Positions 1-64,000 of a stretch of 64,000 bases of DNA are shown here, in pieces. The position numbers and the translations under genes are program-made. Positions within the stretch are counted from its first letter, which is position 1, and every line of letters starts with the position of its first letter. Location of the stretch: assembly GCF_038002605.1 (NCBI RefSeq), contig NZ_JBBOCT010000001.1:2480001-2544000 (forward strand), given 5' to 3'. This stretch comes from Bacillus sp. FSL K6-3431 (lineage in GTDB: Bacteria; Bacillota; Bacilli; Bacillales; Bacillaceae_C). A model generated the notes under the pieces. It was not told the origin of the DNA, did not search any database, and was given only the letters and a program-made list of their open reading frames with translations.

Positions 1-147
1 GAATAGGAATAACTCACTAATCGGCTTAACGGATGTAGACGCCATATAGATAAGTGGCGCAAGCATTAATAATCCGAAAACAGTCAAAAATACATAGAGA
101 AAAACTCCTCCCCAGTCTATCCTTTTTCCGGTCACTCCAGTTTTCAT
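1..147 (-). CDS. Sugar ABC transporter permease, MalG type (partial)
   Basis: Only the first 49 codons lie in the window; the gene runs off the left edge. The translation opens MKTGVTGKRIDWGG and continues into a hydrophobic segment (FLYVFLTVFGLLMLAPLIYM) followed by ASTSVKPISELF. This is the usual start of the second inner-membrane permease of carbohydrate ABC importers of the MalG/CUT1 class. The ATG lies three bases after the stop of the upstream permease and has a GGGGAGGG ribosome binding site overlapping that gene's end, so the two are translated together. It should pair with that permease to form the channel for the binding proteins of this operon. The substrate is unknown. Confidence 0.85.
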   Translation of the reverse strand, partial: MKTGVTGKRIDWGGVFLYVFLTVFGLLMLAPLIYMASTSVKPISELFLF

Positions 148-150
148 TTA

Positions 151-1128
151 TTAATCCCTCCCCAGCACTCTAAATATAAATCTATTTAAACCAAGCATCA
201 TTAGAAATAGGATAACAGCAATGGCTGAAGCATAGCCCATTTCAAAGCGGATAAAGGCATAGTCGTATAAATGTGCAAGGATTGTGTGTCCGGCATATAA
301 CGGACTCGGCATCCCTACAAGCTGCATACTCACATCAAACACTTGCAGTGAGAAAACGACTTGCATAACAGCTCCAAACAATAGTTGTGGTTTTACAGAT
401 GGTAGCGTAATATACCAAAGCTCTTGCCAGCGGTACCTAATTCCATCAATTTCCCCTGCCTCATAAAGCTCATTTGGCACACTTTGCAAACCAGCAAGGA
501 AAGCTAGGAAACCAATCCCCATACTCATCCATAAGGAAACAACAATGATTACAGGAACTATTGATTCAACATTTTGTAAAAATAAATACGGTTCATTTAA
601 GATACCTAATTGCATTAAGTAATGGTTTAACAAACCTTTTCTATCTCCGGCAAAGAAATACAACCAAACAACAGACATCGCTACAGCACTTGTAATTGAA
701 GGTGTGTAAAAGCAAAGTGTATAGAAAAAACGGTATTTCTGCGGTATTTGACTAATCAGCCAAGCGAGAAGAAACGCTAAAATATAGCCAACAGGACCTG
801 TTACGAACGCAAACTTGAGCGTGATCCCCACGGATTGCAAAAAGATATCATCGTCAACAAAGAGCAGCTTATAATTAGAAAGACCAACAAATGTCGGTTT
901 TTCTATAATGTTGTAATATGTAAAACTTAGATATACCGAAGTAACAATCGGAATAATTGTAAACATCGTAAATAAAATCAGAAATGGCGCCATTAAAAAG
1001 TAGGACATTTTATGTCTTTTTATATCATTCCAAAGTTTTTTCCATCTCCCAATAGAGAGTCGGTGTCCCGGGTACTCAGTAGCAACCGGGACCTCATTTG
1101 TAGTAGTTGAAGCCGAATTTGCATCCAT
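151..1128 (-). CDS. Sugar ABC transporter permease, MalF/UgpA type
   Basis: A 325-residue inner-membrane protein with about six hydrophobic segments; the first spans residues 43-65. The cytoplasmic EAA loop that contacts the ATPase is visible as YEAGEIDGIRYRWQELWYIT near residue 220. Together with the next gene it would form the translocation pore of a CUT1 sugar importer. The GGGGG-type ribosome binding site and ATG at 1128 support the start, 14 bases after the large binding-protein gene. No ATPase is encoded nearby, so the importer probably uses a shared MsmX-type ATPase, as Bacillus CUT1 systems do; that last point is inference. Confidence 0.9.
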   Translation of the reverse strand: MDANSASTTTNEVPVATEYPGHRLSIGRWKKLWNDIKRHKMSYFLMAPFLILFTMFTIIPIVTSVYLSFTYYNIIEKPTFVGLSNYKLLFVDDDIFLQSVGITLKFAFVTGPVGYILAFLLAWLISQIPQKYRFFYTLCFYTPSITSAVAMSVVWLYFFAGDRKGLLNHYLMQLGILNEPYLFLQNVESIVPVIIVVSLWMSMGIGFLAFLAGLQSVPNELYEAGEIDGIRYRWQELWYITLPSVKPQLLFGAVMQVVFSLQVFDVSMQLVGMPSPLYAGHTILAHLYDYAFIRFEMGYASAIAVILFLMMLGLNRFIFRVLGRD

Positions 1129-1142
1129 ATTACTGAGCCCCC

Positions 1143-4115
1143 TTATTTATCAAGGCCATCGGAATTGGATGTTTCCAATCCGAATTCCTCACGTTTCTTA
1201 CGGAGTTCTTTATCAATTTCCCGCACTCCTTCTTCAACAGCTTCACGGGTTAATTTTCCATTTAGAACAATTTCATTCCACATATTCGCAATGTGTCGCG
1301 ATGTATAATATCCACCAATAACCACTTCTCTTTCTCTAAACCATTCCCATTGTTCTAAAATTCCATCTAAATCATCTTGGTCCCATGGAAGCCTCGTTAA
1401 TGCCTCTACATTGGCAGTATTCCAACGCGCTTCCACACCGAGTAATGCTTCCAGTTCTGATCCAAATCTTTCTTGAGCATCAGCACTTGTCCACCATTTT
1501 AAAAACTCCCATGCATCATCTTTCATCTCAGAGTCTTTAAACATAACACCCGTTTGTCCAAGACCTCCGGTAGATCGGTTAATTCGTCCATCTTCTTGTT
1601 TCAGACCCGGCATCGGTTTCATTTCCCACCAACCTGTCAATTCAGGTGCAGCTGTAGAAAGCAATATATATGTTGAATAGTCAGCAACTCCAATTGGCAT
1701 TTCACCAGAACGGAACCGATTATAAAAGTCGGCTTGTTTTTCAATTTTGTAATTCGTGAACAATTCTGTCCACATTTCCATCGCCTTCAAGCCTTCAGGA
1801 GAATCAAGCGCTGATGTTATACCTTTTTCATCATACAAATCCCCGCCATGCTGAAATAAAAATGGAGCAAACTCATTCACAGCTAACTTTGTATCATTTG
1901 GGGCATGTGGATAAAAGAAATCCATTCCATTTTGCTGAAGAGTAGGAATCAATTCCATCACTTCTTCCCACGTCTCTGGAATGTCATCTTCTTTTATTCC
2001 GAGCTCGTCCATAATGTCTTTACGATAGAAAAGCATATAGAAGTTCTGATTTTCTGGAAGCGCATAGTCCCCATTATTGTATTTATATGGTATGAGCGCT
2101 CCTGGTCTAAATCGATCTGCCACTTCTGGGTAGTCAGGAAAATCATTTAAATTTACTAATGCATTCCTTACTGCAAAATCAATAGGCGTTTCACCTTCTA
2201 CACCTAGTGCAACATCGGGAGCTAATCCTGACGTATTTGCCAATAATAATACTTGCATTTGGCCAGCAGGAACAACGTTTACATTTACCTTAATACCTGT
2301 TTCAGTTGTAAAATCCTCATCAATCATTTGTTTAATAATTTGGACCCAATCACGCCCACGCGCAACCCATACATCAAGCACTTGTTCATCCTCATACAGA
2401 TTTCCAACACCACTGTAATCCTTAGTAAAGGAATACGATAAATCTCTCATACTAGTCCCCGCCCTTGTATACCAAGGTGCTGCAGGTTTCGGCCATGCTT
2501 GATCAGGTGACTGTATCAAAATATAGTCAAGCAAAAGATTTTGACTACTCATACTGTTTACCCAAGTTCCAAGCGATGCTTGAAGATTATTAATTGACTC
2601 AAGCCTTGCTGGGATCGTCCTCGTATCCTCAGCCATACTCAGCAATGTATCACGCACTTCCAGTAAAGTGCTTATATCTGAGCTACCTTTCAGAACGCCT
2701 AGATCATAAAGTGATTCAACAACGTCATCTACATTTCTTGCCAAAATATGCAAGCGCGGCACCAGATTTGTAATATTATTTTCAAGATTCCAATCCGCAT
2801 TTGGATCCGGGCTTGTGCCTGTCACACGAATTACTTCTCTATACAGAAGAGATAGTGTATTCGTTGTCACGCGAATGGATTCAAGCATTTCACCAAGACT
2901 TCCAATTTGAACTTCCATACGAATCGTATGCTTACCCTTTTCTAAATAATATAAAAATTCTTCCCTTTCTGTGCCTAGCTTTTTTATTTGAAATTCAGCT
3001 TTAAACGGAAATAAGATTCCGTTCATTTCTTGAAACGGCAACTCACCATCGATGGTTATTTTCCGTTGTGTCGGAATACCATTTAAATACCATTGGCCAT
3101 ATCGCATCCCAATATTGTAAAGTCCACTTTCAGGGACTTCAAACTCCCATTCAGCCCACTGTTCCCCGTTTCTCCAACCCTCTCCTCCAAATGTATTTAA
3201 AGTAATCGCCTTCGGGTCGAATGGTTCAGTTATCGGTTCCCTATCCTCCACTCGCTTTAAGGTCGGATCAGACCGTAACAATGCATGTTCCGCTTGGATC
3301 TTTACTTGAACGTCTTTTACCTCTTTATAACCTTTATCTTGATATGATTGCAGCACTTCTTCATAAGTGGGGTTTTGAATAGGTGAAAAGATGCGGATCT
3401 CACCAATGGCAGCCGGTTCACGTACAGCCTGAATACGAAGGGTGTGTTCTCCTTTCGTCAAATGGAAACGGAGCGGTTCAGCTATTTTCGCCTCTGAATC
3501 TCTTAATTCCTTATACTGCCACCCAAACACTTCTTCCCTTCCTGGGTTAAATTCATTTCCCTGATTATCAAACCATGGTTCACCTTTTTCCTGCCAAGTT
3601 CGCTGAAACGTCAGTTTTTTCGCCTGAAAAAATGGATATTCCCCATCAATCTGCAAACTTCTTACAACTGCCGCACGCTTACCTGGAAGTGCATAATAAT
3701 CCATTCCCATTTGATAGTAGCCATCCTCAGGAACACTAAAGGAATATTCTACCCATCCTTTTTGATCCAAAAGTGCAACTGCCGTATCATACGGTTTACC
3801 TAAACCCGTTTTAACTTCAACATCCTCCTTGCTGATCGCAGTGTAATCCTCTGATGCAATTTTAGTTTCAAACCCTTCTACGTCAGCAGCTCCTGCAAGA
3901 TTATGATTATCATAGTATTCGAAAAATGAAGGTTCCAACAAGCTTTGAATATCTTCATCTGCTAATATTGACTTTTCTTCCACATCATCGTATTCAGGTA
4001 TTTTTGCCATCGCTGCATCGTCAAAGCCGCGTGTTTGATTCCAGATAAATAAGGATGCAATAAGTAAAATAATAACTGTTAAGCTAACTGCGTATTTACG
4101 AAGCAAACGTTTCAC
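1143..4115 (-). CDS. Very large membrane-anchored sugar-binding protein with carbohydrate-binding-like domains
   Basis: The ORF extends to an ATG at 4136, but a GGGGGAGG ribosome binding site sits just before a GTG at 4115, so I take GTG, giving 990 residues. A single hydrophobic segment (residues 8-25, VSLTVIILLIASLFIW) lacks a lipobox cysteine, suggesting a membrane anchor. Two beta-rich stretches (about 55-245 and 280-425) share the pattern WVEYSFSVPEDGYYQMGM / WAEWEFEVPESGLYNIGM, typical of carbohydrate-binding-module-like folds. A helical linker follows, then a complete CUT1 solute-binding domain from about 575 to the end. Ordinary binding proteins have 400-550 residues. It sits between a normal binding protein and two permeases. 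The added domains may capture a polymer or long oligosaccharide; this is inference. Confidence 0.85.
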   Translation of the reverse strand: MKRLLRKYAVSLTVIILLIASLFIWNQTRGFDDAAMAKIPEYDDVEEKSILADEDIQSLLEPSFFEYYDNHNLAGAADVEGFETKIASEDYTAISKEDVEVKTGLGKPYDTAVALLDQKGWVEYSFSVPEDGYYQMGMDYYALPGKRAAVVRSLQIDGEYPFFQAKKLTFQRTWQEKGEPWFDNQGNEFNPGREEVFGWQYKELRDSEAKIAEPLRFHLTKGEHTLRIQAVREPAAIGEIRIFSPIQNPTYEEVLQSYQDKGYKEVKDVQVKIQAEHALLRSDPTLKRVEDREPITEPFDPKAITLNTFGGEGWRNGEQWAEWEFEVPESGLYNIGMRYGQWYLNGIPTQRKITIDGELPFQEMNGILFPFKAEFQIKKLGTEREEFLYYLEKGKHTIRMEVQIGSLGEMLESIRVTTNTLSLLYREVIRVTGTSPDPNADWNLENNITNLVPRLHILARNVDDVVESLYDLGVLKGSSDISTLLEVRDTLLSMAEDTRTIPARLESINNLQASLGTWVNSMSSQNLLLDYILIQSPDQAWPKPAAPWYTRAGTSMRDLSYSFTKDYSGVGNLYEDEQVLDVWVARGRDWVQIIKQMIDEDFTTETGIKVNVNVVPAGQMQVLLLANTSGLAPDVALGVEGETPIDFAVRNALVNLNDFPDYPEVADRFRPGALIPYKYNNGDYALPENQNFYMLFYRKDIMDELGIKEDDIPETWEEVMELIPTLQQNGMDFFYPHAPNDTKLAVNEFAPFLFQHGGDLYDEKGITSALDSPEGLKAMEMWTELFTNYKIEKQADFYNRFRSGEMPIGVADYSTYILLSTAAPELTGWWEMKPMPGLKQEDGRINRSTGGLGQTGVMFKDSEMKDDAWEFLKWWTSADAQERFGSELEALLGVEARWNTANVEALTRLPWDQDDLDGILEQWEWFREREVVIGGYYTSRHIANMWNEIVLNGKLTREAVEEGVREIDKELRKKREEFGLETSNSDGLDK

Positions 4116-4153
4116 GGAAGCCTCCCCCTGTTCCATTTCTAATTCTAATCAAA

Positions 4154-4190
4154 GGCTGTCCAAATGTGATAATCACTTATTTGGACAGCC
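4154..4190 (-). terminator. Strong hairpin between the two binding-protein genes
   Basis: GGCTGTCCAAAT (4154-4165) pairs perfectly with ATTTGGACAGCC (4179-4190), and the inner GTGAT/ATCAC can extend the stem. On the minus strand the hairpin begins 9 bases after the 4199-5584 stop codon and is followed only by a weak T run (TTTGATT). It is more likely a partial terminator or 3-prime stabiliser that gives extra binding protein than a full stop. Confidence 0.7.
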
Positions 4191-4198
4191 TCCAACAT

Positions 4199-5584
4199 TT
4201 AGTTGGCGAGTTCAGCTTTCAGCTTCTCGATTTCAGGGCCGAGCTGCTTCTCAACATTATCTTCAATTTGTTGCAATGTTGTTTTGGAGTCGATATTATT
4301 ATCCATGGATTCCGCTACTTTTTCGATGTATAGCGGCCATGCAGCACCATCAAGCGGCGTCAAACGGCGTACTGGGATATTATCATCAATAGAATCGTAT
4401 AATTTATAATCTTGTTGTCCACCAAGATATTCATTTGTATGCTCTTGATACCAAGGCAGAGCGGTAATATGTTTCCAAGCTGGCTGGATGGAGTGCTCAG
4501 TAAATACCTTCCAAGCTTCTTCAGCCTGGTTCATCCATTCAACAAATGCCCAGGCAGCATCTTTATTTTCACCTTGGGATGGCATCACGAATGTTGATCC
4601 ACCAAGCCCAACATTTAATCCTAGTGGCATGGTTGTTGCTCTCCATTTTCCTGATTGCTCTGGGAAGATAGTTTTTAATTCACGCGCACCAAAGCTTCCG
4701 ATTGGGAAAGATGCCACCTTACCTTGGTTCACTAATTGCTTTCCTTCATCATCATAAAGCACGGAAATTTGAGGCGCCCACCCTAGTTGATTTCCTCTTT
4801 TCACAAAATCAAGTAGTTCAGCCATTTCCTCTGTATTTCTAAGCCAATTGTATTCGCTATCAAAGTAACCTACCGCATCCCCGTATTGAACTGCAGGAGA
4901 GTCTCGCCATTCAAACATATATATTCCATTAGCTGCAAACGTCTGTGCTGCGGCTAACACATTATCCTTCTCTTTTAAAAATTCACCAAGCTCTTCTGGT
5001 TCACTCGGAAGTCCCATTTGATCATATAAATCTGCACGGTAGTAGAATACACCTGGTGTTACATCCCAAGGTATACCAAGTAATTCTTTTCCATCAACCG
5101 ATTTCCAACGCTCCCAATTATACTCGGAAACCATCTCCTGATATCTCCCTGCATCATATGGAGGCTGAAGTAAGTCTTCCAACAAATCCCCGGTAACATA
5201 TCTGGAAAATTGTCCTTGCTCAACTTGGGCTACATCAGGTGCACCGCTCCCAGCTGCCAGAGTTGTTTGTAGCTTGTCATGCATGTCGGCAAACTCCATA
5301 CCAACAAGATTCACTTTAACATTTGGATATTCTTTGTTGAATCCAGTTACAATTTCCTTATATACGTCTGGAGTAAACGTCCAAAAGGTTACTTCCCCTT
5401 CAGTACTAGAGTCGAAGACAAGCTCCGCTCCTTCTTCTTCTACCTGCTCGCTGTCACCTTTGTCATTCCCCTTTGTATCTCCGCCACTATCATCGCTACC
5501 GGCAAGATTGCCCCCGCTTTTACATCCTGCCAAGACTAAAATAAGCATGAACATAATAATTAATGCGCTAAACTTCTTATTCAA
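4199..5584 (-). CDS. Sugar ABC transporter substrate-binding lipoprotein
   Basis: A 461-residue protein with an N-terminal lipoprotein signal ending LVLAGC (lipobox, Cys at about residue 20). A serine/glycine/aspartate-rich linker leads into a family 1 extracellular solute-binding domain (VTFWTFTPDVYKEIVTGFNKEYP). The start codon is TTG, with a GGGGGAGAG ribosome binding site just upstream. It is the first gene of an operon that also encodes a much larger binding protein and two permeases. The promoter upstream carries TGTnCGTACA boxes and a cre-like site, so control by an AraR-type repressor and by CcpA is likely. The sugar bound cannot be told from sequence. Confidence 0.9.
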   Translation of the reverse strand: MNKKFSALIIMFMLILVLAGCKSGGNLAGSDDSGGDTKGNDKGDSEQVEEEGAELVFDSSTEGEVTFWTFTPDVYKEIVTGFNKEYPNVKVNLVGMEFADMHDKLQTTLAAGSGAPDVAQVEQGQFSRYVTGDLLEDLLQPPYDAGRYQEMVSEYNWERWKSVDGKELLGIPWDVTPGVFYYRADLYDQMGLPSEPEELGEFLKEKDNVLAAAQTFAANGIYMFEWRDSPAVQYGDAVGYFDSEYNWLRNTEEMAELLDFVKRGNQLGWAPQISVLYDDEGKQLVNQGKVASFPIGSFGARELKTIFPEQSGKWRATTMPLGLNVGLGGSTFVMPSQGENKDAAWAFVEWMNQAEEAWKVFTEHSIQPAWKHITALPWYQEHTNEYLGGQQDYKLYDSIDDNIPVRRLTPLDGAAWPLYIEKVAESMDNNIDSKTTLQQIEDNVEKQLGPEIEKLKAELAN

Positions 5585-5673
5585 TAATCTCTCCCCCTTA
5601 TACTTTATTGAATCAAGTGTAAAAGTTAATCCCCCCTTTCAAGACCATGCACGATTAACTTAGTGCTTTAAAA

Positions 5674-5687
5674 ATGTGCGTACATGT
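5674..5687 (-). promoter_or_regulatory. AraR-like operator box, promoter-proximal copy
   Basis: ATGTGCGTACATGT matches the TGTnCGTACATGT pattern found at the promoter box about 110 bases upstream and at other promoters in the window. It lies in the untranslated leader of the 4199-5584 gene. Two boxes at one promoter would allow cooperative binding or looping, as with AraR of Bacillus subtilis. Confidence 0.55.
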
Positions 5688-5724
5688 TGTATCATCACAT
5701 ATTTCCGTAGCATTAATAATGCAA

Positions 5725-5738
5725 TTAAAGCGCTTACG
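5725..5738. promoter_or_regulatory. Probable cre site (CcpA)
   Basis: TTAAAGCGCTTACG matches 12 of 14 positions of the TGWNANCGNTNWCA catabolite-responsive element. It lies between the promoter and the start of the binding-protein gene, where CcpA binding would block elongation. Confidence 0.5.
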
Positions 5739-5773
5739 TTTTTAATATATTTGAATAGTATGAACTTATACCT

Positions 5774-5803
5774 ATAATAAATCTTCCTGTTCGTACATGT
5801 CAA
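5774..5803 (-). promoter_or_regulatory. SigA promoter with overlapping AraR-like operator
   Basis: On the minus strand TTGACA (5803-5798) is followed after 18 bases by TATTAT (5779-5774). The spacer begins TGTACGAACA, part of the box TGTTCGTACATGTCAA read on the plus strand. The same box overlaps the -35 element of the epimerase promoter near 12.34 kb in the same way. It would drive the operon that runs leftward from 5584. Confidence 0.65.
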
Positions 5804-5926
5804 CACCATTTTTTTAAAATTGCAAATACGCTTTATAAAAAAAGGGAGGAGTTATACCTATCTACTCCCTCTAGATTTAGTTGTACGGATAATATAGATT
5901 CACTCACAACTCTTGATTAGGTTTAT

Positions 5927-7732
5927 TTATGTTTCAATAATATCCAAATGCCACAACTGATTAATTTCTTTTATTTTCTTCATCTCACATTTAGGTTCTC
6001 TATTGTATGTTAGTAAACCATTAATCTCCTGTTCCACATCTGTTAGCTGTGTATAGCAATAACCATGCAAAATGTTAGATGCATAGACTGCTTCCATGAT
6101 CCGCCGATAATCATTGATGAAATCTTCGACATTATCAACAGACGAATAACCCCAGCCGGTGTCCTCTCCGACTTTAAAACCAATCCCACCGAATTCTGTC
6201 AACAATATCGGTTCACCGTGATGCTCATGCCCCTCTACATAAATATTCCGGTGTGCGGGCTGTGATTTAAGAATGCTTTCCTTCGTGGACAATGAGAACT
6301 TGTAATAATCATATTTCTCTTTTTCATATTTATTGCCATGATTATAATTATGAACAGCACATATATCGGTTTTTGTTAATTCCCAACCATCATTCGATAT
6401 GACAAGTCGTGTTGGATCAAGTGAGTGAACAAGATGATACATTGCAAGTGAGTGGTTCTGTTGTTGTTTATCTGATCGAATACTAGGAACTCCCCAACTC
6501 TCATTTAAAGGAACCCAAGCAACAAGCGATGGATGGTTATAATCACGCTCAATTATTTCAATCCATTCTTTCGTTAACCTAGAAACAGCCGTTTCGCTAA
6601 AGGACGGTGATGCACCACATTCCCCCCACACAAGAAAACCTAATTGATCTGCCCAATATAAAAAGCGCGGGTCCTCTACTTTTTGATGTTTCCTACAACC
6701 ATTGAAGCCAAGTTCAAGTGCAAGCTCTATATCTTTTTTCAAGTCAGCATCGTCTGGGGCTGTGAGCAGCCCATCTGGCCAGTAGCCTTGATCAAGTACA
6801 AGTTTTTGATAATAAGGACGATTATTTAAATAGACCATGCCGTTTTCACGATGAATTTTTCTCATCCCGAAGTATGAATCAATGTCGTCCAGTACTTCAT
6901 TTTCATCTACATCAACCAGCTTCATACGAATATCAAATAAATTTGGATGCTCAGGTGTCCACCCCCAGCTTTCATAGTGAAAACCTGTCCTAAAAATATA
7001 GTGATTGTACAAATTGATCGTTCGCTTATTATAACGCTCGTAAATACGGATCGTATCAGTTGCCACTTTTTTATTATTAAAAAAGATTTCAATCTCAACC
7101 TCTGTATTAGAAAAATTGCCTGTTACATCGAACTCAACTTTAATATTGCCTCCATCTACATCAGGGGTCAGCCGTAGTTTGCTAATACTCGTCTCATTCA
7201 CCGGTTCCAACCATACTGTTTGCCAAATCCCTGTTGTCCTTGTATACCAAATGCCCTCGGACTTTTCCTGCCAAAATTGCTTTCCTCTAGGTATTGTTTC
7301 ATCTGTTGATGGATCTTCTACCCTCACAACAATTTCTTCCTTTTCCCATGTTAAACAATCAGTAATATCGAAAGAGAACGAAGTATGACCACCTTCATGA
7401 AAACCTACCAAGTGTTCATTCACATAAATCCACGCTCGATAATCAACTGCACCAAAATGAATGATGACACGCTCTTCTTGCCATTCTTTCGGTGTTGTAA
7501 AACTTCTGCGATACCAGACATGGTCGCAAAAAGACGGATCATGAATACCGCTCAACTTTGCCTGATAAGCAAATGGAACATTAATTTTCCGATCAAAATC
7601 TGTTCCTTTTTTGAACCATTTTTCCTTCATGCCAACCTGATCTTGATCAAATGCAAAGTCCCATTCTCCATTTAAATTAAACCAATCTTTTCTCACAAAC
7701 TGCGGTCTTGGATACTCTTGTCTAAATGTCAT
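5927..7732 (-). CDS. Glycoside hydrolase family 2 enzyme (beta-galactosidase/glucuronidase-like)
   Basis: A 601-residue cytoplasmic protein with the GH2 order: N-terminal sugar-binding jelly roll (about 1-180, FNLNGEWDFAFDQ, WYRRSF), an immunoglobulin-like domain (about 180-290) and a C-terminal TIM barrel. The acid/base glutamate is E411 in VPLNESWGVP and the nucleophile is E513 in LLTEFGG, both canonical for GH2. There is no signal peptide, so it acts on imported oligosaccharides. The start ATG has an AAGGAG site. It is followed within the same strand by the binding-protein operon and preceded by a GH43 gene. The exact linkage (beta-galactoside, beta-glucuronide, beta-mannoside or alpha-arabinoside) cannot be read from sequence. 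Confidence 0.9.
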   Translation of the reverse strand: MTFRQEYPRPQFVRKDWFNLNGEWDFAFDQDQVGMKEKWFKKGTDFDRKINVPFAYQAKLSGIHDPSFCDHVWYRRSFTTPKEWQEERVIIHFGAVDYRAWIYVNEHLVGFHEGGHTSFSFDITDCLTWEKEEIVVRVEDPSTDETIPRGKQFWQEKSEGIWYTRTTGIWQTVWLEPVNETSISKLRLTPDVDGGNIKVEFDVTGNFSNTEVEIEIFFNNKKVATDTIRIYERYNKRTINLYNHYIFRTGFHYESWGWTPEHPNLFDIRMKLVDVDENEVLDDIDSYFGMRKIHRENGMVYLNNRPYYQKLVLDQGYWPDGLLTAPDDADLKKDIELALELGFNGCRKHQKVEDPRFLYWADQLGFLVWGECGASPSFSETAVSRLTKEWIEIIERDYNHPSLVAWVPLNESWGVPSIRSDKQQQNHSLAMYHLVHSLDPTRLVISNDGWELTKTDICAVHNYNHGNKYEKEKYDYYKFSLSTKESILKSQPAHRNIYVEGHEHHGEPILLTEFGGIGFKVGEDTGWGYSSVDNVEDFINDYRRIMEAVYASNILHGYCYTQLTDVEQEINGLLTYNREPKCEMKKIKEINQLWHLDIIET

Positions 7733-7825
7733 TGGATTGCTCCTTTTTAAGTTATATTCATTTTCTTGCTGTTAAATATGCGCACATCCCCTATAATCAA
7801 TATATCTTCGCTTGCTAAATTCAAT

Positions 7826-8797
7826 CTATTTTATCTTTATCGTCTGTTCATTTACTATAGGTCCATCAACAATTAATTTGCCTTCTTCAAAATACAATCT
7901 ATCTATATTCATTTGACGGTTTCCACTCGGTGCATCAGGGTTTGTATGTGTATGGTAAACGATATAAAGTGTTTTATCATCGGGACCGATCGTTACACTG
8001 TTATGACCTGGTCCAGATATATTAATAGATAGATTTTTTGCCAAAATGGGATTTTCAGTAGCTTTTTTAAAAGGACCTAACGGTTGATCTGATGTTGCAT
8101 AGCCCACACTATAATCAGAACTGGCGAAACAATTCGCCGAATACATCAGATAATATGTTTGCCCATCTTTCATAACGAAAGGCCCTTCATTCCATTGATA
8201 GTCACCTTCGATCCCCTCCCAAGGCTGGTCAGGCTCCAATAAAAGTCGTGGTTCCCCAAGTACATCCGTTATCTCCTTGTTCATTTCCTGTACTAAGATC
8301 TGACTGACATGATTACCATTTATTTTATTTTCGGAGCAATCCTTTACGTAATATAAATAAGGAGTACCATCATCTCCTATAAATATATGGCCATCAATAT
8401 ATGAGCCTTCCTGTTTAATTATTTCAGTGCTAATATCCGTAAATGGACCGAGTGGGTCACTGCTTGCTGCAACTGATATTTGCAAATGCCCATCCTTGTT
8501 ACGTGCACTGTATGTCATATAATACCGATTGTTACGGTGAATCACTTCTGGAGCCCAAAAGTCACCAGTTGCCCATTTATTTGGTTGTTCGTGGTGAACA
8601 TACGCCAATCCTTTTTCTTCCCAGTTAACGAGATTGTCAGATTTCCAAACTTTAAAACCAAAATTGGGTTCAGATGTAGCATACATATAATATGAATTCT
8701 CTTTTTTTAAAACAAATGGATCACCAATCTTGTTCATTCCACCTACTGGATTCGAATAAGTGACCATCTTCTGATTTTCTTTATGAGAATTAACCAA
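7826..8797 (-). CDS. Glycoside hydrolase family 43 enzyme (arabinan/xylan-type)
   Basis: A 323-residue five-bladed propeller of the GH43 type. The three catalytic acids are visible: D26 in IGDPFV (general base), D135 in YIDGHIF (pKa modulator) and E204 in WNEGPFV (general acid). No signal peptide is present, so it works inside the cell. The start is a TTG at 8797 with an ideal AGGAGG site seven bases upstream; an ATG ten codons later has no such site. It likely removes arabinose or xylose units from imported oligosaccharides, which fits the AraR-type regulator and mutarotases nearby. Its upstream region is occupied by a repeat element that may have separated it from its original promoter. Confidence 0.9.
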   Translation of the reverse strand: MVNSHKENQKMVTYSNPVGGMNKIGDPFVLKKENSYYMYATSEPNFGFKVWKSDNLVNWEEKGLAYVHHEQPNKWATGDFWAPEVIHRNNRYYMTYSARNKDGHLQISVAASSDPLGPFTDISTEIIKQEGSYIDGHIFIGDDGTPYLYYVKDCSENKINGNHVSQILVQEMNKEITDVLGEPRLLLEPDQPWEGIEGDYQWNEGPFVMKDGQTYYLMYSANCFASSDYSVGYATSDQPLGPFKKATENPILAKNLSINISGPGHNSVTIGPDDKTLYIVYHTHTNPDAPSGNRQMNIDRLYFEEGKLIVDGPIVNEQTIKIK

Positions 8798-8984
8798 AAT
8801 TAAACCTCCTAATATTAAAATAGACTCTCGGCATTCACCAAGCCGGATGGTACAAGTTTTTCTTGTGCCATTTTTTCATGTCTCCTCCTACTTTTAATAG
8901 GGGGATAATTCACTTTTTATTAGTAGAATTACCCATTATGTATTGAATGAGATAAGTAATCTACATACAACGTGTCTTCCTACC

Positions 8985-9015
8985 ACCGTTGATTTCCGTT
9001 CCAGGCGGGTATGCT
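8985..9015 (-). repeat. Partial inverted copy of the Bacillaceae intergenic repeat
   Basis: Read on the minus strand this gives CGCCTGGAACGGAAATCAACG, the typical 3-prime end of the family represented at 9072-9368, where the matching part reads GTAGCGGAAATCACC. The two copies face each other within the same remnant. Confidence 0.5.
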
Positions 9016-9071
9016 CATCAAAAAGATGAACTATCGTTTCTTAACGGTCATATTTTCTCTTCAATGGCTAA

Positions 9072-9368
9072 ATCTTTTTAAAGGCTCTTTTCTAAGGGGT
9101 TGTTGCTTTTAAAACAAAATCTGTTGAAGGTTAGAGCGAAAGTGTGAGACTCCTGGTCGGATAAAGACGGCCACGTCCTGTGGCCAACACCGACACTAGG
9201 ACGTCCTGTCCGTCGCGGGATCAGCGGGACAGGTGAGAGACCCCACGGGCGTTTATGCCGAGGAGGCTCACTGCCCACCCCGCGGAAAGCGAGCAACTGT
9301 AGCGGAAATCACCACGCACTGCCTTGGTAAAGCAACAATGTTTTCAAAAACAGTCTTTTTAAAAAATA
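9072..9368 (+). repeat. Structured G+C-rich intergenic repeat with terminal inverted repeats
   Basis: The core 9140-9320 contains GAGACTCC, TGAGAGACCCCAC, CCGAGGAGGCTCAC, CGCGGAAAGCGAGC and GCGGAAATC, in the order I know from a repeat common between genes of Bacillus and relatives. The ends are imperfect inverted repeats: AAAGGCTCTTTTC and TTGTTGCTTT on the left against AAAGCAACAA and AAAAACAGTCTTT on the right. An internal stretch with hairpins GGCCACGTCCTGTGGCC (9169-9185) and AGGACGTCCT (9198-9207) looks like extra material inserted in the usual core. A 72-codon ORF on the minus strand inside it is an artefact of the repeat. Confidence 0.7.
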
Positions 9369-9590
9369 ATATGTGTCGCTTCTGTGGCATGTCTCTTTAT
9401 GAAAAATTTTGAAAACGAATCCCAAATATTAATAAAGCTTAATTCCCAGTAGGTTTTTGGAAATTCGGCAATTTACGCCTCGAAATTCCGAGAGTCTATT
9501 AAAGTTAAAAATTATACTAATTACTATCAATCTTTTATGATCACCGCAGTATTCTCTTTAGATGAAAGCTAATAAAGTGTTATTTACTAT

Positions 9591-9633
9591 ATGATTAACT
9601 GTAGTACTCTCAGTATCATTGTAATAAAGGATA
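9591..9633. repeat. Regulatory-type repeat, copy 1
   Basis: This 43-base stretch matches the one at 9740-9782 at 32 positions, counted by hand, and ends in the shared AGTATnATTGTAATAAA. ATTGTAATAA is also one arm of the palindrome at the ArsR-type gene's own promoter (10932-10941). It may be a binding site of that regulator. Confidence 0.45.
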
Positions 9634-9711
9634 GAATTCTATATACGAAAGTGTTTAGAAAGAATTGCATCCTTTATCCTGTTTCTGTAGCATATGAACT
9701 AAACAAATGGT

Positions 9712-9725
9712 ATAAAGCGCTTTCA
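9712..9725. promoter_or_regulatory. Probable cre site (CcpA)
   Basis: ATAAAGCGCTTTCA has the perfect palindromic core AAAGCGCTTT and 12 of 14 consensus positions. It sits between the two 43-base repeats in a region with no gene. It may be a leftover of the promoter that once drove the GH43 gene. Confidence 0.5.
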
Positions 9726-9739
9726 TTTTTATATATTAC

Positions 9740-9782
9740 ATGTTGAATTGTAACACTTCAAGTATTATTGTAATAAAAATAA
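9740..9782. repeat. Regulatory-type repeat, copy 2
   Basis: Second copy of the element at 9591-9633, about 150 bases away in the same orientation, again ending with ATTGTAATAA. The pair flanks the cre-like site, which looks like a regulated promoter region. Confidence 0.45.
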
Positions 9783-9851
9783 CAAAAATGTTCCTATTAA
9801 AATTGGCGTTATAATATAACGCTTTTTAATTTTGGCTCATTTCAACTCCAT

Positions 9852-9899
9852 CTCCATAAAACAATAGTAGAAATTGAGGCTTCCTCTAGTTTTATGGAG
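9852..9899 (-). terminator. Inverted repeat downstream of the ArsR-type gene
   Basis: CTCCATAAAAC (9852-9862) pairs perfectly with GTTTTATGGAG (9889-9899), with an inner GAGG/CCTC. It lies about 85 bases past the stop of the 9986-10903 gene. There is no clear T run, so it is a terminator candidate only. Confidence 0.45.
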
Positions 9900-9985
9900 C
9901 CTTTCATATTAGTTCATTTCATGGGCCTAAGATCCGTTTGATCATTTTATTTATCTTTAATGTGACCCTTTTCCACACTTTGACC

Positions 9986-10903
9986 TTATTTTATTTGTGA
10001 GTAATTAATTTTCATAATAATTCCTTGCTCATAATTACCGAATTTAGATCCAAATAAGTTTATTCCACCTTGGTTTTTTGACTCTTTTTTCACACCCAAC
10101 ATTAAAGAAATATAAGGCTTTTCCTGTAATCTTAAATCATCTATTGTAATGGATGAAATTTTTACTCCATCAATAAAACTACCTTTTTTGTTTATTTTCC
10201 AATATTTTAAAACCCCAAATTGTGTATTATGTGTCTCCCACCAGCTTGGAGTTAAAAAACCTCTTTCTCCCCCAAAGTCCCCTGAACTTGTCCAATATCC
10301 AATTTCAGAGTCATTGATCCAACACGTGATATCAGAAGGCCAATCCTCATTATGGTAAGGTGCCTCTGAACATAGCTCAACAGAGAAACTTAGCTCATCC
10401 ACCAGTGTCCCATAAGGGATTCTGTTCGGAAAATGATATTCAATAAAACCGGAGCGGAACCAAACAAGCTGTGCGCTTTTTCTGTCCGGTTCAAAAAATG
10501 AACGTGGCTCATCAAGTATATGAATGATTCCCTTTTCGCTTAATAATCCACATGTTGGCTCAATTTTACAATTTACATAATCTCCGATCTCTAGCTCATG
10601 TGTAATAATATCTTCAATATTAGGAATCTTTTTTTCCAAATCGATAATAATACGATCAAATCGTTTGGAATTCACTTTTTGATTTCCACGCCCTGGAACA
10701 ATTTCTGTTGTAATCAACCCTGCATTTTCAAGTATCTTCACATTAGCTGCTGCCGTAGAAAAAGGCACATTCAACAGCTCCGAGATTTCATTCACATTTC
10801 TTGGTCCCTTTGTTAGCTGTCGAATAATTTCCATCCGGGTTTCATTTGCCAATGCTTTAGAAACCTCAATTGCTTCATCTAACGTTAATTGTAATGTTCT
10901 CAA
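9986..10903 (-). CDS. ArsR-type winged-helix regulator with a large C-terminal domain
   Basis: Residues 1-85 form an ArsR-like winged helix (ALANETRMEIIRQLTKGPRNVNEISELLNVPFSTAAANVKILENAGLI); no metal-binding CxC is present. The remaining 220 residues are beta-rich and not recognised (YGTLVDELSFSVELCSEAPY, ITCWINDSEIGYWTSSGDFG); they could sense a ligand such as a sugar. The start is TTG with GAGAGGT upstream. A perfect palindrome 30-55 bases upstream probably mediates autoregulation, and its arm recurs in the 9.6-9.8 kb region. Its place between GH43 and epimerase genes suggests a carbohydrate regulon, but the target is unproven. Confidence 0.75.
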   Translation of the reverse strand: MRTLQLTLDEAIEVSKALANETRMEIIRQLTKGPRNVNEISELLNVPFSTAAANVKILENAGLITTEIVPGRGNQKVNSKRFDRIIIDLEKKIPNIEDIITHELEIGDYVNCKIEPTCGLLSEKGIIHILDEPRSFFEPDRKSAQLVWFRSGFIEYHFPNRIPYGTLVDELSFSVELCSEAPYHNEDWPSDITCWINDSEIGYWTSSGDFGGERGFLTPSWWETHNTQFGVLKYWKINKKGSFIDGVKISSITIDDLRLQEKPYISLMLGVKKESKNQGGINLFGSKFGNYEQGIIMKINYSQIK

Positions 10904-10933
10904 TTAATTACCTCTCTTAATTACATCTTTTAT

Positions 10934-10958
10934 TGTAATAATATCATTAATTATTACA
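10934..10958. promoter_or_regulatory. Palindromic operator upstream of the ArsR-type gene
   Basis: TGTAATAAT (10934-10942) and ATTATTACA (10950-10958) are perfect inverted arms separated by seven bases. The position, just upstream of the TTG start at 10903, fits autoregulation by this winged-helix protein. Confidence 0.6.
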
Positions 10959-11242
10959 GATATCCCCACTTTCCTTCAATTTTTTAACACTAACTATGTA
11001 GCTATTACAAGAGGAGCCAGAATATTACACTACAGTAGCATTCCGCCAATCCTTCCATACATCAACCACTGGCATACAAAATCGGTGTACCATTTCCATT
11101 CCATGTAAACACCTAGCATCGGCGTACCGGTTTGGATAGTATAAAGCTGCCTGCGCTTGTACACCCAAGGATCTGCTCGATTAAAGGTTTTTTTAAGGTT
11201 GTTGTTCGATGAGCCATACATAATCAACCTTTCTAATTAAAC
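10959..11242. other. Gene-free stretch with a possible decayed enzyme fragment
   Basis: No gene of convincing quality is present. A 65-codon minus-strand ORF (11030-11227) reads NRADPWVYK near its start, reminiscent of the ADPWVYKH opening of some GH43 proteins, then becomes unlike any family I know. Another frame of the same strand gives VVDVWKDWRNATVV. This looks like a remnant broken by several mutations; the identity is uncertain. Confidence 0.3.
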
Positions 11243-12289
11243 TTATTTTACACCAAAGTAAAATTTCGTAATTGAAGAAAATGGCTTATTTTTTTCAAGC
11301 ACCCATGATGGGAAATCCTTTTTATTAACTGCATCAGGTAATCCTTGTGTCTCTAGGCAAATTCCAAGATATTTGCGCGAAGGCACGCCATAAATCTCAC
11401 CTTCCTCAGGGAGTTGGCTGGCCGTATAAACGACGACACCGACTTCATTCGTTTCTATCGTCAACGTCCGTCCACTTTCCGAATCTTCGAGCATAATTTC
11501 CTGATTGTGATTATCATTCAAAACAAACGGATGATCATATCCCCCACCAGCTAGGCGATTTTGAACATCATTAGATTCTATTCCGGTTCTAATTTTTCGG
11601 CCATTACGGAAATCAAAGGTTGTACCTTCCACTGGAATAATTTTTCCAGTTGGCATTAGGTCTTCCTGCAAATCTAGAAATCTATCACTTTTTAACATTA
11701 AAGTATGATCTTGTATGTCACGTTTTAAATCTCCACTTAGGTTAAAATAAGAATGGTTGCTTACATTCAATATGGTTGTTCGATCAGATATTCCTTCATA
11801 GTGAATAGTGAATTCGTTATTATTATTAAGCGTGTATATAACCTTCATTTTCAAATTACCGGGGTAACCTTCTTCTCCGTCTGGACTTGTATAGCTGAAC
11901 TCCACCTGGGCCAACTTTTCACTTTCCAATATAGCAGCATCCCAAATAACTTTATCAAAGCCTTTTACCCCACCATGAAGATGGTTACAGTTTTCATTTT
12001 TTGCTAATATATACTTTTCTCCATCTAATTCAAACTCAGCATTACCTATCCGGCCTGCTATCCTTCCTACAACACATCCCAAAAATGATGAACCATTAAC
12101 ATATTCTTCTAGTGAATCATAACCAAGGACAATATTTTCTTTCGTACCGTTTTTATCAGGCGTTATTATTTTCGTGATAGCGCATCCATAGTTGATGCAA
12201 CTAACCTCTAAACCATTGTCGTTTGTTAGCGTAAATGAATGTACTAGTGAGTTATCAATTTCTCCTAACAATTCCTCTATAACTTTCAC
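11243..12289 (-). CDS. galM: Aldose 1-epimerase (mutarotase)
   Basis: A 348-residue cytoplasmic beta-sandwich enzyme that interconverts alpha and beta anomers of free sugars, feeding freshly released monosaccharides to isomerases or kinases. Family residues are all present: H105 in NHLHGG, catalytic acid H179 in SNHSYFNLSG, D252 in GGYDHPF and catalytic base E313 in GICLETQGLPDA. The start is GTG at 12289 behind GGGG. A textbook SigA promoter with an AraR-like box in its spacer lies about 30 bases upstream. A close paralogue is encoded at 16183-17241. The substrate could be arabinose, xylose, galactose or glucose. Confidence 0.93.
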   Translation of the reverse strand: MKVIEELLGEIDNSLVHSFTLTNDNGLEVSCINYGCAITKIITPDKNGTKENIVLGYDSLEEYVNGSSFLGCVVGRIAGRIGNAEFELDGEKYILAKNENCNHLHGGVKGFDKVIWDAAILESEKLAQVEFSYTSPDGEEGYPGNLKMKVIYTLNNNNEFTIHYEGISDRTTILNVSNHSYFNLSGDLKRDIQDHTLMLKSDRFLDLQEDLMPTGKIIPVEGTTFDFRNGRKIRTGIESNDVQNRLAGGGYDHPFVLNDNHNQEIMLEDSESGRTLTIETNEVGVVVYTASQLPEEGEIYGVPSRKYLGICLETQGLPDAVNKKDFPSWVLEKNKPFSSITKFYFGVK

Positions 12290-12320
12290 TTCTTCCCCAC
12301 CCCTCTTTTACTATACAATT

Positions 12321-12349
12321 ATCATAGTATCCGTGTACGTACATGTCAA
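12321..12349 (-). promoter_or_regulatory. SigA promoter with AraR-like operator in the spacer
   Basis: On the minus strand TTGACA (12349-12344), a 17-base spacer and TATGAT (12326-12321). The spacer contains the perfect palindrome TGTACGTACA (12334-12343). A repressor there would exclude RNA polymerase from the epimerase gene starting at 12289. Confidence 0.75.
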
Positions 12350-12584
12350 TTGGTATTACAAAATGATATATATCGTAAGGATTGCTTTAACCAAATTTTA
12401 GTGATTAGAAGATGGGGTGCATATATTACTCAAAACACCTACACCTTAATTCGAGATAAATAAAATCCATTCAAATGAAACTGTTTATACTTGCCTTTGA
12501 CGCAATCTCAATTTATATGATGAGAGTTTTCTATATTATTAAAAGGGATGCCTTATTTTAACCATATTATCTATCCAACTTTTC

Positions 12585-12596
12585 TTTGTACGTATC
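12585..12596. promoter_or_regulatory. Possible AraR-like box (weak)
   Basis: TTTGTACGTATC keeps the TGTACGTA core. It lies between the epimerase promoter and the promoter at 12633 and could serve either, or allow a DNA loop between them. Confidence 0.35.
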
Positions 12597-12632
12597 CTAA
12601 CTAACTTGATGAGATAACGTTCGAAAATCCGT

Positions 12633-12662
12633 TTGACATGTACGGACACCGAGTATTATACT
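12633..12662 (+). promoter_or_regulatory. SigA promoter with AraR-like operator, rightward
   Basis: TTGACA (12633-12638), then TATACT (12657-12662) after 18 bases (TATTAT at 12654-12659 is an alternative). The box TTGACATGTACGGACACC is the inverse of that at 5.79 kb (GGTGTCCGTACATGTCAA). It would transcribe toward the orphan binding protein at 13176, leaving a leader of about 500 bases. Confidence 0.55.
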
Positions 12663-13055
12663 TAACTGCAATCAATTCTACTGAAATCGAACAATTTTGT
12701 CCCACTATTTAATGCTATTGTGCACATGTTTTAAATAAATTTTTATTTTTGCAGTTATTTAAGGAGGCGATGTTATCTACAATTGAATGCAATAATATAT
12801 CTAGCTATATAATAATTTGCTAGATAGATTTATTAATACTACTTTTTTTATTATGGAGGGGCTAATTCTTAATAATTCTGATGTACATGCAAATGTAAAC
12901 GCGATTACTACTTTAAAAAGGATTCAAGAATCCTATTTACATACTTACTATTTAATAATCTACCTCTCCATTTGATAAAAATAATTATTTTCTCACATGC
13001 CCTATTTAATACTAAGTTATCAAAGGCCGACCAAGTAATTTATAATACGTTCATT
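12663..13055. other. Long A+T-rich leader without a gene
   Basis: No supported gene. It includes a short inverted repeat AGGATTC-AA-GAATCCT (12920-12935). A 40-codon ORF from the ATG at about 12855 lacks a ribosome binding site and is not called. Confidence 0.4.
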
Positions 13056-13069
13056 TGATAACGCTTACT
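13056..13069 (+). promoter_or_regulatory. cre site (CcpA)
   Basis: TGATAACGCTTACT matches 13 of 14 consensus positions. It lies 107 bases before the binding-protein start, within the transcript predicted from the 12.63 kb promoter, where it would act as a roadblock during growth on preferred sugars. Confidence 0.6.
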
Positions 13070-13175
13070 TGTTAGGGAATGTAGAAGTAATAAACTCAAG
13101 ATGATGGATTACCATCACTTTACAATTATCAGAAGTTTCACTCAAAAGTTCAATTAGTATAAGGAGGGTGTTTTA

Positions 13176-14489
13176 ATGAAAAAGAAATGGATCGTTATTA
13201 CAATTACATCAGTTCTTATGGCTTTGCTAGTGATTACCGGTTGCACTTCCAATAATAGTAGTACTTCTACCGGTGCCAATGGTGAAAAAAAGATACAACT
13301 GACTATGTCAGCTTGGGGAAATCCCGCGGAAATAAAAGTGTATCAAAGGGCATTAGATGAGTATGAAAAACAATATCCAAATGTAAAGGTAAAATTGATT
13401 CCTGTTCCTGGGGACAATTATGAACAAAAATTAATGACTGAACTATCAGGAAACAAGGGGAACGATATTTTTTACGTTGGCAACGAGACGATCTCAAAGC
13501 TGATTGATACAGATACAATCGCTGATCTAAGTGAATTCCTAAGTAGCTCAGATAGCCATGTAAAAACCGATGATTTTGCAGATGGTTTGTGGGGAGCAGC
13601 AAGACAAGACGGTAAATATTATGGTGTAAGTGTTGATGCAAATCCATTTTTAATGTACTACAACAAGAATGTTCTTAAAGAATCGGGTGTTAAGAAAACT
13701 CCTCAAGATTACTATGATGCAGGCGAGTGGAATTGGGACGCATTTGCTGAAATTACTGGAAAAATTAGAGATGCCGGTAAAAAAGGATTTGTCGTAGACA
13801 ATAACAATGAACCTTTTTTCTCTTGGATTTGGTCTAATGGAGGAAAATTATATGATGAAGAAGGAAATTATATTTTAGAAGAAAATGAAAAATCACAAGA
13901 AACATTTAAATATCTTGCAAAGCTAGTAAAGGATGGAAATGCCACATATGGTGGTTCCCTACCAAAAGGACAAGGTGCCGATGCGATGTTCATGTCCAAC
14001 CAAGTTGGATTTGTAGCAGCTGGTCGCTGGTTAACTCCAATGTTTAGTGAAAATAAATCATTAGAATTTGATTATATTCCTTGGCCAACCAACACAGGTA
14101 ACAAGATGGAACCCACTTCTATTGGAGTTGCTTTTATGGCAGTCAACAAAGAATCAAAACATCTTGATGAAGCAATGAAATTTATGTCCTTCTACACCTC
14201 AGCTAAAGGTCAAAAGGCTCGTCTAACGGATAACGGGAATGCCATTCCTTCTGTAGCGGGAATTGATGAACTCATTAATGAAGCAAAAGTGCCAGACCAT
14301 CCAGGCTATTTGATCCAAGCACGCGATATTGGCATTATTGAAGACCAACAATCACTTATTCCAGGTTTAGGTAAAGAAGTTACCGACATAATGGACCTGA
14401 TGTACCTCGGAAAACAGGATGCAGAGAAAACAATAACTGATGTTTCAAAGAAAGTAAAAGAAATGATAGAGGAACATAGACAGCAATAA
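13176..14489 (+). CDS. Orphan sugar-binding lipoprotein (ABC importer component)
   Basis: A 437-residue lipoprotein: lysine-rich start, hydrophobic core, lipobox VITGC (Cys at about residue 23), a serine/threonine linker and a family 1 solute-binding domain (IQLTMSAWGNPAEIKVYQRALDEYEKQYP). The ATG has an AAGGAGG site. No permease follows. Instead there is a ribosome-binding-like AAGGAGGAATT at about 14516 leading to no ORF, then a strong terminator. It may feed a distant permease pair, or its permeases may have been deleted. Upstream AraR-like and cre sites suggest a pentose-type regulon shared with araR just downstream. Confidence 0.9.
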   Translation: MKKKWIVITITSVLMALLVITGCTSNNSSTSTGANGEKKIQLTMSAWGNPAEIKVYQRALDEYEKQYPNVKVKLIPVPGDNYEQKLMTELSGNKGNDIFYVGNETISKLIDTDTIADLSEFLSSSDSHVKTDDFADGLWGAARQDGKYYGVSVDANPFLMYYNKNVLKESGVKKTPQDYYDAGEWNWDAFAEITGKIRDAGKKGFVVDNNNEPFFSWIWSNGGKLYDEEGNYILEENEKSQETFKYLAKLVKDGNATYGGSLPKGQGADAMFMSNQVGFVAAGRWLTPMFSENKSLEFDYIPWPTNTGNKMEPTSIGVAFMAVNKESKHLDEAMKFMSFYTSAKGQKARLTDNGNAIPSVAGIDELINEAKVPDHPGYLIQARDIGIIEDQQSLIPGLGKEVTDIMDLMYLGKQDAEKTITDVSKKVKEMIEEHRQQ

Positions 14490-14574
14490 TAGCAATCTAC
14501 TGATAAAAGAATTAGAAGGAGGAATTCACTAGAAGGTGTAGTATCAACTGAAATTAACTTCTAAATATCACTTA

Positions 14575-14615
14575 CAAGAATCCTGGTATGGGTTACCAGG
14601 ATTCTTGTATTTTTT
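14575..14615 (+). terminator. Rho-independent terminator
   Basis: CAAGAATCCTGGTA (14575-14588) pairs perfectly with TACCAGGATTCTTG (14594-14607), with a 5-base loop and then TATTTTTTG. It ends the transcript of the 13176-14489 binding-protein gene. Confidence 0.9.
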
Positions 14616-14770
14616 GAAAATAACTAAATCTACCTTTTCGCGTTAAATATATCTCACCTTAAGATAGTTACATTTTCAGTTGAAGACGTCTTTATATATT
14701 GTTATTTTCGCCATATACATTTTATGAGACTTATCCCTTTTTTATTATCCTATTTCAGGATAGTATTTAA

Positions 14771-14798
14771 TTGTACGTATGTATTAGTTTTAGATAAT
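14771..14798 (+). promoter_or_regulatory. araR promoter with overlapping operator
   Basis: TTGTAC (14771-14776), 16 bases, GATAAT (14793-14798). The -35 element is part of TTGTACGTATG, a TGTACGTA box, which suggests autorepression by the regulator encoded from 14922. Confidence 0.5.
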
Positions 14799-14921
14799 AT
14801 ATACACCTAATCAAATCTATCTATAAGTAAAACATATAATTTCATTTGTGGATCATGTATAATGGAAATAATTGTACAAACAACTGAATGGATAAACGAA
14901 CAACTTGAAGGCGGGGATTTT

Positions 14922-16061
14922 ATGGTAAAGCCCACAAAATATATGATAGTGATCGACAAAATAAAGGAATGGATTGCAAACGGTGACGTAAAGCCGGGCG
15001 AGAAAATTCATTCTGAAAATGAGTTAGCAAAGATGTTTAATGTTAGTAGGCATACGATCCGCCAAGCAGTAGGACAACTTGTACATGAAGGACTGCTATA
15101 TAGAGAGCAGGGTGCTGGTACGTTTTGTTCCACTCCACCAGCTCCCCAAAAGGAAGTAAGACAAAATCCGCATCAGGTTGCACAAATGCCTGGTAAAAAT
15201 ATTGGGGTTATTACAACTTATATTTCCGATTACATTTTTCCGTCTATCATTAGAGGAATGGAGTCCTATTTAACTTCGAAAGGATACTCACTCATCATCT
15301 CTTCCACTGATAATGATTTGGATAAAGAAAAGCAGTGCCTCGAGGCCATGCTTAGTAGAAATATTGATGGACTTATTATCGAACCGACAAAAAGTAGTGG
15401 ATATAATCCAAACATTCATTATTACTTAGAACTGGAACAAAAGAATATCCCCTATTTAATGATCAATCAATATTACTCACAATTAAACCCTGCATATATC
15501 ATGCTTGATGATGAAAAAGGCGGCTTCATCGCCACGACTCATTTAATCAACTTGGGACATGAGAAAATCATTGGAGTTTTTAAAACAGATGATATGCAAG
15601 GGGTATATCGGATGAAAGGCTTTATCCGTGCATTCCGCGAAAATAAAGTTCCTTTTTTAAACGATACGATTATTTCTTATACAACAGAAGATCTGGACAC
15701 AGCATTAGAAGATAAATTAAAGGAGCTTCTTGCTAATCCAGCGGACATTCCAACTGGTATTGTCTGCTATAACGATGCGAGCGCATTAGCCGTTATCACA
15801 ATATTGCGAGACAATGGGTACAGCGTGCCAAATGATATTTCCGTTGTAGGCTATGATGACTCTACCTTAGCTGAAGCATCGGAAATAAAACTTACATCTG
15901 TGATACATCCAAAAGTTCAAATGGGTATGGATGCTGCAAAATGGATTATCGATGCAGTGGAGCAAAACGATCCAACGCAACAAAAGTCAATCATATATGA
16001 GCCCGAGCTTGTGATTCGAAATTCCACAAGAAGTTTATTAGCAGAAAAGAAAGCAAACTAA
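14922..16061 (+). CDS. araR: AraR-type transcriptional repressor (GntR HTH plus sugar-binding domain)
   Basis: Residues 1-75 are a GntR winged helix (VKPTKYMIVIDKIKEWIANGDVKPGEKIHSENELAKMFNVSRHTIRQAV); residues from about 95 on form a LacI/periplasmic-binding-type effector domain (NIGVITTYISDYIFPSIIRGME, VVGYDDSTLAEA). This fusion defines the AraR family, which releases DNA when L-arabinose binds. The ORF opens at 14862, but the AAGGCGGGG before the ATG at 14922 and the B. subtilis AraR-like start (MVKPTKY) favour 379 residues. TGTnCGTACA boxes at 5.7-5.8, 12.3-12.6 and 14.77 kb resemble AraR operators. Two other AraR-like proteins are in the window, so the exact effector is not certain. Confidence 0.85.
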   Translation: MVKPTKYMIVIDKIKEWIANGDVKPGEKIHSENELAKMFNVSRHTIRQAVGQLVHEGLLYREQGAGTFCSTPPAPQKEVRQNPHQVAQMPGKNIGVITTYISDYIFPSIIRGMESYLTSKGYSLIISSTDNDLDKEKQCLEAMLSRNIDGLIIEPTKSSGYNPNIHYYLELEQKNIPYLMINQYYSQLNPAYIMLDDEKGGFIATTHLINLGHEKIIGVFKTDDMQGVYRMKGFIRAFRENKVPFLNDTIISYTTEDLDTALEDKLKELLANPADIPTGIVCYNDASALAVITILRDNGYSVPNDISVVGYDDSTLAEASEIKLTSVIHPKVQMGMDAAKWIIDAVEQNDPTQQKSIIYEPELVIRNSTRSLLAEKKAN

Positions 16062-16106
16062 GAATAAGCTAACCATTTATATCATCAGGGAATTGACCTA
16101 ATACAT

Positions 16107-16154
16107 AAAAGGAAACTGGCACCTGTAATATTAGGGCCGGTTTCCTTTTTATTT
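16107..16154 (+). terminator. Rho-independent terminator of araR
   Basis: AAAGGAAACTGGC (16108-16120) pairs with GCCGGTTTCCTTT (16136-16148), followed by a T run. It may also act for the convergent epimerase gene, which ends at 16183. Confidence 0.85.
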
Positions 16155-16182
16155 GCCATTTCTTTAATATGTTCGATATGTA

Positions 16183-17241
16183 CTAACGCGATTTCTGCAC
16201 GCCAAATCGGTACTTCGTTGCACTCGAAAACGTTTTGTCTTTTTCAAGTATCCAAGACGGAAACTGCTGATGGTGGACTGCATCAGGTAAACCTTGTGTT
16301 TCAAGGCATATACCTAGGTATTTTCTCGATGGAACACCATACACTTTCCCCTCATTACTTAGTTGATTGCTCGTATAAACGACAACACCAACTTCATCTG
16401 TCTCAACAGTCATTGTTCGTCCACTTTCAAGGTCTTCTAATACTATTTCTTTGTTGTTATTTTCCTTCAATACAAACGGATGATCATACCCTCCGCCAAC
16501 TAGTTGATTTTGTGGATGATTTGATTCTATACCGGTCTTGATCATTCTTCTCGCTCGAAAGTCAAAAGTTGTTTCTTCTACATCAACGAATTCCCCAGTT
16601 GGAAGTAATTCATCATTAAGTTCAAGAAACTGATCACTTTTTATCGTCAACGAGTGATTCATTACATCTCGCTTTAAATCACCACTCAAATTAAAATATG
16701 AGTGATTTGTCATATTTAACAGCGTTGTTTCATCTGATACACCATTATATTGAATCGTAAATTCATTTTCATTATTTAGCGTATATGTAACCTTCATATC
16801 TACATTCCCTGGATAGCCTTCTTCTCCATCCGGACTAGTATATGAAAATTGAACTTGGACCAATTCTTCCTTTTCCATAATAGCTGCATCCCAAATTACC
16901 TTATCAAATCCCTTTACGCCACCGTGGATATGGTTACCGTTTTCATTTTTCGCCAAATGATACGTTTTACCGTTCAACGTAAATTCCGCTCCACCAATCC
17001 TACCAGCTACACGGCCGACCACACAACCAAAAAATGGAGAATCACTAATATACTCGTCCAGATTATCAAAGCCAAGCACGATATTTTCATAATTATCATA
17101 CTGATCTGGAGTAATAATTTTTGTGATAATACATCCATAATTAATACATTGAATGCTAATTCCTTGATCATTCACAAGTGTAAATGAGTATACCGGAGTA
17201 TCCTCTATATGCCCAAACAATTTCTTTTTAACGTACAACAT
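16183..17241 (-). CDS. galM: Aldose 1-epimerase (mutarotase), second paralogue
   Basis: A 352-residue mutarotase with all family motifs: NHIHGG, TNHSYFNLSG (catalytic His), GGYDHPF and GICLETQGLPDA (catalytic Glu). It is a close paralogue of the enzyme at 11243-12289; long stretches such as VIWDAAI and YTSPDGEEGYPGN are identical. The ORF runs to 17271, but GGAGAGGTGGGG lies directly before the ATG at 17241, which I take as the start. It converges on araR. The duplicate may have a different sugar preference or a different expression pattern; no AraR-like promoter like that of the first copy was found upstream. Confidence 0.92.
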   Translation of the reverse strand: MLYVKKKLFGHIEDTPVYSFTLVNDQGISIQCINYGCIITKIITPDQYDNYENIVLGFDNLDEYISDSPFFGCVVGRVAGRIGGAEFTLNGKTYHLAKNENGNHIHGGVKGFDKVIWDAAIMEKEELVQVQFSYTSPDGEEGYPGNVDMKVTYTLNNENEFTIQYNGVSDETTLLNMTNHSYFNLSGDLKRDVMNHSLTIKSDQFLELNDELLPTGEFVDVEETTFDFRARRMIKTGIESNHPQNQLVGGGYDHPFVLKENNNKEIVLEDLESGRTMTVETDEVGVVVYTSNQLSNEGKVYGVPSRKYLGICLETQGLPDAVHHQQFPSWILEKDKTFSSATKYRFGVQKSR

Positions 17242-17334
17242 AACCCCACCTCTCCTTCCTATATCATACACGAAAAAGCGGAAAAGTTAATTAATTATAT
17301 ATGTAATACAGTTATAAGTAGATAAGAATTAGAA

Positions 17335-17370
17335 AGAAAAACGGACTCTACAAAAATGAGAGCCCGCTTC
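17335..17370 (-). terminator. Rho-independent terminator of pgcA
   Basis: On the minus strand GCGGGCTCT, a loop, AGAGTCCG and then TTTTT, right after the pgcA stop codon. Confidence 0.75.
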
Positions 17371-17374
17371 TTTC

Positions 17375-19117
17375 TTATTTTTTAATAATCTTATCGACAA
17401 TATCCATTACTTCTGTTTCGAGTCCCGCAAGTTTTTCTTTACTGTTAGCAAGTGTTTTATCTTTTACAGCAAAGTAAAATTTCGCTTTTGGTTCTGTACC
17501 AGATGGACGGACGCAAAACCAAGACCCGTCAGCAAGCTTGTACTTCAATACATTTGATTTTGGCAAATTAATTATTGACCTAGTGCCGTGCTGCACATCG
17601 AAATGTTCGCTAGTAGCATAATCTTCAATCGTAACAACAGCTTGATCATTAATTTGCAAAGGAGGCTCCGCTCGGAATTTCTCTAAAATCCCAGCAATCT
17701 GCTCCGCTCCATCTTTTCCTTTCAGAGTAAGCGAGCGTAACGATTCTTGATAATAACCATATTTCTCGAATAGCTCTTCCAAACCATCATATAGCGATTT
17801 TCCTTGGTTTTTATAAAATGCAGCAACCTCTGCAGCAAATACCGCTGCTTGAACCGCATCTTTATCACGCACAAAGTCACCAATCAAATAACCATAACTT
17901 TCTTCAAAGCCGAATAAAAAGGTATGCTCATTTGTTTGTTCAAATTCTAGGATCTTTTCGCCGATAAATTTAAAGCCAGTCAATGTATCCAATGCTTTTA
18001 TATCATAGCTTTCCGCAATTGCACGTCCCATTTCAGACGTTACTATTGTCTTAATAACAACCCCATTTTCAGGAAGTGAGCCATTTTGCTTATTTTGTTC
18101 CAGTATATAATGCATCATGAGCGCACCAACTTGATTCCCGCTAAGCACAGTATATTCACCTTCATGATTTTTTACTGCTACACCAAGACGGTCTGCATCC
18201 GGGTCTGTTCCCAATAATATATCCGCATCTATTTCCTTACCATAACGGATCGCAATCTCAAACGCCGCGTGTTCTTCAGGATTCGGTGATTCAACGGTAG
18301 AGAAATCTGGGTCTGGTAGCTCCTGCTCTTTTACGACAGTCACATTCTCAAAACCGAAAGCCTGTAAACCCGCTCGAACCGAATGATTGGCGGTTCCATG
18401 GAGCGGTGTGAACACGATCTTCAGATCTTTACCAGCTTGTTCAACTGCATCATGATTTAAGTGAATGGATTTCATTGCTTCTATGTATGCATGATCTATT
18501 CTTTCGCCAATATAAGTAAGTAGCCCCTTCTCTATAAGCTCCTCCTTCATACCTGATTCAATCTCCAATTCACTTCCAGCATTTTGCACATAATTGATTA
18601 TGACATCTGCTGCTGCAGGCGGGAGCTGGCCACCGTCTTCCCCGTACATTTTCATACCATTATATTCAGGTGGATTATGGCTTGCAGTAATTACCACTCC
18701 AGTAAAAGCATGCAAATAACGAACAGCGAATGACAGCACTGGCGTTGGACGTAGTTCTTCGAAAAGATAAGCTTGCACTCCATGCTTTCCTACCGTTTTT
18801 GCCACTTCAAGTGCAAATTCGGGTGACATGTGACGGCAGTCATAAGCAATAACCACTCCACGCGCCATCGCTTCTTTTCCTTGCTGCACGATGTAAAGAG
18901 CTAGTCCTTCCGCCGCTTTTCTTACCGTATAAATATTCATTCTATTAGTTCCTGGGCCAAGTTCACCGCGCATACCGCCCGTTCCAAATTCAAGATCCTT
19001 ATAAAAACTATCCTCAAGGAGCTTTTCATTGTCCTGAATAGAGTTCAATTTTGCTTTTAACGACTTATCCAATAGATCATAATCCAACCATTGATCCACT
19101 TTTGTTTTCCAAGACAT
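17375..19117 (-). CDS. pgcA: Phosphoglucomutase/phosphomannomutase
   Basis: A 580-residue enzyme of the alpha-D-phosphohexomutase family, the length of B. subtilis PgcA (about 581). It moves phosphate between C1 and C6 of glucose, linking glucose 6-phosphate to UDP-glucose and glycolipid synthesis. The active-site phosphoserine is S146 in [14 protein letters not shown]; the metal loop is TDPDADRLG; the sugar loop is [12 protein letters not shown]; the phosphate loop is [11 protein letters not shown]. The ORF starts at 19150, but AAGAGGGATACAT precedes the ATG at 19117, giving [10 protein letters not shown]. It has its own terminator. It is housekeeping rather than part of the flanking sugar operons. 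Confidence 0.95.
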
Positions 19118-19462
19118 ATGTATCCCTCTTTTCCTATCAATACCATTCATTATAGCAGATGGCTAGTTACCTAACATCAATTAAAACGCCTAGATGCCAC
19201 GACAGATTCTGCACTACAAAAATGTCTTTTTCCAACTTGTCTAATAATTATTTACACTCTTTTTGTCATAGCTTCATATATTTTGTCGAGTGATACTGTG
19301 TTAATTTTTTTCAAAAGCAGCATTTACATAATAAAAGACGCTTTTATACAAATTAAGACATTTAATAGCTTAAAAATTATTTTTAATATTGCTTATTTAT
19401 CGATAGTCTTTTATAGTTAATAAAACAAATCAATTTACTATGAATTGAAAGGGATGAATGAG
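19118..19462. other. Divergent intergenic region between pgcA and the OsmC gene
   Basis: Very A+T-rich and gene-free; it must carry the promoters of both divergent genes. No operator or structured element stands out. Confidence 0.4.
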
Positions 19463-19918
19463 ATGTCAAAAAGTCAATTAATGAATGTAGAAACAAGTGG
19501 TGTATGGGAAAGTGGACTAAAAACATCTATATCCATTAGAAACTTCGAGCCGTTTATTGTGGATGAGCCGAAAAGCCTTGGTGGAACTGATGAAGGGGCA
19601 AACCCTGTTGAATTTGTCTTGGCAGGATTATCTAGCTGTACTTCGATCATGATTGCATTAATTGCGAAAGAGCAAAAATTCACTTATGAAGCTGCTGAAT
19701 TTAAAAATGCCGGTGAGATAGATCTACAAGGATTAATGGGTGTTGCAGGTGTATCACCACATTTTCAATCTGTTAACTTCGATGTTTTATTGAAAACCGA
19801 TGAAAGTGAAGCACGAATACAAGAATTAAAAACGGCAGTAGAGAAGAGATGCCCTGTTATGAATCTATTATTAGATGCTGGAGTACCAGTCACATCTAAT
19901 TGGATCAAAGTCTCATAA
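19463..19918 (+). CDS. OsmC/Ohr-family protein
   Basis: A 151-residue protein of the OsmC fold, thiol-dependent hydroperoxide reductases. Both family cysteines are there: C59 in LSSCTSIM and C130 in VEKRCPVMNLLLDAG. The first half carries the family pattern TDEGANPVEFVLAGLSSC. Among upstream starts (TTG 19445, ATG 19454), the ATG at 19463 is best spaced from AAAGGG. It is a single-gene unit between pgcA and a decayed region, with a hairpin terminator at 20113. It could be an organic-peroxide or general OsmC-like enzyme; its class cannot be settled from sequence. Confidence 0.9.
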   Translation: MSKSQLMNVETSGVWESGLKTSISIRNFEPFIVDEPKSLGGTDEGANPVEFVLAGLSSCTSIMIALIAKEQKFTYEAAEFKNAGEIDLQGLMGVAGVSPHFQSVNFDVLLKTDESEARIQELKTAVEKRCPVMNLLLDAGVPVTSNWIKVS

Positions 19919-20843
19919 AAAACGATCATGAGTACTTAATCTCAACCTTCGCATGGAAATAGAATGAAGTATAAGCAGGTACAAACACAATCAAAGCGGT
20001 GTGAGAAAAGTGAAACGATTCATATAACCACTTCTATGTTTAAATAAAATTTAATTGGATGCCGATTAAACTTTGACGTAGCTCCGTCCTTTTTCTACAG
20101 AAAATAAAAATAGCATGGGCGCAATTTTAAGCGTCCATGCTTGATTTGTCTATTTTTTCCACCCAATACTAAAACAGCGGAGTTCTACTGGCAGCGATAG
20201 TTTTACTTAGGATGATTTAAGATACTGAGCAAATACACTTTTCAACATTCGCTGGCCAAGGCAAGCTTTGCACCATTGACATCCACACCTTCAAGCTCGG
20301 TAAGATCACAATCGCCCACTTCCATTCACTCATTCCAATTGTCGAATGTAACTTTTATACTTCTTCTCTCTTTTCATGTGCTTTTCTAAATGGAGATACT
20401 TTCCGTAAACCTTATTATACATCACGCAAAAGGCTTCCAATTTATCCAAGGCTACTGAAAACAACTGTCGATTTCCTTTTAGTTCTAACGATAAAACGAA
20501 ACTGGATAAGATTATTTTCGCCATCTTCAAACGTCCCGCAAATCTTGATTTTATAAAGCTCCGTATCTGACCTTACATGTTTGGAAAATCTGTAAAGTCA
20601 TATCTGTAATACTTCATTCAGCGGGGGGCTCTACCTCCCCTTCGAATGGAAGGTGCACAAAGCTTAAAATCGCAACACCATGTTGCAATACCTTTATGAC
20701 CTGCATCTCGCAGATCCTAACGATTTGGACTCCTCCACCTATAGTTCTTTGGTTTCCTTAAAATCTCGAAATAGAGCTCCTCCTCCCAGAGGGACAAATA
20801 TCAAACTTTATATCAGTAGATATCAACGGACTAAAATATTCCA
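19919..20843. other. About 0.9 kb with no supportable gene
   Basis: Apart from the terminator at 20113-20142, only weak signals occur. A 66-codon minus ORF (20330-20530, containing ALDKLEAFCVMYNKVYGKYL) has no ribosome binding site, and neighbouring frames are broken. In the minus direction, 20230-20300 reads DLTELEGVDVNGAKLALASEC in another frame. This looks like a decayed gene, but I could not identify it. Confidence 0.35.
20113..20150 (+). terminator. Hairpin terminator after the OsmC gene
   Basis: AGCATGGGCGC (20113-20123) pairs with GCGTCCATGCT (20132-20142), with a T-rich tail ending TATTTTTTC. Confidence 0.6.
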
Positions 20844-20943
20844 TTGACATGAACTGACATTGGTATTAAAGTTAGCTTTAGCTCCATCTTTTCTGCATTT
20901 GAGAGACGAGGGAGCAATACAAAATAAATGGGGGATCGAGAAG

Positions 20944-21057
20944 ATGATTGGAGAACATTGTCGCAAGCAACAAAATACATTACTGGTAAAAACTCAGTAT
21001 CAACTGCCTATTGATCTAAACATGGATCAATACATGCAGGATTGGAGGTCAGAGTAA
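20944..21057 (+). CDS. Possible 37-residue leader ORF coupled to the binding-protein gene
   Basis: An ATG at 20944 after GGGGGATCGAGAAG opens a short reading frame (MIGEHCRKQQNT ... MQDWRSE). Its TAA at 21055-21057 overlaps the ATG of the binding-protein gene (TAATG). The ribosome binding site of that gene lies inside this frame, so termination would place ribosomes at the start codon. A TTG farther upstream (20860) would extend it. It is either a coupled leader peptide or the surviving tail of a lost upstream gene. No homologue is recognised. Confidence 0.35.
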   Translation: MIGEHCRKQQNTLLVKTQYQLPIDLNMDQYMQDWRSE

Positions 21058-22358
21058 TGAAAGCGATTACCAAGTTTACTTTTCTGTTTGTGTTGATCAG
21101 TTGTTTGGGGATGTTATTAATATCATGTTCTAGTAGCGATGCGGATTCATCAGCAGGGACAGTTGATAAGGACACTACTGATAAAGCACAGGAACCTGTT
21201 ACAGTATCAGTACTAGTCAATTGGGATGAGAATATGTTTAATGAGCGTTTTAAAAAACCCGTTGAGAAAAAATTCCCACATATCACGTTAGAACAAGTAA
21301 AAGCTGGATCTGGTAGAGAGGATTTAGAAGAATTGTTTACTAAAGGCATTTCTCCGGATATTTTCTTTGAAATCTCGCAACAAAATATGGAGTATCTTGA
21401 ACTAGATTATGATTTAGATGAATTAGTAGAAAAGAAGAATTATGATTTAAGTCATATAAATCCAGTATTTCTGGACTCACTACGGGCGAGAGATAAAGAT
21501 CATCGGCTTTTATCCTTACCATACGAGGTCATTTATTATGTTCTATTTTATAACAAAGATATCTTTGATTTATTCGGTCAACCATATCCAAGCGATAACA
21601 TGACTTGGGATGAAGCAATTGAATTGGGAAAAAAGGTAACGGGCGAACGGAATGGCGTCCAGTATCGCGGACTAGATTTAGCAAACCCGACTGTTCCACT
21701 CATGCAGCTTGCTGTTAACAAAACCGATCCAGAAACAGGCGAGATATTATTGGATCAACCTGAATTCACTCGGTATTTAGAATTACTAGATCAAATTACA
21801 AGCATACCAGGAAATGATGACGGGCCATTTTTCGATGGTGGTCGATTTCCTTCAGAGCAAACAACGGCTATGATTGTTGAATTTGTACAGGGATTAAATT
21901 GGTGGCAGGATAATGAAGGACTTAATGATGCCGTAGCTCCGCTTCCTGTATGGAAAGACGGTCCGGCAGTGAGCCATCGCCCCGATGGTGGTCTTATTCC
22001 GTTAAGCATTAATCCCAATAGCGAGAATAAAGAAGCAGCGTTTGATGTTATTACGTATTTTACAGAAAACGAGTATCAGCTATGGGCATCACGTAATGGC
22101 ATTGGACCTTCCAGCAATGATACTGGGGTTCTAGATCAATTCTTCCAGGATTATGAATCGACACATGATAAAAATGTAGCTTCCATTTTTGCTCATCCCC
22201 TTGCTATACCGCCAAAACGGATTAGTACTTGGGATAACTATGTCAATCTTGACGCCAGAAGATACGTGGAGTCAGGGTTGGATCGCAACGAATTCCTTCG
22301 CGTTATAACTGAAGAAGGGGAAGCAGCTATTACAGAAGCAATGAATACTGAAAACTAA
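21057..22358 (+). CDS. Second orphan sugar-binding lipoprotein
   Basis: A 433-residue lipoprotein with signal and lipobox LLISC (Cys about residue 24), a serine/aspartate linker and a solute-binding fold (VTVSVLVNWDENMFNERF, later WWQDNEGLNDAVAPLPVW). The ORF can start at TTG 21042, but GGAGG (21044-21048) and the ATG at 21057 are clearly right. No permease genes accompany it. It is followed by a 14-bp perfect hairpin and then an AraR-like regulator. The protein is distant from the other binding proteins in this window. Substrate unknown. Confidence 0.88.
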   Translation: MKAITKFTFLFVLISCLGMLLISCSSSDADSSAGTVDKDTTDKAQEPVTVSVLVNWDENMFNERFKKPVEKKFPHITLEQVKAGSGREDLEELFTKGISPDIFFEISQQNMEYLELDYDLDELVEKKNYDLSHINPVFLDSLRARDKDHRLLSLPYEVIYYVLFYNKDIFDLFGQPYPSDNMTWDEAIELGKKVTGERNGVQYRGLDLANPTVPLMQLAVNKTDPETGEILLDQPEFTRYLELLDQITSIPGNDDGPFFDGGRFPSEQTTAMIVEFVQGLNWWQDNEGLNDAVAPLPVWKDGPAVSHRPDGGLIPLSINPNSENKEAAFDVITYFTENEYQLWASRNGIGPSSNDTGVLDQFFQDYESTHDKNVASIFAHPLAIPPKRISTWDNYVNLDARRYVESGLDRNEFLRVITEEGEAAITEAMNTEN

Positions 22359-22548
22359 TGTGGATAATAAGAAAGTTAACGAGAGGCTTGCAAACGAGTC
22401 CTGAAGCTTGAAACCAGAGCAGCTACGGGACTGCGTTCAATACAGTATATGATCAGGCACCCCCGCTTTAAGCGTTGGGAAATTTCTAATACGAGAAAGA
22501 GAGCTAGGTCCCTTTTACGCTTGAGGTTGTAGTTCGCAAAAGATATCG

Positions 22549-22584
22549 GAGAAGTGGGAGCTGTCTTTCAAGCTCCCACTTCTC
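22549..22584 (+). terminator. Long perfect hairpin after the orphan binding-protein gene
   Basis: GAGAAGTGGGAGCT (22549-22562) pairs perfectly with AGCTCCCACTTCTC (22571-22584) around an 8-base loop. The T run is displaced (TTACGATGGGAGTTTT). It is a probable terminator or 3-prime stabiliser, nearly 200 bases after the stop. Confidence 0.6.
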
Positions 22585-22710
22585 TTACGATGGGAGTTTT
22601 ATATGATACATGGTGGACACATCAACTGAGCATTCACGCAGCAAATGAAATGCATATGGTAAGCGAAGCAATAATCATTCAGTAGTTCTAAATTATCATT
22701 AGAAAGGTGG

Positions 22711-22764
22711 TTGTATAAACGGAGGACCACAGGTCTCAGCCGCCCGTCCTCAACATATACAACG
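22711..22764 (+). promoter_or_regulatory. Structured leader element upstream of the second AraR-like gene
   Basis: GTTGTATA (22711-22718) pairs with TATACAAC (22757-22764), and GAGGAC (22723-22728) with GTCCTC (22747-22752). The two stems are joined by a symmetrical 4x4 internal loop and capped by an 18-base loop. The element ends 85 bases before the regulator start. It could be a 5-prime UTR structure or part of an operator. No known riboswitch class fits by eye. Confidence 0.4.
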
Positions 22765-22848
22765 ACGACGCACATGGTGATATTTGCATCAGGTATAAAC
22801 CAGTGATATGCTCTAAATTAATAACATTGATGGATGGGTGCTATTAAT

Positions 22849-24000
22849 ATGAAGAATAACAAACTTGCCACAAAAAACACTTTGTACATGGAAGTAAAAG
22901 GAAAAATCCTACAATTCATTAAAGAGAATAATTTTCAAGCACATGATGTACTTCCGTCTGAAGCGGAATTGGCGGAGAAATATGGCGTAAGTAGAATGAC
23001 ATGTAAACTAGCCCTACAACAACTGGTAGATGAAGGAGTAGTATACCGCCTCCCCAGAAGAGGAACATTTGTTGCTGAATATGCCGATACGAAATTTGAC
23101 ATAACACAGCAAAAGAAACGCAGTCAAAGACTCGGATTAGTTGTTCCGCACATTGATGAATATGTCAGTCAAATCATCACCTCCATCGTTCACGAGGCAG
23201 AGAAAAATGGATACGAAGTACTATTGAAAATATCAGATAACCAAGAGAATAAAGAAAATCTTATTCTATCCGAACTATCCCACGAGTATCATGTTGATGG
23301 GATTATCCTTTTCCCGTCGGATCGCAAGGAATGCGGAGACGGTTTATTAAGGTTAAAATTGGATAAATTCCCAGTAGTCATATTGGATCGTGAATTTCGG
23401 GAGATTCAGATTGACTCTGTTTACCATGATCATTTTCAAGGAACCTATAATATTACCAAATACCTGATTGAGCAAGGTCATCGACAAATTGGATATATTT
23501 CACATAATATCGAGATTGCGACGAGTCGTGAGGAACGATTTCGGGGATTCATTCAGTGCATGTTGGATCATAATATCTCATTCCAATACCAACGTAAATT
23601 AACCAATGTAGAATGGGCGCATGGAAATGATTCTGGATCAGTTAAAGTGCTATTACCGAACATCGAGCAATATTTGAAAAACAATCGACAGCTAACCGCC
23701 GTTCTTTGTATGGATGATTATTTGGCGGCATACGTCGTTCATGCAGCAAGACGTATCGGTTTACAGGTCCCAGACGATTTGTCTATTACAGGTTTTTTAG
23801 ATATCAATGTCACACAATTTTTGCCGGTGTCCTTAACGACAATGCGACAGCCTACGAATGAATTGGGTGAGGAAGCAGTCCGTTTGTTGTTGCGCCGGAT
23901 GGATAATACCGATATTGACATACAACATATTCAAATCCCAACGGAACTAGTGATCCGGGATAGTGTTAGGAATATTTCTAATACCACCACTAATATTTAA
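22849..24000 (+). CDS. GntR/AraR-type transcriptional regulator
   Basis: A 383-residue protein with a GntR winged helix at 10-75 (LYMEVKGKILQFIKENNF, LPSEAELAEKYGVSRMTCKLALQQLVDEGVVYRLPRRGTFV). A sugar-binding effector domain follows from about 95 (RLGLVVPHIDEYVSQIITSIVHEAEKNGYEV, ITGFLDINVTQFLPVSLTTMRQP). ATG 22834 would add five residues but has no ribosome binding site; GGATGGGTG precedes ATG 22849. Its neighbours are an orphan binding protein upstream and a P-loop kinase downstream on the other strand. It probably represses a sugar gene set; the orphan binding protein is a natural candidate. Confidence 0.88.
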   Translation: MKNNKLATKNTLYMEVKGKILQFIKENNFQAHDVLPSEAELAEKYGVSRMTCKLALQQLVDEGVVYRLPRRGTFVAEYADTKFDITQQKKRSQRLGLVVPHIDEYVSQIITSIVHEAEKNGYEVLLKISDNQENKENLILSELSHEYHVDGIILFPSDRKECGDGLLRLKLDKFPVVILDREFREIQIDSVYHDHFQGTYNITKYLIEQGHRQIGYISHNIEIATSREERFRGFIQCMLDHNISFQYQRKLTNVEWAHGNDSGSVKVLLPNIEQYLKNNRQLTAVLCMDDYLAAYVVHAARRIGLQVPDDLSITGFLDINVTQFLPVSLTTMRQPTNELGEEAVRLLLRRMDNTDIDIQHIQIPTELVIRDSVRNISNTTTNI

Positions 24001-24194
24001 TGTATAAAAGCGTAGTTACTTGGTGCCCATGCCGATGAAAAGTATGGACACCAAATGATACAGCCCATATACACTAAGGTTCCAGGAAGAACCACTCCTT
24101 ACTACTAAAAGCGGATTATTTGAAACGAAGGTAAGCATGAAGGTAGTTGCTATTTTATTTGTCGGCTTTTTCCTATTATCTCTCCCGTATTTTA

Positions 24195-24692
24195 TCAAAT
24201 ACTTGGAAGTTTTATTATATCTATAGCTATATCCACAGGTGCCTTTTCCTTAGTATCATATAGGTAAGGTTTATTAAACGGCGTCTCATTCTCAAGTTGA
24301 TTTAGTAAAAATAATGAGCGTTCAATCATATAGACATCGCCGCGCTTGTTAATTCTCTCCATTAATACTTCTTCATCTGCCCGCAAAACAACATATTTAA
24401 TTGCCACATCCATATGTTTAAAATGCCTACAAAACCACTCTAATTCATCCTCCACAACAATATCTATAATGACGTTGAAATCATGTTGAATAAGATTGTT
24501 TGTGACAGCAAGTATATTCTTCCACATAATTGCTAACTTTTCCTCCCATGGAGGTGAAGAATGATCATCGAACATATGTAAAAGATCATCACCATGAATA
24601 AGAGCGCTTTTCGGAACTTGTTTAGCGACTTCTTTAGCTGCTGTAGACTTGCCGACTCCGCATGGTCCTGAAATGATATAAATTATTTTCAC
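24195..24692 (-). CDS. Small P-loop kinase (AAA/gluconate-kinase-like)
   Basis: A 165-residue protein with Walker A GPCGVGKST at residues 9-17 (K15), an acidic HGDDLLHMFDDH motif after the first beta-alpha unit, and a lid-like RINKRGDVYMIERS near residue 115. This matches small nucleoside/sugar kinase or antibiotic phosphotransferase-like P-loop proteins, but no specific substrate motif is recognised. The start is GTG with GGGGGTGG upstream. It lies just downstream of the GH130 gene on the same strand with an 80-base gap, so it may be the last gene of that operon. Any role in sugar phosphorylation is inference. Confidence 0.7.
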   Translation of the reverse strand: MKIIYIISGPCGVGKSTAAKEVAKQVPKSALIHGDDLLHMFDDHSSPPWEEKLAIMWKNILAVTNNLIQHDFNVIIDIVVEDELEWFCRHFKHMDVAIKYVVLRADEEVLMERINKRGDVYMIERSLFLLNQLENETPFNKPYLYDTKEKAPVDIAIDIIKLPSI

Positions 24693-24773
24693 TTCTTGCC
24701 ACCCCCTTATTTTGCTAGTTTTTCTTTACAAAAATGCGGGGCGTGTTTGTCATCCAGTCACGGCCCCCGCATT

Positions 24774-25826
24774 CTATTTTAGTGAATTCAATATATCGGT
24801 AAGGCTAAATTCTGCACATGCCATAGATGTGTCTGCTACACCATAGTACATCTTTATTGTGTCATCCTCAACTATTGTCCCACATGAAAATACGACGTCG
24901 CCAAAGAATCCTTCCACTTCATAATTTGCTTTAGGCTCCAAAATTGGCTTTTCGGATCGAGATAAGACCTTCGATGGATCTTTGAGATCCAATAAAACGG
25001 CCCCCATACAGTAGCGATGATCTTTAGAGGCACCATGATATAATTCAAGCCAGCCTTTTTCGGTTTTGATCGGTACAGCACCACCGCCAATCCTTGCTTC
25101 ATCCCACATACCATCTCTTAATCCGATTAAGTGGCGATGATTTCCCCAGTATAGGAGATTATTAGATTCAGCAATCCATATTTCTGGCGAGCCAGTCGAT
25201 TTTGGAACGGGTCGATGCAAAGCATAATACTTTCCATCAATTTTCTCTGGGAAAATTAATACATCTTTATTTTCCGGAGAAAAAATCATCCCATGATGTT
25301 CCACAGTTTCAAAATTCTTCGTAGAGACCATCGATTCTCCGACACCCAATTGTGAAACAGCACTAAAATAAATATAATATGTATCTCCTATTTGGGTTAT
25401 CCGCGGATCTTCAATTCCTAATGCTTCATGTTTATTCGAAGGATATACAAATGGCTTATCATCAATAATAAAATTCCTGCCATCCTTGCTCCGTGCCAAT
25501 CGAATATAAGAAATAGATGTCAAATAAGTGAATTGACCGGTATCACAATCCGCGATAACCCTAGGATCTGAAAAGTCATAGCGAGAATCCTCTTTATTAA
25601 ATTCAATTATTTCAACACTATTCATTTCAGGTCGATAAACAGGAGCTTTCACAACGTTAGGAGCTTCGCTAATCGGCCGTTCTGCCACTCGAAGCGCTAA
25701 AATTACTTCATCTTTATATCTTGCCACCCCTGCATTAAATGCTCCAATAACTTCAAACCCATCATGGTAAGGTGTGATATCACTTGGTGTAATGATCGGA
25801 TTTTCTTCATATCTATAGATATTCAT
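24774..25826 (-). CDS. GH130 family beta-mannoside phosphorylase
   Basis: A 350-residue five-bladed propeller of GH130, enzymes that cleave beta-mannosides with phosphate and release mannose 1-phosphate. Family signatures are NPIITP near the start, FNAGVARY, LALRVAER, the catalytic Asp in LGIEDPRI, and WDEARIGGGAVPI with LYHGA. No signal peptide, so it acts on imported oligosaccharides. Its ATG directly abuts the stop codon of the DUF1861 gene (TAAATG), so the two are translationally linked. It may prefer beta-1,4-mannooligosaccharides, mannosyl-glucose or beta-1,2-mannobiose; the sequence alone does not decide. Confidence 0.92.
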   Translation of the reverse strand: MNIYRYEENPIITPSDITPYHDGFEVIGAFNAGVARYKDEVILALRVAERPISEAPNVVKAPVYRPEMNSVEIIEFNKEDSRYDFSDPRVIADCDTGQFTYLTSISYIRLARSKDGRNFIIDDKPFVYPSNKHEALGIEDPRITQIGDTYYIYFSAVSQLGVGESMVSTKNFETVEHHGMIFSPENKDVLIFPEKIDGKYYALHRPVPKSTGSPEIWIAESNNLLYWGNHRHLIGLRDGMWDEARIGGGAVPIKTEKGWLELYHGASKDHRYCMGAVLLDLKDPSKVLSRSEKPILEPKANYEVEGFFGDVVFSCGTIVEDDTIKMYYGVADTSMACAEFSLTDILNSLK

Positions 25827-26759
25827 TTACTTATCCCCTTGTTTCTCATACTTAGAAAACGGATCTTGCATGGAAATCATCTGTGCGCTTGCGTCACTTA
25901 GACCTGCATATAAATCGGCTGTACCGTCAGACTGACGAATCAGTCCTCCACTAAAAACGACATCAACTAAATCAGGCCGCTTGGCCGGTCCTTCTAAAAA
26001 ATTCGACCGTTGTGCAATGAGTTCAATCTTGGAATGCTCCCCTGTAACTGGGTCTAGTGTGAAAACCATTGGGTAGTAGTGACGATCTCCACTGGAGTCA
26101 AAACTAGCAATATGTCCTAGCACTCCTATAAGGTCATTAGATAATAAATGAGCTTCGTTAGCCCCACCCCACTCGTCATCCGTAAACTGACCATCTAACA
26201 GTGGCACCTCATCTACGATTGAAATAGTTAAATCATCAAGAGTTGGAATAATTGTAAAACCAATTTTTCCTCGACCACCCTTTTCACCCTGTGGTCTAGT
26301 GAGAACACCAATTGATTTATCTTCTAATTCAACTAATCTCAGATCCTTCATACCATCTGGTCCTTGAAAGAACTGCGTAAGGCTTGAAATATTTTTACCT
26401 TTATAAAAAATGGTACGCCATGATAATGCTTCTTTCATTGTCGGATGTGGATATATTTCCACCCCACCTACAATAAGTTCTCCATTTATTTTTGTATAAA
26501 AAGGGTCCTGCAATTGTAAGACAGGCGCTTCATTTCTTGGCTGCCACTTTCCATCTTTCTCTACGAAAAAATACACATCAGAGTACTCACTATCACGAGA
26601 CTCTACTCGCCCAGCAATGACCAGTTCACCATCATCCTCAAAGGGTGCCGAGATGTTATATACATCTTTCCCAGATACACCTGTAAACCGAAGTTCCTTA
26701 GCAAAGTATGGCTGTTCTTTTTGTAGAAATTCATCTAATAAAACCGCACACGTATTCAT
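25827..26759 (-). CDS. DUF1861-family propeller protein
   Basis: A 310-residue protein that I recognise as DUF1861 (also called MTP-1 family), predicted to be a five-bladed propeller like GH43/GH130 enzymes. Visible features are FTGVSGKDVYNISAPF, VIAGRVESRDSEYSDVYFF, LQDPFYTKI, GGVEIYPHP, LTRPQGEKGGRGKIGFT and FTDDEWGGANEAH. Start ATG with AGGAGG. It lies between the permeases and the GH130 gene and is tightly coupled to the latter, which implies action on the same substrate, perhaps as a partner phosphorylase or hydrolase. The biochemical function is not established from sequence. Confidence 0.8.
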   Translation of the reverse strand: MNTCAVLLDEFLQKEQPYFAKELRFTGVSGKDVYNISAPFEDDGELVIAGRVESRDSEYSDVYFFVEKDGKWQPRNEAPVLQLQDPFYTKINGELIVGGVEIYPHPTMKEALSWRTIFYKGKNISSLTQFFQGPDGMKDLRLVELEDKSIGVLTRPQGEKGGRGKIGFTIIPTLDDLTISIVDEVPLLDGQFTDDEWGGANEAHLLSNDLIGVLGHIASFDSSGDRHYYPMVFTLDPVTGEHSKIELIAQRSNFLEGPAKRPDLVDVVFSGGLIRQSDGTADLYAGLSDASAQMISMQDPFSKYEKQGDK

Positions 26760-26803
26760 TCTGATAACCTCCTCTGAAGCATTCTTCGGATTTTGTCCAT
26801 TGT

Positions 26804-27634
26804 TTATTTAAGCGTAAATTGCATACCCTCTTGGAATTTTTTTGCAAAAAATAGAAAGAGGACAATAATAGGTAGTGTTAATAGTACAGATGCTGCATAC
26901 ATTGGTCCTGGATAACCCCCATAAGGTCCAAACATTTGTGATAGCAACACGTTCAATGTTAGTAAACTATCACTGCGGACAACAATCATGTCCCATAGTA
27001 GCTCGGTCCAACGTTCCATAAACAAGAAAAGGAAAATCACGATTGTAATTGACTTTGACATCGGCAATACAATCCTATACAAAATCTGCCAATCATTTGC
27101 TCCATCTAATCTAGCGGCTTCTATGAAAGTATCTGGGATTGCCCTGAAAAAGTTCGTATACATGAAAATGGCCCATAAACTTAATGCCTTAGGAACAATC
27201 ATTCCAGCGTATGTATCATATAGACCGATTTTTTCGATGACTAAAAATGTGGGTACCAACAATATAATTGCTGGAAAGAACATATGAAATAATACGAAGT
27301 TATTAACCGTATCTCTCCCTTTAAAATGCAATTTAGCCAACGCATACCCCACCGTAATACCTGCAGCCATCATCAAAAAGGTGGAACCAGTCGAAACAAT
27401 AAAGCTATTTAGAAAAGCTTTTAGCCATGGACGCGAAACACCAGTTTCTCCTCCAGTCAGTAACCATTTATAAGAGTCGGCGCTGAATTTTGTTGGAATT
27501 AATTTTCGATCAACTTGATTCCAATCTGCCAATGAATTTAGCACCATATAAATATATGGAAAAATCATCACTAACAACAACGCGAATGCTATCATATAAC
27601 GAACTAAATAAGTTTTTCTTTTATGCCCAGCCAT
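26804..27634 (-). CDS. Mannoside ABC transporter permease, MalG type
   Basis: A 276-residue membrane protein with about six segments and the EAA loop EAARLDGANDWQILYRIVLP. The ORF runs to 27703, but the natural start is the ATG at 27634 (MAGHKRKTY). That ATG overlaps the end of the preceding permease by 14 bases, typical of coupled permease pairs. It forms the importer channel with the 27621-28499 product. The position next to GH130 suggests mannooligosaccharide import, by context only. Confidence 0.9.
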   Translation of the reverse strand: MAGHKRKTYLVRYMIAFALLLVMIFPYIYMVLNSLADWNQVDRKLIPTKFSADSYKWLLTGGETGVSRPWLKAFLNSFIVSTGSTFLMMAAGITVGYALAKLHFKGRDTVNNFVLFHMFFPAIILLVPTFLVIEKIGLYDTYAGMIVPKALSLWAIFMYTNFFRAIPDTFIEAARLDGANDWQILYRIVLPMSKSITIVIFLFLFMERWTELLWDMIVVRSDSLLTLNVLLSQMFGPYGGYPGPMYAASVLLTLPIIVLFLFFAKKFQEGMQFTLK

Positions 27635-28499
27635 TGCGTTTACCCCACAATTCCAATAGTTTTCTAATGATGAATATAGAAACGAACGTAACAATGGACG
27701 CAATGATTGCTACTGCAGAAGCGTACCCAGCCTGTAGATTTGTAAAGGCCTGGTTGAATATTTCCATTTGCCACGTATTTGTTGCAAAATTCGGACCGCC
27801 ACCAGTTAGTTGATAAACCTCTGTAAAAATACCAAACGTGACCCCGATAGAAAGAATTAATACAGTGTAAAGCGCAGGATAAAGAAGTGGGAGCGTAATT
27901 TTCCAAAATACTTGTGAACGGCTTGCCCCGTCAATCTCTGCAGCTTCATAAATTTCATTGTTAATACTTCCTAAACCAGAGGTCAAAATTAACGCGTAAT
28001 AACCAGTAAATTTCCATGCAATAATGATAGAAACAACGAACAATGCAGCAAAGGATGATCCAAGCCAATCAATATCTAACCTAAACACAGATCGTAGAAA
28101 TTCATTTAAAGGGCTGTTATAAGACAAAAACCCTTTTACAATCAAAGAGGAAACAACTCCTGATGCCAAGTACGGTAGAAAAAAACCGATTAAAAATAGG
28201 CCCTTGAACCTAGGTAGTCCATTAATGATCATCGCCACAAGAAGCGAAGAAGCTATCACCATTGGCACAAACAAGGCCATAAACTTAAATGTGACAAAAA
28301 AGGCAGCTTGAACTCCTGGTTGTTTCATTGCTTTAATAAAATTGCCAAAGCCTTCAAAGTTGTATTCTGGCGAAATAAGGTTCCAATCGGTAAACGCCAA
28401 GTACATGGACCAACCTAGTGGTATTAGAAAAAAGGCAAGACCGAATATTAGGTAAGGGCCGGTAAATAACCAGCCCAACCCATTTGTTGCTTTTCGCAT
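27621..28499 (-). CDS. Mannoside ABC transporter permease, MalF type
   Basis: A 292-residue membrane protein opening with TGPYLIFGLAFFLIPLGWSM and carrying the EAA loop EAAEIDGASRSQVFWKITLP. Its ATG shares one base with the stop of the binding-protein gene (TAATG), so translation is coupled. It pairs with the downstream MalG-type permease. No ATPase gene is in the operon, so a shared MsmX-like ATPase is expected. Confidence 0.9.
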   Translation of the reverse strand: MRKATNGLGWLFTGPYLIFGLAFFLIPLGWSMYLAFTDWNLISPEYNFEGFGNFIKAMKQPGVQAAFFVTFKFMALFVPMVIASSLLVAMIINGLPRFKGLFLIGFFLPYLASGVVSSLIVKGFLSYNSPLNEFLRSVFRLDIDWLGSSFAALFVVSIIIAWKFTGYYALILTSGLGSINNEIYEAAEIDGASRSQVFWKITLPLLYPALYTVLILSIGVTFGIFTEVYQLTGGGPNFATNTWQMEIFNQAFTNLQAGYASAVAIIASIVTFVSIFIIRKLLELWGKRNGWA

Positions 28500-29809
28500 T
28501 ATTTAAGGTCCCCCTCGATAGCCTTCTTCATGTCTCCCCATCCTTTTTCGGGTGAGATTTCTCCATTTACTATTTTATTAAATGCGTCCTGTCCAATATA
28601 AGTTTGTAGCTCGTTAAATTTTGAATTATCCATTGGCGGTACCCCTAATGGAACTGCTTCAGCATACGGCTTTAATACTGGATTATCCTTAAAGTATTGG
28701 ATAAATTCCTCATTATCCGCCAAATCGTCACGCGCTGGTGGTAGATTTGTTTTCTCCAACCATTTCATATCATTTTCAGGATTGGCATAGACCCAATGAA
28801 TAAATGTCATTGCTGCCTTTTGTTGTTCCTTTGTTGCATTAGCATAGACGACTAAGCCTTTCGTATCTGCAAAAGTTTTTGCTTTCTCTGGATCCACTCC
28901 ATCCGGAACAGGTGGTAGGGAGAGGGTGAAGTTTTCACCATATTTTAGTTCAGGGAATTTTTCTTCCCAATAGCTAAATGTCCAAGGACCTAAATCAGTA
29001 AAAATTCCAACACCTGTTTCAAACGGATCTGACACTTGCTTAGCAAGAATACCTTTTTCTTTTCTTATTTCATCCACGAACGTTAATACTTTCACACCTG
29101 CATCTTCATCACCAATGAAGGTATCTCCTTCTATAAAAGCATTTCCGTCGGAAGCTGCATTATATAGCATGAAGAAATCAAACCATCTTTTCCATGCAGT
29201 AGGATCAGCAAGATCCGTTTTCGCCCACAGATATTTATCGGGATACTTTTCCTTTAGTTTTCTTGTTACATCCAATACTTCATTGTACGTTTTTGGCGCC
29301 TCATCATATCCAAGCTCTTTTAGAATATCGAGCCTCCAACCAAATAACATAGAATTCGAATAAATAGGAAGCACATATTGATTGCCGTCCGAAAACTTCC
29401 AACTTTTAATCGTTTCTGTCATGTTACGTGAAGAAATAATCTCATCCCAACCATTTAATTCATTTAGAGGAATGAGCGCTTTACTTTCCGCAAGTTGTGC
29501 AGCAAAACCACGGTTGATATTTTCAGATATAGTTGGTGCCTGTTTTGCAGCAAGTGCAGACTGGATACCAGCTTCAGACGTTGGACTTTCTTTCATCGGA
29601 CTAACATTCACCTTAATATCTGGATTTTCCGCTTCAAAGTTCTTCGCTATTTCCTTCCAATATGCTTCTTGAGCGGGGTTTGGAGCTGCCCAGAATTCGA
29701 TGGTCGTTTTTCCATCTTTTGTTTCACCCTTCTTCTCCTTTGATGAGCACGCTGCTAAAGCTGAAACTACCAATCCTACCGCTAATATAAATGAAAGAAC
29801 CTTTTTCAT
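28499..29809 (-). CDS. Mannoside-type sugar-binding lipoprotein
   Basis: A 436-residue lipoprotein with signal ending ALAAC (Cys about residue 20) and a family 1 solute-binding domain (TTIEFWAAPNPAQEAYWKEI). The ORF extends to 29860, but MKKVLSFILAV at ATG 29809, with GAGG nine bases upstream, is the natural start. It is the first gene of the operon binding protein-permease-permease-DUF1861-GH130. Upstream are a good promoter with a CG-centred LacI-type operator and a perfect cre site. The ligand is probably a beta-mannoside oligosaccharide, inferred from GH130. Confidence 0.9.
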   Translation of the reverse strand: MKKVLSFILAVGLVVSALAACSSKEKKGETKDGKTTIEFWAAPNPAQEAYWKEIAKNFEAENPDIKVNVSPMKESPTSEAGIQSALAAKQAPTISENINRGFAAQLAESKALIPLNELNGWDEIISSRNMTETIKSWKFSDGNQYVLPIYSNSMLFGWRLDILKELGYDEAPKTYNEVLDVTRKLKEKYPDKYLWAKTDLADPTAWKRWFDFFMLYNAASDGNAFIEGDTFIGDEDAGVKVLTFVDEIRKEKGILAKQVSDPFETGVGIFTDLGPWTFSYWEEKFPELKYGENFTLSLPPVPDGVDPEKAKTFADTKGLVVYANATKEQQKAAMTFIHWVYANPENDMKWLEKTNLPPARDDLADNEEFIQYFKDNPVLKPYAEAVPLGVPPMDNSKFNELQTYIGQDAFNKIVNGEISPEKGWGDMKKAIEGDLK

Positions 29810-29889
29810 TTCCACTTTCCTCAACCTCCTATGTATATTCATTTTTAAACTTATAGCCATCTCTAGACCAACATAACTACCCTAAACAT

Positions 29890-29903
29890 TGATAGCGTTG
29901 ACA
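29890..29903. promoter_or_regulatory. cre site (CcpA) of the GH130 operon
   Basis: TGATAGCGTTGACA matches all 14 positions of TGWNANCGNTNWCA. It sits between the promoter at 30008-30036 and the first gene, suited for roadblock repression by CcpA. Confidence 0.7.
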
Positions 29904-30007
29904 TTTTGCTCCCAATTGTTATTTCATTTTAAGACTTGCTTAACGACACATAATTACAGATAATTACTAAATCGATTAATAACGTTACACATTAGGATTA
30001 CATATAC

Positions 30008-30036
30008 ATTATGCTACGTTACAACCCCAACGTCAA
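30008..30036 (-). promoter_or_regulatory. Promoter and LacI-type operator of the GH130 operon
   Basis: On the minus strand TTGACG (30036-30031), a 17-base spacer and CATAAT (30013-30008). The spacer contains GTTGTAACGTAGC, sharing the TAACGT(T/G)ACA pattern with sites at 29977-29990 (TTAATAACGTTACA) and 30114-30127. The divergently encoded LacI-type protein is the obvious ligand. Confidence 0.65.
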
Positions 30037-30113
30037 GTCCATTTTAACAATTCTATTATAAATATATATAATGGACATTATTTACTTTATATCAATAATG
30101 TTGTATATTAAAT

Positions 30114-30127
30114 TTGTAACGTGACAA
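30114..30127. promoter_or_regulatory. LacI-type operator near the regulator's own start
   Basis: TTGTAACGTGACAA is a near-perfect CG-centred palindrome, the symmetry bound by LacI/CcpA-family proteins. It lies about 60 bases before the regulator gene and suggests autorepression together with control of the divergent operon. Confidence 0.6.
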
Positions 30128-30184
30128 ACGATTGATGCGTTTTTGCTATACAAGGGAAGTTTCTTAAGAAGGGAAGTACAGACA

Positions 30185-31207
30185 ATGTCTAAAAAAATTA
30201 CGATGCAACAGATAGCCGATCGTTTAAATATATCAAAAAACTCCGTTTCTCAAGCGTTAGGAGGAAAAGACGGGGTTAGTGAAGAAACGAGAAAACTTAT
30301 TGAAGCTACTGCGAAGGAAATGGGATATACATATTCAAACACTCGAAGAACAATACAGAGAAGTGAGATAACGGGAAATATTGGATTAATTGCTTCTGAT
30401 TTTGCATTTTCAATGAAAGGTTTCTTTGGCGAAATATATTTAAGGATCCAACAAGAAGCGAATTTAATGGGGATGAATCTACTTATTTACTCCATTTCTC
30501 CATCAGATGAACAAAACTTAACACTCCCTCACTTCATCCAAAATAAAGAGGTCGAGGGCATTCTGATTCTTTCCCATACTAGTCATGCCTACGCAAATAA
30601 AGTAATAGCCACCGGCATACCGACAATATTAGTTGACCACCACCATCCTCATATACAAGCTGATGCTATATTAACCAATAACCGGTTTGGAGCATATATT
30701 GCTATCCAACACTTAATAGATTTAAAGCATCGGAATATCGCATTTATCGGAAATACCAATTTTTCACCAAGCTATTATGAACGAATGGAGGGTTATCTAC
30801 TTGCGCTGAAAGAAAACGAAATTGACATGAACCCGAATTTTTTAATTGAAAATATCTTAGAGGATGAGCAAATGATTGACGATCTCATCCTATCTATGCC
30901 CAATCCCCCAACAGCATGGTTTTGTGTTAATGATGCAATTGGCTTTTTAGTGAGTTCATCCCTTATTAAACACGGTATGCGCATCCCAAAGGATGTATCT
31001 GTATGTAGTTTTGATAATGGACAACTTTCTCAAATTGCTGTCCCAAAAATTTCTACTATGCATATTGATTTAAAACTATTTGCGAGAAAATCAGTTAAAA
31101 AGCTGATTTGGAGAATCAATCATCCAGATGAGCCATATGAGGAAATCCTTCTTCCAGCAACACTCATCCATAGAGAATCAACAAACGAGGCACCAAGATA
31201 CATCTAA
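30185..31207 (+). CDS. LacI-family transcriptional regulator
   Basis: A 340-residue protein with a LacI helix-turn-helix at 4-50 (ITMQQIADRLNISKNSVSQALGGKDGVSEETRKLIEATAKEMGY) and a sugar-binding domain from about 65 (GNIGLIASDF to LIHRESTNEAP). The HTH carries NSVSQAL in place of the common TVSRAL. The ORF extends to 30143; I take ATG 30185 (MSKKITMQ). It is divergent from the GH130 operon and flanked by CG-centred palindromes, so it most likely represses that operon and itself until a mannoside-derived signal binds. Confidence 0.9.
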   Translation: MSKKITMQQIADRLNISKNSVSQALGGKDGVSEETRKLIEATAKEMGYTYSNTRRTIQRSEITGNIGLIASDFAFSMKGFFGEIYLRIQQEANLMGMNLLIYSISPSDEQNLTLPHFIQNKEVEGILILSHTSHAYANKVIATGIPTILVDHHHPHIQADAILTNNRFGAYIAIQHLIDLKHRNIAFIGNTNFSPSYYERMEGYLLALKENEIDMNPNFLIENILEDEQMIDDLILSMPNPPTAWFCVNDAIGFLVSSSLIKHGMRIPKDVSVCSFDNGQLSQIAVPKISTMHIDLKLFARKSVKKLIWRINHPDEPYEEILLPATLIHRESTNEAPRYI

Positions 31208-31226
31208 ATTCTAAAAGTCAACAAAA

Positions 31227-31275
31227 AAATGTAAATCCCTGCAGTGAAAATCTTTGCAGGGATTTACATTTTTAT
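31227..31275 (+). terminator. Strong bidirectional terminator
   Basis: AAATGTAAATCCCTGCA (31227-31243) pairs perfectly over 17 bp with TGCAGGGATTTACATTT (31255-31271), with T runs on the right and A runs on the left. It separates the LacI gene from the convergent operon ending at 31316. Confidence 0.9.
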
Positions 31276-31315
31276 CATAATAGAGCTTACCTAATGCCAA
31301 ACATCGACATTCAAC

Positions 31316-32401
31316 TCACACTTCCGGAATAAATATTTCCACTTCACGTCCTAGTTCAGACGATCTTAAAATACCATCAATAATAGCCTGGTTGATAAGA
31401 ATTTCTTCCCCTGGAATTGGAGCAGGGCTGTCGGTTTGTATCGCATCCACAAAAGCATGGACTTTTTCATAAAAAATGTCTCGGTTATGCTGCTGCACAG
31501 GAATCGCACTTTCCGTATGATGACCTTGTATATCGTGGAAAAGTGTAATTGAACCAATGCCGCCGTCCCATACACCACTCCATGGTCCACTTCCAGCTGG
31601 TGTCAGTTTTAATCCTGCATCCGTTCCTAGAAATAGTGTTGGTCCTAATGAATCCATATGCATGGCCCATGAGATTTTAAAGTTCAGTACTTTTCCACCT
31701 TCAAGTCGCACCATTGCTACACCGAAATCTTCCACTTGAAATTTTTCCGCTTCTGGATGATATGTAGGATTTGTGCCAAAATGATTTGATGTATACGCAG
31801 ATACACTAAGTGGTTTTGGATAACCTAGCGCGTTTAAAGCAAGATCGAGTGAATAACAGCCAATATCAGCCATTGCTCCTGCGCCTGCTAACTCTTGATT
31901 AATAAATGTACCTCCAGGCATGCCTCTTCTCCGGCCTCCGCCTACTTCTATATAATACACATTACCCAATTCGCCAGACTGCACGATCTTTTTTACCGCT
32001 TCCATATTTGGATCATATCTAGGTTGGAATCCAACAGACAAAATCTTATCGGCTTTCTTACCTTCCTTTACCATTTCAACACCTTGTTCAAGCGTCACAG
32101 CAAGTGGTTTTTCCACTAATACATGCTTCCCGGCCCGAAGTGCATCGATACTTGTTTTGTGGTGTGCAACGTTCGGAGTACAAATACTTACACCATCAAT
32201 ATCTAATTCTAATAAATCCAAATGATTATTAAATCCTTTTGCTCCCGTTAACTCTAACTTTTGCACAAATTCTTCCGCTCTACCCGGCACAACATCAGCT
32301 ACTGCAACAATTTCCACATCTGCCATTCGTTTGTATGCTCTAGCATGAGCTTGCGCAATACCTCCACTACCAATAATTCCTATTTTTATCTTCTTTGCCA
32401 T
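31316..32401 (-). CDS. Gfo/Idh/MocA-family NAD(P)-dependent oxidoreductase
   Basis: A 361-residue enzyme with an N-terminal Rossmann fold (KIGIIGSGGIAQAHARAYKR), the family lysine in HVLVEKPLAVT at about 95, and the C-terminal dehydrogenase domain (GAGAMADIGCYSLDLALNALGYP). Members oxidise or epimerise sugars and inositols. In the usual DxGxHxxD motif the His position is Tyr here, a variation seen in several subfamilies. AGGAG is correctly spaced only for the ATG at 32401, not for the one two codons upstream. It is the last gene of a seven-gene operon, after a sugar isomerase/epimerase; the pair probably converts an unusual imported sugar stepwise. Confidence 0.88.
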   Translation of the reverse strand: MAKKIKIGIIGSGGIAQAHARAYKRMADVEIVAVADVVPGRAEEFVQKLELTGAKGFNNHLDLLELDIDGVSICTPNVAHHKTSIDALRAGKHVLVEKPLAVTLEQGVEMVKEGKKADKILSVGFQPRYDPNMEAVKKIVQSGELGNVYYIEVGGGRRRGMPGGTFINQELAGAGAMADIGCYSLDLALNALGYPKPLSVSAYTSNHFGTNPTYHPEAEKFQVEDFGVAMVRLEGGKVLNFKISWAMHMDSLGPTLFLGTDAGLKLTPAGSGPWSGVWDGGIGSITLFHDIQGHHTESAIPVQQHNRDIFYEKVHAFVDAIQTDSPAPIPGEEILINQAIIDGILRSSELGREVEIFIPEV

Positions 32402-32479
32402 ATTCATCTCCTGCTTTCCATTGGGAATCCGTCTCGCCCCATTATTTGCCGAATATTTACAGCATCATTTTTCGACTTT

Positions 32480-33349
32480 CTACTTGAAAATTTTTGCTAG
32501 ATTTTCTTTTGCTTTAATAATCCCTTGTTGTTCCTTTTCCAACGTTCCCCAATATCGATGATCTTCCAACTCAATACTAATGGGACCATTGTATCCGATT
32601 CCATCTAAGCGCACTGCAATTTTATCCCATTCAATTTCACCATGTCCAGGGATGGTGTATCTCCAAGATCCTTCGGAAAAATCATATTTGGCTCCAAATG
32701 TGGCAGGTAGAGTGCCAACTTCATAGAGTTCATCTGTTAAAATTTCTGTATCCTTTCCATGACAGTAATTAACTTTTTCGCCAAACTCCGTTAGAAACCT
32801 TAGATAGTCTATACCTAAACGCACGAGATGGGATGGATCATAATTTAAACCAAAATGTTTCGAAGGAATCACATCAAACATAGCACGCAGCATCTCAGGT
32901 GTACAGCCAAGCGTCGGATAGTTTGGAGCTGGGCCTGGCCAGCCTTCCATTGCAAAATACACATCTTCTTGTTCCGCATGCTTCACGATTTCAGGAAACG
33001 TTTCTTTCCATATTCCAAAGCCTTTATCACGTGATAAAGTGATATCTTCCGGTACAAGACAAACAAAAACCAACTTTCCACCTAATTTGGAAATACTACT
33101 AATCTGTTCTTTCAACACCTTAACCGCTTCCACACGTTTTGACTCATCTTCACTCAAGACACTACTCAAGCCAACTCCATCAATCGTACCCACTTCCAGA
33201 CCATTAGCTGTTAAAATCCGTTTTACATCTTCATTATAATACGGCACATCCACTACGTCTATGCCAACATCTTTTGCCCAAGTTGCCACTTTTTCCATAC
33301 CTTGAGATCCCAGCTTTGGCGGGATGCGCATACCGATTTTAAATGTCAT
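32480..33349 (-). CDS. Sugar phosphate isomerase/epimerase (xylose-isomerase-like TIM barrel)
   Basis: A 289-residue AP-endonuclease-2-type barrel. Likely metal ligands are Glu in FAMEGWPG, Asp/His in NYDPSHL, His in YCHGKD and Glu in SIELED, the standard arrangement for sugar isomerases and epimerases. Start ATG with AGGAGG. Together with the downstream MocA-type dehydrogenase it resembles gene pairs acting on 3-keto sugars, inositols or glycosides. The dehydrogenase may make a keto intermediate that this enzyme isomerises or cleaves; that is inference. Confidence 0.88.
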   Translation of the reverse strand: MTFKIGMRIPPKLGSQGMEKVATWAKDVGIDVVDVPYYNEDVKRILTANGLEVGTIDGVGLSSVLSEDESKRVEAVKVLKEQISSISKLGGKLVFVCLVPEDITLSRDKGFGIWKETFPEIVKHAEQEDVYFAMEGWPGPAPNYPTLGCTPEMLRAMFDVIPSKHFGLNYDPSHLVRLGIDYLRFLTEFGEKVNYCHGKDTEILTDELYEVGTLPATFGAKYDFSEGSWRYTIPGHGEIEWDKIAVRLDGIGYNGPISIELEDHRYWGTLEKEQQGIIKAKENLAKIFK

Positions 33350-33450
33350 TATTTTGTCCTCCTACGTATATAATGGGTACTTTCATTATAAATTTGTCTA
33401 TTCTAAAATTAAACTAAGGCTAGTTTATCAGATATACCAGTCTATTCCTA

Positions 33451-35439
33451 CTATTTTAATAACTTAATAAATATGCCGCCTACTACAGATCTATTCTGAA
33501 AACCTATCTGTTTACCTGTAACCGTGTCATACCAATCAGTAAAAGGTACTCTACTCGGGGATTCATTCAAAAAGTTCCATAACGGCGTGATCATTTGCTC
33601 AAAATCATCTTTCGATTTAGCCATGGACGCACACCAAACGAGCCAATCCGATTTCGTATATGTGTTCCTATTGTCGAGTGGGATTCCGAACTTATTTTGC
33701 CTGCCAATATAATAGCGAATTTCTTTTTCTATTATATCTTCCGGAAATAGATGGAGTTTGAAAAGGCGATCCCACACTAAGTTATATTTCAGGCTCCAGG
33801 AATCTGGCTCACTATCAAAGGTAAGTTTATAGTGATCATTAGCATCTGCCATTAATACCCACTTACTAGCCATCTCTTTTGCTGCTTGATAATATACTCC
33901 ATCTTCTTCTCCGAGCATTTTGCACATAATGGAATAGGCACCTATACCAAGGATTGCTTTAATAGAAAGATTAGCATTATGCGCCAAATGCCCAGCAAAA
34001 TCATCCGTGCACAATTGGTTTTCCGGATCAAGCCCATTTTCTTTTAAATAATTGGCCCATTTGGTCAGAAGTTTCCAATGTTTTTTTGCAAAATCAGCGT
34101 TATTTTCATATACACTTACTGCCCCGGCCATGATGAGCATATTGCCACATTCTTCGATTGGCATCTGATTTTCCAATCTGTTTTCACCATAAACTTGACC
34201 GTTTGCTTTGGGATAACAGCCCATATCATGAGGAGCAAAGTTAAATGTCCAATCCTCACTGGCTGCATAATGAAATATCGGTCTCATCATCCCTTTAACA
34301 AATTCCGGATTATAATGTAAAAAAAGCGGGATGGATGGATAACTGACATCGACAGTGGCAATACATCCATTACTAAAGTTTTCTTTGGAAAAGAATAATA
34401 TATCTCCATTTTCATCACTTACCAATTTATGTGCTGCAATAGCCTGTCTATAAGCAAGTGATAGTAAGTCCTTATATTTCTCCCCACCAACACTCTTGCT
34501 ATCATTGATCAATTTGCGGTTAAAGGCTGCGCATTTATTTTGAATTTCCTCATATTGACCGATTGCGGAGACGAGCATTTCATCGAACGTTATCCCATCC
34601 CTACGCCAATAGGCATCCAATGGCTTTTCAAAATACTCAATGGAATGAATATCATCATATGCTATCACCAAATATTGCGAAGAATAACGTTCTGTCACCT
34701 GACCACATTCTAATACCATCGCCATTACTAGCGGACTTGCTCCAGCAGATCGTGGCTGATCTTCATCATCCATTTTCGGCAATTGTCCGGTTTCCACAAA
34801 CTGTTTTCTTAAATCATAAGAATGAATAACCGTTTTAATATTACTTCTTTGACGTGCTGCTAAATAAATATATCCCCAATCAATCCTCGTATCATCCCCA
34901 ACTCGTTTCAAAATCTGCTGATCTTCTGTTCCCATATACATTGCAGTAATATTGTCATTTATATTTTTGCGTGACCAGACAATACTTTGATCCGATGTAT
35001 TTACACAAAAGTCACTAGATACATCAAAATAAATATCCACATCATGTGGTTGACCATCTATGGAACGAACCTGAAAGGATACGTACGTAGTCGGCCTTGA
35101 CAACAAGTCCATATCATCAAGAAGTAGCGGTGAGGTAAAACTAACTTCTAATTCTATACCGTCCCCTTCAAACATGTATGTACTTGATAATGGTTCGACT
35201 TTCAAACTTTTTTGAATCAAAGCATTAGGTTCTTCGTACTTTGTATCATCATTTATTTCAACTTTCCCCAAAAATCTTTTAGGCTTACCATCTATCCTAA
35301 TAATTCCGACCATGCTATTACGTTTATTTGTCCAATGCTTGGTATGATCGTCGTAAAGATGATCCGCATCTGACCACACGCTAAAATAAGGATCTATCGT
35401 AGCAAGCGGAACCGATGGGGGTCTAAATTGATTTGACAT
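33451..35439 (-). CDS. Glutaminase-A-family protein (DUF4965/DUF1793 type)
   Basis: A 662-residue protein matching the fungal GtaA-like family. The N-terminal beta part opens RPPSVPLATIDPYFSVWSDADHLYDDHTKHW (residues 6-36). The C-terminal alpha/alpha toroid contains FSNGCIATVDVSYPSIPLFLHYNP, APHDMGCYPKANGQ, MPIEECGNMLIMAGA and CTDDFAGHLAHNANLSIKAI. Fungal members are secreted glutaminases; this one has no signal peptide and lies within a sugar import operon. A toroid with an EECGN motif also fits a glycoside-active enzyme. I suggest it acts inside the cell on the imported saccharide, but the reaction is unknown. Confidence 0.8.
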   Translation of the reverse strand: MSNQFRPPSVPLATIDPYFSVWSDADHLYDDHTKHWTNKRNSMVGIIRIDGKPKRFLGKVEINDDTKYEEPNALIQKSLKVEPLSSTYMFEGDGIELEVSFTSPLLLDDMDLLSRPTTYVSFQVRSIDGQPHDVDIYFDVSSDFCVNTSDQSIVWSRKNINDNITAMYMGTEDQQILKRVGDDTRIDWGYIYLAARQRSNIKTVIHSYDLRKQFVETGQLPKMDDEDQPRSAGASPLVMAMVLECGQVTERYSSQYLVIAYDDIHSIEYFEKPLDAYWRRDGITFDEMLVSAIGQYEEIQNKCAAFNRKLINDSKSVGGEKYKDLLSLAYRQAIAAHKLVSDENGDILFFSKENFSNGCIATVDVSYPSIPLFLHYNPEFVKGMMRPIFHYAASEDWTFNFAPHDMGCYPKANGQVYGENRLENQMPIEECGNMLIMAGAVSVYENNADFAKKHWKLLTKWANYLKENGLDPENQLCTDDFAGHLAHNANLSIKAILGIGAYSIMCKMLGEEDGVYYQAAKEMASKWVLMADANDHYKLTFDSEPDSWSLKYNLVWDRLFKLHLFPEDIIEKEIRYYIGRQNKFGIPLDNRNTYTKSDWLVWCASMAKSKDDFEQMITPLWNFLNESPSRVPFTDWYDTVTGKQIGFQNRSVVGGIFIKLLK

Positions 35440-35563
35440 TTGTAAACAGCTCCTTTTACTTTAGGCTATGTTAAACAACATTGTAGATAGAACGATTTTG
35501 GTCAATATTAGCTCTTGTTCCATGAAACGAAAGCTTATGAACCAATAAATGAACTTAAGTAGC

Positions 35564-35583
35564 GGGGAGCGGACTCACTCCCC
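35564..35583 (-). terminator. Hairpin after the LplA-type binding-protein gene
   Basis: GGGGAG (35564-35569) and CTCCCC (35578-35583) pair around an 8-base loop, extended by partly complementary flanks. There is no T run on the minus strand, so transcription probably reads through into the glutaminase-like gene at reduced level or the 3-prime end is stabilised. Confidence 0.5.
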
Positions 35584-35620
35584 CATGATCCATATATATG
35601 CTCCATATTTGCAACGATAA

Positions 35621-37267
35621 TTAATTAGATGTCCTATACCGCATGAACTCTGTTCCCTCTTTCGCTTGCTTAGATATCTCTGCAGCAACATCATCAATTC
35701 CTGATTTTTTTAATGCTTCTTGCGATCCATTAATTAGTTTCAATGCATCTTTATCAGATTTCGCATGGATTGCTTGTAGTACAACGTCACCTAAGGTATC
35801 AAAAATCGGTTTAATCTGTTCATAATATTCATGATCCTTGAAAACAATATTTGGATCTGTACCTTCTGTTGGCTTAATCCCTTCAGGTGTCATCATTTTA
35901 GCGAATTCTTCCTCCACTTTATACCTTTCATCATATTGATATCCGAAAGGCCCACCTGCTAAGGATACTTGGCGATTTAAGCCTGCTAAACTACCAAACA
36001 TTATTCCCTCGTTTGCTAATGCATTAGAATCGGCTTGCACTTTATCTACCCACTCCTTGTTCGCTTGCACTTTTCCATCCTTCATCTCATAGTGGACTCC
36101 CTCAATACCATAGTTAGCTAGAAGGAAACCTTCATCAGATGATAGATAGTCTAACACACGCATAGCGGCATCTAATTTTTCTTTGGAAGCTGTTTTCGGA
36201 ATTGCAATGAGGTTGGATCCAGTTACATTCACCTCTGTTCGGTTAGGATCCCCACTAAAGTCATTTAATGGCCCTAAAGGAACATATTTATCTTGAAGAC
36301 CTGCCTTTACTAATTCGGTCCAAAGTCCAGGAAATTGATTTGGAATTACTGCAAGGCGACCTTGTGCCAACTTTTCTTTTGCTATAACATCCGTTTGCGT
36401 ATACGCCTCCGGGTCAAGTAATCCTTCATTAAGTAACTTACGCATGTATAAAATATAATCCTCGTAATCTTTAGTCATAAAATTTAATTCTGTTGCTCCA
36501 TTATCTTCAATCATCCAGCTAGCAGACCCAGCAACTGGTACAAACATCTCTGACATGATGTCCAGTGGCCACCCGCCGCCCATCGCACCTAAAGGAAAAA
36601 CAGGGTTGCCATTTTCCTCAAATCTTCCATCTTTTACCGCTTTCAGAAAATGATAAAGATCATCTGGGGTATGAACAGATTGAGGATCTATTCCTACCTT
36701 TTCAGCAATATCTTTATCCACATATAACCCATATAACCAGTTGATTACATCATCAGAAGCGGCTGGATAACCAGTGTGTAGCATATATTGGCCACCTTGC
36801 TGTTTATTAATAATATTATCGTACAAGGAAGTCGACATATTCTCCTTTTTCACTAAGTTGCCTAGATTTGGATACTTATCTATATACTCTGTCAAATCGT
36901 AAAGTTGGTCCTCATTTGCCGCTTTTAGTAATGTTTCACTTTCACCACCCCAAGCAGGACCGATATACATATCGGGGAGCTCTCCAGTAGCAAAAATTTG
37001 CGTGATTTTTTCTACTTCACTTCCCGCGGTATATTCAAATTCTAAGTTAACTCCTGTTTCTTCTAATATTTTTTTAGCAACAGGATTATCAGTATCTTCT
37101 GCGCCACTTGATCCATTCCAGTTATGCAACACTTTTAATGTAATAGGTTCATCTTTACCTTTTTCTTTATTAGCATTTGACTCCTTACTCGTACTTTTAC
37201 AAGCAGATAACGTTATAAGCATGGTGATTATTAAGAAAACAAATGCCATCTTAACTGTCTTTTTCAT
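35621..37267 (-). CDS. LplA-type solute-binding lipoprotein
   Basis: A 548-residue lipoprotein with signal ending LITLSAC (Cys about residue 23) and the long binding fold of the LplA/YtcQ class (ITLKVLHNWNGSSGAEDTDNPVAKKILEETGVNLEFEYTAG). These proteins are larger than CUT1 MalE-type ones. ATG with GGGGGAGA upstream. It follows the LplC-type and LplB-type permease genes on the same strand, so binding protein, both permeases and four enzymes share a transcript. Substrate unknown; related importers take complex polysaccharide-derived oligomers. Confidence 0.92.
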   Translation of the reverse strand: MKKTVKMAFVFLIITMLITLSACKSTSKESNANKEKGKDEPITLKVLHNWNGSSGAEDTDNPVAKKILEETGVNLEFEYTAGSEVEKITQIFATGELPDMYIGPAWGGESETLLKAANEDQLYDLTEYIDKYPNLGNLVKKENMSTSLYDNIINKQQGGQYMLHTGYPAASDDVINWLYGLYVDKDIAEKVGIDPQSVHTPDDLYHFLKAVKDGRFEENGNPVFPLGAMGGGWPLDIMSEMFVPVAGSASWMIEDNGATELNFMTKDYEDYILYMRKLLNEGLLDPEAYTQTDVIAKEKLAQGRLAVIPNQFPGLWTELVKAGLQDKYVPLGPLNDFSGDPNRTEVNVTGSNLIAIPKTASKEKLDAAMRVLDYLSSDEGFLLANYGIEGVHYEMKDGKVQANKEWVDKVQADSNALANEGIMFGSLAGLNRQVSLAGGPFGYQYDERYKVEEEFAKMMTPEGIKPTEGTDPNIVFKDHEYYEQIKPIFDTLGDVVLQAIHAKSDKDALKLINGSQEALKKSGIDDVAAEISKQAKEGTEFMRYRTSN

Positions 37268-37327
37268 CTTTCTCCCCCTAGAAAATGGATTTGCCCTTCT
37301 ATGATAAACTTCTTATAAAAAGAAGAT

Positions 37328-38224
37328 TTATCCCTTAATCGAACCAATCATGACACCTTTGACAAAGTACTTTTGCAGGAATGGATAAACACATAATATT
37401 GGTAAAGTCGCAATCATTAAAGTGGCCATACGTAGAGATTCAGGTGTTGTTTGCGACGCTGTTTGTAATCCTACAGACGTACCTGACTCAGATGCTCGCT
37501 GTGCTGCATTAGCAAGTGCTTGCGATTGGGTTAAAAGTTCGTTCAACAAAGTTTGCACGGGCAGCAAGTCTTTACTAGTAACAAAATAAGTTCCCGTAAA
37601 CCAATCATTCCAATGAAACACTCCAATAAAAAGGCCAATCGTGGCTAGAACGGGTGTAGACAATGGTAAAACAATTTTTGTAAAAAAGCGGAAATCGCCA
37701 CATCCATCTATTTTGGCAGACTCTTCTAACGAACTAGGAAGTTGCTGAAAAAAGGTTCTTAGCACAATGATATTAAAAAAGTTATATAAGAATGGGATGA
37801 CATAAACCCCAAACGAGTTGATTAGGCCTAAATCTCTATATAAAACAAAAGTTGGTATCATTCCACCACCAAAGAGAGTAGGTATAAATATGAAGAAGGT
37901 AAAAAAGGTTTTCCCAGGTAATGCTTTCTTCGTTAGCGCATAAGCAAACAATGCACTTAAAAACACATGTAGAGCAGTACCGATCATCGTCCGTAAAATA
38001 GTTATTTGATAAGCATCAAGAAACTTAGTATCTTTAAATATTTGAATATAGTTTTCAATTGTAAACCCCTTGGGGAAAAAGTAAATTGGGTTTTTCATCG
38101 CTTCCACCCCATCACTTAGCGAATAGGCTAAAATATATATGAAAGGGTATAAGGTAATGAATGCAAATAGCGCTAATACTGAATAGTTCATGATGGAAAA
38201 AAGTGACCATTTTCTTGTGTTCAT
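37328..38224 (-). CDS. LplC-type ABC transporter permease
   Basis: A 298-residue membrane protein with LplC/YtcP features: SLSDGVEAMKNPIYFFPKGFTIENY after the first segment and the EAA loop LEESAKIDGCGDFRFFTKIVLP. The C-terminal end PFLQKYFVKGVMIGSIKG is diagnostic of this class. The ORF opens at 38260, but the ATG at 38224 (MNTRKWSLF) behind AAGGAG is the likely start, 17 bases after the LplB-type stop. No ATPase gene is in the operon. Confidence 0.92.
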   Translation of the reverse strand: MNTRKWSLFSIMNYSVLALFAFITLYPFIYILAYSLSDGVEAMKNPIYFFPKGFTIENYIQIFKDTKFLDAYQITILRTMIGTALHVFLSALFAYALTKKALPGKTFFTFFIFIPTLFGGGMIPTFVLYRDLGLINSFGVYVIPFLYNFFNIIVLRTFFQQLPSSLEESAKIDGCGDFRFFTKIVLPLSTPVLATIGLFIGVFHWNDWFTGTYFVTSKDLLPVQTLLNELLTQSQALANAAQRASESGTSVGLQTASQTTPESLRMATLMIATLPILCVYPFLQKYFVKGVMIGSIKG

Positions 38225-38240
38225 TTCACAGGACTCTCCT

Positions 38241-39206
38241 TTACCATAAGGATGTTTCATTTACCTTTTTGCTAATTTGATTGGCTGTAATGATAAGAAT
38301 CAATCCTATGATTCCTTGGAATAACCCCACCGCGGTTGCATAACTAAAACGCCCTTGTTCTAGACCAGCCTTTATTACATAAACATCTAACACAGTTCCT
38401 ATCGAGGCGGTTGCAGGAGTGTTCAGAAGTAATAATTGCTCATATCCCGCTGACATAATGCCGCCACAAGCAAGAATAAACAAGATAACCATGACGCCTC
38501 TAATTGACGGTATTGTTACATGCCACATTTGCCTGAATCTGTTAGCACCGTCAATTTTTGCTGCCTCGTACAACTGCGGATCCACACCCGCAATGGCCGC
38601 TAAATAGATAATAGCTCCCCATCCAACACCCTTCCAAACATCGGAAAGAATAATAACTTGATAGAAGTATTTCACGTTTCCTAATATTGAAACTTTGTCA
38701 AAGCCAAACGTTGCAATCAATTCATTAATAGGCCCACCATAAGGCGTAAACATCCTTTGCATTAATGTAACAACTACAACCCATGAGATAAAGTGTGGTA
38801 AATAAGAGATGGTTTGTACTGTTCTCTTAAACTTTGTAACCCTTACCTCATTTAACATAAGAGCTAATATAATAGGCATCGGAAAGCCAATAAGTAATTT
38901 CAGTAAACTGATAATTAATGTATTCCGAATGATTTCCCCAGATTGATAGTACTGGAAAAACTGCTTAAAATACTTCAAGCCTGCCCATGGACTCCCCAGT
39001 ATTCCTTGAGTAAAATTAAAATCCTTGAATGCAATTGTTATTCCATACATCGGAATATAAGAAAAGATAATAAACCAAATAATTCCTGGTAGTAAAAAGA
39101 GGTAGAAAACCCGATGTTCCCATATCCTAAACCAGATGTTTTTTTTCTTATTTTGGAGTACGTATGCATGTTGGGATGACGCTTTTATTTCCACGTTCCT
39201 CTTCAT
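38241..39206 (-). CDS. LplB-type ABC transporter permease
   Basis: A 321-residue membrane protein with class features FYLFLLPGIIWFIIFSYIPMYGI, FKDFNF, the EAA loop YEAAKIDGANRFRQMWHVT and the end RFSYATAVGLFQGIIGLIL. GAGGAGG with ideal spacing marks ATG 39206 as the start rather than 39233. It pairs with the LplC-type permease to import the ligand of the LplA-type protein. Confidence 0.92.
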   Translation of the reverse strand: MKRNVEIKASSQHAYVLQNKKKNIWFRIWEHRVFYLFLLPGIIWFIIFSYIPMYGITIAFKDFNFTQGILGSPWAGLKYFKQFFQYYQSGEIIRNTLIISLLKLLIGFPMPIILALMLNEVRVTKFKRTVQTISYLPHFISWVVVVTLMQRMFTPYGGPINELIATFGFDKVSILGNVKYFYQVIILSDVWKGVGWGAIIYLAAIAGVDPQLYEAAKIDGANRFRQMWHVTIPSIRGVMVILFILACGGIMSAGYEQLLLLNTPATASIGTVLDVYVIKAGLEQGRFSYATAVGLFQGIIGLILIITANQISKKVNETSLW

Positions 39207-39274
39207 TTTTCCTCCTCTCCCTAGGGTTGTCATCGGAAAACCTAGGTTCTATGAATTGACACGGATGCCACTTC

Positions 39275-41455
39275 TTACCACTCTATTTGCACCTTCGTTA
39301 CCTCTTTGGAGCTATGGATATAGTTAAGTAGGATTGTTTTCGATCTTTCATGCCATTCCCAATGTATAGATTCACTTTTGTTTCCTATTATTAAATTGAT
39401 TTTTATTGGCTTTTCAGGAGAAAATAGACGTGCTACTGCATTTAGTTTTTCAGGCCCTCGAACAATCATTTCTAAACTATTTTTCGTTTGTTTCCATTCC
39501 TCTATTCTTGACGACGCAGCAATTAAACTCACTTCCTCCTCCCGTCGATCATAGTCCAAGTCATATAAAAGAATATTCTCACCCAGATTTATGGACATTT
39601 GATTAACAACGCTTAATTGCGGATCAAATAAATCGACATAATTCCCTTCCAATTTCAGTGGCTCTGAACTAACGGATTCATCCAAAACAGCAGCTATTAA
39701 ATAAGGGCCACGTTGCAACATAAAATAATTCTTTTCTTCCAAAGTGATTTCCTTATCAAAAACCTCGATACTTTTCTGGAGAATTTCTCTTAATAAATCA
39801 GCATTCTTTGTACTTTCCGTACATTTATCAGGTGAAAGATGTAAATAACCAAGTACTCCATTACCCACTTTGTATATCCCTTGTGTATGCTGGCCCGTTA
39901 GCCCTAAGCATTCAAAAAGATGTTCTCTTGGCGAATTATATGAATGTTTCCCTGTATTCCACCACTCTCTTACTTTATGGTAAGGGTCACTATCATCGCC
40001 AACATAGATAAGTACTCCACCTTCTTTTACCCATTGTGCAAGTGCATTATGAATATCAGGGTATTGTGGTTTTAGAAACTCATAACTTAAAATTAACAGT
40101 CGATATTTATTTAAATAATTTGCAAATCGGCGGATATTATCTAATTGTATCGGTCTGACCCATAGTCCTCTTTTTAAAAGAGGTAATGCCAGCCCATAAA
40201 AAGAAGAGAAGTTTAATAGTTCAATATCTTGTAATTCTGTTACTGAATTCGTTTCGGTACCATCATACCTTCCATTACTCTCCTTTTTTTCACTTGAAAT
40301 ATCCATCCTTTGATACATCATCGAATCAGATACAAGGACACCAATTTTTTCAGACGCACCCTCAATACGAACTTCTTTTTGATCCATATTCCCTAATGTG
40401 TGCATAATTGTTAAAAGTGTTGTCGCATAATCTTTAGGGATAGTCTCAAGACCAGTTCCTTCTTCATTAGGATATTTGCCTTCAAAGATCCGCCTCGGCC
40501 ATGGAGAAACTTCATAATGGAAGACATCAGGATGTAATAATGAAGCCACGACTGTTTTAAAATAATTTTGTCGGTAGTCCGACCATGTATATCTTGGATT
40601 ATCTTCTATTGGATCATGTAAAAACCACATTCTTCGATCGGTACCACTCACCAATTCCTGCATCATACCGTACTCTAAAAAGGCGGTTTCAAAGGTTCGT
40701 TCCTTACGAATTCCTTCATATACATTTGGAGTTCGGGAAGTTCCCGTCCATATTTGCGCAATATAACCGTCCACCGCTGGCAAATCAATTAGCATAGACT
40801 CAGGACTAATAATTTTCCATTGCGTATAATTGATAAGGCTATGAGTTGGAACATAGAAACGAAGGAAACGATTATATTCTACTAATGCATACTCTTTCAA
40901 TTCACTACATAACCGATCCAAGCTGCGAGCATATAAATAAGCTTTAAGATGTGATGCTCGATATTGGGCATCTACGGATTCATGTGGTGGAATCCATGGT
41001 TCTTTATAATAGATTCTCCATTCCCTTTTAAATGCTTCAGAGTAACCTCCTTCCACCCAAAATTCAGGTTCTTCGAGATGGATAGCCTCTACTCCCGCGT
41101 CCACTGCTAATCTAATTCGGTTCGTTAAAAAATTCGTATAGGCAATAGTCGGTACCATATAAGGAACATCTACCCCGTGACTAATATTTGATCCACTTTT
41201 ATTTTTTTGAGCTTCATCCCAATGGTTCTTACCGTCGATTTCTCCATACAAATATTCCTTATATTCCCCCCACGCTACTCCGGTCATTAAGTGGACAATA
41301 TATCCCTTTTCCCTCCACTTTTGAATACGTTGCGGCATCGACTTATCGATTCCATAAACCATGACAAAATCTGTTTGTAAATCATAGGATGAATTGAAAA
41401 CAGCCGATTCTTGAAAACCTGTTTTTTCTTCCGTTCGATTTCGGTTTAACATCAT
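39275..41455 (-). CDS. Uncharacterised large protein, probable TIM-barrel glycoside hydrolase
   Basis: A 726-residue cytoplasmic protein that I do not assign to a named family. Residues 1-370 look like a TIM barrel: DFVMVYGIDKSMPQRIQKW, KGYIVHLMTGVAWGEY, AGVEAIHLEEPEFWVEGGYS (a plausible catalytic acidic cluster near residue 126) and MWFLHDPIEDNP. Residues about 375-540 resemble the glutamine-amidotransferase-like trimerisation domain of GH42 enzymes (YRLLILSYEFLKPQYPDIHNALAQWVKEGGVLIYVGDD). The C-terminus is beta-rich. Start ATG with AGGAG. It is the first gene of the LplABC operon, as expected for the main hydrolase of the imported substrate. Confidence 0.65.
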   Translation of the reverse strand: MMLNRNRTEEKTGFQESAVFNSSYDLQTDFVMVYGIDKSMPQRIQKWREKGYIVHLMTGVAWGEYKEYLYGEIDGKNHWDEAQKNKSGSNISHGVDVPYMVPTIAYTNFLTNRIRLAVDAGVEAIHLEEPEFWVEGGYSEAFKREWRIYYKEPWIPPHESVDAQYRASHLKAYLYARSLDRLCSELKEYALVEYNRFLRFYVPTHSLINYTQWKIISPESMLIDLPAVDGYIAQIWTGTSRTPNVYEGIRKERTFETAFLEYGMMQELVSGTDRRMWFLHDPIEDNPRYTWSDYRQNYFKTVVASLLHPDVFHYEVSPWPRRIFEGKYPNEEGTGLETIPKDYATTLLTIMHTLGNMDQKEVRIEGASEKIGVLVSDSMMYQRMDISSEKKESNGRYDGTETNSVTELQDIELLNFSSFYGLALPLLKRGLWVRPIQLDNIRRFANYLNKYRLLILSYEFLKPQYPDIHNALAQWVKEGGVLIYVGDDSDPYHKVREWWNTGKHSYNSPREHLFECLGLTGQHTQGIYKVGNGVLGYLHLSPDKCTESTKNADLLREILQKSIEVFDKEITLEEKNYFMLQRGPYLIAAVLDESVSSEPLKLEGNYVDLFDPQLSVVNQMSINLGENILLYDLDYDRREEEVSLIAASSRIEEWKQTKNSLEMIVRGPEKLNAVARLFSPEKPIKINLIIGNKSESIHWEWHERSKTILLNYIHSSKEVTKVQIEW

Positions 41456-41504
41456 TAATCTCTCCTATTTTTCAAATAGACCTCATTATTTTTGTATAAG
41501 TGCG

Positions 41505-41715
41505 TATCCAAAAAGGTTCCAAATTAGAAACAAGAAGTTCGAGGCGCGAAGGTTTTGAGGATCTGACGTGCACAGGATGTGCTGACTTCTGTGTTGCTCA
41601 CAGGACGTGAGCGAACTTAACAGAAGATCATTCCTAATATACGTGAGAACCGAAAAACCAAGCAACGAAGAAATTCGCCGTTTATCATTTGGTGACTTTT
41701 TGAACATCCTCTATA
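41505..41715. repeat. Hairpin-rich Bacillaceae-type intergenic repeat
   Basis: About 210 bp that I recognise as an intergenic repeat of the group, running from AAGGTTCCAAATTAG to GACTTTTTGAACATCC. It contains nested hairpins: GCACAGGATGTGC (41570-41582), and GCTCACAGGACGTGAGC (41596-41612) enclosed by CTTCTGT/ACAGAAG. Its stem-loop style (ACAGGACGTG) is shared with the cluster at 48.6 kb and the element at 9.17 kb. The minus-strand ORF across it (41486-41707) is an artefact. It sits in the presumed promoter region of the LplABC operon. Confidence 0.6.
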
Positions 41716-41742
41716 AGTTTCTCTTTCACTTATGATAAAACA

Positions 41743-41805
41743 GGTGAACCTCTGAAATAGTATAAATCCGAGCTATCCCTATGGAGGTTCACCCATTTCA
41801 TTTTT
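41743..41805 (-). terminator. Terminator of the GxGYxYP gene
   Basis: GGTGAACCTC (41743-41752) pairs perfectly with GAGGTTCACC (41784-41793); TGTTTTAT follows on the minus strand. It separates the secreted protein gene from the downstream operon, so the two are separate transcription units. Confidence 0.65.
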
Positions 41806-41838
41806 TAATTATTTTCAAATTGATTATTGGAATTGATT

Positions 41839-43896
41839 TTATTTTTTTGGTAATCCTTTGGTTTTTCGAAAAAGGTCGAAGTACTGATCTCCACGTACAA
41901 CCTCATATTCCGGCCCTAATGAATCTGCAATTTCCTCAATGTCCGATGGAGTGATAGACCAAGCTAACATTCCCATTGAAATAAATAACGGTGTCTCTCC
42001 ATCCCAATTGACAGATGCTTTTGCAATACCTTCCTTCGCTTCTCTTACACTGCCGGCAGCGAGTAATATCGCCTGTGGGAGTTTGCCATTTAGCACTGTT
42101 GTTTCACTGTAATTATCCCAGCCAAGGAAAATCCCTTTTGGATTTACATAATCGATATAACTTTGTACCTTAGATTCCGATAATGGCACATCATGACCGT
42201 CAACGCGGTTAAGCGCATACAAAATATCCATACCGGTTTGTTTCATATACTTACTCGTTTGTTTTGTAAAGACGTTGAATGTTTCATCAGGCCAAGGTTC
42301 AGGATAGATGTAACCAGCGCCTGATGGGCCTGCAACCAAAAGGTCGTTATCGGTTGCTGTATGTTGGTAATAACCTAAAATCGAAGGTGCCACATCATAG
42401 AGAAGTGGGCTGGTCGTCCAGTTAATAGGTACATTCCCTCTTCTCTCATCATCCCAAAGTAGTCTAAATCGATGTTGGTTATATTGCAGATTGTCACCTT
42501 CTCCTAGTGTAAAAGTTAGATAAATTTTGTTATCTAATATTGGAGTAGATAAAGGCTTTTGCTTTTTGATTTTCCCCTTCGCTCCTGAGAAAACTGTCAT
42601 ATTATTAAACCAATCGGCCGCAAGTACGTAGACACTATGCTTAGAAGCAAGTTCTGTCCCACTAAATTCTCCGGCTACATCATTACCGAACCATCCTAAA
42701 TAAGGTGTATTAGGTTCAACATCCGACAGAATACTTTCAAACAATTTCTTTTCTTCCGGTACATTTGATTCAAGCCAGAACACCATTGCACGGTTCGCTA
42801 CTGCATAATCTCTTAAATATCCATATGGTTCAGTCAACTCAGATGATTCAGGTTGAACATTTGATGCAGTTACTTTAAACTGATTCCACATATCAACGGA
42901 AACAACAAGTTCCTCAGCATCCTCTGGAGGGGTAAACTTGTACACAAAGTATCTACCATTATCCGCCCAGCGATGTCCGCCGAATCTCTCATCCGCGTTT
43001 GATTCGTTTCGGTCAAATAAATAGGACTCTTCTTCTGATGTACCAGGTATAAACTGGGTAACGATTTGCCCGTCTACTTTCACAGTTACCTCATGTACAG
43101 CAGGACCCCAACCGTCTGATGGAAAGGCATCTTGAAAACGGAGATAAACGGCATCCTTTCCAAGTAACTCTGATAAATCTAGATCGTATACTTGACGGTT
43201 AGAACTATCTCTAACTTCTTCCTCGTCTTGAATAATCGTCTGAAAAGCATCCCAATTACCATCGGGAAGCGCTACACTCTTGCTCGGATTCAAACCAATT
43301 AGCATGCGATGAGTTGTCTCTGGCCAGAGGTGCTCAAATTGCCATGTATATGCATCCAACCCGTCTGTGAAGCGTCCACGTAAATCCTCAATCACAGTAA
43401 AATTATAAGGTGCTTCTGTCAGTTTCTTAGCAATTTCAGGGCCTGCTACTATGGCATTTTCCAATCCTGCCATCGTCGTCGCAACATTGATTGAATCCTC
43501 CACTTTTGGATCATAGATGATAATCCCTGATACCTCTTTCTTATATTTCAATAGGAGTTCCCACGGACTTTCAATCTTTGTATAAGGTACGTCCAAATCG
43601 TTTAACCAAGTATCATTCCCTTCTTCAAAGTCTGTTTCGATAATATACATTCTTGGCTTTTCACGGTTCACGTTTCCTTGAAGCGTAGTAAATAGCAACT
43701 TCTCATCACCTGTATTTTTCCTTATATCAACGACATCAAGATGCTTTGCTTTTGCAAATGAAGGCAAAGCTTGGCTTTTAGGCCATTTAATTTTTCCATT
43801 ATTAGCAGATTCTAAGTTAGGGCTTACTGCAGAGACGGCAGTACCTGAAAGTACTATCACCAGTGTCAAACTTAGCAACAGAAGTCTTCGAAGCAT
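41839..43896 (-). CDS. Secreted GxGYxYP-family protein (putative glycoside hydrolase)
   Basis: A 685-residue exported protein. The signal peptide (MLRRLLLLSLTLVIVLSGTAVSA) starts at ATG 43896, preceded by GGAGG; the ORF itself extends to 43947. An N-terminal domain (about 45-200, VVDIRKNTGDEKLLFTTLQGNVNREKPRMYI) is followed by a jelly-roll-like insert (about 215-350) and the GxGYxYP domain, whose name-giving motif appears as SGAGYIYPEPWP. It is a candidate extracellular polysaccharide-degrading enzyme that would supply the importer encoded downstream. A cre box and a leader hairpin lie upstream. Enzymatic activity of this family is, to my knowledge, poorly defined. Confidence 0.82.
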   Translation of the reverse strand: MLRRLLLLSLTLVIVLSGTAVSAVSPNLESANNGKIKWPKSQALPSFAKAKHLDVVDIRKNTGDEKLLFTTLQGNVNREKPRMYIIETDFEEGNDTWLNDLDVPYTKIESPWELLLKYKKEVSGIIIYDPKVEDSINVATTMAGLENAIVAGPEIAKKLTEAPYNFTVIEDLRGRFTDGLDAYTWQFEHLWPETTHRMLIGLNPSKSVALPDGNWDAFQTIIQDEEEVRDSSNRQVYDLDLSELLGKDAVYLRFQDAFPSDGWGPAVHEVTVKVDGQIVTQFIPGTSEEESYLFDRNESNADERFGGHRWADNGRYFVYKFTPPEDAEELVVSVDMWNQFKVTASNVQPESSELTEPYGYLRDYAVANRAMVFWLESNVPEEKKLFESILSDVEPNTPYLGWFGNDVAGEFSGTELASKHSVYVLAADWFNNMTVFSGAKGKIKKQKPLSTPILDNKIYLTFTLGEGDNLQYNQHRFRLLWDDERRGNVPINWTTSPLLYDVAPSILGYYQHTATDNDLLVAGPSGAGYIYPEPWPDETFNVFTKQTSKYMKQTGMDILYALNRVDGHDVPLSESKVQSYIDYVNPKGIFLGWDNYSETTVLNGKLPQAILLAAGSVREAKEGIAKASVNWDGETPLFISMGMLAWSITPSDIEEIADSLGPEYEVVRGDQYFDLFRKTKGLPKK

Positions 43897-43966
43897 TTTT
43901 CTTCTCCTCCATTCTTCTAACAGATAATAATTTCGAAACTTTTTCAAAAAGAACCCACATACCTAT

Positions 43967-44005
43967 AACTCGCTCTTTAAATCTATTAAACAATAAAGCG
44001 AGCTA
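43967..44005 (-). promoter_or_regulatory. 5-prime leader hairpin of the GxGYxYP gene
   Basis: On the minus strand TAGCTCGCTTTA (44005-43994) can pair with TAAAGAGCGAGTT (43979-43967) with one bulge. Just upstream is a spare ribosome-binding-like AAAGGAGGTGATTTAC (about 44036-44021) that opens only a 22-codon frame from its GTG. The leader may control translation or stabilise the mRNA. Confidence 0.4.
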
Positions 44006-44100
44006 CGGATTAAACCTAAGTAAATCACCTCCTTTATTACAACAATCTATTTCATGATTTACACCGAATCAGCTTTTAACTAATCTATGTGGAGATATAA

Positions 44101-44114
44101 TGAAAGCGCTATAA
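44101..44114. promoter_or_regulatory. cre site (CcpA)
   Basis: TGAAAGCGCTATAA matches 13 of 14 consensus positions, about 205 bases upstream of the GxGYxYP start. Confidence 0.6.
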
Positions 44115-44312
44115 TTTAAGGTTATGTACAATATAAAGTTGATAAAGGAGGCTGGGTTTCTTTCACCCTTTCAACAACAGGGGTAAGGATTCTACTATTT
44201 GGGAAATCACTCGTTTCGATAATTAAACACTTTCTGAATTCTCTATAAACATCATTTGTTATAAATACTATAACTAATAACGCATTTATGTCAATGAAAT
44301 TTTTCCCAAAAT

Positions 44313-44350
44313 AAAAAGCATCCAAATTTATATCAGTATTTGGATACTTT
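44313..44350 (-). terminator. Terminator of the GntR/AraR-like gene
   Basis: On the minus strand AAAGTATCCAAA (44350-44339), a loop and TTTGGATGCTTTTT (44326-44313): an imperfect 10-bp stem with a T run, 19 bases past the stop. Confidence 0.75.
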
Positions 44351-44368
44351 AAAGTTTTATATAATCTC

Positions 44369-45544
44369 CTACGATTTACGCGTGATGGGGGGGCCTGTTG
44401 TTTCCTTAACCACTAACTTTGGAGGAATGTTCTTCTTTTTATAATCAAATGGTCTATTATTTTTTCGACTATCAAGTAGTTGGATCAATATCTGTGCAGC
44501 TTCTTGACCTATTTTTTTCTCGGATTGGGAAATATGAGTGTATATCCCCAATTCATCATATTCATATGAGGGATTGTCGAAGGTAATAATGGATATATCC
44601 TCAGGTACTTTCAAGCCAATACGTTTCGCCAATCTCGAAATATAAATCCCAAGATTTGCATTCAAAGTAATATAAGCAGATGCATTGCGCCCGCTCACAT
44701 ATCGATACAATGGATGATCACTATTTATATTGCTATAATCCACTCTAAAATCAGTTAGGATTAGGGATGGATCAATCATAGCCTTTTTCTCTTTAAGCGC
44801 ATCCATATATCCTTTAATACGATCTTCTACTGTAATGGTCGGAAGTGCCGAATCAGAACAGATGGCAATCTCTCGATGGCCCAAATCCCACAAATGTGAA
44901 ACAGCCAGTTTTGCCCCATCAACATTGTCAGAACTAACATAATTTGTTTCTACTCCTGGCAAATAACGATCAATAAGCACAAATGGAAAATCACGAACCT
45001 TCAGCTCAAGAATATCGTCATTATAGGTTTCAGCATCTACTGGAAAGATAAGCAAACCCTCCACGCCCATTCGTAGCAGTTCCGTTATCGCCTCCCGTTC
45101 CATATCTTTTGAGTTATGACTAAGCATGATCACGATATAATAATTCGTTTGTTTTAAAACCTCATTAATGCCATTTATTAATCGTATGGCAAAAAAGTCT
45201 TCAATCGAAGGCATAATAAGCCCAATCTTTTTTCGGTTCTGGGCAGAGGAATCTGAAACCTTCAGTAAGTCCTCACTCCCTTGATTATTAATCATGCTTT
45301 TATTCATTAAGTCATGTATTCCCTCTTTTACAAAACTTCCTTTTCCAGGAATCCGATAAATCCACCCCTCCTTCGCCAATTCGGCTAAGGCATTCGCAAC
45401 AGTAATCCTACTAACTTTATACTTCTCCATGATTTCTCGTTCAGTTGGAATTTTTTCATGCACAGACAGCCTTTTTGAATAAATTTCTTTTTTATAATAT
45501 TCTTTAATTTGTAAGTAGAGTGGCATTCTTGTTTGATTTGTCAT
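44369..45544 (-). CDS. GntR/AraR-type transcriptional regulator
   Basis: A 391-residue protein with a GntR winged helix (residues 8-75: LYLQIKEYYKKEIYSKRLSVHEKIPTEREIMEKYKVSRITVANALAEL) and a LacI-type effector domain from about 105 (KKIGLIMPSIEDFFAIRLINGINEVLKQTNYYI, ISIITFDNPSYEYDELGIYTHISQ). ATG with AGGGG. It lies upstream of the GxGYxYP gene and the LplABC operon on the same strand, so it is the likely local regulator. Direct repeats (ATATCATT) at about 45577-45600, in front of it, may be its own binding site. Confidence 0.88.
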   Translation of the reverse strand: MTNQTRMPLYLQIKEYYKKEIYSKRLSVHEKIPTEREIMEKYKVSRITVANALAELAKEGWIYRIPGKGSFVKEGIHDLMNKSMINNQGSEDLLKVSDSSAQNRKKIGLIMPSIEDFFAIRLINGINEVLKQTNYYIVIMLSHNSKDMEREAITELLRMGVEGLLIFPVDAETYNDDILELKVRDFPFVLIDRYLPGVETNYVSSDNVDGAKLAVSHLWDLGHREIAICSDSALPTITVEDRIKGYMDALKEKKAMIDPSLILTDFRVDYSNINSDHPLYRYVSGRNASAYITLNANLGIYISRLAKRIGLKVPEDISIITFDNPSYEYDELGIYTHISQSEKKIGQEAAQILIQLLDSRKNNRPFDYKKKNIPPKLVVKETTGPPITRKS

Positions 45545-45649
45545 TAATAATTACCCCTAATTCCGTCTGCAATTTTATATCATTATAGCAATTATATCAT
45601 TTGAAAGAAAGAAGGAATTTTATCTCTATCTCTCTCTTTAGGGTTTTAG

Positions 45650-45682
45650 ACCCCCACCTCTAGGCGAAGCGTAGGTGGGATT
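45650..45682. repeat. Small hairpin in the gap upstream of the GntR gene
   Basis: CCCACCT (45653-45659) pairs with AGGTGGG (45673-45679) around CTAGGCGAAGCGT. Similar acccccacct...aggtggg hairpins are found in intergenic regions of related genera. Function unknown. Confidence 0.4.
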
Positions 45683-45740
45683 TACCACTCCACTTCGTTC
45701 TTTAACTGTAAAAAAGAACCTTTAAAATCTATACCCCTAA

Positions 45741-45780
45741 GCAAAAAAGCTATTTTAAGGAAATTCCCCTAAAATAGCTC
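45741..45780 (-). terminator. Rho-independent terminator of the mmsAB operon
   Basis: On the minus strand AGCTATTTTAGGGG (45779-45766), a short loop and CCTTAAAATAGCT followed by TTTTTT. The stem is strong and lies 20 bases after the mmsB stop. Confidence 0.92.
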
Positions 45781-45799
45781 CATATACAAACCATGTCTG

Positions 45800-46960
45800 T
45801 TAAGATTTCTTTTTATTGATAATATCAAAAGCAACAGCAACGAGTAAAACCAACCCTTTAATTGCTTGTTGCCAGTCAATGCCAAGTCCTTTAATCGACA
45901 TTCCATTGTTCATTACACCCATAACAAGACCACCAACAACTGCCCCAATTACAGTTCCAACCCCGCCATATGCAGAGGCACCACCGATAAATACAGCTGC
46001 AATTGCGTCTAATTCAAATAAGTTTCCTGCTCGAGGTGTAGCTGCATTTAAACGCGCAGCAAAAATTAATCCAGATAACGCTGCTAGTACTCCCATGTTT
46101 ACAAATACACCAAATGTCACACGCTTCGTTTTCACTCCTGATAACGATGCCGCTTTTAAGTTTCCACCTACTGCATAAATATGTCGTCCGACAATTGTTT
46201 TTTTCATTACGAACGTATAAAAAGCAATGAGAACGAATAAGATCACTAAAATATTGGGAATTCCACGATACAATGCAAGCACAAAAGTGAAGATATTAAC
46301 TACCGCAAGAATACCGATAATTTTCGCATAAAATAATCCGGCTGGTAATGTACTAAACTGATATTTCACTTGATTTTTTCGATTTTTAATTTCCATGCCG
46401 ACTAACACGAATGAAATTAGAAGCCCGATGATGATCGATAAAACATGTATACCATCACCGTTAAATGGATCAGGTAAAAATCCTGTACTAATTTTTTGGA
46501 AAGCCTCTGGATAAGGCGCAATTGATTGACCTTGCATCACGACTAAAGTTAGTCCCCTAAATAACAACATCCCTGCTAGCGTAACGATAAATGCAGGTAT
46601 GCCGACATACGCAACCCAAAATCCTTGCCATGCACCAATTACAGCACCTAGTAATAAGCAAACAATCACAGAAAGTACCGGGTTTAATTGCATGTTAACC
46701 ATCATAATTGCTGAAATTGCCCCTACAAATGCAGCAATTGAGCCGACGGATAAATCAATATGACCTGTGATAATAACAAGCACCATGCCCACAGCGAGCA
46801 CTAAAATATAACTATTTTGGAGGATAAGATTGGTAATATTAAGTGGTTTTAATAATGTTCCACCTGTAATCACTTGAAAGAAAACCACAATGATAACTAA
46901 TGCGATGATCATACTATACTGTCTCATATTATTTTTCATTAAAGAATTAATTGATTTCAT
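45800..46960 (-). CDS. mmsB: Monosaccharide ABC transporter permease (MmsB/GguB/XylH type)
   Basis: A 386-residue permease of the CUT2 class with 8-10 hydrophobic segments. Class motifs are VLAVGMVLVIITGHIDLSVGSIAAFVGA (about 53-80), AVGGNLKAASLSGVKT and GGASAYGGVGTVIGAVVGGLVMGVMNNGMS. As a CUT2 permease it probably works as a homodimer with the double ATPase encoded just upstream (6-base gap). It would import a free monosaccharide such as arabinose, xylose or galactose. The operon ends here with a strong terminator. Confidence 0.9.
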   Translation of the reverse strand: MKSINSLMKNNMRQYSMIIALVIIVVFFQVITGGTLLKPLNITNLILQNSYILVLAVGMVLVIITGHIDLSVGSIAAFVGAISAIMMVNMQLNPVLSVIVCLLLGAVIGAWQGFWVAYVGIPAFIVTLAGMLLFRGLTLVVMQGQSIAPYPEAFQKISTGFLPDPFNGDGIHVLSIIIGLLISFVLVGMEIKNRKNQVKYQFSTLPAGLFYAKIIGILAVVNIFTFVLALYRGIPNILVILFVLIAFYTFVMKKTIVGRHIYAVGGNLKAASLSGVKTKRVTFGVFVNMGVLAALSGLIFAARLNAATPRAGNLFELDAIAAVFIGGASAYGGVGTVIGAVVGGLVMGVMNNGMSIKGLGIDWQQAIKGLVLLVAVAFDIINKKKS

Positions 46961-46966
46961 GCCTGA

Positions 46967-48490
46967 TTACCCCTTACTATTTGTCATATACTTCATCAGC
47001 GTTTCTTGAGTCGCATTTTCCTGACTTACTTCACCTGTGATTTCGCCTTCACTCATGACGTAAATTCTGTCACACATGCCAATAATCTCAGGAAGTTCAG
47101 AAGAAATGATTAACATTCCCTTTCCTTGATCAGCTAATTGGTTAATAATCGTGTAAATTTCATATTTTGCACCGACATCTATCCCGCGAGTTGGTTCATC
47201 CAATATTAGTAGATCAGGTTCCGTAAACATCCATTTACTTAGAACAACCTTTTGCTGATTTCCTCCACTTAAGTTTCCTACTGTCTGTGTTACTGTCGGT
47301 GTTTTTATATTCATCCTTTTTCGGTAATTTTCAGCTTCCACATATTCCTCGTACTCATTGATCACTTGCTTCTTTGCAATCTTCTTTAGCTTAGCAAGTG
47401 TAATATTTTGTTTAATATCATCCATCAAAATCAATCCGTATTCTTTACGATCCTCACTTACGTAAGCAATGCCTTGATTAATTGCTTTCGAAACATCGGT
47501 TAATTGCACTTGTTTACCATCTTTAATGATTTCTCCACTAATCTTTTTCCCATATGACTTTCCAAAAATGCTCATGGCAAGTTCTGTTCGTCCCGCGCCC
47601 ATTAATCCAGCAATACCAACGATCTCCCCTTGTTTTACATGGAAATTTATATCTTTAGCAATTTGCCGGTCACCGTGAAGAGGATGGTACGTATTCCATT
47701 TCCTCACTTCAAAAAATGTTTCACCAATTTTTGGCTCTCTGTCCGGGTAACGATTAGATAAACTTCTACCTACCATCCCTCTAATAATCCGGTCTTCTGT
47801 TATGTCAGCTGTATCAATGGTTTCAATTGATTGTCCATCACGAATAATGGTTACTGCACTTGCGACTTTTTTAATTTCATTTAATTTATGAGAGATGATG
47901 ATTGCTGTAATTCCCTGCTTCCTAAGTTCGAGCAAAAGATCTAATAGGTTTTCACTATCATTTTCATTCAATGCTGCAGTAGGTTCATCTAAAATTAATA
48001 GTTTTACATCTTTCGATAAGGCTTTAGCAATTTCAACAAGTTGTTGCATACCAACGCCGATATCACTAATCAATGTATCAGGTGATTCATTAAGCCCCAC
48101 TTTTTTTAAAAGTTCAATTGTTTTTCGTTTCGTTTCATTCCAGTCAATAACACCTTTATTCGCTTGTTCATTTCCTAGAAATATATTCTCTGCAATCGAT
48201 AATTCAGGAATTAGCGCAAGTTCTTGATGGATAATAACAATACCTAATTGTTCGCTTTGACGAATATCTTTAAATTCACATCGTTCATTTTGAAAAAGAA
48301 TATCGCCCTCATATGTCCCAAATGGATATACACCACTCAGCACTTTCATTAAAGTCGATTTCCCTGCGCCATTTTCTCCACAAAGTGCATGAATCTCCCC
48401 TTGCTTCACTTTTAAACTGACATCATCAAGAGCTTTCACTCCTGGAAACTCTTTCGTGATACTTTTCATTTCTAAAATGATTGGCTGCAT
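46967..48490 (-). CDS. mmsA: Monosaccharide ABC transporter double ATPase (MmsA/GguA/XylG type)
   Basis: A 507-residue protein with two fused ABC domains. The first has Walker [10 protein letters not shown] (residues 38-46, K44), signature [15 protein letters not shown] and Walker [14 protein letters not shown]. The second has a degenerate Walker [12 protein letters not shown], signature LSGGNQQK and Walker [16 protein letters not shown]. This asymmetry is normal in CUT2 ATPases. It powers the neighbouring permease. A 256-base gap rich in hairpin repeats separates it from the binding-protein gene upstream. Confidence 0.93.
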
Positions 48491-48548
48491 AATCTTTTCA
48501 CCACACCTTTTTAATAAAAGATTTAGCAGCAGAGTTCTACCGCTAAAT

Positions 48549-48742
48549 CTATCTAAGCCCTACATGATGTAAGTTCACCACCCTGTGAGCCAGTCCGTAC
48601 GTCGCTGAATGGTCGCTAGGGCTTAGGCCCGCACAATGCGCCGGGTCATAACGGCGTTGCCACACGACGTGGCGATCTTAGGCCCACACGATGTGGGTCA
48701 CAACGGCGTTGCCACACGACGTGGCGATCTTAGCCGTTGTTC
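48549..48742 (-). repeat. Hairpin-repeat cluster between chvE and mmsA
   Basis: Two direct repeats of 52-55 bases (from about 48622 and 48677) share CTTAGGCCC, GGGTCA, AACGGCGTTGCCACACGACGTGGCGAT; a diverged third copy covers about 48552-48620. Palindromes: GCCACACGACGTGGC (48659-48673 and 48711-48725) and CCCACACGATGTGGG (48683-48697). They begin just after the chvE stop codon, so the mRNA carries several stem-loops between binding-protein and ATPase cistrons. This placement recalls REP elements between malE and malF of Escherichia coli, which protect the upstream message. Confidence 0.75.
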
Positions 48743-48746
48743 CTTA

Positions 48747-49817
48747 TCACTTCACTTCGTCAGCTGTATAATAACCGCCGTCAATAATGATCTCTTCATA
48801 GTTATTGATATCTACTGAAATAGGTTCTAATAGAAAGGAAGGGACAACTTTTTTCCCATTATCATATGTTTCGGTATCATTTACCTCCGCTTCTTCACCT
48901 TTTAATACTGCGTTAACCATTTCTACAGCTTTTTTTGCTAGTTCTCTCGTATCTTTAAATACAGTTGCTGTTTGTTCGCCTGCAACAATTGATTTAATCG
49001 AAGCTAGTTCGGCATCTTGTCCTGTGACGATTGGCAACTCTTTATAGCCAATATTTTTTAATGCAGAGATTACGCCAATACTGATTCCATCAAATGGAGA
49101 TAAAATCGCATCTACCTCTTCATCTGTGTAATAAGTACTTAATAAATTATCCATTCTTGATTGGGCAAGTGCTGCATCCCAACGCATTGTCGAGACCTTA
49201 TCCATGCCCATCTGTCCACTTTTAACTATTAGTTTTCCTTCATCGATATATGGTTGTAAGACAGATAGTGCGCCGTCATAAAAGAAGTATGCGTTATTAT
49301 CATCTGGAGACCCACCAAATAATTCAATATTAAAAGGACCTGATTCGTTTTCTAAATCTAGAGCATCAACAATATATGAGCCTTGTAAAATACCTACTTG
49401 GAAATTATCAAATGTTGCATAATAAGTAACATGCTCACTACCCTTAATTAAACGATCATAAGCGATCACTTGAATGCCTTCAGCATTCGCTTTATCAAGC
49501 ACGTTTGTTAATGCCTCGCCATCAATTGAAGCGATTACAAGTACATCAACGCCCTGAGTTATCATATTTTCAATTTGTGAAACCTGATTTTCTACAATAT
49601 CTTCCGCATATTGCAAAACAGTTTTATACCCTAAGCTTTTGAATTCTTTTACCATATTCTCTCCATCATGTACCCATCTCTCGGATGATTTCGTCGGCAT
49701 CGCTATTCCGACAAATCCAGCTTCCCCGCTACCACCGCCCGAAGATTCTTTATCTCCACAAGCCACCATCACAGCTAAAAATAATACAGATATAATGATC
49801 ATTAGTCCCTTTTTCAT
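48747..49817 (-). CDS. chvE: Monosaccharide-binding lipoprotein (ChvE/XylF type)
   Basis: A 356-residue lipoprotein with signal and lipobox VMVAC (Cys about residue 20), a glycine/serine linker, and the type I periplasmic-binding fold ([86 protein letters not shown]). This is the ChvE/MmsB-linked pentose/galactose-binding class. It leads the importer operon, directly downstream of a sensor histidine kinase and AraC-type response regulator that are its probable regulators. A cre-like site lies upstream. Confidence 0.9.
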
Positions 49818-49864
49818 CTTTGCTTCCCCCTATTTACTATATGTAATTCTAAGTATAATAGAGT

Positions 49865-49878
49865 TGAAAGCGGTTTAT
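49865..49878. promoter_or_regulatory. Probable cre site upstream of chvE
   Basis: TGAAAGCGGTTTAT matches 12 of 14 consensus positions (same on the reverse strand), 48 bases before the chvE start. Confidence 0.45.
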
Positions 49879-50059
49879 ATCTGTATATTTTTACGATATC
49901 CTTCATTTCCTAGCCTCTACATTTTATTAAACAGGACTTTCAGATTAGACTAGTATTATTTCGATCTTATTAGGATTATTTTACTTATTGAACTGCAAAA
50001 ACAAAAAAAACAGCCATCGATAAGATAACTGTTAAGGTTTATGTTATTCAGTTAGTGGA

Positions 50060-51637
50060 TCAAACTTCCTGACGATATTCACTCGGGGAAAATCCGGTCA
50101 TTTTTTTAAATACGCGACTAAAGTAATTCGGATCATTATATCCTACCGCATAACAAACTTCTTTAATACTTTTGTCATGTGTACGCATTAACTCCTTCGC
50201 ATGTTCAACTCTAATTTCGGTTAAATAATCAATAAACGTACTACCAGTTCTTACTTTAAACATTTTACTGAAATAATGCGGACTAAGTTGTACCATTTCT
50301 CCTACTTCTTCCAGCGTAATTGGTTTCTGATAATTTTTTTCCATATACTCTTTGGCAGTCATGATCACATCTTTTTTCAACGTAAAGTACATTGAATGAA
50401 TCGTTTGCGTAACTTCAAGCAATTCATCTCTTGCTTCTCTTTGCAGTTCTCTCAAGCTATTTGTTTGAAGATAATTATTAGTAGAATGAAAGTCTTGTTC
50501 TGTATTAATCATTTGCCTATTCAATACAATATAAAATTCGGCTAACTTTTGTTTAATATTTTCAATGGACCGGTGGCAATAGTTCGTAATTGCATGAAAG
50601 TAATCATTAAAAGAATCAATTAGCGCTTCTTGTGATCCTGTTGTTATCACTTCAAGTAAACTATTTTCTAGTTTGTATGGATAGCCACTTGATTCAATTT
50701 CTTCTCTAGCTATTTGACTATAGTACACAATGGAAAAAGGACGGGAACTAGTAGTCAATGCATAGATCGCTTCATGATAGGAATGTACATATAATTCAAG
50801 GCCGTGATACTCCGTACCAATTCCGATCTTAACCTCGTCCTCCGGGAAGCGCCTTCTAAAAGCTGTAATTATTTCTTTTCCACAAAGCAAAGCGTCTCTT
50901 CGAATAGAATGTGTATCTACCTTTTCATCTCCCTTTAGCTGGATTAGGACTGGCAAGCGGTTGTGCTTGAAGGTTCCAACAAAATTCCTCCAAAAGGAAT
51001 GCTCCAACTCTCTTTGAATAAATGAACTAAACTCCTTGAGGATGACCGGATTCCGTAGATTTTCTTCCTCCCTATTAAAATCAAACACCATTACAAAACT
51101 TGTTTTCACAAAATCCTCTTCCCACCCATCCTGAAGTTCTAACAATGCCCCTTTATCTGTATCTCCCATTAATAATGAGGTAATTACTTTCGATTGAACA
51201 ACAGACAACGCTCTTCGATAATTATCAATCAACGTTATTTCTTCACGCCTCTTCTTGCGAGCAAATGTAACTTCACTCATAACTTGTTCAAGAGCAGCTA
51301 ACACTTCCTCCTTAGTAGTTGGTTTTAACAAATATTCTTTCACGCCAATTTTCATTACCTGTCGTGCATACTCAAAGGTATCAAAAGCGGTAACCATAAT
51401 AAATTGTGTATTATTATTCCTACTTTTTATTTTTTCCGCAGCCTCCACTCCATTTATTCCTGGCATTTTGATGTCCATAAAAATAATATCTGGCCAAAAC
51501 TCCTCTGCGATCATGATTGCAGTACGGCCATTCTCGGCTTCTTCAATCTCGACTGTTTCTTTGTACTTATCACTAATCGTTTTCCTCAACGACTTTCGCT
51601 CGATTCTTTCATCATCGACAATCAATATTTTAAACAT
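50060..51637 (-). CDS. AraC-type response regulator (YesN/AraT-like)
   Basis: A 525-residue two-component regulator. The receiver domain (1-125) has acidic D8/D9, phospho-acceptor D55 in IIFMDIKMPG and K in LLKPT. A variable middle region follows, then a C-terminal AraC pair of helix-turn-helix motifs (ITLEEVGEMVQLSPHYFSKMFKVRTGSTFIDYLTEIRVEHAKELM and IKEVCYAVGYNDPNYFSRVFKKMTGFSPSEYRQEV). The ORF extends to 51727, but AAGGAGG precedes the ATG at 51637, which overlaps the kinase stop by 8 bases (ATGTTTAA). It likely activates the adjacent chvE-mmsA-mmsB operon. Confidence 0.92.
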   Translation of the reverse strand: MFKILIVDDERIERKSLRKTISDKYKETVEIEEAENGRTAIMIAEEFWPDIIFMDIKMPGINGVEAAEKIKSRNNNTQFIMVTAFDTFEYARQVMKIGVKEYLLKPTTKEEVLAALEQVMSEVTFARKKRREEITLIDNYRRALSVVQSKVITSLLMGDTDKGALLELQDGWEEDFVKTSFVMVFDFNREEENLRNPVILKEFSSFIQRELEHSFWRNFVGTFKHNRLPVLIQLKGDEKVDTHSIRRDALLCGKEIITAFRRRFPEDEVKIGIGTEYHGLELYVHSYHEAIYALTTSSRPFSIVYYSQIAREEIESSGYPYKLENSLLEVITTGSQEALIDSFNDYFHAITNYCHRSIENIKQKLAEFYIVLNRQMINTEQDFHSTNNYLQTNSLRELQREARDELLEVTQTIHSMYFTLKKDVIMTAKEYMEKNYQKPITLEEVGEMVQLSPHYFSKMFKVRTGSTFIDYLTEIRVEHAKELMRTHDKSIKEVCYAVGYNDPNYFSRVFKKMTGFSPSEYRQEV

Positions 51638-53075
51638 GGTTTGCCTCCTTAACTGGATGAACAGATAATTTAATTTTGATTGTTGTCCCTTTGTCTTTTT
51701 CAGAAAAAATAGAAACAGCTTGGCCACTTTGATAATACATTTCCAATCTTCTAATCACATTATTTAAACCGATTCCCGTTGAATGACCCTCAAACTTTGG
51801 CATTCGATCTAAAGAACGATCCTTCAATAGATTCATTGTCTGTTCATCAATACCAATACCATTATCACGAATAAGCACAAAAACATCCTCATCTTCCTTA
51901 TATGCGTTAATTTCAATTTTCCCCTGTTTTTCAAATGGTTCAATTCCATGAATAAATGCGTTCTCCACTAGTGGTTGTAAAGTAAGTATTGGCATTTGTA
52001 CGGACAAACAATCTTCTGGGATATCGATTGAAAATTGCACCCTTTCTTCAAATCTTGCTTTTTGAATAAAAAAGTATTCCTTTACAATATTAATTTCATC
52101 GAGAAGGGTTACCGGTTTTTCAATATGACTTAAATTGTAGCGTAATAATTTAGATAGAGATGTAATTAAATTTGATATATGATCCGAGCCATCAAGATAT
52201 GCCGTCTTCGAAATTGTATTAAGTGTATTAAATAAGAAATGAGGATTAATTTGACTTTGTAAACTCTTTAATTCCATTTCTTTCAATAGCTTTTCTTGCT
52301 CTGATTTACTTTTTATTTGCCGTACATGATAATCAAGTTCTCCCCGCATTTGGTTAAATGTTTGCGTCAAAAAACCAAGCTCATCTTTTCTTGAAGATCT
52401 TATATCCTTCCCATCTAGCTTGCCTTTCGCTATTTCTCGAGCAGTGGTGGTTAGCTGATGTATAGGTTTTGTAATACTATTACTAAATAAAAAAGCGAAT
52501 AAAAAACCAGTCAAGAAAGTACCACTAAACATGGCGATCCCCATGGAATTCATAAAACTATTTCGCTTACTCATTGCTCCATAAAAAGAATGAAAATCCG
52601 TTAATTCATTATTTAACAATAATAATGTTTCCTCTTGAATAAATCCTAATAATTTTAATGCCTCTCTTTGCTGCATGGAATACGACTCAATATCACCGAT
52701 TGAAAAGTTATCTATCGCGAGATCACTTTCCTGCACAAGACTATTCACCATATTTTGGTAGTTATCAACAGATACTTTATTTTGATTGTTCTTTATTTCA
52801 GCTTCCATTTTTTTATTAAATAAAATTAATTTAGAACGCTGATCACGATAATCATCTAAATCGTTACTTCTATTGGAATTCAGGTATAAGTTCATAGATT
52901 CATATGCATCGTTAGTAGATTTTGATACATTATTTAATAGAAAAAAACGATTAAGAATGTGATCATATTGTTTGATCGTTTGTTTATGAGAATAAAATAA
53001 AAAGATCGATAAACTATTTAAAACAATGAATAATAAGATAAAAAACAGCATTAATTTGGTTTTTATTTTATACAT
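51630..53075 (-). CDS. Sensor histidine kinase (LytS/YesM/AraS-like)
   Basis: A 481-residue membrane kinase: TM1 at 8-28, an extracellular helical domain (about 30-170), TM2 at 175-198, a HAMP domain (about 199-250), and the His_kinase domain with phospho-acceptor H279 in QSQINPHFLFNTLNTIS. The ATPase has LQPLVENAFIHGI, DNGIGID and STGIGLNN boxes. It lies between a membrane-anchored sugar-binding protein (17 bases upstream) and the response regulator (overlapping), so the three form a single sensory unit. By analogy with AraPST or XylFII-LytS-YesN it reads an extracellular pentose. Confidence 0.92.
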   Translation of the reverse strand: MYKIKTKLMLFFILLFIVLNSLSIFLFYSHKQTIKQYDHILNRFFLLNNVSKSTNDAYESMNLYLNSNRSNDLDDYRDQRSKLILFNKKMEAEIKNNQNKVSVDNYQNMVNSLVQESDLAIDNFSIGDIESYSMQQREALKLLGFIQEETLLLLNNELTDFHSFYGAMSKRNSFMNSMGIAMFSGTFLTGFLFAFLFSNSITKPIHQLTTTAREIAKGKLDGKDIRSSRKDELGFLTQTFNQMRGELDYHVRQIKSKSEQEKLLKEMELKSLQSQINPHFLFNTLNTISKTAYLDGSDHISNLITSLSKLLRYNLSHIEKPVTLLDEINIVKEYFFIQKARFEERVQFSIDIPEDCLSVQMPILTLQPLVENAFIHGIEPFEKQGKIEINAYKEDEDVFVLIRDNGIGIDEQTMNLLKDRSLDRMPKFEGHSTGIGLNNVIRRLEMYYQSGQAVSIFSEKDKGTTIKIKLSVHPVKEANHV

Positions 53076-53092
53076 TTTAACATCCGCCTAAT

Positions 53093-54070
53093 CTATTGAT
53101 CTATTACATCTTCTTTCCGTAAAATGTGCACGTCTGTATAATATGCAGATTTAATTTTCTTTCCCTTCATTAAATCCAGTAAAAGTAATATACTCTGATG
53201 ACCCATATCATATGGTTGCTGTTGAAAAATAGCATGAATACGATCTTTTTTCATTAACTCAACCGTCTCTTCTAAGTCATCGAATGTATACACTCGAATC
53301 GATGACTTGGGTTTGACAATATCTAATCCACCGACAATTCCAATTCCATCCCGTGCACTTGTGCCATACAAAACATTGATCATTGGATAATCTCTTAACA
53401 TTTGATAGGTCTTTTCTATGCCCTGAATACTAGTTAAATTTGAGCTTTCAATCGCTAAGACTTTAATTTTAGGATCTTCTTCAACTGCATCCAAAAATCC
53501 CCGAACCCTCATTTGGTGTTGATTCGAATGAAAGCTACCCGTAATAATCCCAACATTCGCTTTTTCTACCGTTTCTTTCATTAACGTAAGGCCAGCTGTA
53601 TATCCTGCTTGATAATTATCCGTTCCAACATATGAAACACGTTTACTATTTTCTAAATCAGTATCGATTGTAATAACGGGAATCCCTTTATCCAATGCTT
53701 TTTGAATGACAGGTTCAAAATCTGCGTTAGATAGCCCTTGTGTTAATATTCCATCTACCTTAGAAGCAATTGCCTTCTCAATCAGCTTAATATGTTCATG
53801 AATATCCGTTTGTTGTGTCCCTATATACTCAAGAGAGACATTATTTTGCTTAGCCACGGACTCGGCTCCCTCAATTAAGTCCGAAAAATAAGGATTATCC
53901 ATCTCCTGTACGATAAGTACAAAACGATAGTCCGATTCATTTAGCTCTTCATTCAAATCTGTCGAAACATCGTATTGAAGCGCATTCATAAAGTAAAAAC
54001 AGGTAAAGCCAATTGATATAAAAATGCCAAATACTAGAATAATTGGTATGACACTTATTTTTTTCAGCAT
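53093..54070 (-). CDS. Membrane-anchored sugar-binding sensor protein (AraP/XylFII-like)
   Basis: A 325-residue protein with one N-terminal membrane segment (residues 8-30, PIILVFGIFISIGFTCFYFM) and no lipobox, then a type I periplasmic-binding fold (YRFVLIVQEMDNPYFSDLIEGAESVAKQNNVSLEYIG, DGILTQGLSNADFEPVI, GIPVITIDTDLENSKRVSYVGTDNYQAGYTAGLTLM). It is the first gene of the sensor operon. The anchor and the tight link to a LytS-type kinase argue that it senses sugar and touches the kinase rather than feeding the importer. Ligand: probably L-arabinose or D-xylose, from analogy only. Confidence 0.88.
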   Translation of the reverse strand: MLKKISVIPIILVFGIFISIGFTCFYFMNALQYDVSTDLNEELNESDYRFVLIVQEMDNPYFSDLIEGAESVAKQNNVSLEYIGTQQTDIHEHIKLIEKAIASKVDGILTQGLSNADFEPVIQKALDKGIPVITIDTDLENSKRVSYVGTDNYQAGYTAGLTLMKETVEKANVGIITGSFHSNQHQMRVRGFLDAVEEDPKIKVLAIESSNLTSIQGIEKTYQMLRDYPMINVLYGTSARDGIGIVGGLDIVKPKSSIRVYTFDDLEETVELMKKDRIHAIFQQQPYDMGHQSILLLLDLMKGKKIKSAYYTDVHILRKEDVIDQ

Positions 54071-54299
54071 ATGATCACCACTAGTCCCTAAAATTGTAAG
54101 CTTATTCTATCACAATTTAGGACAGTGACAGCATCACTGAAATAAAAAAATGTTTGTCGAATATTCATTTAAACTTGCCTAGCACGCAACTTAAGACTTC
54201 TGGAAATGTTCATTCTCTGAGAAATATAAAGTATTTTGCTTGTCGATTTCCCGGGAAATATAGAATTATACAGGATAGCACTAGAATAACTTCATTTGA

Positions 54300-54470
54300 T
54301 CGGTTGAATCAGTACCTTTCTTTTTTTCACTTTTATACCCCATTGATTTATAACCGATTAACCGCCTGTCAAACATGCTTTTTAATATTGGCACATATTC
54401 ATCAACATAATCATAAACTTGGACTTCTTCTTTTCCATCATAATTACGTAGCGGATCTTTTCAAACAAAG
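54300..54470 (-). pseudogene. C-terminal remnant of a DEAD/DEAH-type helicase
   Basis: The minus strand reads DPLRNYDGKEEVQVYDYVD (about 54460-54404) and then EYVPILKSMFDRRLIGYKSMGYK, with no start and with stops on both sides. This resembles the C-terminal end of DEAD/DEAH helicases (VxIYDYVDxxVPxLxRMxxKRLKGYxxxGY). Only this tail survives. It abuts the broken DUF6155 gene on the opposite strand near 54.45 kb. Confidence 0.55.
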
Positions 54471-54917
54471 TAAAGATGTACAAACGTATTAAGCAGTAAC
54501 ATTCATTGGTAAAGAAGCAGTTGAAGAATTACTTTTACAAAATCAGAAAATAATTACGCATGAATTTTTTCCTGATAAAGGACATGGAAAGTTACGTTTA
54601 GGTGTTGCCAAGAAGGCAATCACTGATTTCAAAAAATAACAGGAAATAAATTAAAATCAATTGATTTAATGCTTCACTACGTGGAAATGGGCGTTGAATT
54701 TACGAATACTTATGGTGATATTGATGAAAATTTTTATTATGGTATGGAAAACATGTATGAGAAAGTAATAGATTTATGCAATGAAGATGATGAGTATATC
54801 ATTGCTTTTGCAGATAGATTAGAAGACGTTGTTGATAATACAGATGGGATTGGCTGGGGGGTTCACGACCAGTTAGGTTATGTATTTAGTATGTTAAGGA
54901 GTGTTGATGAGGATTGA
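54450..54917 (+). pseudogene. Broken DUF6155-family gene
   Basis: Three pieces make one protein. Frame 1 reads ADLFKQSKDVQTY, then TAA at 54490-54492 where a Leu TTA would fit, then AVTFIGKEAVEELLLQNQKI ... KKAITDFKK ending at 54639. A +1 change in the A6 run before 54637 continues the protein as ITGNKLKSIDLMLHYVEMGVEFTNTYGD through 54917. The last part is open from ATG 54669 (82 codons). The alignment to DUF6155 proteins is from memory. The 5-prime end is missing at the junction with the helicase remnant. A nonsense change plus a frameshift indicate a true pseudogene. Confidence 0.7.
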
Positions 54918-55095
54918 TGTAGCAATAAATCCCAACCGGCAACTTGCAATTGGCGAAGTGATCGGTGTGCAATTACTAATATTCTTAGCAAAACCTAAAC
55001 ATATTAAAGCATTTTTCTTATGTTTTCAATTTCATCTTGATCTAGATTCGTCATCCTTACGATAAACTCGATCGTTAATCCTTCTTTTAACATTT

Positions 55096-55914
55096 TTATA
55101 GCGATACTTTTCTTCTCTTCTTGAATACCTTCTCTTCTACCTTCTTTTTTGCTTCTTTCAAACCGTTTTCTTTCCAAGAATTTGGTAGTTTCGATAGAAA
55201 GTCAGCTTCATCCGGAGTTAATTGTTTCATTTCTTCCATGAGAGCTTGCTCCTCTCTCTCGTTTAATGATAAATAAGACTCAAAGAAGCCATTAATAAGT
55301 TCCGCTTTTGCCGGATCTAATTCCATTTTGATTAACATTCGCAAAAAGTCCAATTTTAATTGGACTTTTTCTTTTTCTGTATACCTCATTTTACTCATTA
55401 ATACAGCGGCAACTGGATTATTTGAATGAATATAATCGCGCCAATTCATTTTTCTTAACTCAAGCAAAAGAAACTGGAAAGATAAAACATGGAAAAAAGG
55501 AAATGAGATCGTAAATTCATTACATTCATACCGATTTTCATCATAACTAAAAATGGCGATTGGCAATATTGGTTTACGATACCTATTATAAAGCAGACTA
55601 AAATAATGATACATACGTTTATTGAAATCCTTTTGACCATAACTTTGAGGTTCTACATGAATGATGATTAGCGTGTCATGCCCTTTTAACTTTGTTTCGA
55701 TGACAATATCTGCTTTGCGGCTTTCACCATCAATAAGATCAGTATACATTTCCTCAGATAATGGCTTAATCAAAGAAAAATCAACTTGGTCATGAACTTC
55801 TGGAAAGAACACTTCTAAAAACTCGGCAAAATATGTGTGAATTAATTGCTTGAATAACTGGTCATGATAAATATACTGAGTGGAGTCTTCACGTGCTAAC
55901 ATTGTTAATGACAA
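55096..55914 (-). CDS. Rpn-family nuclease/transposase-like protein, C-terminus in the -1 frame
   Basis: A PD-(D/E)XK protein of the Rpn (recombination-promoting nuclease) family, typified by YIYHDQLFKQLIHTYFAEFLEVFFPEV near the start, then KADIVIETKLKGHDTLIIIHVEPQSYGQ with the catalytic acidic residues. The ORF extends to 55989, but AAAGGATGTG fits a TTG at 55914 (272 residues); the start is uncertain. The 0-frame product ends with unrelated residues (VEEKVFKKRRKVSL). The expected family tail EGREEGIQEEKKSIAIKMLK followed by EGLTIEFIVRMTNLDQDEIE is in the -1 frame and continues to 55004. The switch point is A-AAA-AAG (55150-55144). It is either a programmed frameshift or a one-base deletion. 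Confidence 0.75.
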   Translation of the reverse strand: MSLTMLAREDSTQYIYHDQLFKQLIHTYFAEFLEVFFPEVHDQVDFSLIKPLSEEMYTDLIDGESRKADIVIETKLKGHDTLIIIHVEPQSYGQKDFNKRMYHYFSLLYNRYRKPILPIAIFSYDENRYECNEFTISFPFFHVLSFQFLLLELRKMNWRDYIHSNNPVAAVLMSKMRYTEKEKVQLKLDFLRMLIKMELDPAKAELINGFFESYLSLNEREEQALMEEMKQLTPDEADFLSKLPNSWKENGLKEAKKKVEEKVFKKRRKVSL

Positions 55915-56141
55915 TTTTAACACATCCTTTATGGATATATGAAGTAATATACGAGGATGAAATTCTATATTCATCAAATCAAAACCCAATAAAACAAACG
56001 AGTGTTCCTGTTCGTTAAATTAAACATTATAAAGGCGAATTACAACTGACTTGCAGAGATGAGGTATAATGGAAGATAAAGTCGAGTAATTCGACAAAAA
56101 CCTACAATTTTCTATGGTGCACTGATAAGGAGGTGTTATAT

Positions 56142-58028
56142 ATGAATGTACGGCAAGCTGAGTTGTTGCGGGTGTTATTAAGTAACGACGCAGAGTACTT
56201 TTTGGTCGATCAGTTGGCGAAGAGGGTACATTGTTCAGAGAAGACTATTCGCAATGACTTAAAGATAATTAGCGATTTTTTAGCGGGTCATTCAACCCTA
56301 AGTCTTCACCGGAAGCCAGGCTACGGCATCTATTTGGAAGGATCGGATCAAGAACGAAAAGAGTTGCTTCTTCTCATGGAGAAAAGTCAGGAAAAGCCTA
56401 GCGAGGAACGACTATTTGATACAGCATATGAACTTCTTACAGCTGATCGCCCACTTACACTCCAGTATTTTGCCGATCAACATTTTACAAATAGGACTAC
56501 AGTCAAAAAAGATTTAGATGAACTCGCCAAATGGCTGGAAACATTTAATATTAACCTCGTATCCAAACAAAAAATTGGCGTATATCTTGAAGGGGATGAG
56601 GTAAAAAAGCGAAGTGCTTTCGCTCAGCTACCACAACTTGCATCATTTCATGAACACGGAAAAGATTCAATTACCAAATTATTTCCTGACTCCGAAGTAA
56701 ACATTGTTAAGTCAGCTTTGAAAAGAGGCAATTTTTACTTCACAGATGAAACATTTGATCGCTTAGTAATTCACATATTAATCATGATTAAACGAATAAA
56801 GCAGAAGAAACCCATCCAAATCCCAGTAGAAAAAGCGGTAATTAACGAAAAAGAAACATTTTCGCAGGTTCTAGCATTAATAAAGGAAATTGAGCCTATT
56901 TTTGCTATGAGTGTACCAGAAAGTGAAGTTATTTATTTAGCACGGCATTTTATGAGTGGAAAAAAAAGGACAGCTGACGAAACTGATAGCCCTCATCTCA
57001 ATCGCTTAGTTCAAGGATTGATAACTCATATGACAGATATGACAAAGATAGACTTTGCTAGTGATCTTACATTGATTCAAGGGCTGACTATCCATCTGCA
57101 ACCTGTTTTACACCGAATCACATATCAGTTGCCAATCTCGAACCCGCTGTTAGCGGAAATCAAAAGAATGTATCCATACCTGTTTAGCATGGTGATGTTA
57201 GCATTGGATGATTTGCAAAAGTCGAGCTCGATTATACTCCCTGAAGACGAAGCTGCATATATCGTGCTACACTTCCAAGCCTCCATTGAGCGACGTAAAC
57301 GAATGGCGTCGCAACGAAAGCGTGCAATCATCGTTTGTCATCACGGTATCGGTATGTCACATTTACTTAGATCGCGAATCGAGCGCCATATCCCTGATCT
57401 ACAAATTGAACACTGTATTAGTCGAGCTGAAATTCCGGATTATATGGACCATGAATTCATCATTTCCACGATCGAACTTCCTGACGTCAAAATCCCACAT
57501 ATCGTTGTATCTCCTCTATTTGACTTGGCAGATCAAGATCGTTTACAGTCCTTTTTAAAACATACGGAAACAGATGGTCCTAAAACAGAACAATATGCTA
57601 CCTTGCTCCGCTTTATTGATGAGGACTTGATCATTTTGCAAGTTGATCTCGAACATCGTTACGAGGTTGTTGAGATGCTAGCAAATTCTTTATATGCTCG
57701 CGGTTTTGTCAAAAAGGAATATATCCATAGTGCACTTTTACGAGAAAGAATGTCAGCTACTTCGATTGGATCAGGAATTGCGATGCCGCACGGAAGTCCT
57801 TCAGATATCATTCAGTCCGGGATTGCTGTCGCTGTTTTAAAAGAACCACTTGAATGGGGGTCGGAACGAGTGTCACTGGTATTTTTACTTGCAGTCGTTC
57901 ATGAAGACCCTCAGGTGATTAAAAAACTTTTTAACGAAATATCATTCTTAAGCGAACAAGATAAACTTGTAAACGAACTGTCGAAACAAAGTGAGAAAGC
58001 GGCATTTATCAAATATTTAAAGCAATAA
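56142..58028 (+). CDS. manR: PTS-regulated transcriptional activator (ManR-type)
   Basis: A 628-residue multidomain regulator: two DNA-binding HTH parts (5-75, FLVDQLAKRVHCSEKTIRNDLKII; about 105-130, FTNRTTVKKDLDEL), PRD1 and PRD2 (about 190-395, including RLVIHILIMIKR and YIVLHFQASIERR), an EIIB-Gat-like domain (AIIVCHHGIGMSHLL) and an EIIA-like domain (GIAMPHGSP). PTS phosphorylation at PRD histidines would control activity. AAGGAGG (56127-56133) and ATG 56142 mark the start; a GTG at 56133 overlaps it. manP follows after 100 bases, so it very likely activates mannose uptake genes. FruR/MtlR-like alternatives are less likely given ManP. Confidence 0.88.
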   Translation: MNVRQAELLRVLLSNDAEYFLVDQLAKRVHCSEKTIRNDLKIISDFLAGHSTLSLHRKPGYGIYLEGSDQERKELLLLMEKSQEKPSEERLFDTAYELLTADRPLTLQYFADQHFTNRTTVKKDLDELAKWLETFNINLVSKQKIGVYLEGDEVKKRSAFAQLPQLASFHEHGKDSITKLFPDSEVNIVKSALKRGNFYFTDETFDRLVIHILIMIKRIKQKKPIQIPVEKAVINEKETFSQVLALIKEIEPIFAMSVPESEVIYLARHFMSGKKRTADETDSPHLNRLVQGLITHMTDMTKIDFASDLTLIQGLTIHLQPVLHRITYQLPISNPLLAEIKRMYPYLFSMVMLALDDLQKSSSIILPEDEAAYIVLHFQASIERRKRMASQRKRAIIVCHHGIGMSHLLRSRIERHIPDLQIEHCISRAEIPDYMDHEFIISTIELPDVKIPHIVVSPLFDLADQDRLQSFLKHTETDGPKTEQYATLLRFIDEDLIILQVDLEHRYEVVEMLANSLYARGFVKKEYIHSALLRERMSATSIGSGIAMPHGSPSDIIQSGIAVAVLKEPLEWGSERVSLVFLLAVVHEDPQVIKKLFNEISFLSEQDKLVNELSKQSEKAAFIKYLKQ

Positions 58029-58032
58029 CTGC

Positions 58033-58057
58033 TTTTTACCGGAACTTGCGGTAAAAA
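58033..58057 (+). promoter_or_regulatory. Palindromic activator site upstream of manP
   Basis: TTTTTACCG (58033-58041) and CGGTAAAAA (58049-58057) are perfect inverted arms with a 7-base spacer, just after the manR stop. No T run follows, so it is not a terminator. The place fits a ManR binding site for manP activation. Confidence 0.55.
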
Positions 58058-58128
58058 CAAAAATATATACGTACTTCTTTGGGTATATGATTAATATAGT
58101 CGATTTATACTATAACGAAGGAGGACGT

Positions 58129-60069
58129 ATGTATATGAAGATTTTAGCTGTAACCGCTTGCCCAGTTGGCATTGCCCACACGTATATGGCTGCCGAAAAT
58201 TTACAAAAAGCTGGTAAAGAGCTTGATGTCGATATAAAGGTTGAGACACAAGGATCCACAGGCGTTGAAAATGCACTGACGGATCGTGATATTGAAGAGG
58301 CAGATGGGATTATCATTGCCGCTGATAAAACAGTGGACAAGGAACGCTTTGCAGGAAAGAAAATCATCGTAACAGGTGTTCAAGATGGTATTCGCCGTCC
58401 ACAAGAGTTGATAAACAAATTTAAAACTGGTGATGTGCCCATTTATAAACCTGGTCAGCGTTCCATTTCTGATACAAAAAAAGACCGCGCTTCGAAACAA
58501 AACCCGATTTACCGACATTTAATGAATGGTGTATCATATATGATTCCATTTATTGTAATCGGTGGTCTATTAATTGCAATCGCCTTAACTTTAGGTGGAG
58601 AAAAAACACCTGGTGGGATTGTTATTCCTGAGGATTCTATTTGGAAAACGATTGAAAGCCTTGGAGGCGCAGCCTTCACATTTATGATTCCAATTTTGGC
58701 CGGTTTTATCGCTGTTAGTATTGCAGATAGACCTGGGTTAGCACCTGGGATGATCGGCGGATTTATTGCAGCAAACGGTAGTTTTTACGGAAGTGAAGCA
58801 GGCGCGGGATTCATTGGTGGAATTATCGCAGGTTTTCTTGCAGGTTATGTTGCACTTGGAATAAAAAAACTCAAAGTACCAAAAGCACTGCAACCAATTA
58901 TGCCAATTATTATTATTCCAATTTTCGCCACGCTGATTGTTGGATTAGCATTTATTTATATCATCGGCGCACCAGTTGCAGGGGTATTTGAAGCTTTAAC
59001 TACTTGGCTGGCAGGTATGCAAGGAACAAGTTCCATTTTACTAGCAATTATACTTGGCGCGATGATTTCATTTGATATGGGCGGTCCATTTAACAAAGTT
59101 GCATTCTTATTTGGGTCAGCAATGATTGTCGAAGGTAACTATGGAATAATGGGACCAATCGCCGTTGCCATTTGTGTTCCTCCAATTGGAATGGGAGTCG
59201 CAACATTTTTAAACAAGAGGAAATATCGTGAAACAGAACAAGAAGCTGGAAAAGCATCATTTACAATGGGGTTATTCGGTATAACAGAAGGCGCAATTCC
59301 GTTTGCAGCTCAGGATCCACTTCGGGTCATTCCAAGTATTATGGTCGGTTCGATCGTTGGATCCGTTATTGCAATGATTGGAAACGTCGGCGATAGAGTG
59401 GCACATGGAGGTCCAATTGTTGCAGCCCTTGGCGCTGTTGATAATGTACTTATGTTCTTTATTGCAGCAATTGTTGGTGTATTCGTGACAGCATTTATGG
59501 TTAATTTCTTAAAGAAGGATGTTTATCTTGAACCAGCCGTAGCGGTAGCAGGCGATGCACCGGCTCCTGAGCAAGTTGAAGTGGAGGAGAAAGCTACATC
59601 TGAGAAAGTAATTAGTAAATTAACAGACATAACGAATGAAAAATTGATCGACGTTAACTTGCATGGTACTACTCGCGATGATGTAATCGATGAAATGATC
59701 GACAAATTGTATGCCGAAAATGTAATTGACTCAAAAATAGCATTCAAAGAAGCAATCTTAAATCGTGAAGCGCAAAGCACAACAGGAATCGGTACTAACA
59801 TCGCCATTCCACATGGTAAATCGAATGCCGTGAAGCAACCTGCAGTCGTTTTCGGACTCCAACGTGATGGTGTTGATTGGAGTAGCTTCGACGGCACAGA
59901 TGCCAAAATCATCTTCATGATCGCTGTCCCAGAGCAAAATGCCGGTGACGAACATTTAAAAATCTTACAAATGCTCTCTCGGAAATTGATGGATGATACA
60001 TTTAGAAACGACCTTTTGGCAGTAACTACGACTGAAGAAGCATATCGACTGTTGGATACGATACAATAA
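58129..60069 (+). CDS. manP: Mannose/fructose-family PTS transporter EIIBCA (ManP-like)
   Basis: A 647-residue PTS protein in the order EIIB (1-100, active Cys11 in VTACPVGIAHTYMAAENLQKA), EIIC membrane domain (about 130-480, VSYMIPFIVIGGLLIAIAL, ADRPGLAPGMIGG, FDMGGPFNKVAF) and EIIA (about 500-647, active His562 in NIAIPHGKS). Order and start resemble B. subtilis ManP, which takes up and phosphorylates mannose. The ORF begins at 58087; GGAGG at 58122 precedes ATGs at 58129 and 58135, either of which is possible. Together with ManR and the GH130 operon this gives the cell two routes to mannose phosphates. Confidence 0.9.
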   Translation: MYMKILAVTACPVGIAHTYMAAENLQKAGKELDVDIKVETQGSTGVENALTDRDIEEADGIIIAADKTVDKERFAGKKIIVTGVQDGIRRPQELINKFKTGDVPIYKPGQRSISDTKKDRASKQNPIYRHLMNGVSYMIPFIVIGGLLIAIALTLGGEKTPGGIVIPEDSIWKTIESLGGAAFTFMIPILAGFIAVSIADRPGLAPGMIGGFIAANGSFYGSEAGAGFIGGIIAGFLAGYVALGIKKLKVPKALQPIMPIIIIPIFATLIVGLAFIYIIGAPVAGVFEALTTWLAGMQGTSSILLAIILGAMISFDMGGPFNKVAFLFGSAMIVEGNYGIMGPIAVAICVPPIGMGVATFLNKRKYRETEQEAGKASFTMGLFGITEGAIPFAAQDPLRVIPSIMVGSIVGSVIAMIGNVGDRVAHGGPIVAALGAVDNVLMFFIAAIVGVFVTAFMVNFLKKDVYLEPAVAVAGDAPAPEQVEVEEKATSEKVISKLTDITNEKLIDVNLHGTTRDDVIDEMIDKLYAENVIDSKIAFKEAILNREAQSTTGIGTNIAIPHGKSNAVKQPAVVFGLQRDGVDWSSFDGTDAKIIFMIAVPEQNAGDEHLKILQMLSRKLMDDTFRNDLLAVTTTEEAYRLLDTIQ

Positions 60070-60072
60070 TAA

Positions 60073-60112
60073 AATGCGTGTGGCGCTTAATCAGCACCGC
60101 ACGCATTTTTTT
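60073..60112 (+). terminator. Rho-independent terminator of manP
   Basis: ATGCGTG and GC pair with GC and CACGCAT (CGCACGCAT), followed by TTTTTTT; it starts three bases after the manP stop. Confidence 0.9.
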
Positions 60113-60286
60113 AGATTATTAACGACCTATTCTATTAACTATACTCCCGCCCAATTCAATACATCAGCCACACAAGAAAAAACTGCATTTTTTTCGATAA
60201 ACTAAGAATTTTGATGTAAATGGCGAATTCATTGCATATTTGTTAGTGTTTTTTCACCGCTCATTTTTTTTATTGACTCCTCGCGA

Positions 60287-60650
60287 TCCTTTATAAGCCG
60301 CTCGACATTTTTACTGGCCACTCACATTACTTTATAAGCCGCTCACCTTTTTTACTGGCCACTCACGTTACCTTACGAGCCGCTCACCTTTTTTACTGGC
60401 CACTCACGTTATTTATAAGCCGCTCACCATTCTTTACTGGCCACTCACGTTATTTACGAGCCACTCGCCTTTTTTACTGGCCACTCACGTTACTTTATAA
60501 GCCGCTCACCATTTTTACTGGCCACTCACGTTATTTATAAGCCAGCCGCCATTTTTATTGGCCACTCACGTTATTTATGAGCCGCTCACCATTTTTACTG
60601 GCCACTCACGAGCCGCTCACTTTTTTACAAGTAATTCGCACTGATTTGGA
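60287..60650. repeat. Tandem array of 40-41-bp units, each a dimer of about 20 bp
   Basis: Eight units of the form TTTATAAGCCGCTCACC plus (A/T)TTTTTACTGGCCACTCACGTTA, followed by a degenerate ninth. Within each unit GCCGCTCAC and GCCACTCAC are related half-repeats 20-21 bp apart, so the array has a basic period near 20.5 bp, about two helical turns. Unit lengths alternate between 40 and 41, so no reading frame persists. It lies between convergent genes, after the manP terminator and before the end of the PP2C-like gene. Units differ mainly in TATAA/TACGA/TATGA and CCTTT/CCATT. Confidence 0.9.
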
Positions 60651-60661
60651 CTACTCACTTT

Positions 60662-61504
60662 CTAGCTGGACAAATTCACTTGAAATTTAATATACGTTCG
60701 ATCATCAAAGGACAGGTTCCCTTTTTGTAGCCCTTTAGATGATTTAAATTGGCGGAAGCAGAGTGGATCAGTTTGAAGTAGATGTTGCAATTTAGTCTCC
60801 GTTTCGGTCAATGTTGTTTTTAACTCTGGATAGCCGTCTGATGCAAGGATGATTGTCTTAGCATTTTCAGGAACTTGGATCTTTTTCACCCTTGAAAAGT
60901 CTACGTCAAAACCATTGATTACCTCATAGCCAAACTGATTGTCTTTGTCATTTTGCAAATAATACTGCAGTTGGATTAAGGTCTTAATATATTCCCACCC
61001 TGTATCATGCTCTAGCAGGTCTTCGATCATCTTCCCTTTTTTAAGTTCTGCTTCTAAAAAAAGCGCTCTCGCATTTGCAGTTATATCATCAATTTTCTTT
61101 TCATTAGTGTAGAGTTGTCCATCAATCATACATTGGCAATCACCTATTTGCCAGATTTCCTGATAGTAATGACTATAGCAAATCAAGCAAGCAGTCGGTG
61201 CCATCCAAGCTTGTTCTACGATTTCATCCAAAATATCATATTCCTCATAAAGCAACCTAAGTTTCGAATTAATTAACGCAATTAAATCTTCAAGTTTAAT
61301 ATCAGCTTCAGCCGAGATGATTGTGTGTTGGATAACCTCAGCAGCAATTCTTCCAGGTGCTTTCCCACGAAGTAAACTCCCAGTAATATTCGTTGCCCCA
61401 TCAATAACAGCTACAAAGTTTTCATTTACCACATACAAATCTTCACATTTTTCTGGGGCACCGATCTTCCCTTGATTAAACAACTCTTTCACCGAAATGG
61501 TCAT
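60662..61504 (-). CDS. PP2C-like protein phosphatase domain protein
   Basis: A 280-residue protein with the PP2C metal-binding skeleton: CEDLYVVNENFVAVIDGAT (Asp pair of the N-terminal motif), IGDCQC in the middle, ILASDGYPEL and SFDDRTYIKF at the end. These place Asp residues at the positions that bind two Mn/Mg ions in Ser/Thr phosphatases. The classical RxxxED start is replaced by PEKCED. The ORF opens with TTG 61519; ATG 61504 is preferred but the ribosome binding site (AGGTG) is weak. It stands alone next to the tandem array. Substrate unknown. Confidence 0.7.
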   Translation of the reverse strand: MTISVKELFNQGKIGAPEKCEDLYVVNENFVAVIDGATNITGSLLRGKAPGRIAAEVIQHTIISAEADIKLEDLIALINSKLRLLYEEYDILDEIVEQAWMAPTACLICYSHYYQEIWQIGDCQCMIDGQLYTNEKKIDDITANARALFLEAELKKGKMIEDLLEHDTGWEYIKTLIQLQYYLQNDKDNQFGYEVINGFDVDFSRVKKIQVPENAKTIILASDGYPELKTTLTETETKLQHLLQTDPLCFRQFKSSKGLQKGNLSFDDRTYIKFQVNLSS

Positions 61505-61623
61505 GGACTTTATCAACACCTATTCTCTAGTTTCATTCACATACATGATCGTATTACTTCATCATTAGTACAATAATTACCTTTCAATCATTCCCATCAC
61601 CACTTCATCTATCATGGATTTTA

Positions 61624-62238
61624 TTAATCCAAAATCGTTTCTTTATGAGGGTCTTTTAAAAATGGGAATAGCAGTTTAATTTGCGATTCCGTATTTCGAT
61701 TTTCGGAGAGTGGTGGTAACTGATCTTCCGCGAAAAAGTCAATATCATTTGTTTCTACACCAATATTTGCCGCACCACCAATTTTCTCACATAAAATGAA
61801 TATTTTATAATAGTGATATGCTTGAGGTGGATGTGGATGTTTGTATGAATCTAAAAGTGCGATAATCCTTGTTGGGACAACATCATAACCTGATTCTTCT
61901 TTAATTTCTTTGACCACATTTTCAGATGGTGATAAACCAATATCACAAAATCCACCAGGTAATGCCCAATGTTGATCATAATTTTCACGAACCATAAGAA
62001 TTTTTTCATCTTGAAAAACAACCCCTCGGACATCGACTTTAGGCGTTTGATAGCCTGTTTCATTAGCAAATAACTCAGTAAGCTTGTTCATTTCAACATC
62101 TGTATGCTCCATCATAATTTCCAAGCTAATTTCTCTTAATTCTTCAAAGCGTTCAATATCATATACATCTTTTGAAAACGCAATTCCCGCCTGGGCAATA
62201 GACTGAATTCTCTTCGACCAATCTAACCATTTTTGCAT
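61624..62238 (-). CDS. Nudix hydrolase with N-terminal Nudix_hydro_N domain
   Basis: A 204-residue protein: an N-terminal helical domain (MQKWLDWSKRIQSIAQAGIAFSKDVYDIERFEELREI, about 1-55), then a Nudix fold with the box GGFCDIGLSPSENVVKEIKEESG. Leu and Lys occupy the E and R positions of the classic GX5EX7REUXEE signature; as I recall, this is usual in the YjhB/CDP-choline-pyrophosphatase-like group and not a defect. It would hydrolyse a nucleoside diphosphate linked to another moiety. ATG 62238 with GGAG upstream is preferred to ATG 62259. Confidence 0.88.
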   Translation of the reverse strand: MQKWLDWSKRIQSIAQAGIAFSKDVYDIERFEELREISLEIMMEHTDVEMNKLTELFANETGYQTPKVDVRGVVFQDEKILMVRENYDQHWALPGGFCDIGLSPSENVVKEIKEESGYDVVPTRIIALLDSYKHPHPPQAYHYYKIFILCEKIGGAANIGVETNDIDFFAEDQLPPLSENRNTESQIKLLFPFLKDPHKETILD

Positions 62239-62437
62239 TTTGCTCACACTCCATTTCACCTAATAAACCGTTCTCAATAATCGTATTTACTTAAGAGTCT
62301 ATCATTTTAATCGATAAGTGACTAAAAAAACTTCATACAGGATTACTTTAAAACTAAAATACTACTTCTCTTCCAACAGATATCTAAGAACAAATATGGT
62401 AGACTAAAGTCATCATATGTAAAAAAGGAGTAATATT

Positions 62438-63103
62438 TTGATTAAAGCAGTTATTTTTGATTTCGATGGTACGATTATTGATACAGAATCCGCATGGTTT
62501 GATATCTATCGAACAGTTTTAATGAGAGACCACCACTTTGAGCTTCCTCTCAATGAATTTGTAAAAATTGTTGGCACTACGGACGGAGACTTATTTGACT
62601 TTATCGATCAATCAGTCACTCACCCACTTGACCGGAATCTTTTCAAGGAAAAGGTAAAAGCTGAATTTTTAAAAATAAAAAATGACCTTCTTCCTAGAGC
62701 AGGATTTTTGGATATACTGCAATGTCTCCATAACAGTGATATCCAACTTGCTTTAGCTAGTAGTTCCACACGCGATTGGGTTGTCGGATTCCTTGATCAG
62801 CATAGCCTCACAGAATATTTCCCGATCATTTTCACCGCCGAAGATGTCGATGAAGTCAAACCAAATCCTGCACTCTACATAAAAACATTGGATGCACTTG
62901 GCGTCGAACCTGATGAGGCAATTGCAGTAGAGGATTCCGCTAATGGATCATTAGCCGCAATTCGGGCTGGAATCAATTGCCTGATTATCCCGAATGATAT
63001 TACTAAATCCCTATCATTCCATAAAAAATCCAAATTAATTGAATCCTATGCAGATTTTAATCTCGTACAATACTTAAAAAAAGCAACATGGAAACAAATT
63101 TAA
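62438..63103 (+). CDS. HAD-superfamily phosphatase (beta-phosphoglucomutase-like)
   Basis: A 221-residue HAD hydrolase, subfamily IA. Motif I is DFDGT (nucleophile D8, acid/base D10), motif II is ALASSSTRDW, the motif III lysine is in VKPNPALY, and the motif IV acidic pair is in AVEDSANGS. A helical cap spans about 15-85. The start is TTG behind AAAAGGAG with good spacing. Probably a sugar-phosphate phosphatase or mutase; the residues that separate these cannot be judged here. A terminator follows. Confidence 0.9.
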   Translation: MIKAVIFDFDGTIIDTESAWFDIYRTVLMRDHHFELPLNEFVKIVGTTDGDLFDFIDQSVTHPLDRNLFKEKVKAEFLKIKNDLLPRAGFLDILQCLHNSDIQLALASSSTRDWVVGFLDQHSLTEYFPIIFTAEDVDEVKPNPALYIKTLDALGVEPDEAIAVEDSANGSLAAIRAGINCLIIPNDITKSLSFHKKSKLIESYADFNLVQYLKKATWKQI

Positions 63104-63110
63104 AAAGAGA

Positions 63111-63140
63111 GCAGGCCGAACAATGAACGGTCTGTTTTTT
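63111..63140 (+). terminator. Rho-independent terminator of the HAD gene
   Basis: CAGGCCG, loop AACAATGAA, CGGTCTG and TTTTTT, just after the HAD stop codon. Confidence 0.85.
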
Positions 63141-63282
63141 GATAGATTTTTGTGTCATGCCCAATAAACTAGAATACATCTGGATTACCAATTATTTATT
63201 TTGCGTGAATAATATCAAGTGAAAACATAAATATCCCATATAAATAGCAAATAAACACAACCAAGGAACCAGATATGAACCA

Positions 63283-63311
63283 TTGACAGAAAAGTGCAAA
63301 TTAACTATACT
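63283..63311 (+). promoter_or_regulatory. Consensus SigA promoter
   Basis: TTGACA (63283-63288), a 17-base spacer and TATACT (63306-63311). It drives the secreted propeller gene at 63412. Confidence 0.8.
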
Positions 63312-63372
63312 TATGCACAAGTCGATAGATGACTTTTAATTGTGTAACATTATTCAGTTTTAAACCAAAACA

Positions 63373-63386
63373 TGATAGCGATTACA
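63373..63386 (+). promoter_or_regulatory. cre site (CcpA), perfect match
   Basis: TGATAGCGATTACA fits all 14 positions of TGWNANCGNTNWCA. It lies about 60 bases downstream of the promoter -10 and 26 bases before the start codon, so repression by roadblock is expected. Confidence 0.7.
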
Positions 63387-63411
63387 TTCACGATGGGAGG
63401 GAAATCATTAA

Positions 63412-64000
63412 ATGAAATTTAGTTTTAACATGTTGAATGCCGCAATTATTGCCTGTCTTTTGGTAGTTAGCACTTTTTTACTTCATACAGAGACAGCATC
63501 CGCAAAAGTCGATAAAAGATTTAGTAAGCCTATTAATCTAGGCTCGCCAATCGAGAGTGTGGCTATTTATGATTTTACCTATGGAAAAGAAGATGGCAGA
63601 GATGTGATGTATACGACGGTAACTGGGAATCCTGCTATTTTCCAAGTAATTGACCTTGTCAGCCATGAAGTACTAAAAACTTTTCCACTGGATGGATCGG
63701 AAAGCTCTTGGACACATATTACAACTCCAGATGGCTCTGTCTATATTGGTGGAAACGGAACATTGTACGAATACTCACCTAAAACGAAACAGGTAAAAAA
63801 CCTCGGTGGAATTGGCGAAAGTGTCGTATATGGATTATCATATGATGAAGAAGGAAGAGTTTATTTCGGATCATATCCACATGCTAAGGCTGGACGTTAC
63901 GACCCTAACAGTGGAGAAATGAAAGATTATGGTAGTGTTGCACCTGATCAAAGCTACTCCCGTTCTACAGCTTACCATAATGGATTTTTGTATTTGGGTA
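63412..64000 (+). CDS. Secreted beta-propeller-like protein (partial)
   Basis: The reading frame is open from ATG 63412 (GGGAGGG upstream) to the window edge, 196 residues. A signal peptide with a typical cleavage site (STFLLHTETASAKV) is followed by repeats of about 45-50 residues: YDFTYGKEDGRDVMYTTVTG, HITTPDGSVYIGGNGTLYEYSP, GLSYDEEGRVYFGSYPHAKAGRYDP. These are propeller blades like those in extracellular lyases or sugar-binding proteins. A perfect cre box suggests carbon-source control. The full function needs the missing C-terminus. Confidence 0.75.
   Translation, partial: MKFSFNMLNAAIIACLLVVSTFLLHTETASAKVDKRFSKPINLGSPIESVAIYDFTYGKEDGRDVMYTTVTGNPAIFQVIDLVSHEVLKTFPLDGSESSWTHITTPDGSVYIGGNGTLYEYSPKTKQVKNLGGIGESVVYGLSYDEEGRVYFGSYPHAKAGRYDPNSGEMKDYGSVAPDQSYSRSTAYHNGFLYLG

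Follow-up and report, generated by a model that had tools for sequence, protein, structure and literature searches.

The window, a 64,000-nt stretch at positions 2480001-2544000 of its contig, comes from Bacillus sp. FSL K6-3431, a soil-type Bacillus. A first-pass annotation had described nine clustered genes on the minus strand, between 31316 and 45544, as a coherent sugar-use locus. All nine open reading frames were located where it had placed them, and together with their Pfam domains they bear out this description (Table 1). We fetched 74 relative loci carrying a homologue of the 726-residue protein, hereafter TIM726, and searched them for the neighbouring genes by tblastn (loci of this sample carry L numbers). 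Homologues of the GntR-type regulator were found in 38 of the 74 loci, of the GtaA-family protein in 33, and of the GxGYxYP protein in 31. Conservation of the full set of nine was thus found in part: the core recurs together elsewhere, and the isomerase and MocA genes are mostly absent. Because of this difference in recurrence, we treat seven genes as the core and the last two as accessory.

Table 1. Features of the locus and of its surroundings, in window positions.
Feature	Position	Strand	Evidence
GntR DNA-binding head + LacI-type sugar-sensor domain	44369..45544	-	Pfam GntR + Peripla_BP_3
GxGYxYP-family protein	41839..43947	-	all four Pfam GxGYxYP domains
TIM726 (726-residue protein)	39275..41455	-	Pfam and NCBIfam: no match
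LplB-type ABC importer permease	38241..39233	-	Pfam BPD_transp_1
LplC-type ABC importer permease	37328..38260	-	Pfam BPD_transp_1
Lipoprotein solute-binding protein of the importer	35621..37267	-	Pfam SBP_bac_1
GtaA/DUF4965-family protein, 662 residues	33451..35439	-	Pfam GtaA_6_Hairpin + DUF5127 + DUF4964
Sugar isomerase/epimerase-like TIM barrel, accessory	32480..33349	-	Pfam AP_endonuc_2
Gfo/Idh/MocA dehydrogenase, accessory	31316..32407	-	Pfam GFO_IDH_MocA
LacI-type regulator between the TIM726 locus and the neighbouring beta-mannoside operon	30143..31207	+	Pfam LacI
Second sugar ABC importer (solute-binding protein + two permeases), neighbouring operon	26804..29860	-	Pfam
DUF1861 protein, MPT type	25827..26759	-	Pfam; closest solved structures include MPT-4, MPT-2, MPT-1
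GH130, probable beta-1,2-mannobiose phosphorylase	24774..25826	-	Pfam; closest solved structure Lin0857, E 1.4e-149
Phosphoglucomutase/phosphomannomutase	17375..19150	-	Pfam

The importer is of the CUT1/Lpl type, with two permeases and a lipoprotein solute-binding protein whose lipobox, LSAC, was recognised by eye. Homologues of the solute-binding protein were found in 8/74 relative loci and of the LplB-type permease in 11/74; orthologues of the LplC-type permease (74-86%) lie in L002, L004, L005, L006, L017 and L037. The nine genes include no ABC ATPase, and in Bacilli a shared ATPase encoded elsewhere is usual. The GntR/LacI-type regulator is likely a local repressor. A search of 48 upstream regions yielded six near-palindromes, none of them common to the regions, and since no operator palindrome is shared we claim no regulatory motif. 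The GxGYxYP protein has a hydrophobic N-terminal segment, judged by eye; its true start is probably an internal ATG at residue 18, and it is probably secreted. It matches the structure of BT2193 (3sgg, 8.3e-26). In our reading of the alignment, Asp333 of the triad proposed for BT2193 is kept as D485 and Asp331 corresponds to E483, while Glu272 is aligned to no acid, with E427 lying three residues on. The available portion of PMC4071793 places GxGYxYP genes in a Bacteroides alpha-mannan locus and near GH92 and GH38 in Caldithrix, and states that no activity had been detected for the GxGYxYP proteins of mannan loci.

TIM726 itself matches no Pfam or NCBIfam family, which supports the first-pass annotation. 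Its relatives in L004 and L068 have no curated family match at E 0.1, and the one in L054 matches DUF4350 (E 0.0014) and two other families only, all below their cut-offs. TIM726 has at least 7,691 homologues, and among the best 120 listed a Pfam domain was found in a single protein, a fusion with a piece of GtaA. Neither the single sequence nor a profile identified a sequence relative among solved structures; the profile gave two matches to one protein at E 0.13, which we take as chance. An AlphaFold2 model (pLDDT 90.4, pTM 0.92) predicts a TIM barrel, a Rossmann-like trimerisation domain of the GH42 type and a beta-sandwich, which supports the GH42-like middle domain proposed in the first-pass annotation. 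The model resembles GH42 and GH164 at about 10% identity, and also exo-glucosaminidase folds, with 6t7g and 6t5o among the best matches. The fetched loci were also searched by motif for a protein that could serve as a GH42 reference, and none was found.

We examined putative catalytic residues in an alignment (A1) of the window protein with 40 of the 71 relative-locus sequences; sequences came from 71 of the 74 loci, leaving out L012 (match interrupted by a stop codon) and L070 and L074 (low coverage). E128 and E129 were invariant in all 41 rows. They sit after a short strand that is counted as the fourth if residues 12-16 form the first. In clan GH-A the acid/base glutamate after strand 4 is usually preceded by asparagine, whereas E129 is preceded by glutamate. 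Candidates for the strand-7 nucleophile are D281 (39/41) and E315 (41/41), with E284 conserved in only 37/41. We consider TIM726 a candidate new glycoside hydrolase family, predicted to be cytoplasmic and of GH42/GH164-like build, and perhaps a mannosidase.

The 662-residue protein belongs to the GtaA/DUF4965 family (PF16335, E 2.4e-143; PF17168, E 9.9e-54), and has no visible signal peptide. Its predicted model has an (alpha/alpha)6 glycosidase fold, for which a GH116 beta-glucosidase and a GH52 beta-xylosidase were the best matches. By sequence it is not a GH116 member, as Pfam gives GtaA, DUF5127 and DUF4964 alone and identity is about 14%. The single sequence has no relative among solved structures, and a profile of six sequences gave one match at E 0.074, which we take as chance (the family alignment, A3, holds the window protein and 22 of 27 listed sequences). 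In the available text of PMC9668830, a Streptomyces homologue of this "glutaminase A" family converted no glutamine, and a Streptomyces member showed weak beta-galactosidase activity. The DUF4964-DUF5127-DUF4965-DUF1793 proteins discussed there share the domain family and the GH116/GH52-like fold. A fungal member described in the same text has a secretion signal, in contrast to the window protein, which also stands in a mannose context. The family assignment in the first-pass annotation stands, but the protein appears to be a glutaminase in name only, and we rejected a glutaminase role because the predicted fold and the published findings point elsewhere.

None of the nine genes encodes an alpha-mannosidase or an endo-enzyme, either of which would mark an alpha-mannan or N-glycan utilisation locus. 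In the relatives, a GH38 alpha-mannosidase was found in 34/74 loci, and 29 of these 34 genes lie on the same strand as TIM726 and within 450 bp of it. The window genome has seven GH38 matches in 5.5 Mb, from which a chance GH38 in a 22-kb stretch is expected at about 3%. Compared with the locus-linked type, four of these seven are 23-38% identical and three have no match. Other mannose enzymes in the relative loci were GH92 (3/74), GH125 (3/74), GH85 (1/74), and GH130 and DUF1861 (1/74), whereas GH76 was found in none of the 74. A tested mannose enzyme of any kind was present in 39/74 loci. These families were sought with a few query proteins at E 1e-10 (1e-15 for the locus-type GH38), so distant members may have been missed.

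The 35 loci with no tested mannose enzyme are L003, L006 and L020, from the same genus, and 32 more; several of the latter are on short contigs and many come from rumen Clostridia. These 35 loci count against a mannose substrate, and could mean that TIM726 serves as a general-purpose glycosidase in the cytoplasm, broad or variable in specificity, with neighbours recruited locally and no single shared substrate. The GH95 pair that TIM726 adjoins in L040, and likewise in L041 and L070 by ORF cluster, together with a GH127 in L020, fits such a role; the GH95 pairs suggest that more than one substrate may be used across the family as a whole. We nevertheless find this explanation unlikely, because GtaA and GH38 recur jointly in 27/74 loci and because the trio of GtaA, GxGYxYP and TIM726 is found with GH125 and GH92 in a Verrucomicrobium, where one strand of L058 reads GtaA-GxGYxYP-TIM726-MFS-GH125-GH92.

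Mannose enzymes also surround the locus in the window genome. The GH130 and DUF1861 genes belong to a neighbouring operon that has a LacI regulator of its own and lies outside the nine genes, and their relatives among solved structures are Lin0857 (GH130) of Listeria innocua and the MPT proteins of Leishmania. We take the DUF1861 protein to be a GT108, the beta-1,2-mannan phosphorylase-transferase family. The literature on GH130 and MPT proteins includes PMC8950772. In L017, orthologues of the second importer adjoin the TIM726 locus and an orthologue of the phosphomannomutase adjoins GH130; the window phosphomannomutase is a possible user of mannose-1-phosphate. Two GH85 genes (contig positions 2549054 and 2570106) and two GH76 genes (2583225 and 2590000) lie 5-47 kb beyond the window end.

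In a comparison of 250 genomes from the class to which the window belongs, TIM726 was present in 11 and absent from 239. GH125 was present in 11/11 TIM726 genomes and 31/239 others (all 42 genomes counted, including three weak matches, G068, G089 and G112, all without TIM726), and clear GH85 in 9/11 and 21/239, associations that are confounded by kinship because 9 of the 11 TIM726 genomes come from one family. Clear GH85 means E below 1e-30, reached in 30 of 49 listed genomes; the other 19 were weak, all without TIM726, and were not counted. Within the window's genus, GH85 was found in 3/6 TIM726-positive and 3/10 negative genomes, and one GH85-negative positive carries a TIM726 with a stop.

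An alternative substrate would be a mannose heteropolysaccharide such as a xanthan-like polymer or fungal glucuronoxylomannan, from which GH38 would take mannose and the GtaA protein xylose or glucose. The best matches of the GtaA model suit such a division of labour, and a Paenibacillus xanthan locus in the available text of PMC12827396 also has GH38 and GH92. That cluster, as described there, has PL8, GH88 and GH9; of these, GH88 was sought, in the window genome only, and gave one clear family gene 1.1 Mb away. The GH85, GH76, GH125 and GH130/DUF1861 genes instead suggest N-linked and yeast-type mannan, making a heteropolysaccharide improbable. The proposal that MocA oxidises an unusual sugar once it has been set free and that the isomerase then rearranges it, as in a 3-keto-glycoside route (for which a literature search found no match), seems comparably improbable: the two genes end the window cluster, the pair adjoins the core in L006, an isomerase and weaker MocA-like genes lie near it in L013, and glycoside and disaccharide 3-dehydrogenases are among the weak NCBIfam matches of the MocA protein, but the isomerase occurs in 2/74 loci (L006 and L013), MocA-like genes occur in 5/74, with a close one (85%) in L006 only and the other four at 26-32%, and both proteins score far below curated NCBIfam cut-offs. 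We rejected these genes as a core step on the isomerase count, and the central place that the first-pass annotation gave to oxidation and isomerisation lacked support.

Several known systems resemble the locus in part, as far as their available texts describe. Cutibacterium acnes has a GH38/GH5_18/GH20 N-glycan degradation locus in which GH38 is accompanied by a beta-mannosidase that is also cytoplasmic (PMC6160142, in part). It shares a cytoplasmic GH38, a second cytoplasmic glycosidase and transporter genes; there the partner of GH38 is GH5_18, whereas here it is an unnamed family with GtaA and GxGYxYP, and GH38 lies outside the window cluster. GH164 is a beta-mannosidase family with a GH42-like trimeric build, and its member Bs164 shares with the TIM726 model the barrel, the trimerisation domain and the beta-sandwich (PMC7105311, in part). 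The two have no meaningful sequence match (about 10% identity), and the strand-7 catalytic glutamate of TIM726 is a candidate only. In Bacteroides alpha-mannan loci, GxGYxYP genes likewise adjoin alpha-mannosidases; those loci have GH99 and GH92, whereas the present system has ABC import, TIM726 and GtaA, with GH38 in its relatives (PMC4071793, in part). We recognised no description of the locus or of the TIM726 family in a literature search conducted mostly outside subscription papers.

Taken together, we favour, with reasonable though far from full confidence, a locus that imports and finishes mannose-rich glycan fragments from fungal alpha-mannan or high-mannose N-glycan. The earlier view that no substrate could be named is too strong, given GH38, GH92, GH125 and GH85 near the same genes in relatives and GH85, GH76, GH130 and DUF1861 near the window locus. 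From the computed gene content, conservation and folds we infer the substrate, the order of steps and the bond cut. Outside the cell, GxGYxYP and other apparently secreted enzymes (GH85, GH76) would act on the glycan, and the oligosaccharides would enter through the lipoprotein and LplB/LplC. In the cytoplasm, residues may then be removed by TIM726 and the GH116-like GtaA protein that the GH38 and GH125 alpha-mannosidases of the genome cannot. Our guess is that TIM726 cuts a mannosidic bond, most plausibly that of the core beta-mannose that remains once the alpha-mannosidases have acted. The GntR/LacI-type regulator would sense a product, and the isomerase and MocA dehydrogenase could provide optional later steps.

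A broader proposal, which we offer tentatively and with some doubt, is that TIM726 founds a new GH42-like family of thousands and forms, with GtaA and GxGYxYP, a cross-phylum tool set for finishing mannose-rich glycans. If so, GH38, GH92 and GH125 would have their missing partners in the trio, and the role of GxGYxYP proteins in mannan loci would be explained. Three poorly understood families, found in one context, gain a testable substrate class. Should TIM726 act on mannosides, its homologues, at least 7,691 of them, could be named as a glycoside hydrolase family, and there would be a natural substrate on which to try the GtaA and GxGYxYP families.

The nine-gene cluster claimed by the first-pass annotation is real, with nine genes on the minus strand across its span. 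Pfam and NCBIfam domains identified a GntR-LacI type regulator (GntR), a GxGYxYP protein of four domains, an Lpl-type importer that lacks an ATPase of its own, a 662-residue GtaA/DUF5127/DUF4964 protein (GtaA), and, as the last two genes, a xylose-isomerase-like barrel (Isom) and a MocA-type dehydrogenase. Scans of the 726-residue protein (TIM726), a predicted glycoside hydrolase with a GH42-like build, returned no family match in Pfam or NCBIfam. From TIM726 through MocA the seven genes lie tightly packed, with gaps of 41-181 bp except for a 20-bp overlap between LplC and LplB, and the GxGYxYP gene is bordered by gaps of 383 and 421 bp. Judged by eye, a hydrophobic N-terminal stretch follows an internal ATG in the GxGYxYP protein, and the importer binding protein (SBP) carries a lipobox; the N-termini of TIM726 and GtaA showed neither feature. 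GguB/GguA/ChvE-like monosaccharide transporter genes directly adjoin the regulator, followed by a two-component system. Elsewhere in the window, a 997-residue ORF has a solute-binding domain at its C-terminus only (residues 600-891), preceded by about 600 residues that have no Pfam match.

Features in and around the locus (w, window position; c, contig position in G000:C1, the window's own genome; L, fetched locus)
Feature	Position	Remark
997-residue ORF	w 1143-4136	
GH130, DUF1861, importer operon	w 24774-29860	LacI regulator alongside
Nine-gene cluster	w 31316-45544	minus strand
GtaA	w 33451-35439	
TIM726	w 39275-41455	
GxGYxYP	w 41839-43947	
GntR	w 44369-45544	
GguB/GguA/ChvE-like genes	w 45800-49817	
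Two-component system	w 50060-53075	
GH85	c 2549054	past window end; no obvious signal peptide
Cache-AraC sensor-regulator		past window end
Three sulfatases in a row	c 2557559-2562473 (L087:13559-18473)	between two GH85 genes
GH85	c 2570106-2572964	past window end; hydrophobic N-terminus
Two importer-like gene sets		past window end; by look
Sole protein scanned from these sets	L087:7333-8961	no Pfam match
Two GH76 genes	c 2583225, 2590000	past window end
Tandem GH95-family pair	L040:5713-9969	rumen bacterium
726-type gene running into GtaA	L062:10001-12556	Metabacillus assembly

TIM726 has at least 7,691 homologues among 7,996 scored candidates, and one scan of species genomes yielded 74 TIM726 loci, in which partner genes were sought by tblastn (E 1e-15). 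The expectation that the set would be conserved together elsewhere held for GntR (38/74), GtaA (33) and GxGYxYP (31) and failed for Isom (2) and MocA-like genes (5); LplB was found in 11 loci, SBP in 8 and a GH38 gene in 34. GtaA and GH38 co-occur in 27 loci, and both occur with GxGYxYP in 22. Of the 34 loci with GH38, 29 have it on the same strand as TIM726 and within 450 bp of it; GtaA is placed in this way in 22 of 33 loci, and GxGYxYP in 4 of 31. A different binding-protein-like ORF of about 488 residues is common to 24 of the 74 loci, mostly accompanied by permeases that resemble those of the window's second importer at only 22-31%. Because the enzymes are constant while the importer varies, the enzymes seem to define the locus. 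In L062, 726-type sequence gives way at about residue 565 to the C-terminal portion of a GtaA gene, and the importer genes that L002 has between these parts are missing, through deletion or an assembly fault. Loci L068, L069 and L075 form a 36-37% branch of 726-type genes; the alignment covered L068 and L075 of these, and in both D281, W236 and W319 are absent, so that their products possibly have a different or lost activity.

The first-pass annotation held that the substrate could not be named, yet GH38, GH92, GH125, GH85 and GH130 neighbours point to a mannose-rich glycan as its probable class. At least one of these families occurs in 39 of the 74 loci, counting L014, whose GH38 match was found solely with other GH38 queries. 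The neighbour of about 1000 residues is a GH38 alpha-mannosidase by Pfam in all three examples scanned (L004, L009, L061). GH92 follows GtaA in L002, with an 84% orthologue in L062, and GH125 is present in L014, L053 and L058; sampled genome G221 has a GH125 gene in the same orientation as its 726-type gene and some 140 bp away from it. In Bacillus niameyensis (L013), 5.6 kb separate the end of a GH85 endo-beta-N-acetylglucosaminidase gene from the 726-type gene that comes after it; this interval contains GntR, GxGYxYP and, on the opposite strand, a GH43 gene. In a Verrucomicrobium (L058), GtaA, GxGYxYP, TIM726, an MFS transporter, GH125 and GH92 stand in a row. A 2014 paper described GxGYxYP genes close to GH92/GH38 as well as within an alpha-mannan locus, and stated that no activity had been found for such proteins of mannan loci (PMC4071793); the association with mannosidase genes was seen again here in Bacilli and the Verrucomicrobium. 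The window's GxGYxYP protein matches the BT2193 structure (3sgg, 8.3e-26); by alignment, Asp333 of the proposed BT2193 triad is kept, Asp331 is replaced by Glu, and Glu272 is uncertain.

The window covers positions 2480001-2544000 of G000:C1 in a 5.5-Mb genome, where further predicted mannose-use genes lie near the locus. The DUF1861 protein next to the window's GH130 is closest to a structure set headed by MPT-4 and carrying LmxM labels; this family is GT108, known from Leishmania. The GH130 itself is closest to Lin0857 (E 1.4e-149), a beta-1,2-mannobiose phosphorylase (PMC8950772). The window's operon is a predicted beta-1,2-mannoside module adjoining the locus. The same two modules adjoin each other in L017, where LplBC-SBP-GtaA-TIM726-GH38 is accompanied by GH130, DUF1861, phosphomannomutase and the importer that goes with them. 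Past the window end, the sulfatase trio between GH85 genes hints at a sulfated mannose-rich glycan. The genome has two further regions with GH125 and GH38 (around 2305563 and 4665515) and seven GH38 matches in total; a GH92 search of it gave none. Four of its GH38 regions share 23-38% identity with the locus type and the other three gave no hit to it, whereas most locus-linked GH38s are 57-63% or more identical to each other, so that the locus type seems, by sequence comparison, to be absent.

Among 250 sampled genomes of the window's class, GH125 occurs in all 11 with TIM726 vs 31 of 239 without (Fisher p 9e-10), and clear GH85 in 9 of 11 vs 21 of 239 (p 7e-8). Kinship inflates both associations, because nine of the 11 belong to one family (f13); the remaining two comprise one from f8 and the window's own. 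Among genomes of the window's genus, GH85 fails to tell TIM726-positive from TIM726-negative ones (3 of 6 vs 3 of 10; one of the six, G014, has a partial TIM726 copy with a stop).

The wide TIM726 family may be mixed in substrate, given that 35 of the 74 loci, several on short contigs, contain none of the tested mannose enzymes (among them Lederbergia sp. NSJ-179, L006 filed as Paenibacillus bovis, Bacillus sp. SD088, and 32 more), and given other neighbours of 726-type genes. These comprise a GH95-family pair directly before the gene in L040, with ORFs in L041 and L070 that fall into the same cluster, ThiI in L042 and L045, and several scanned neighbours with no family match. A xanthan-like substrate would be a rival reading, as a xanthan locus also carries GH38 and GH92 (PMC12827396); of the xanthan-type enzymes our search covered GH88 in the window's own genome, which has one clear gene of that family 1.1 Mb away. 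Taken together, we conclude with fair confidence that the substrate class is a mannose-rich glycan, and that the locus likely includes one new, predicted enzyme family.
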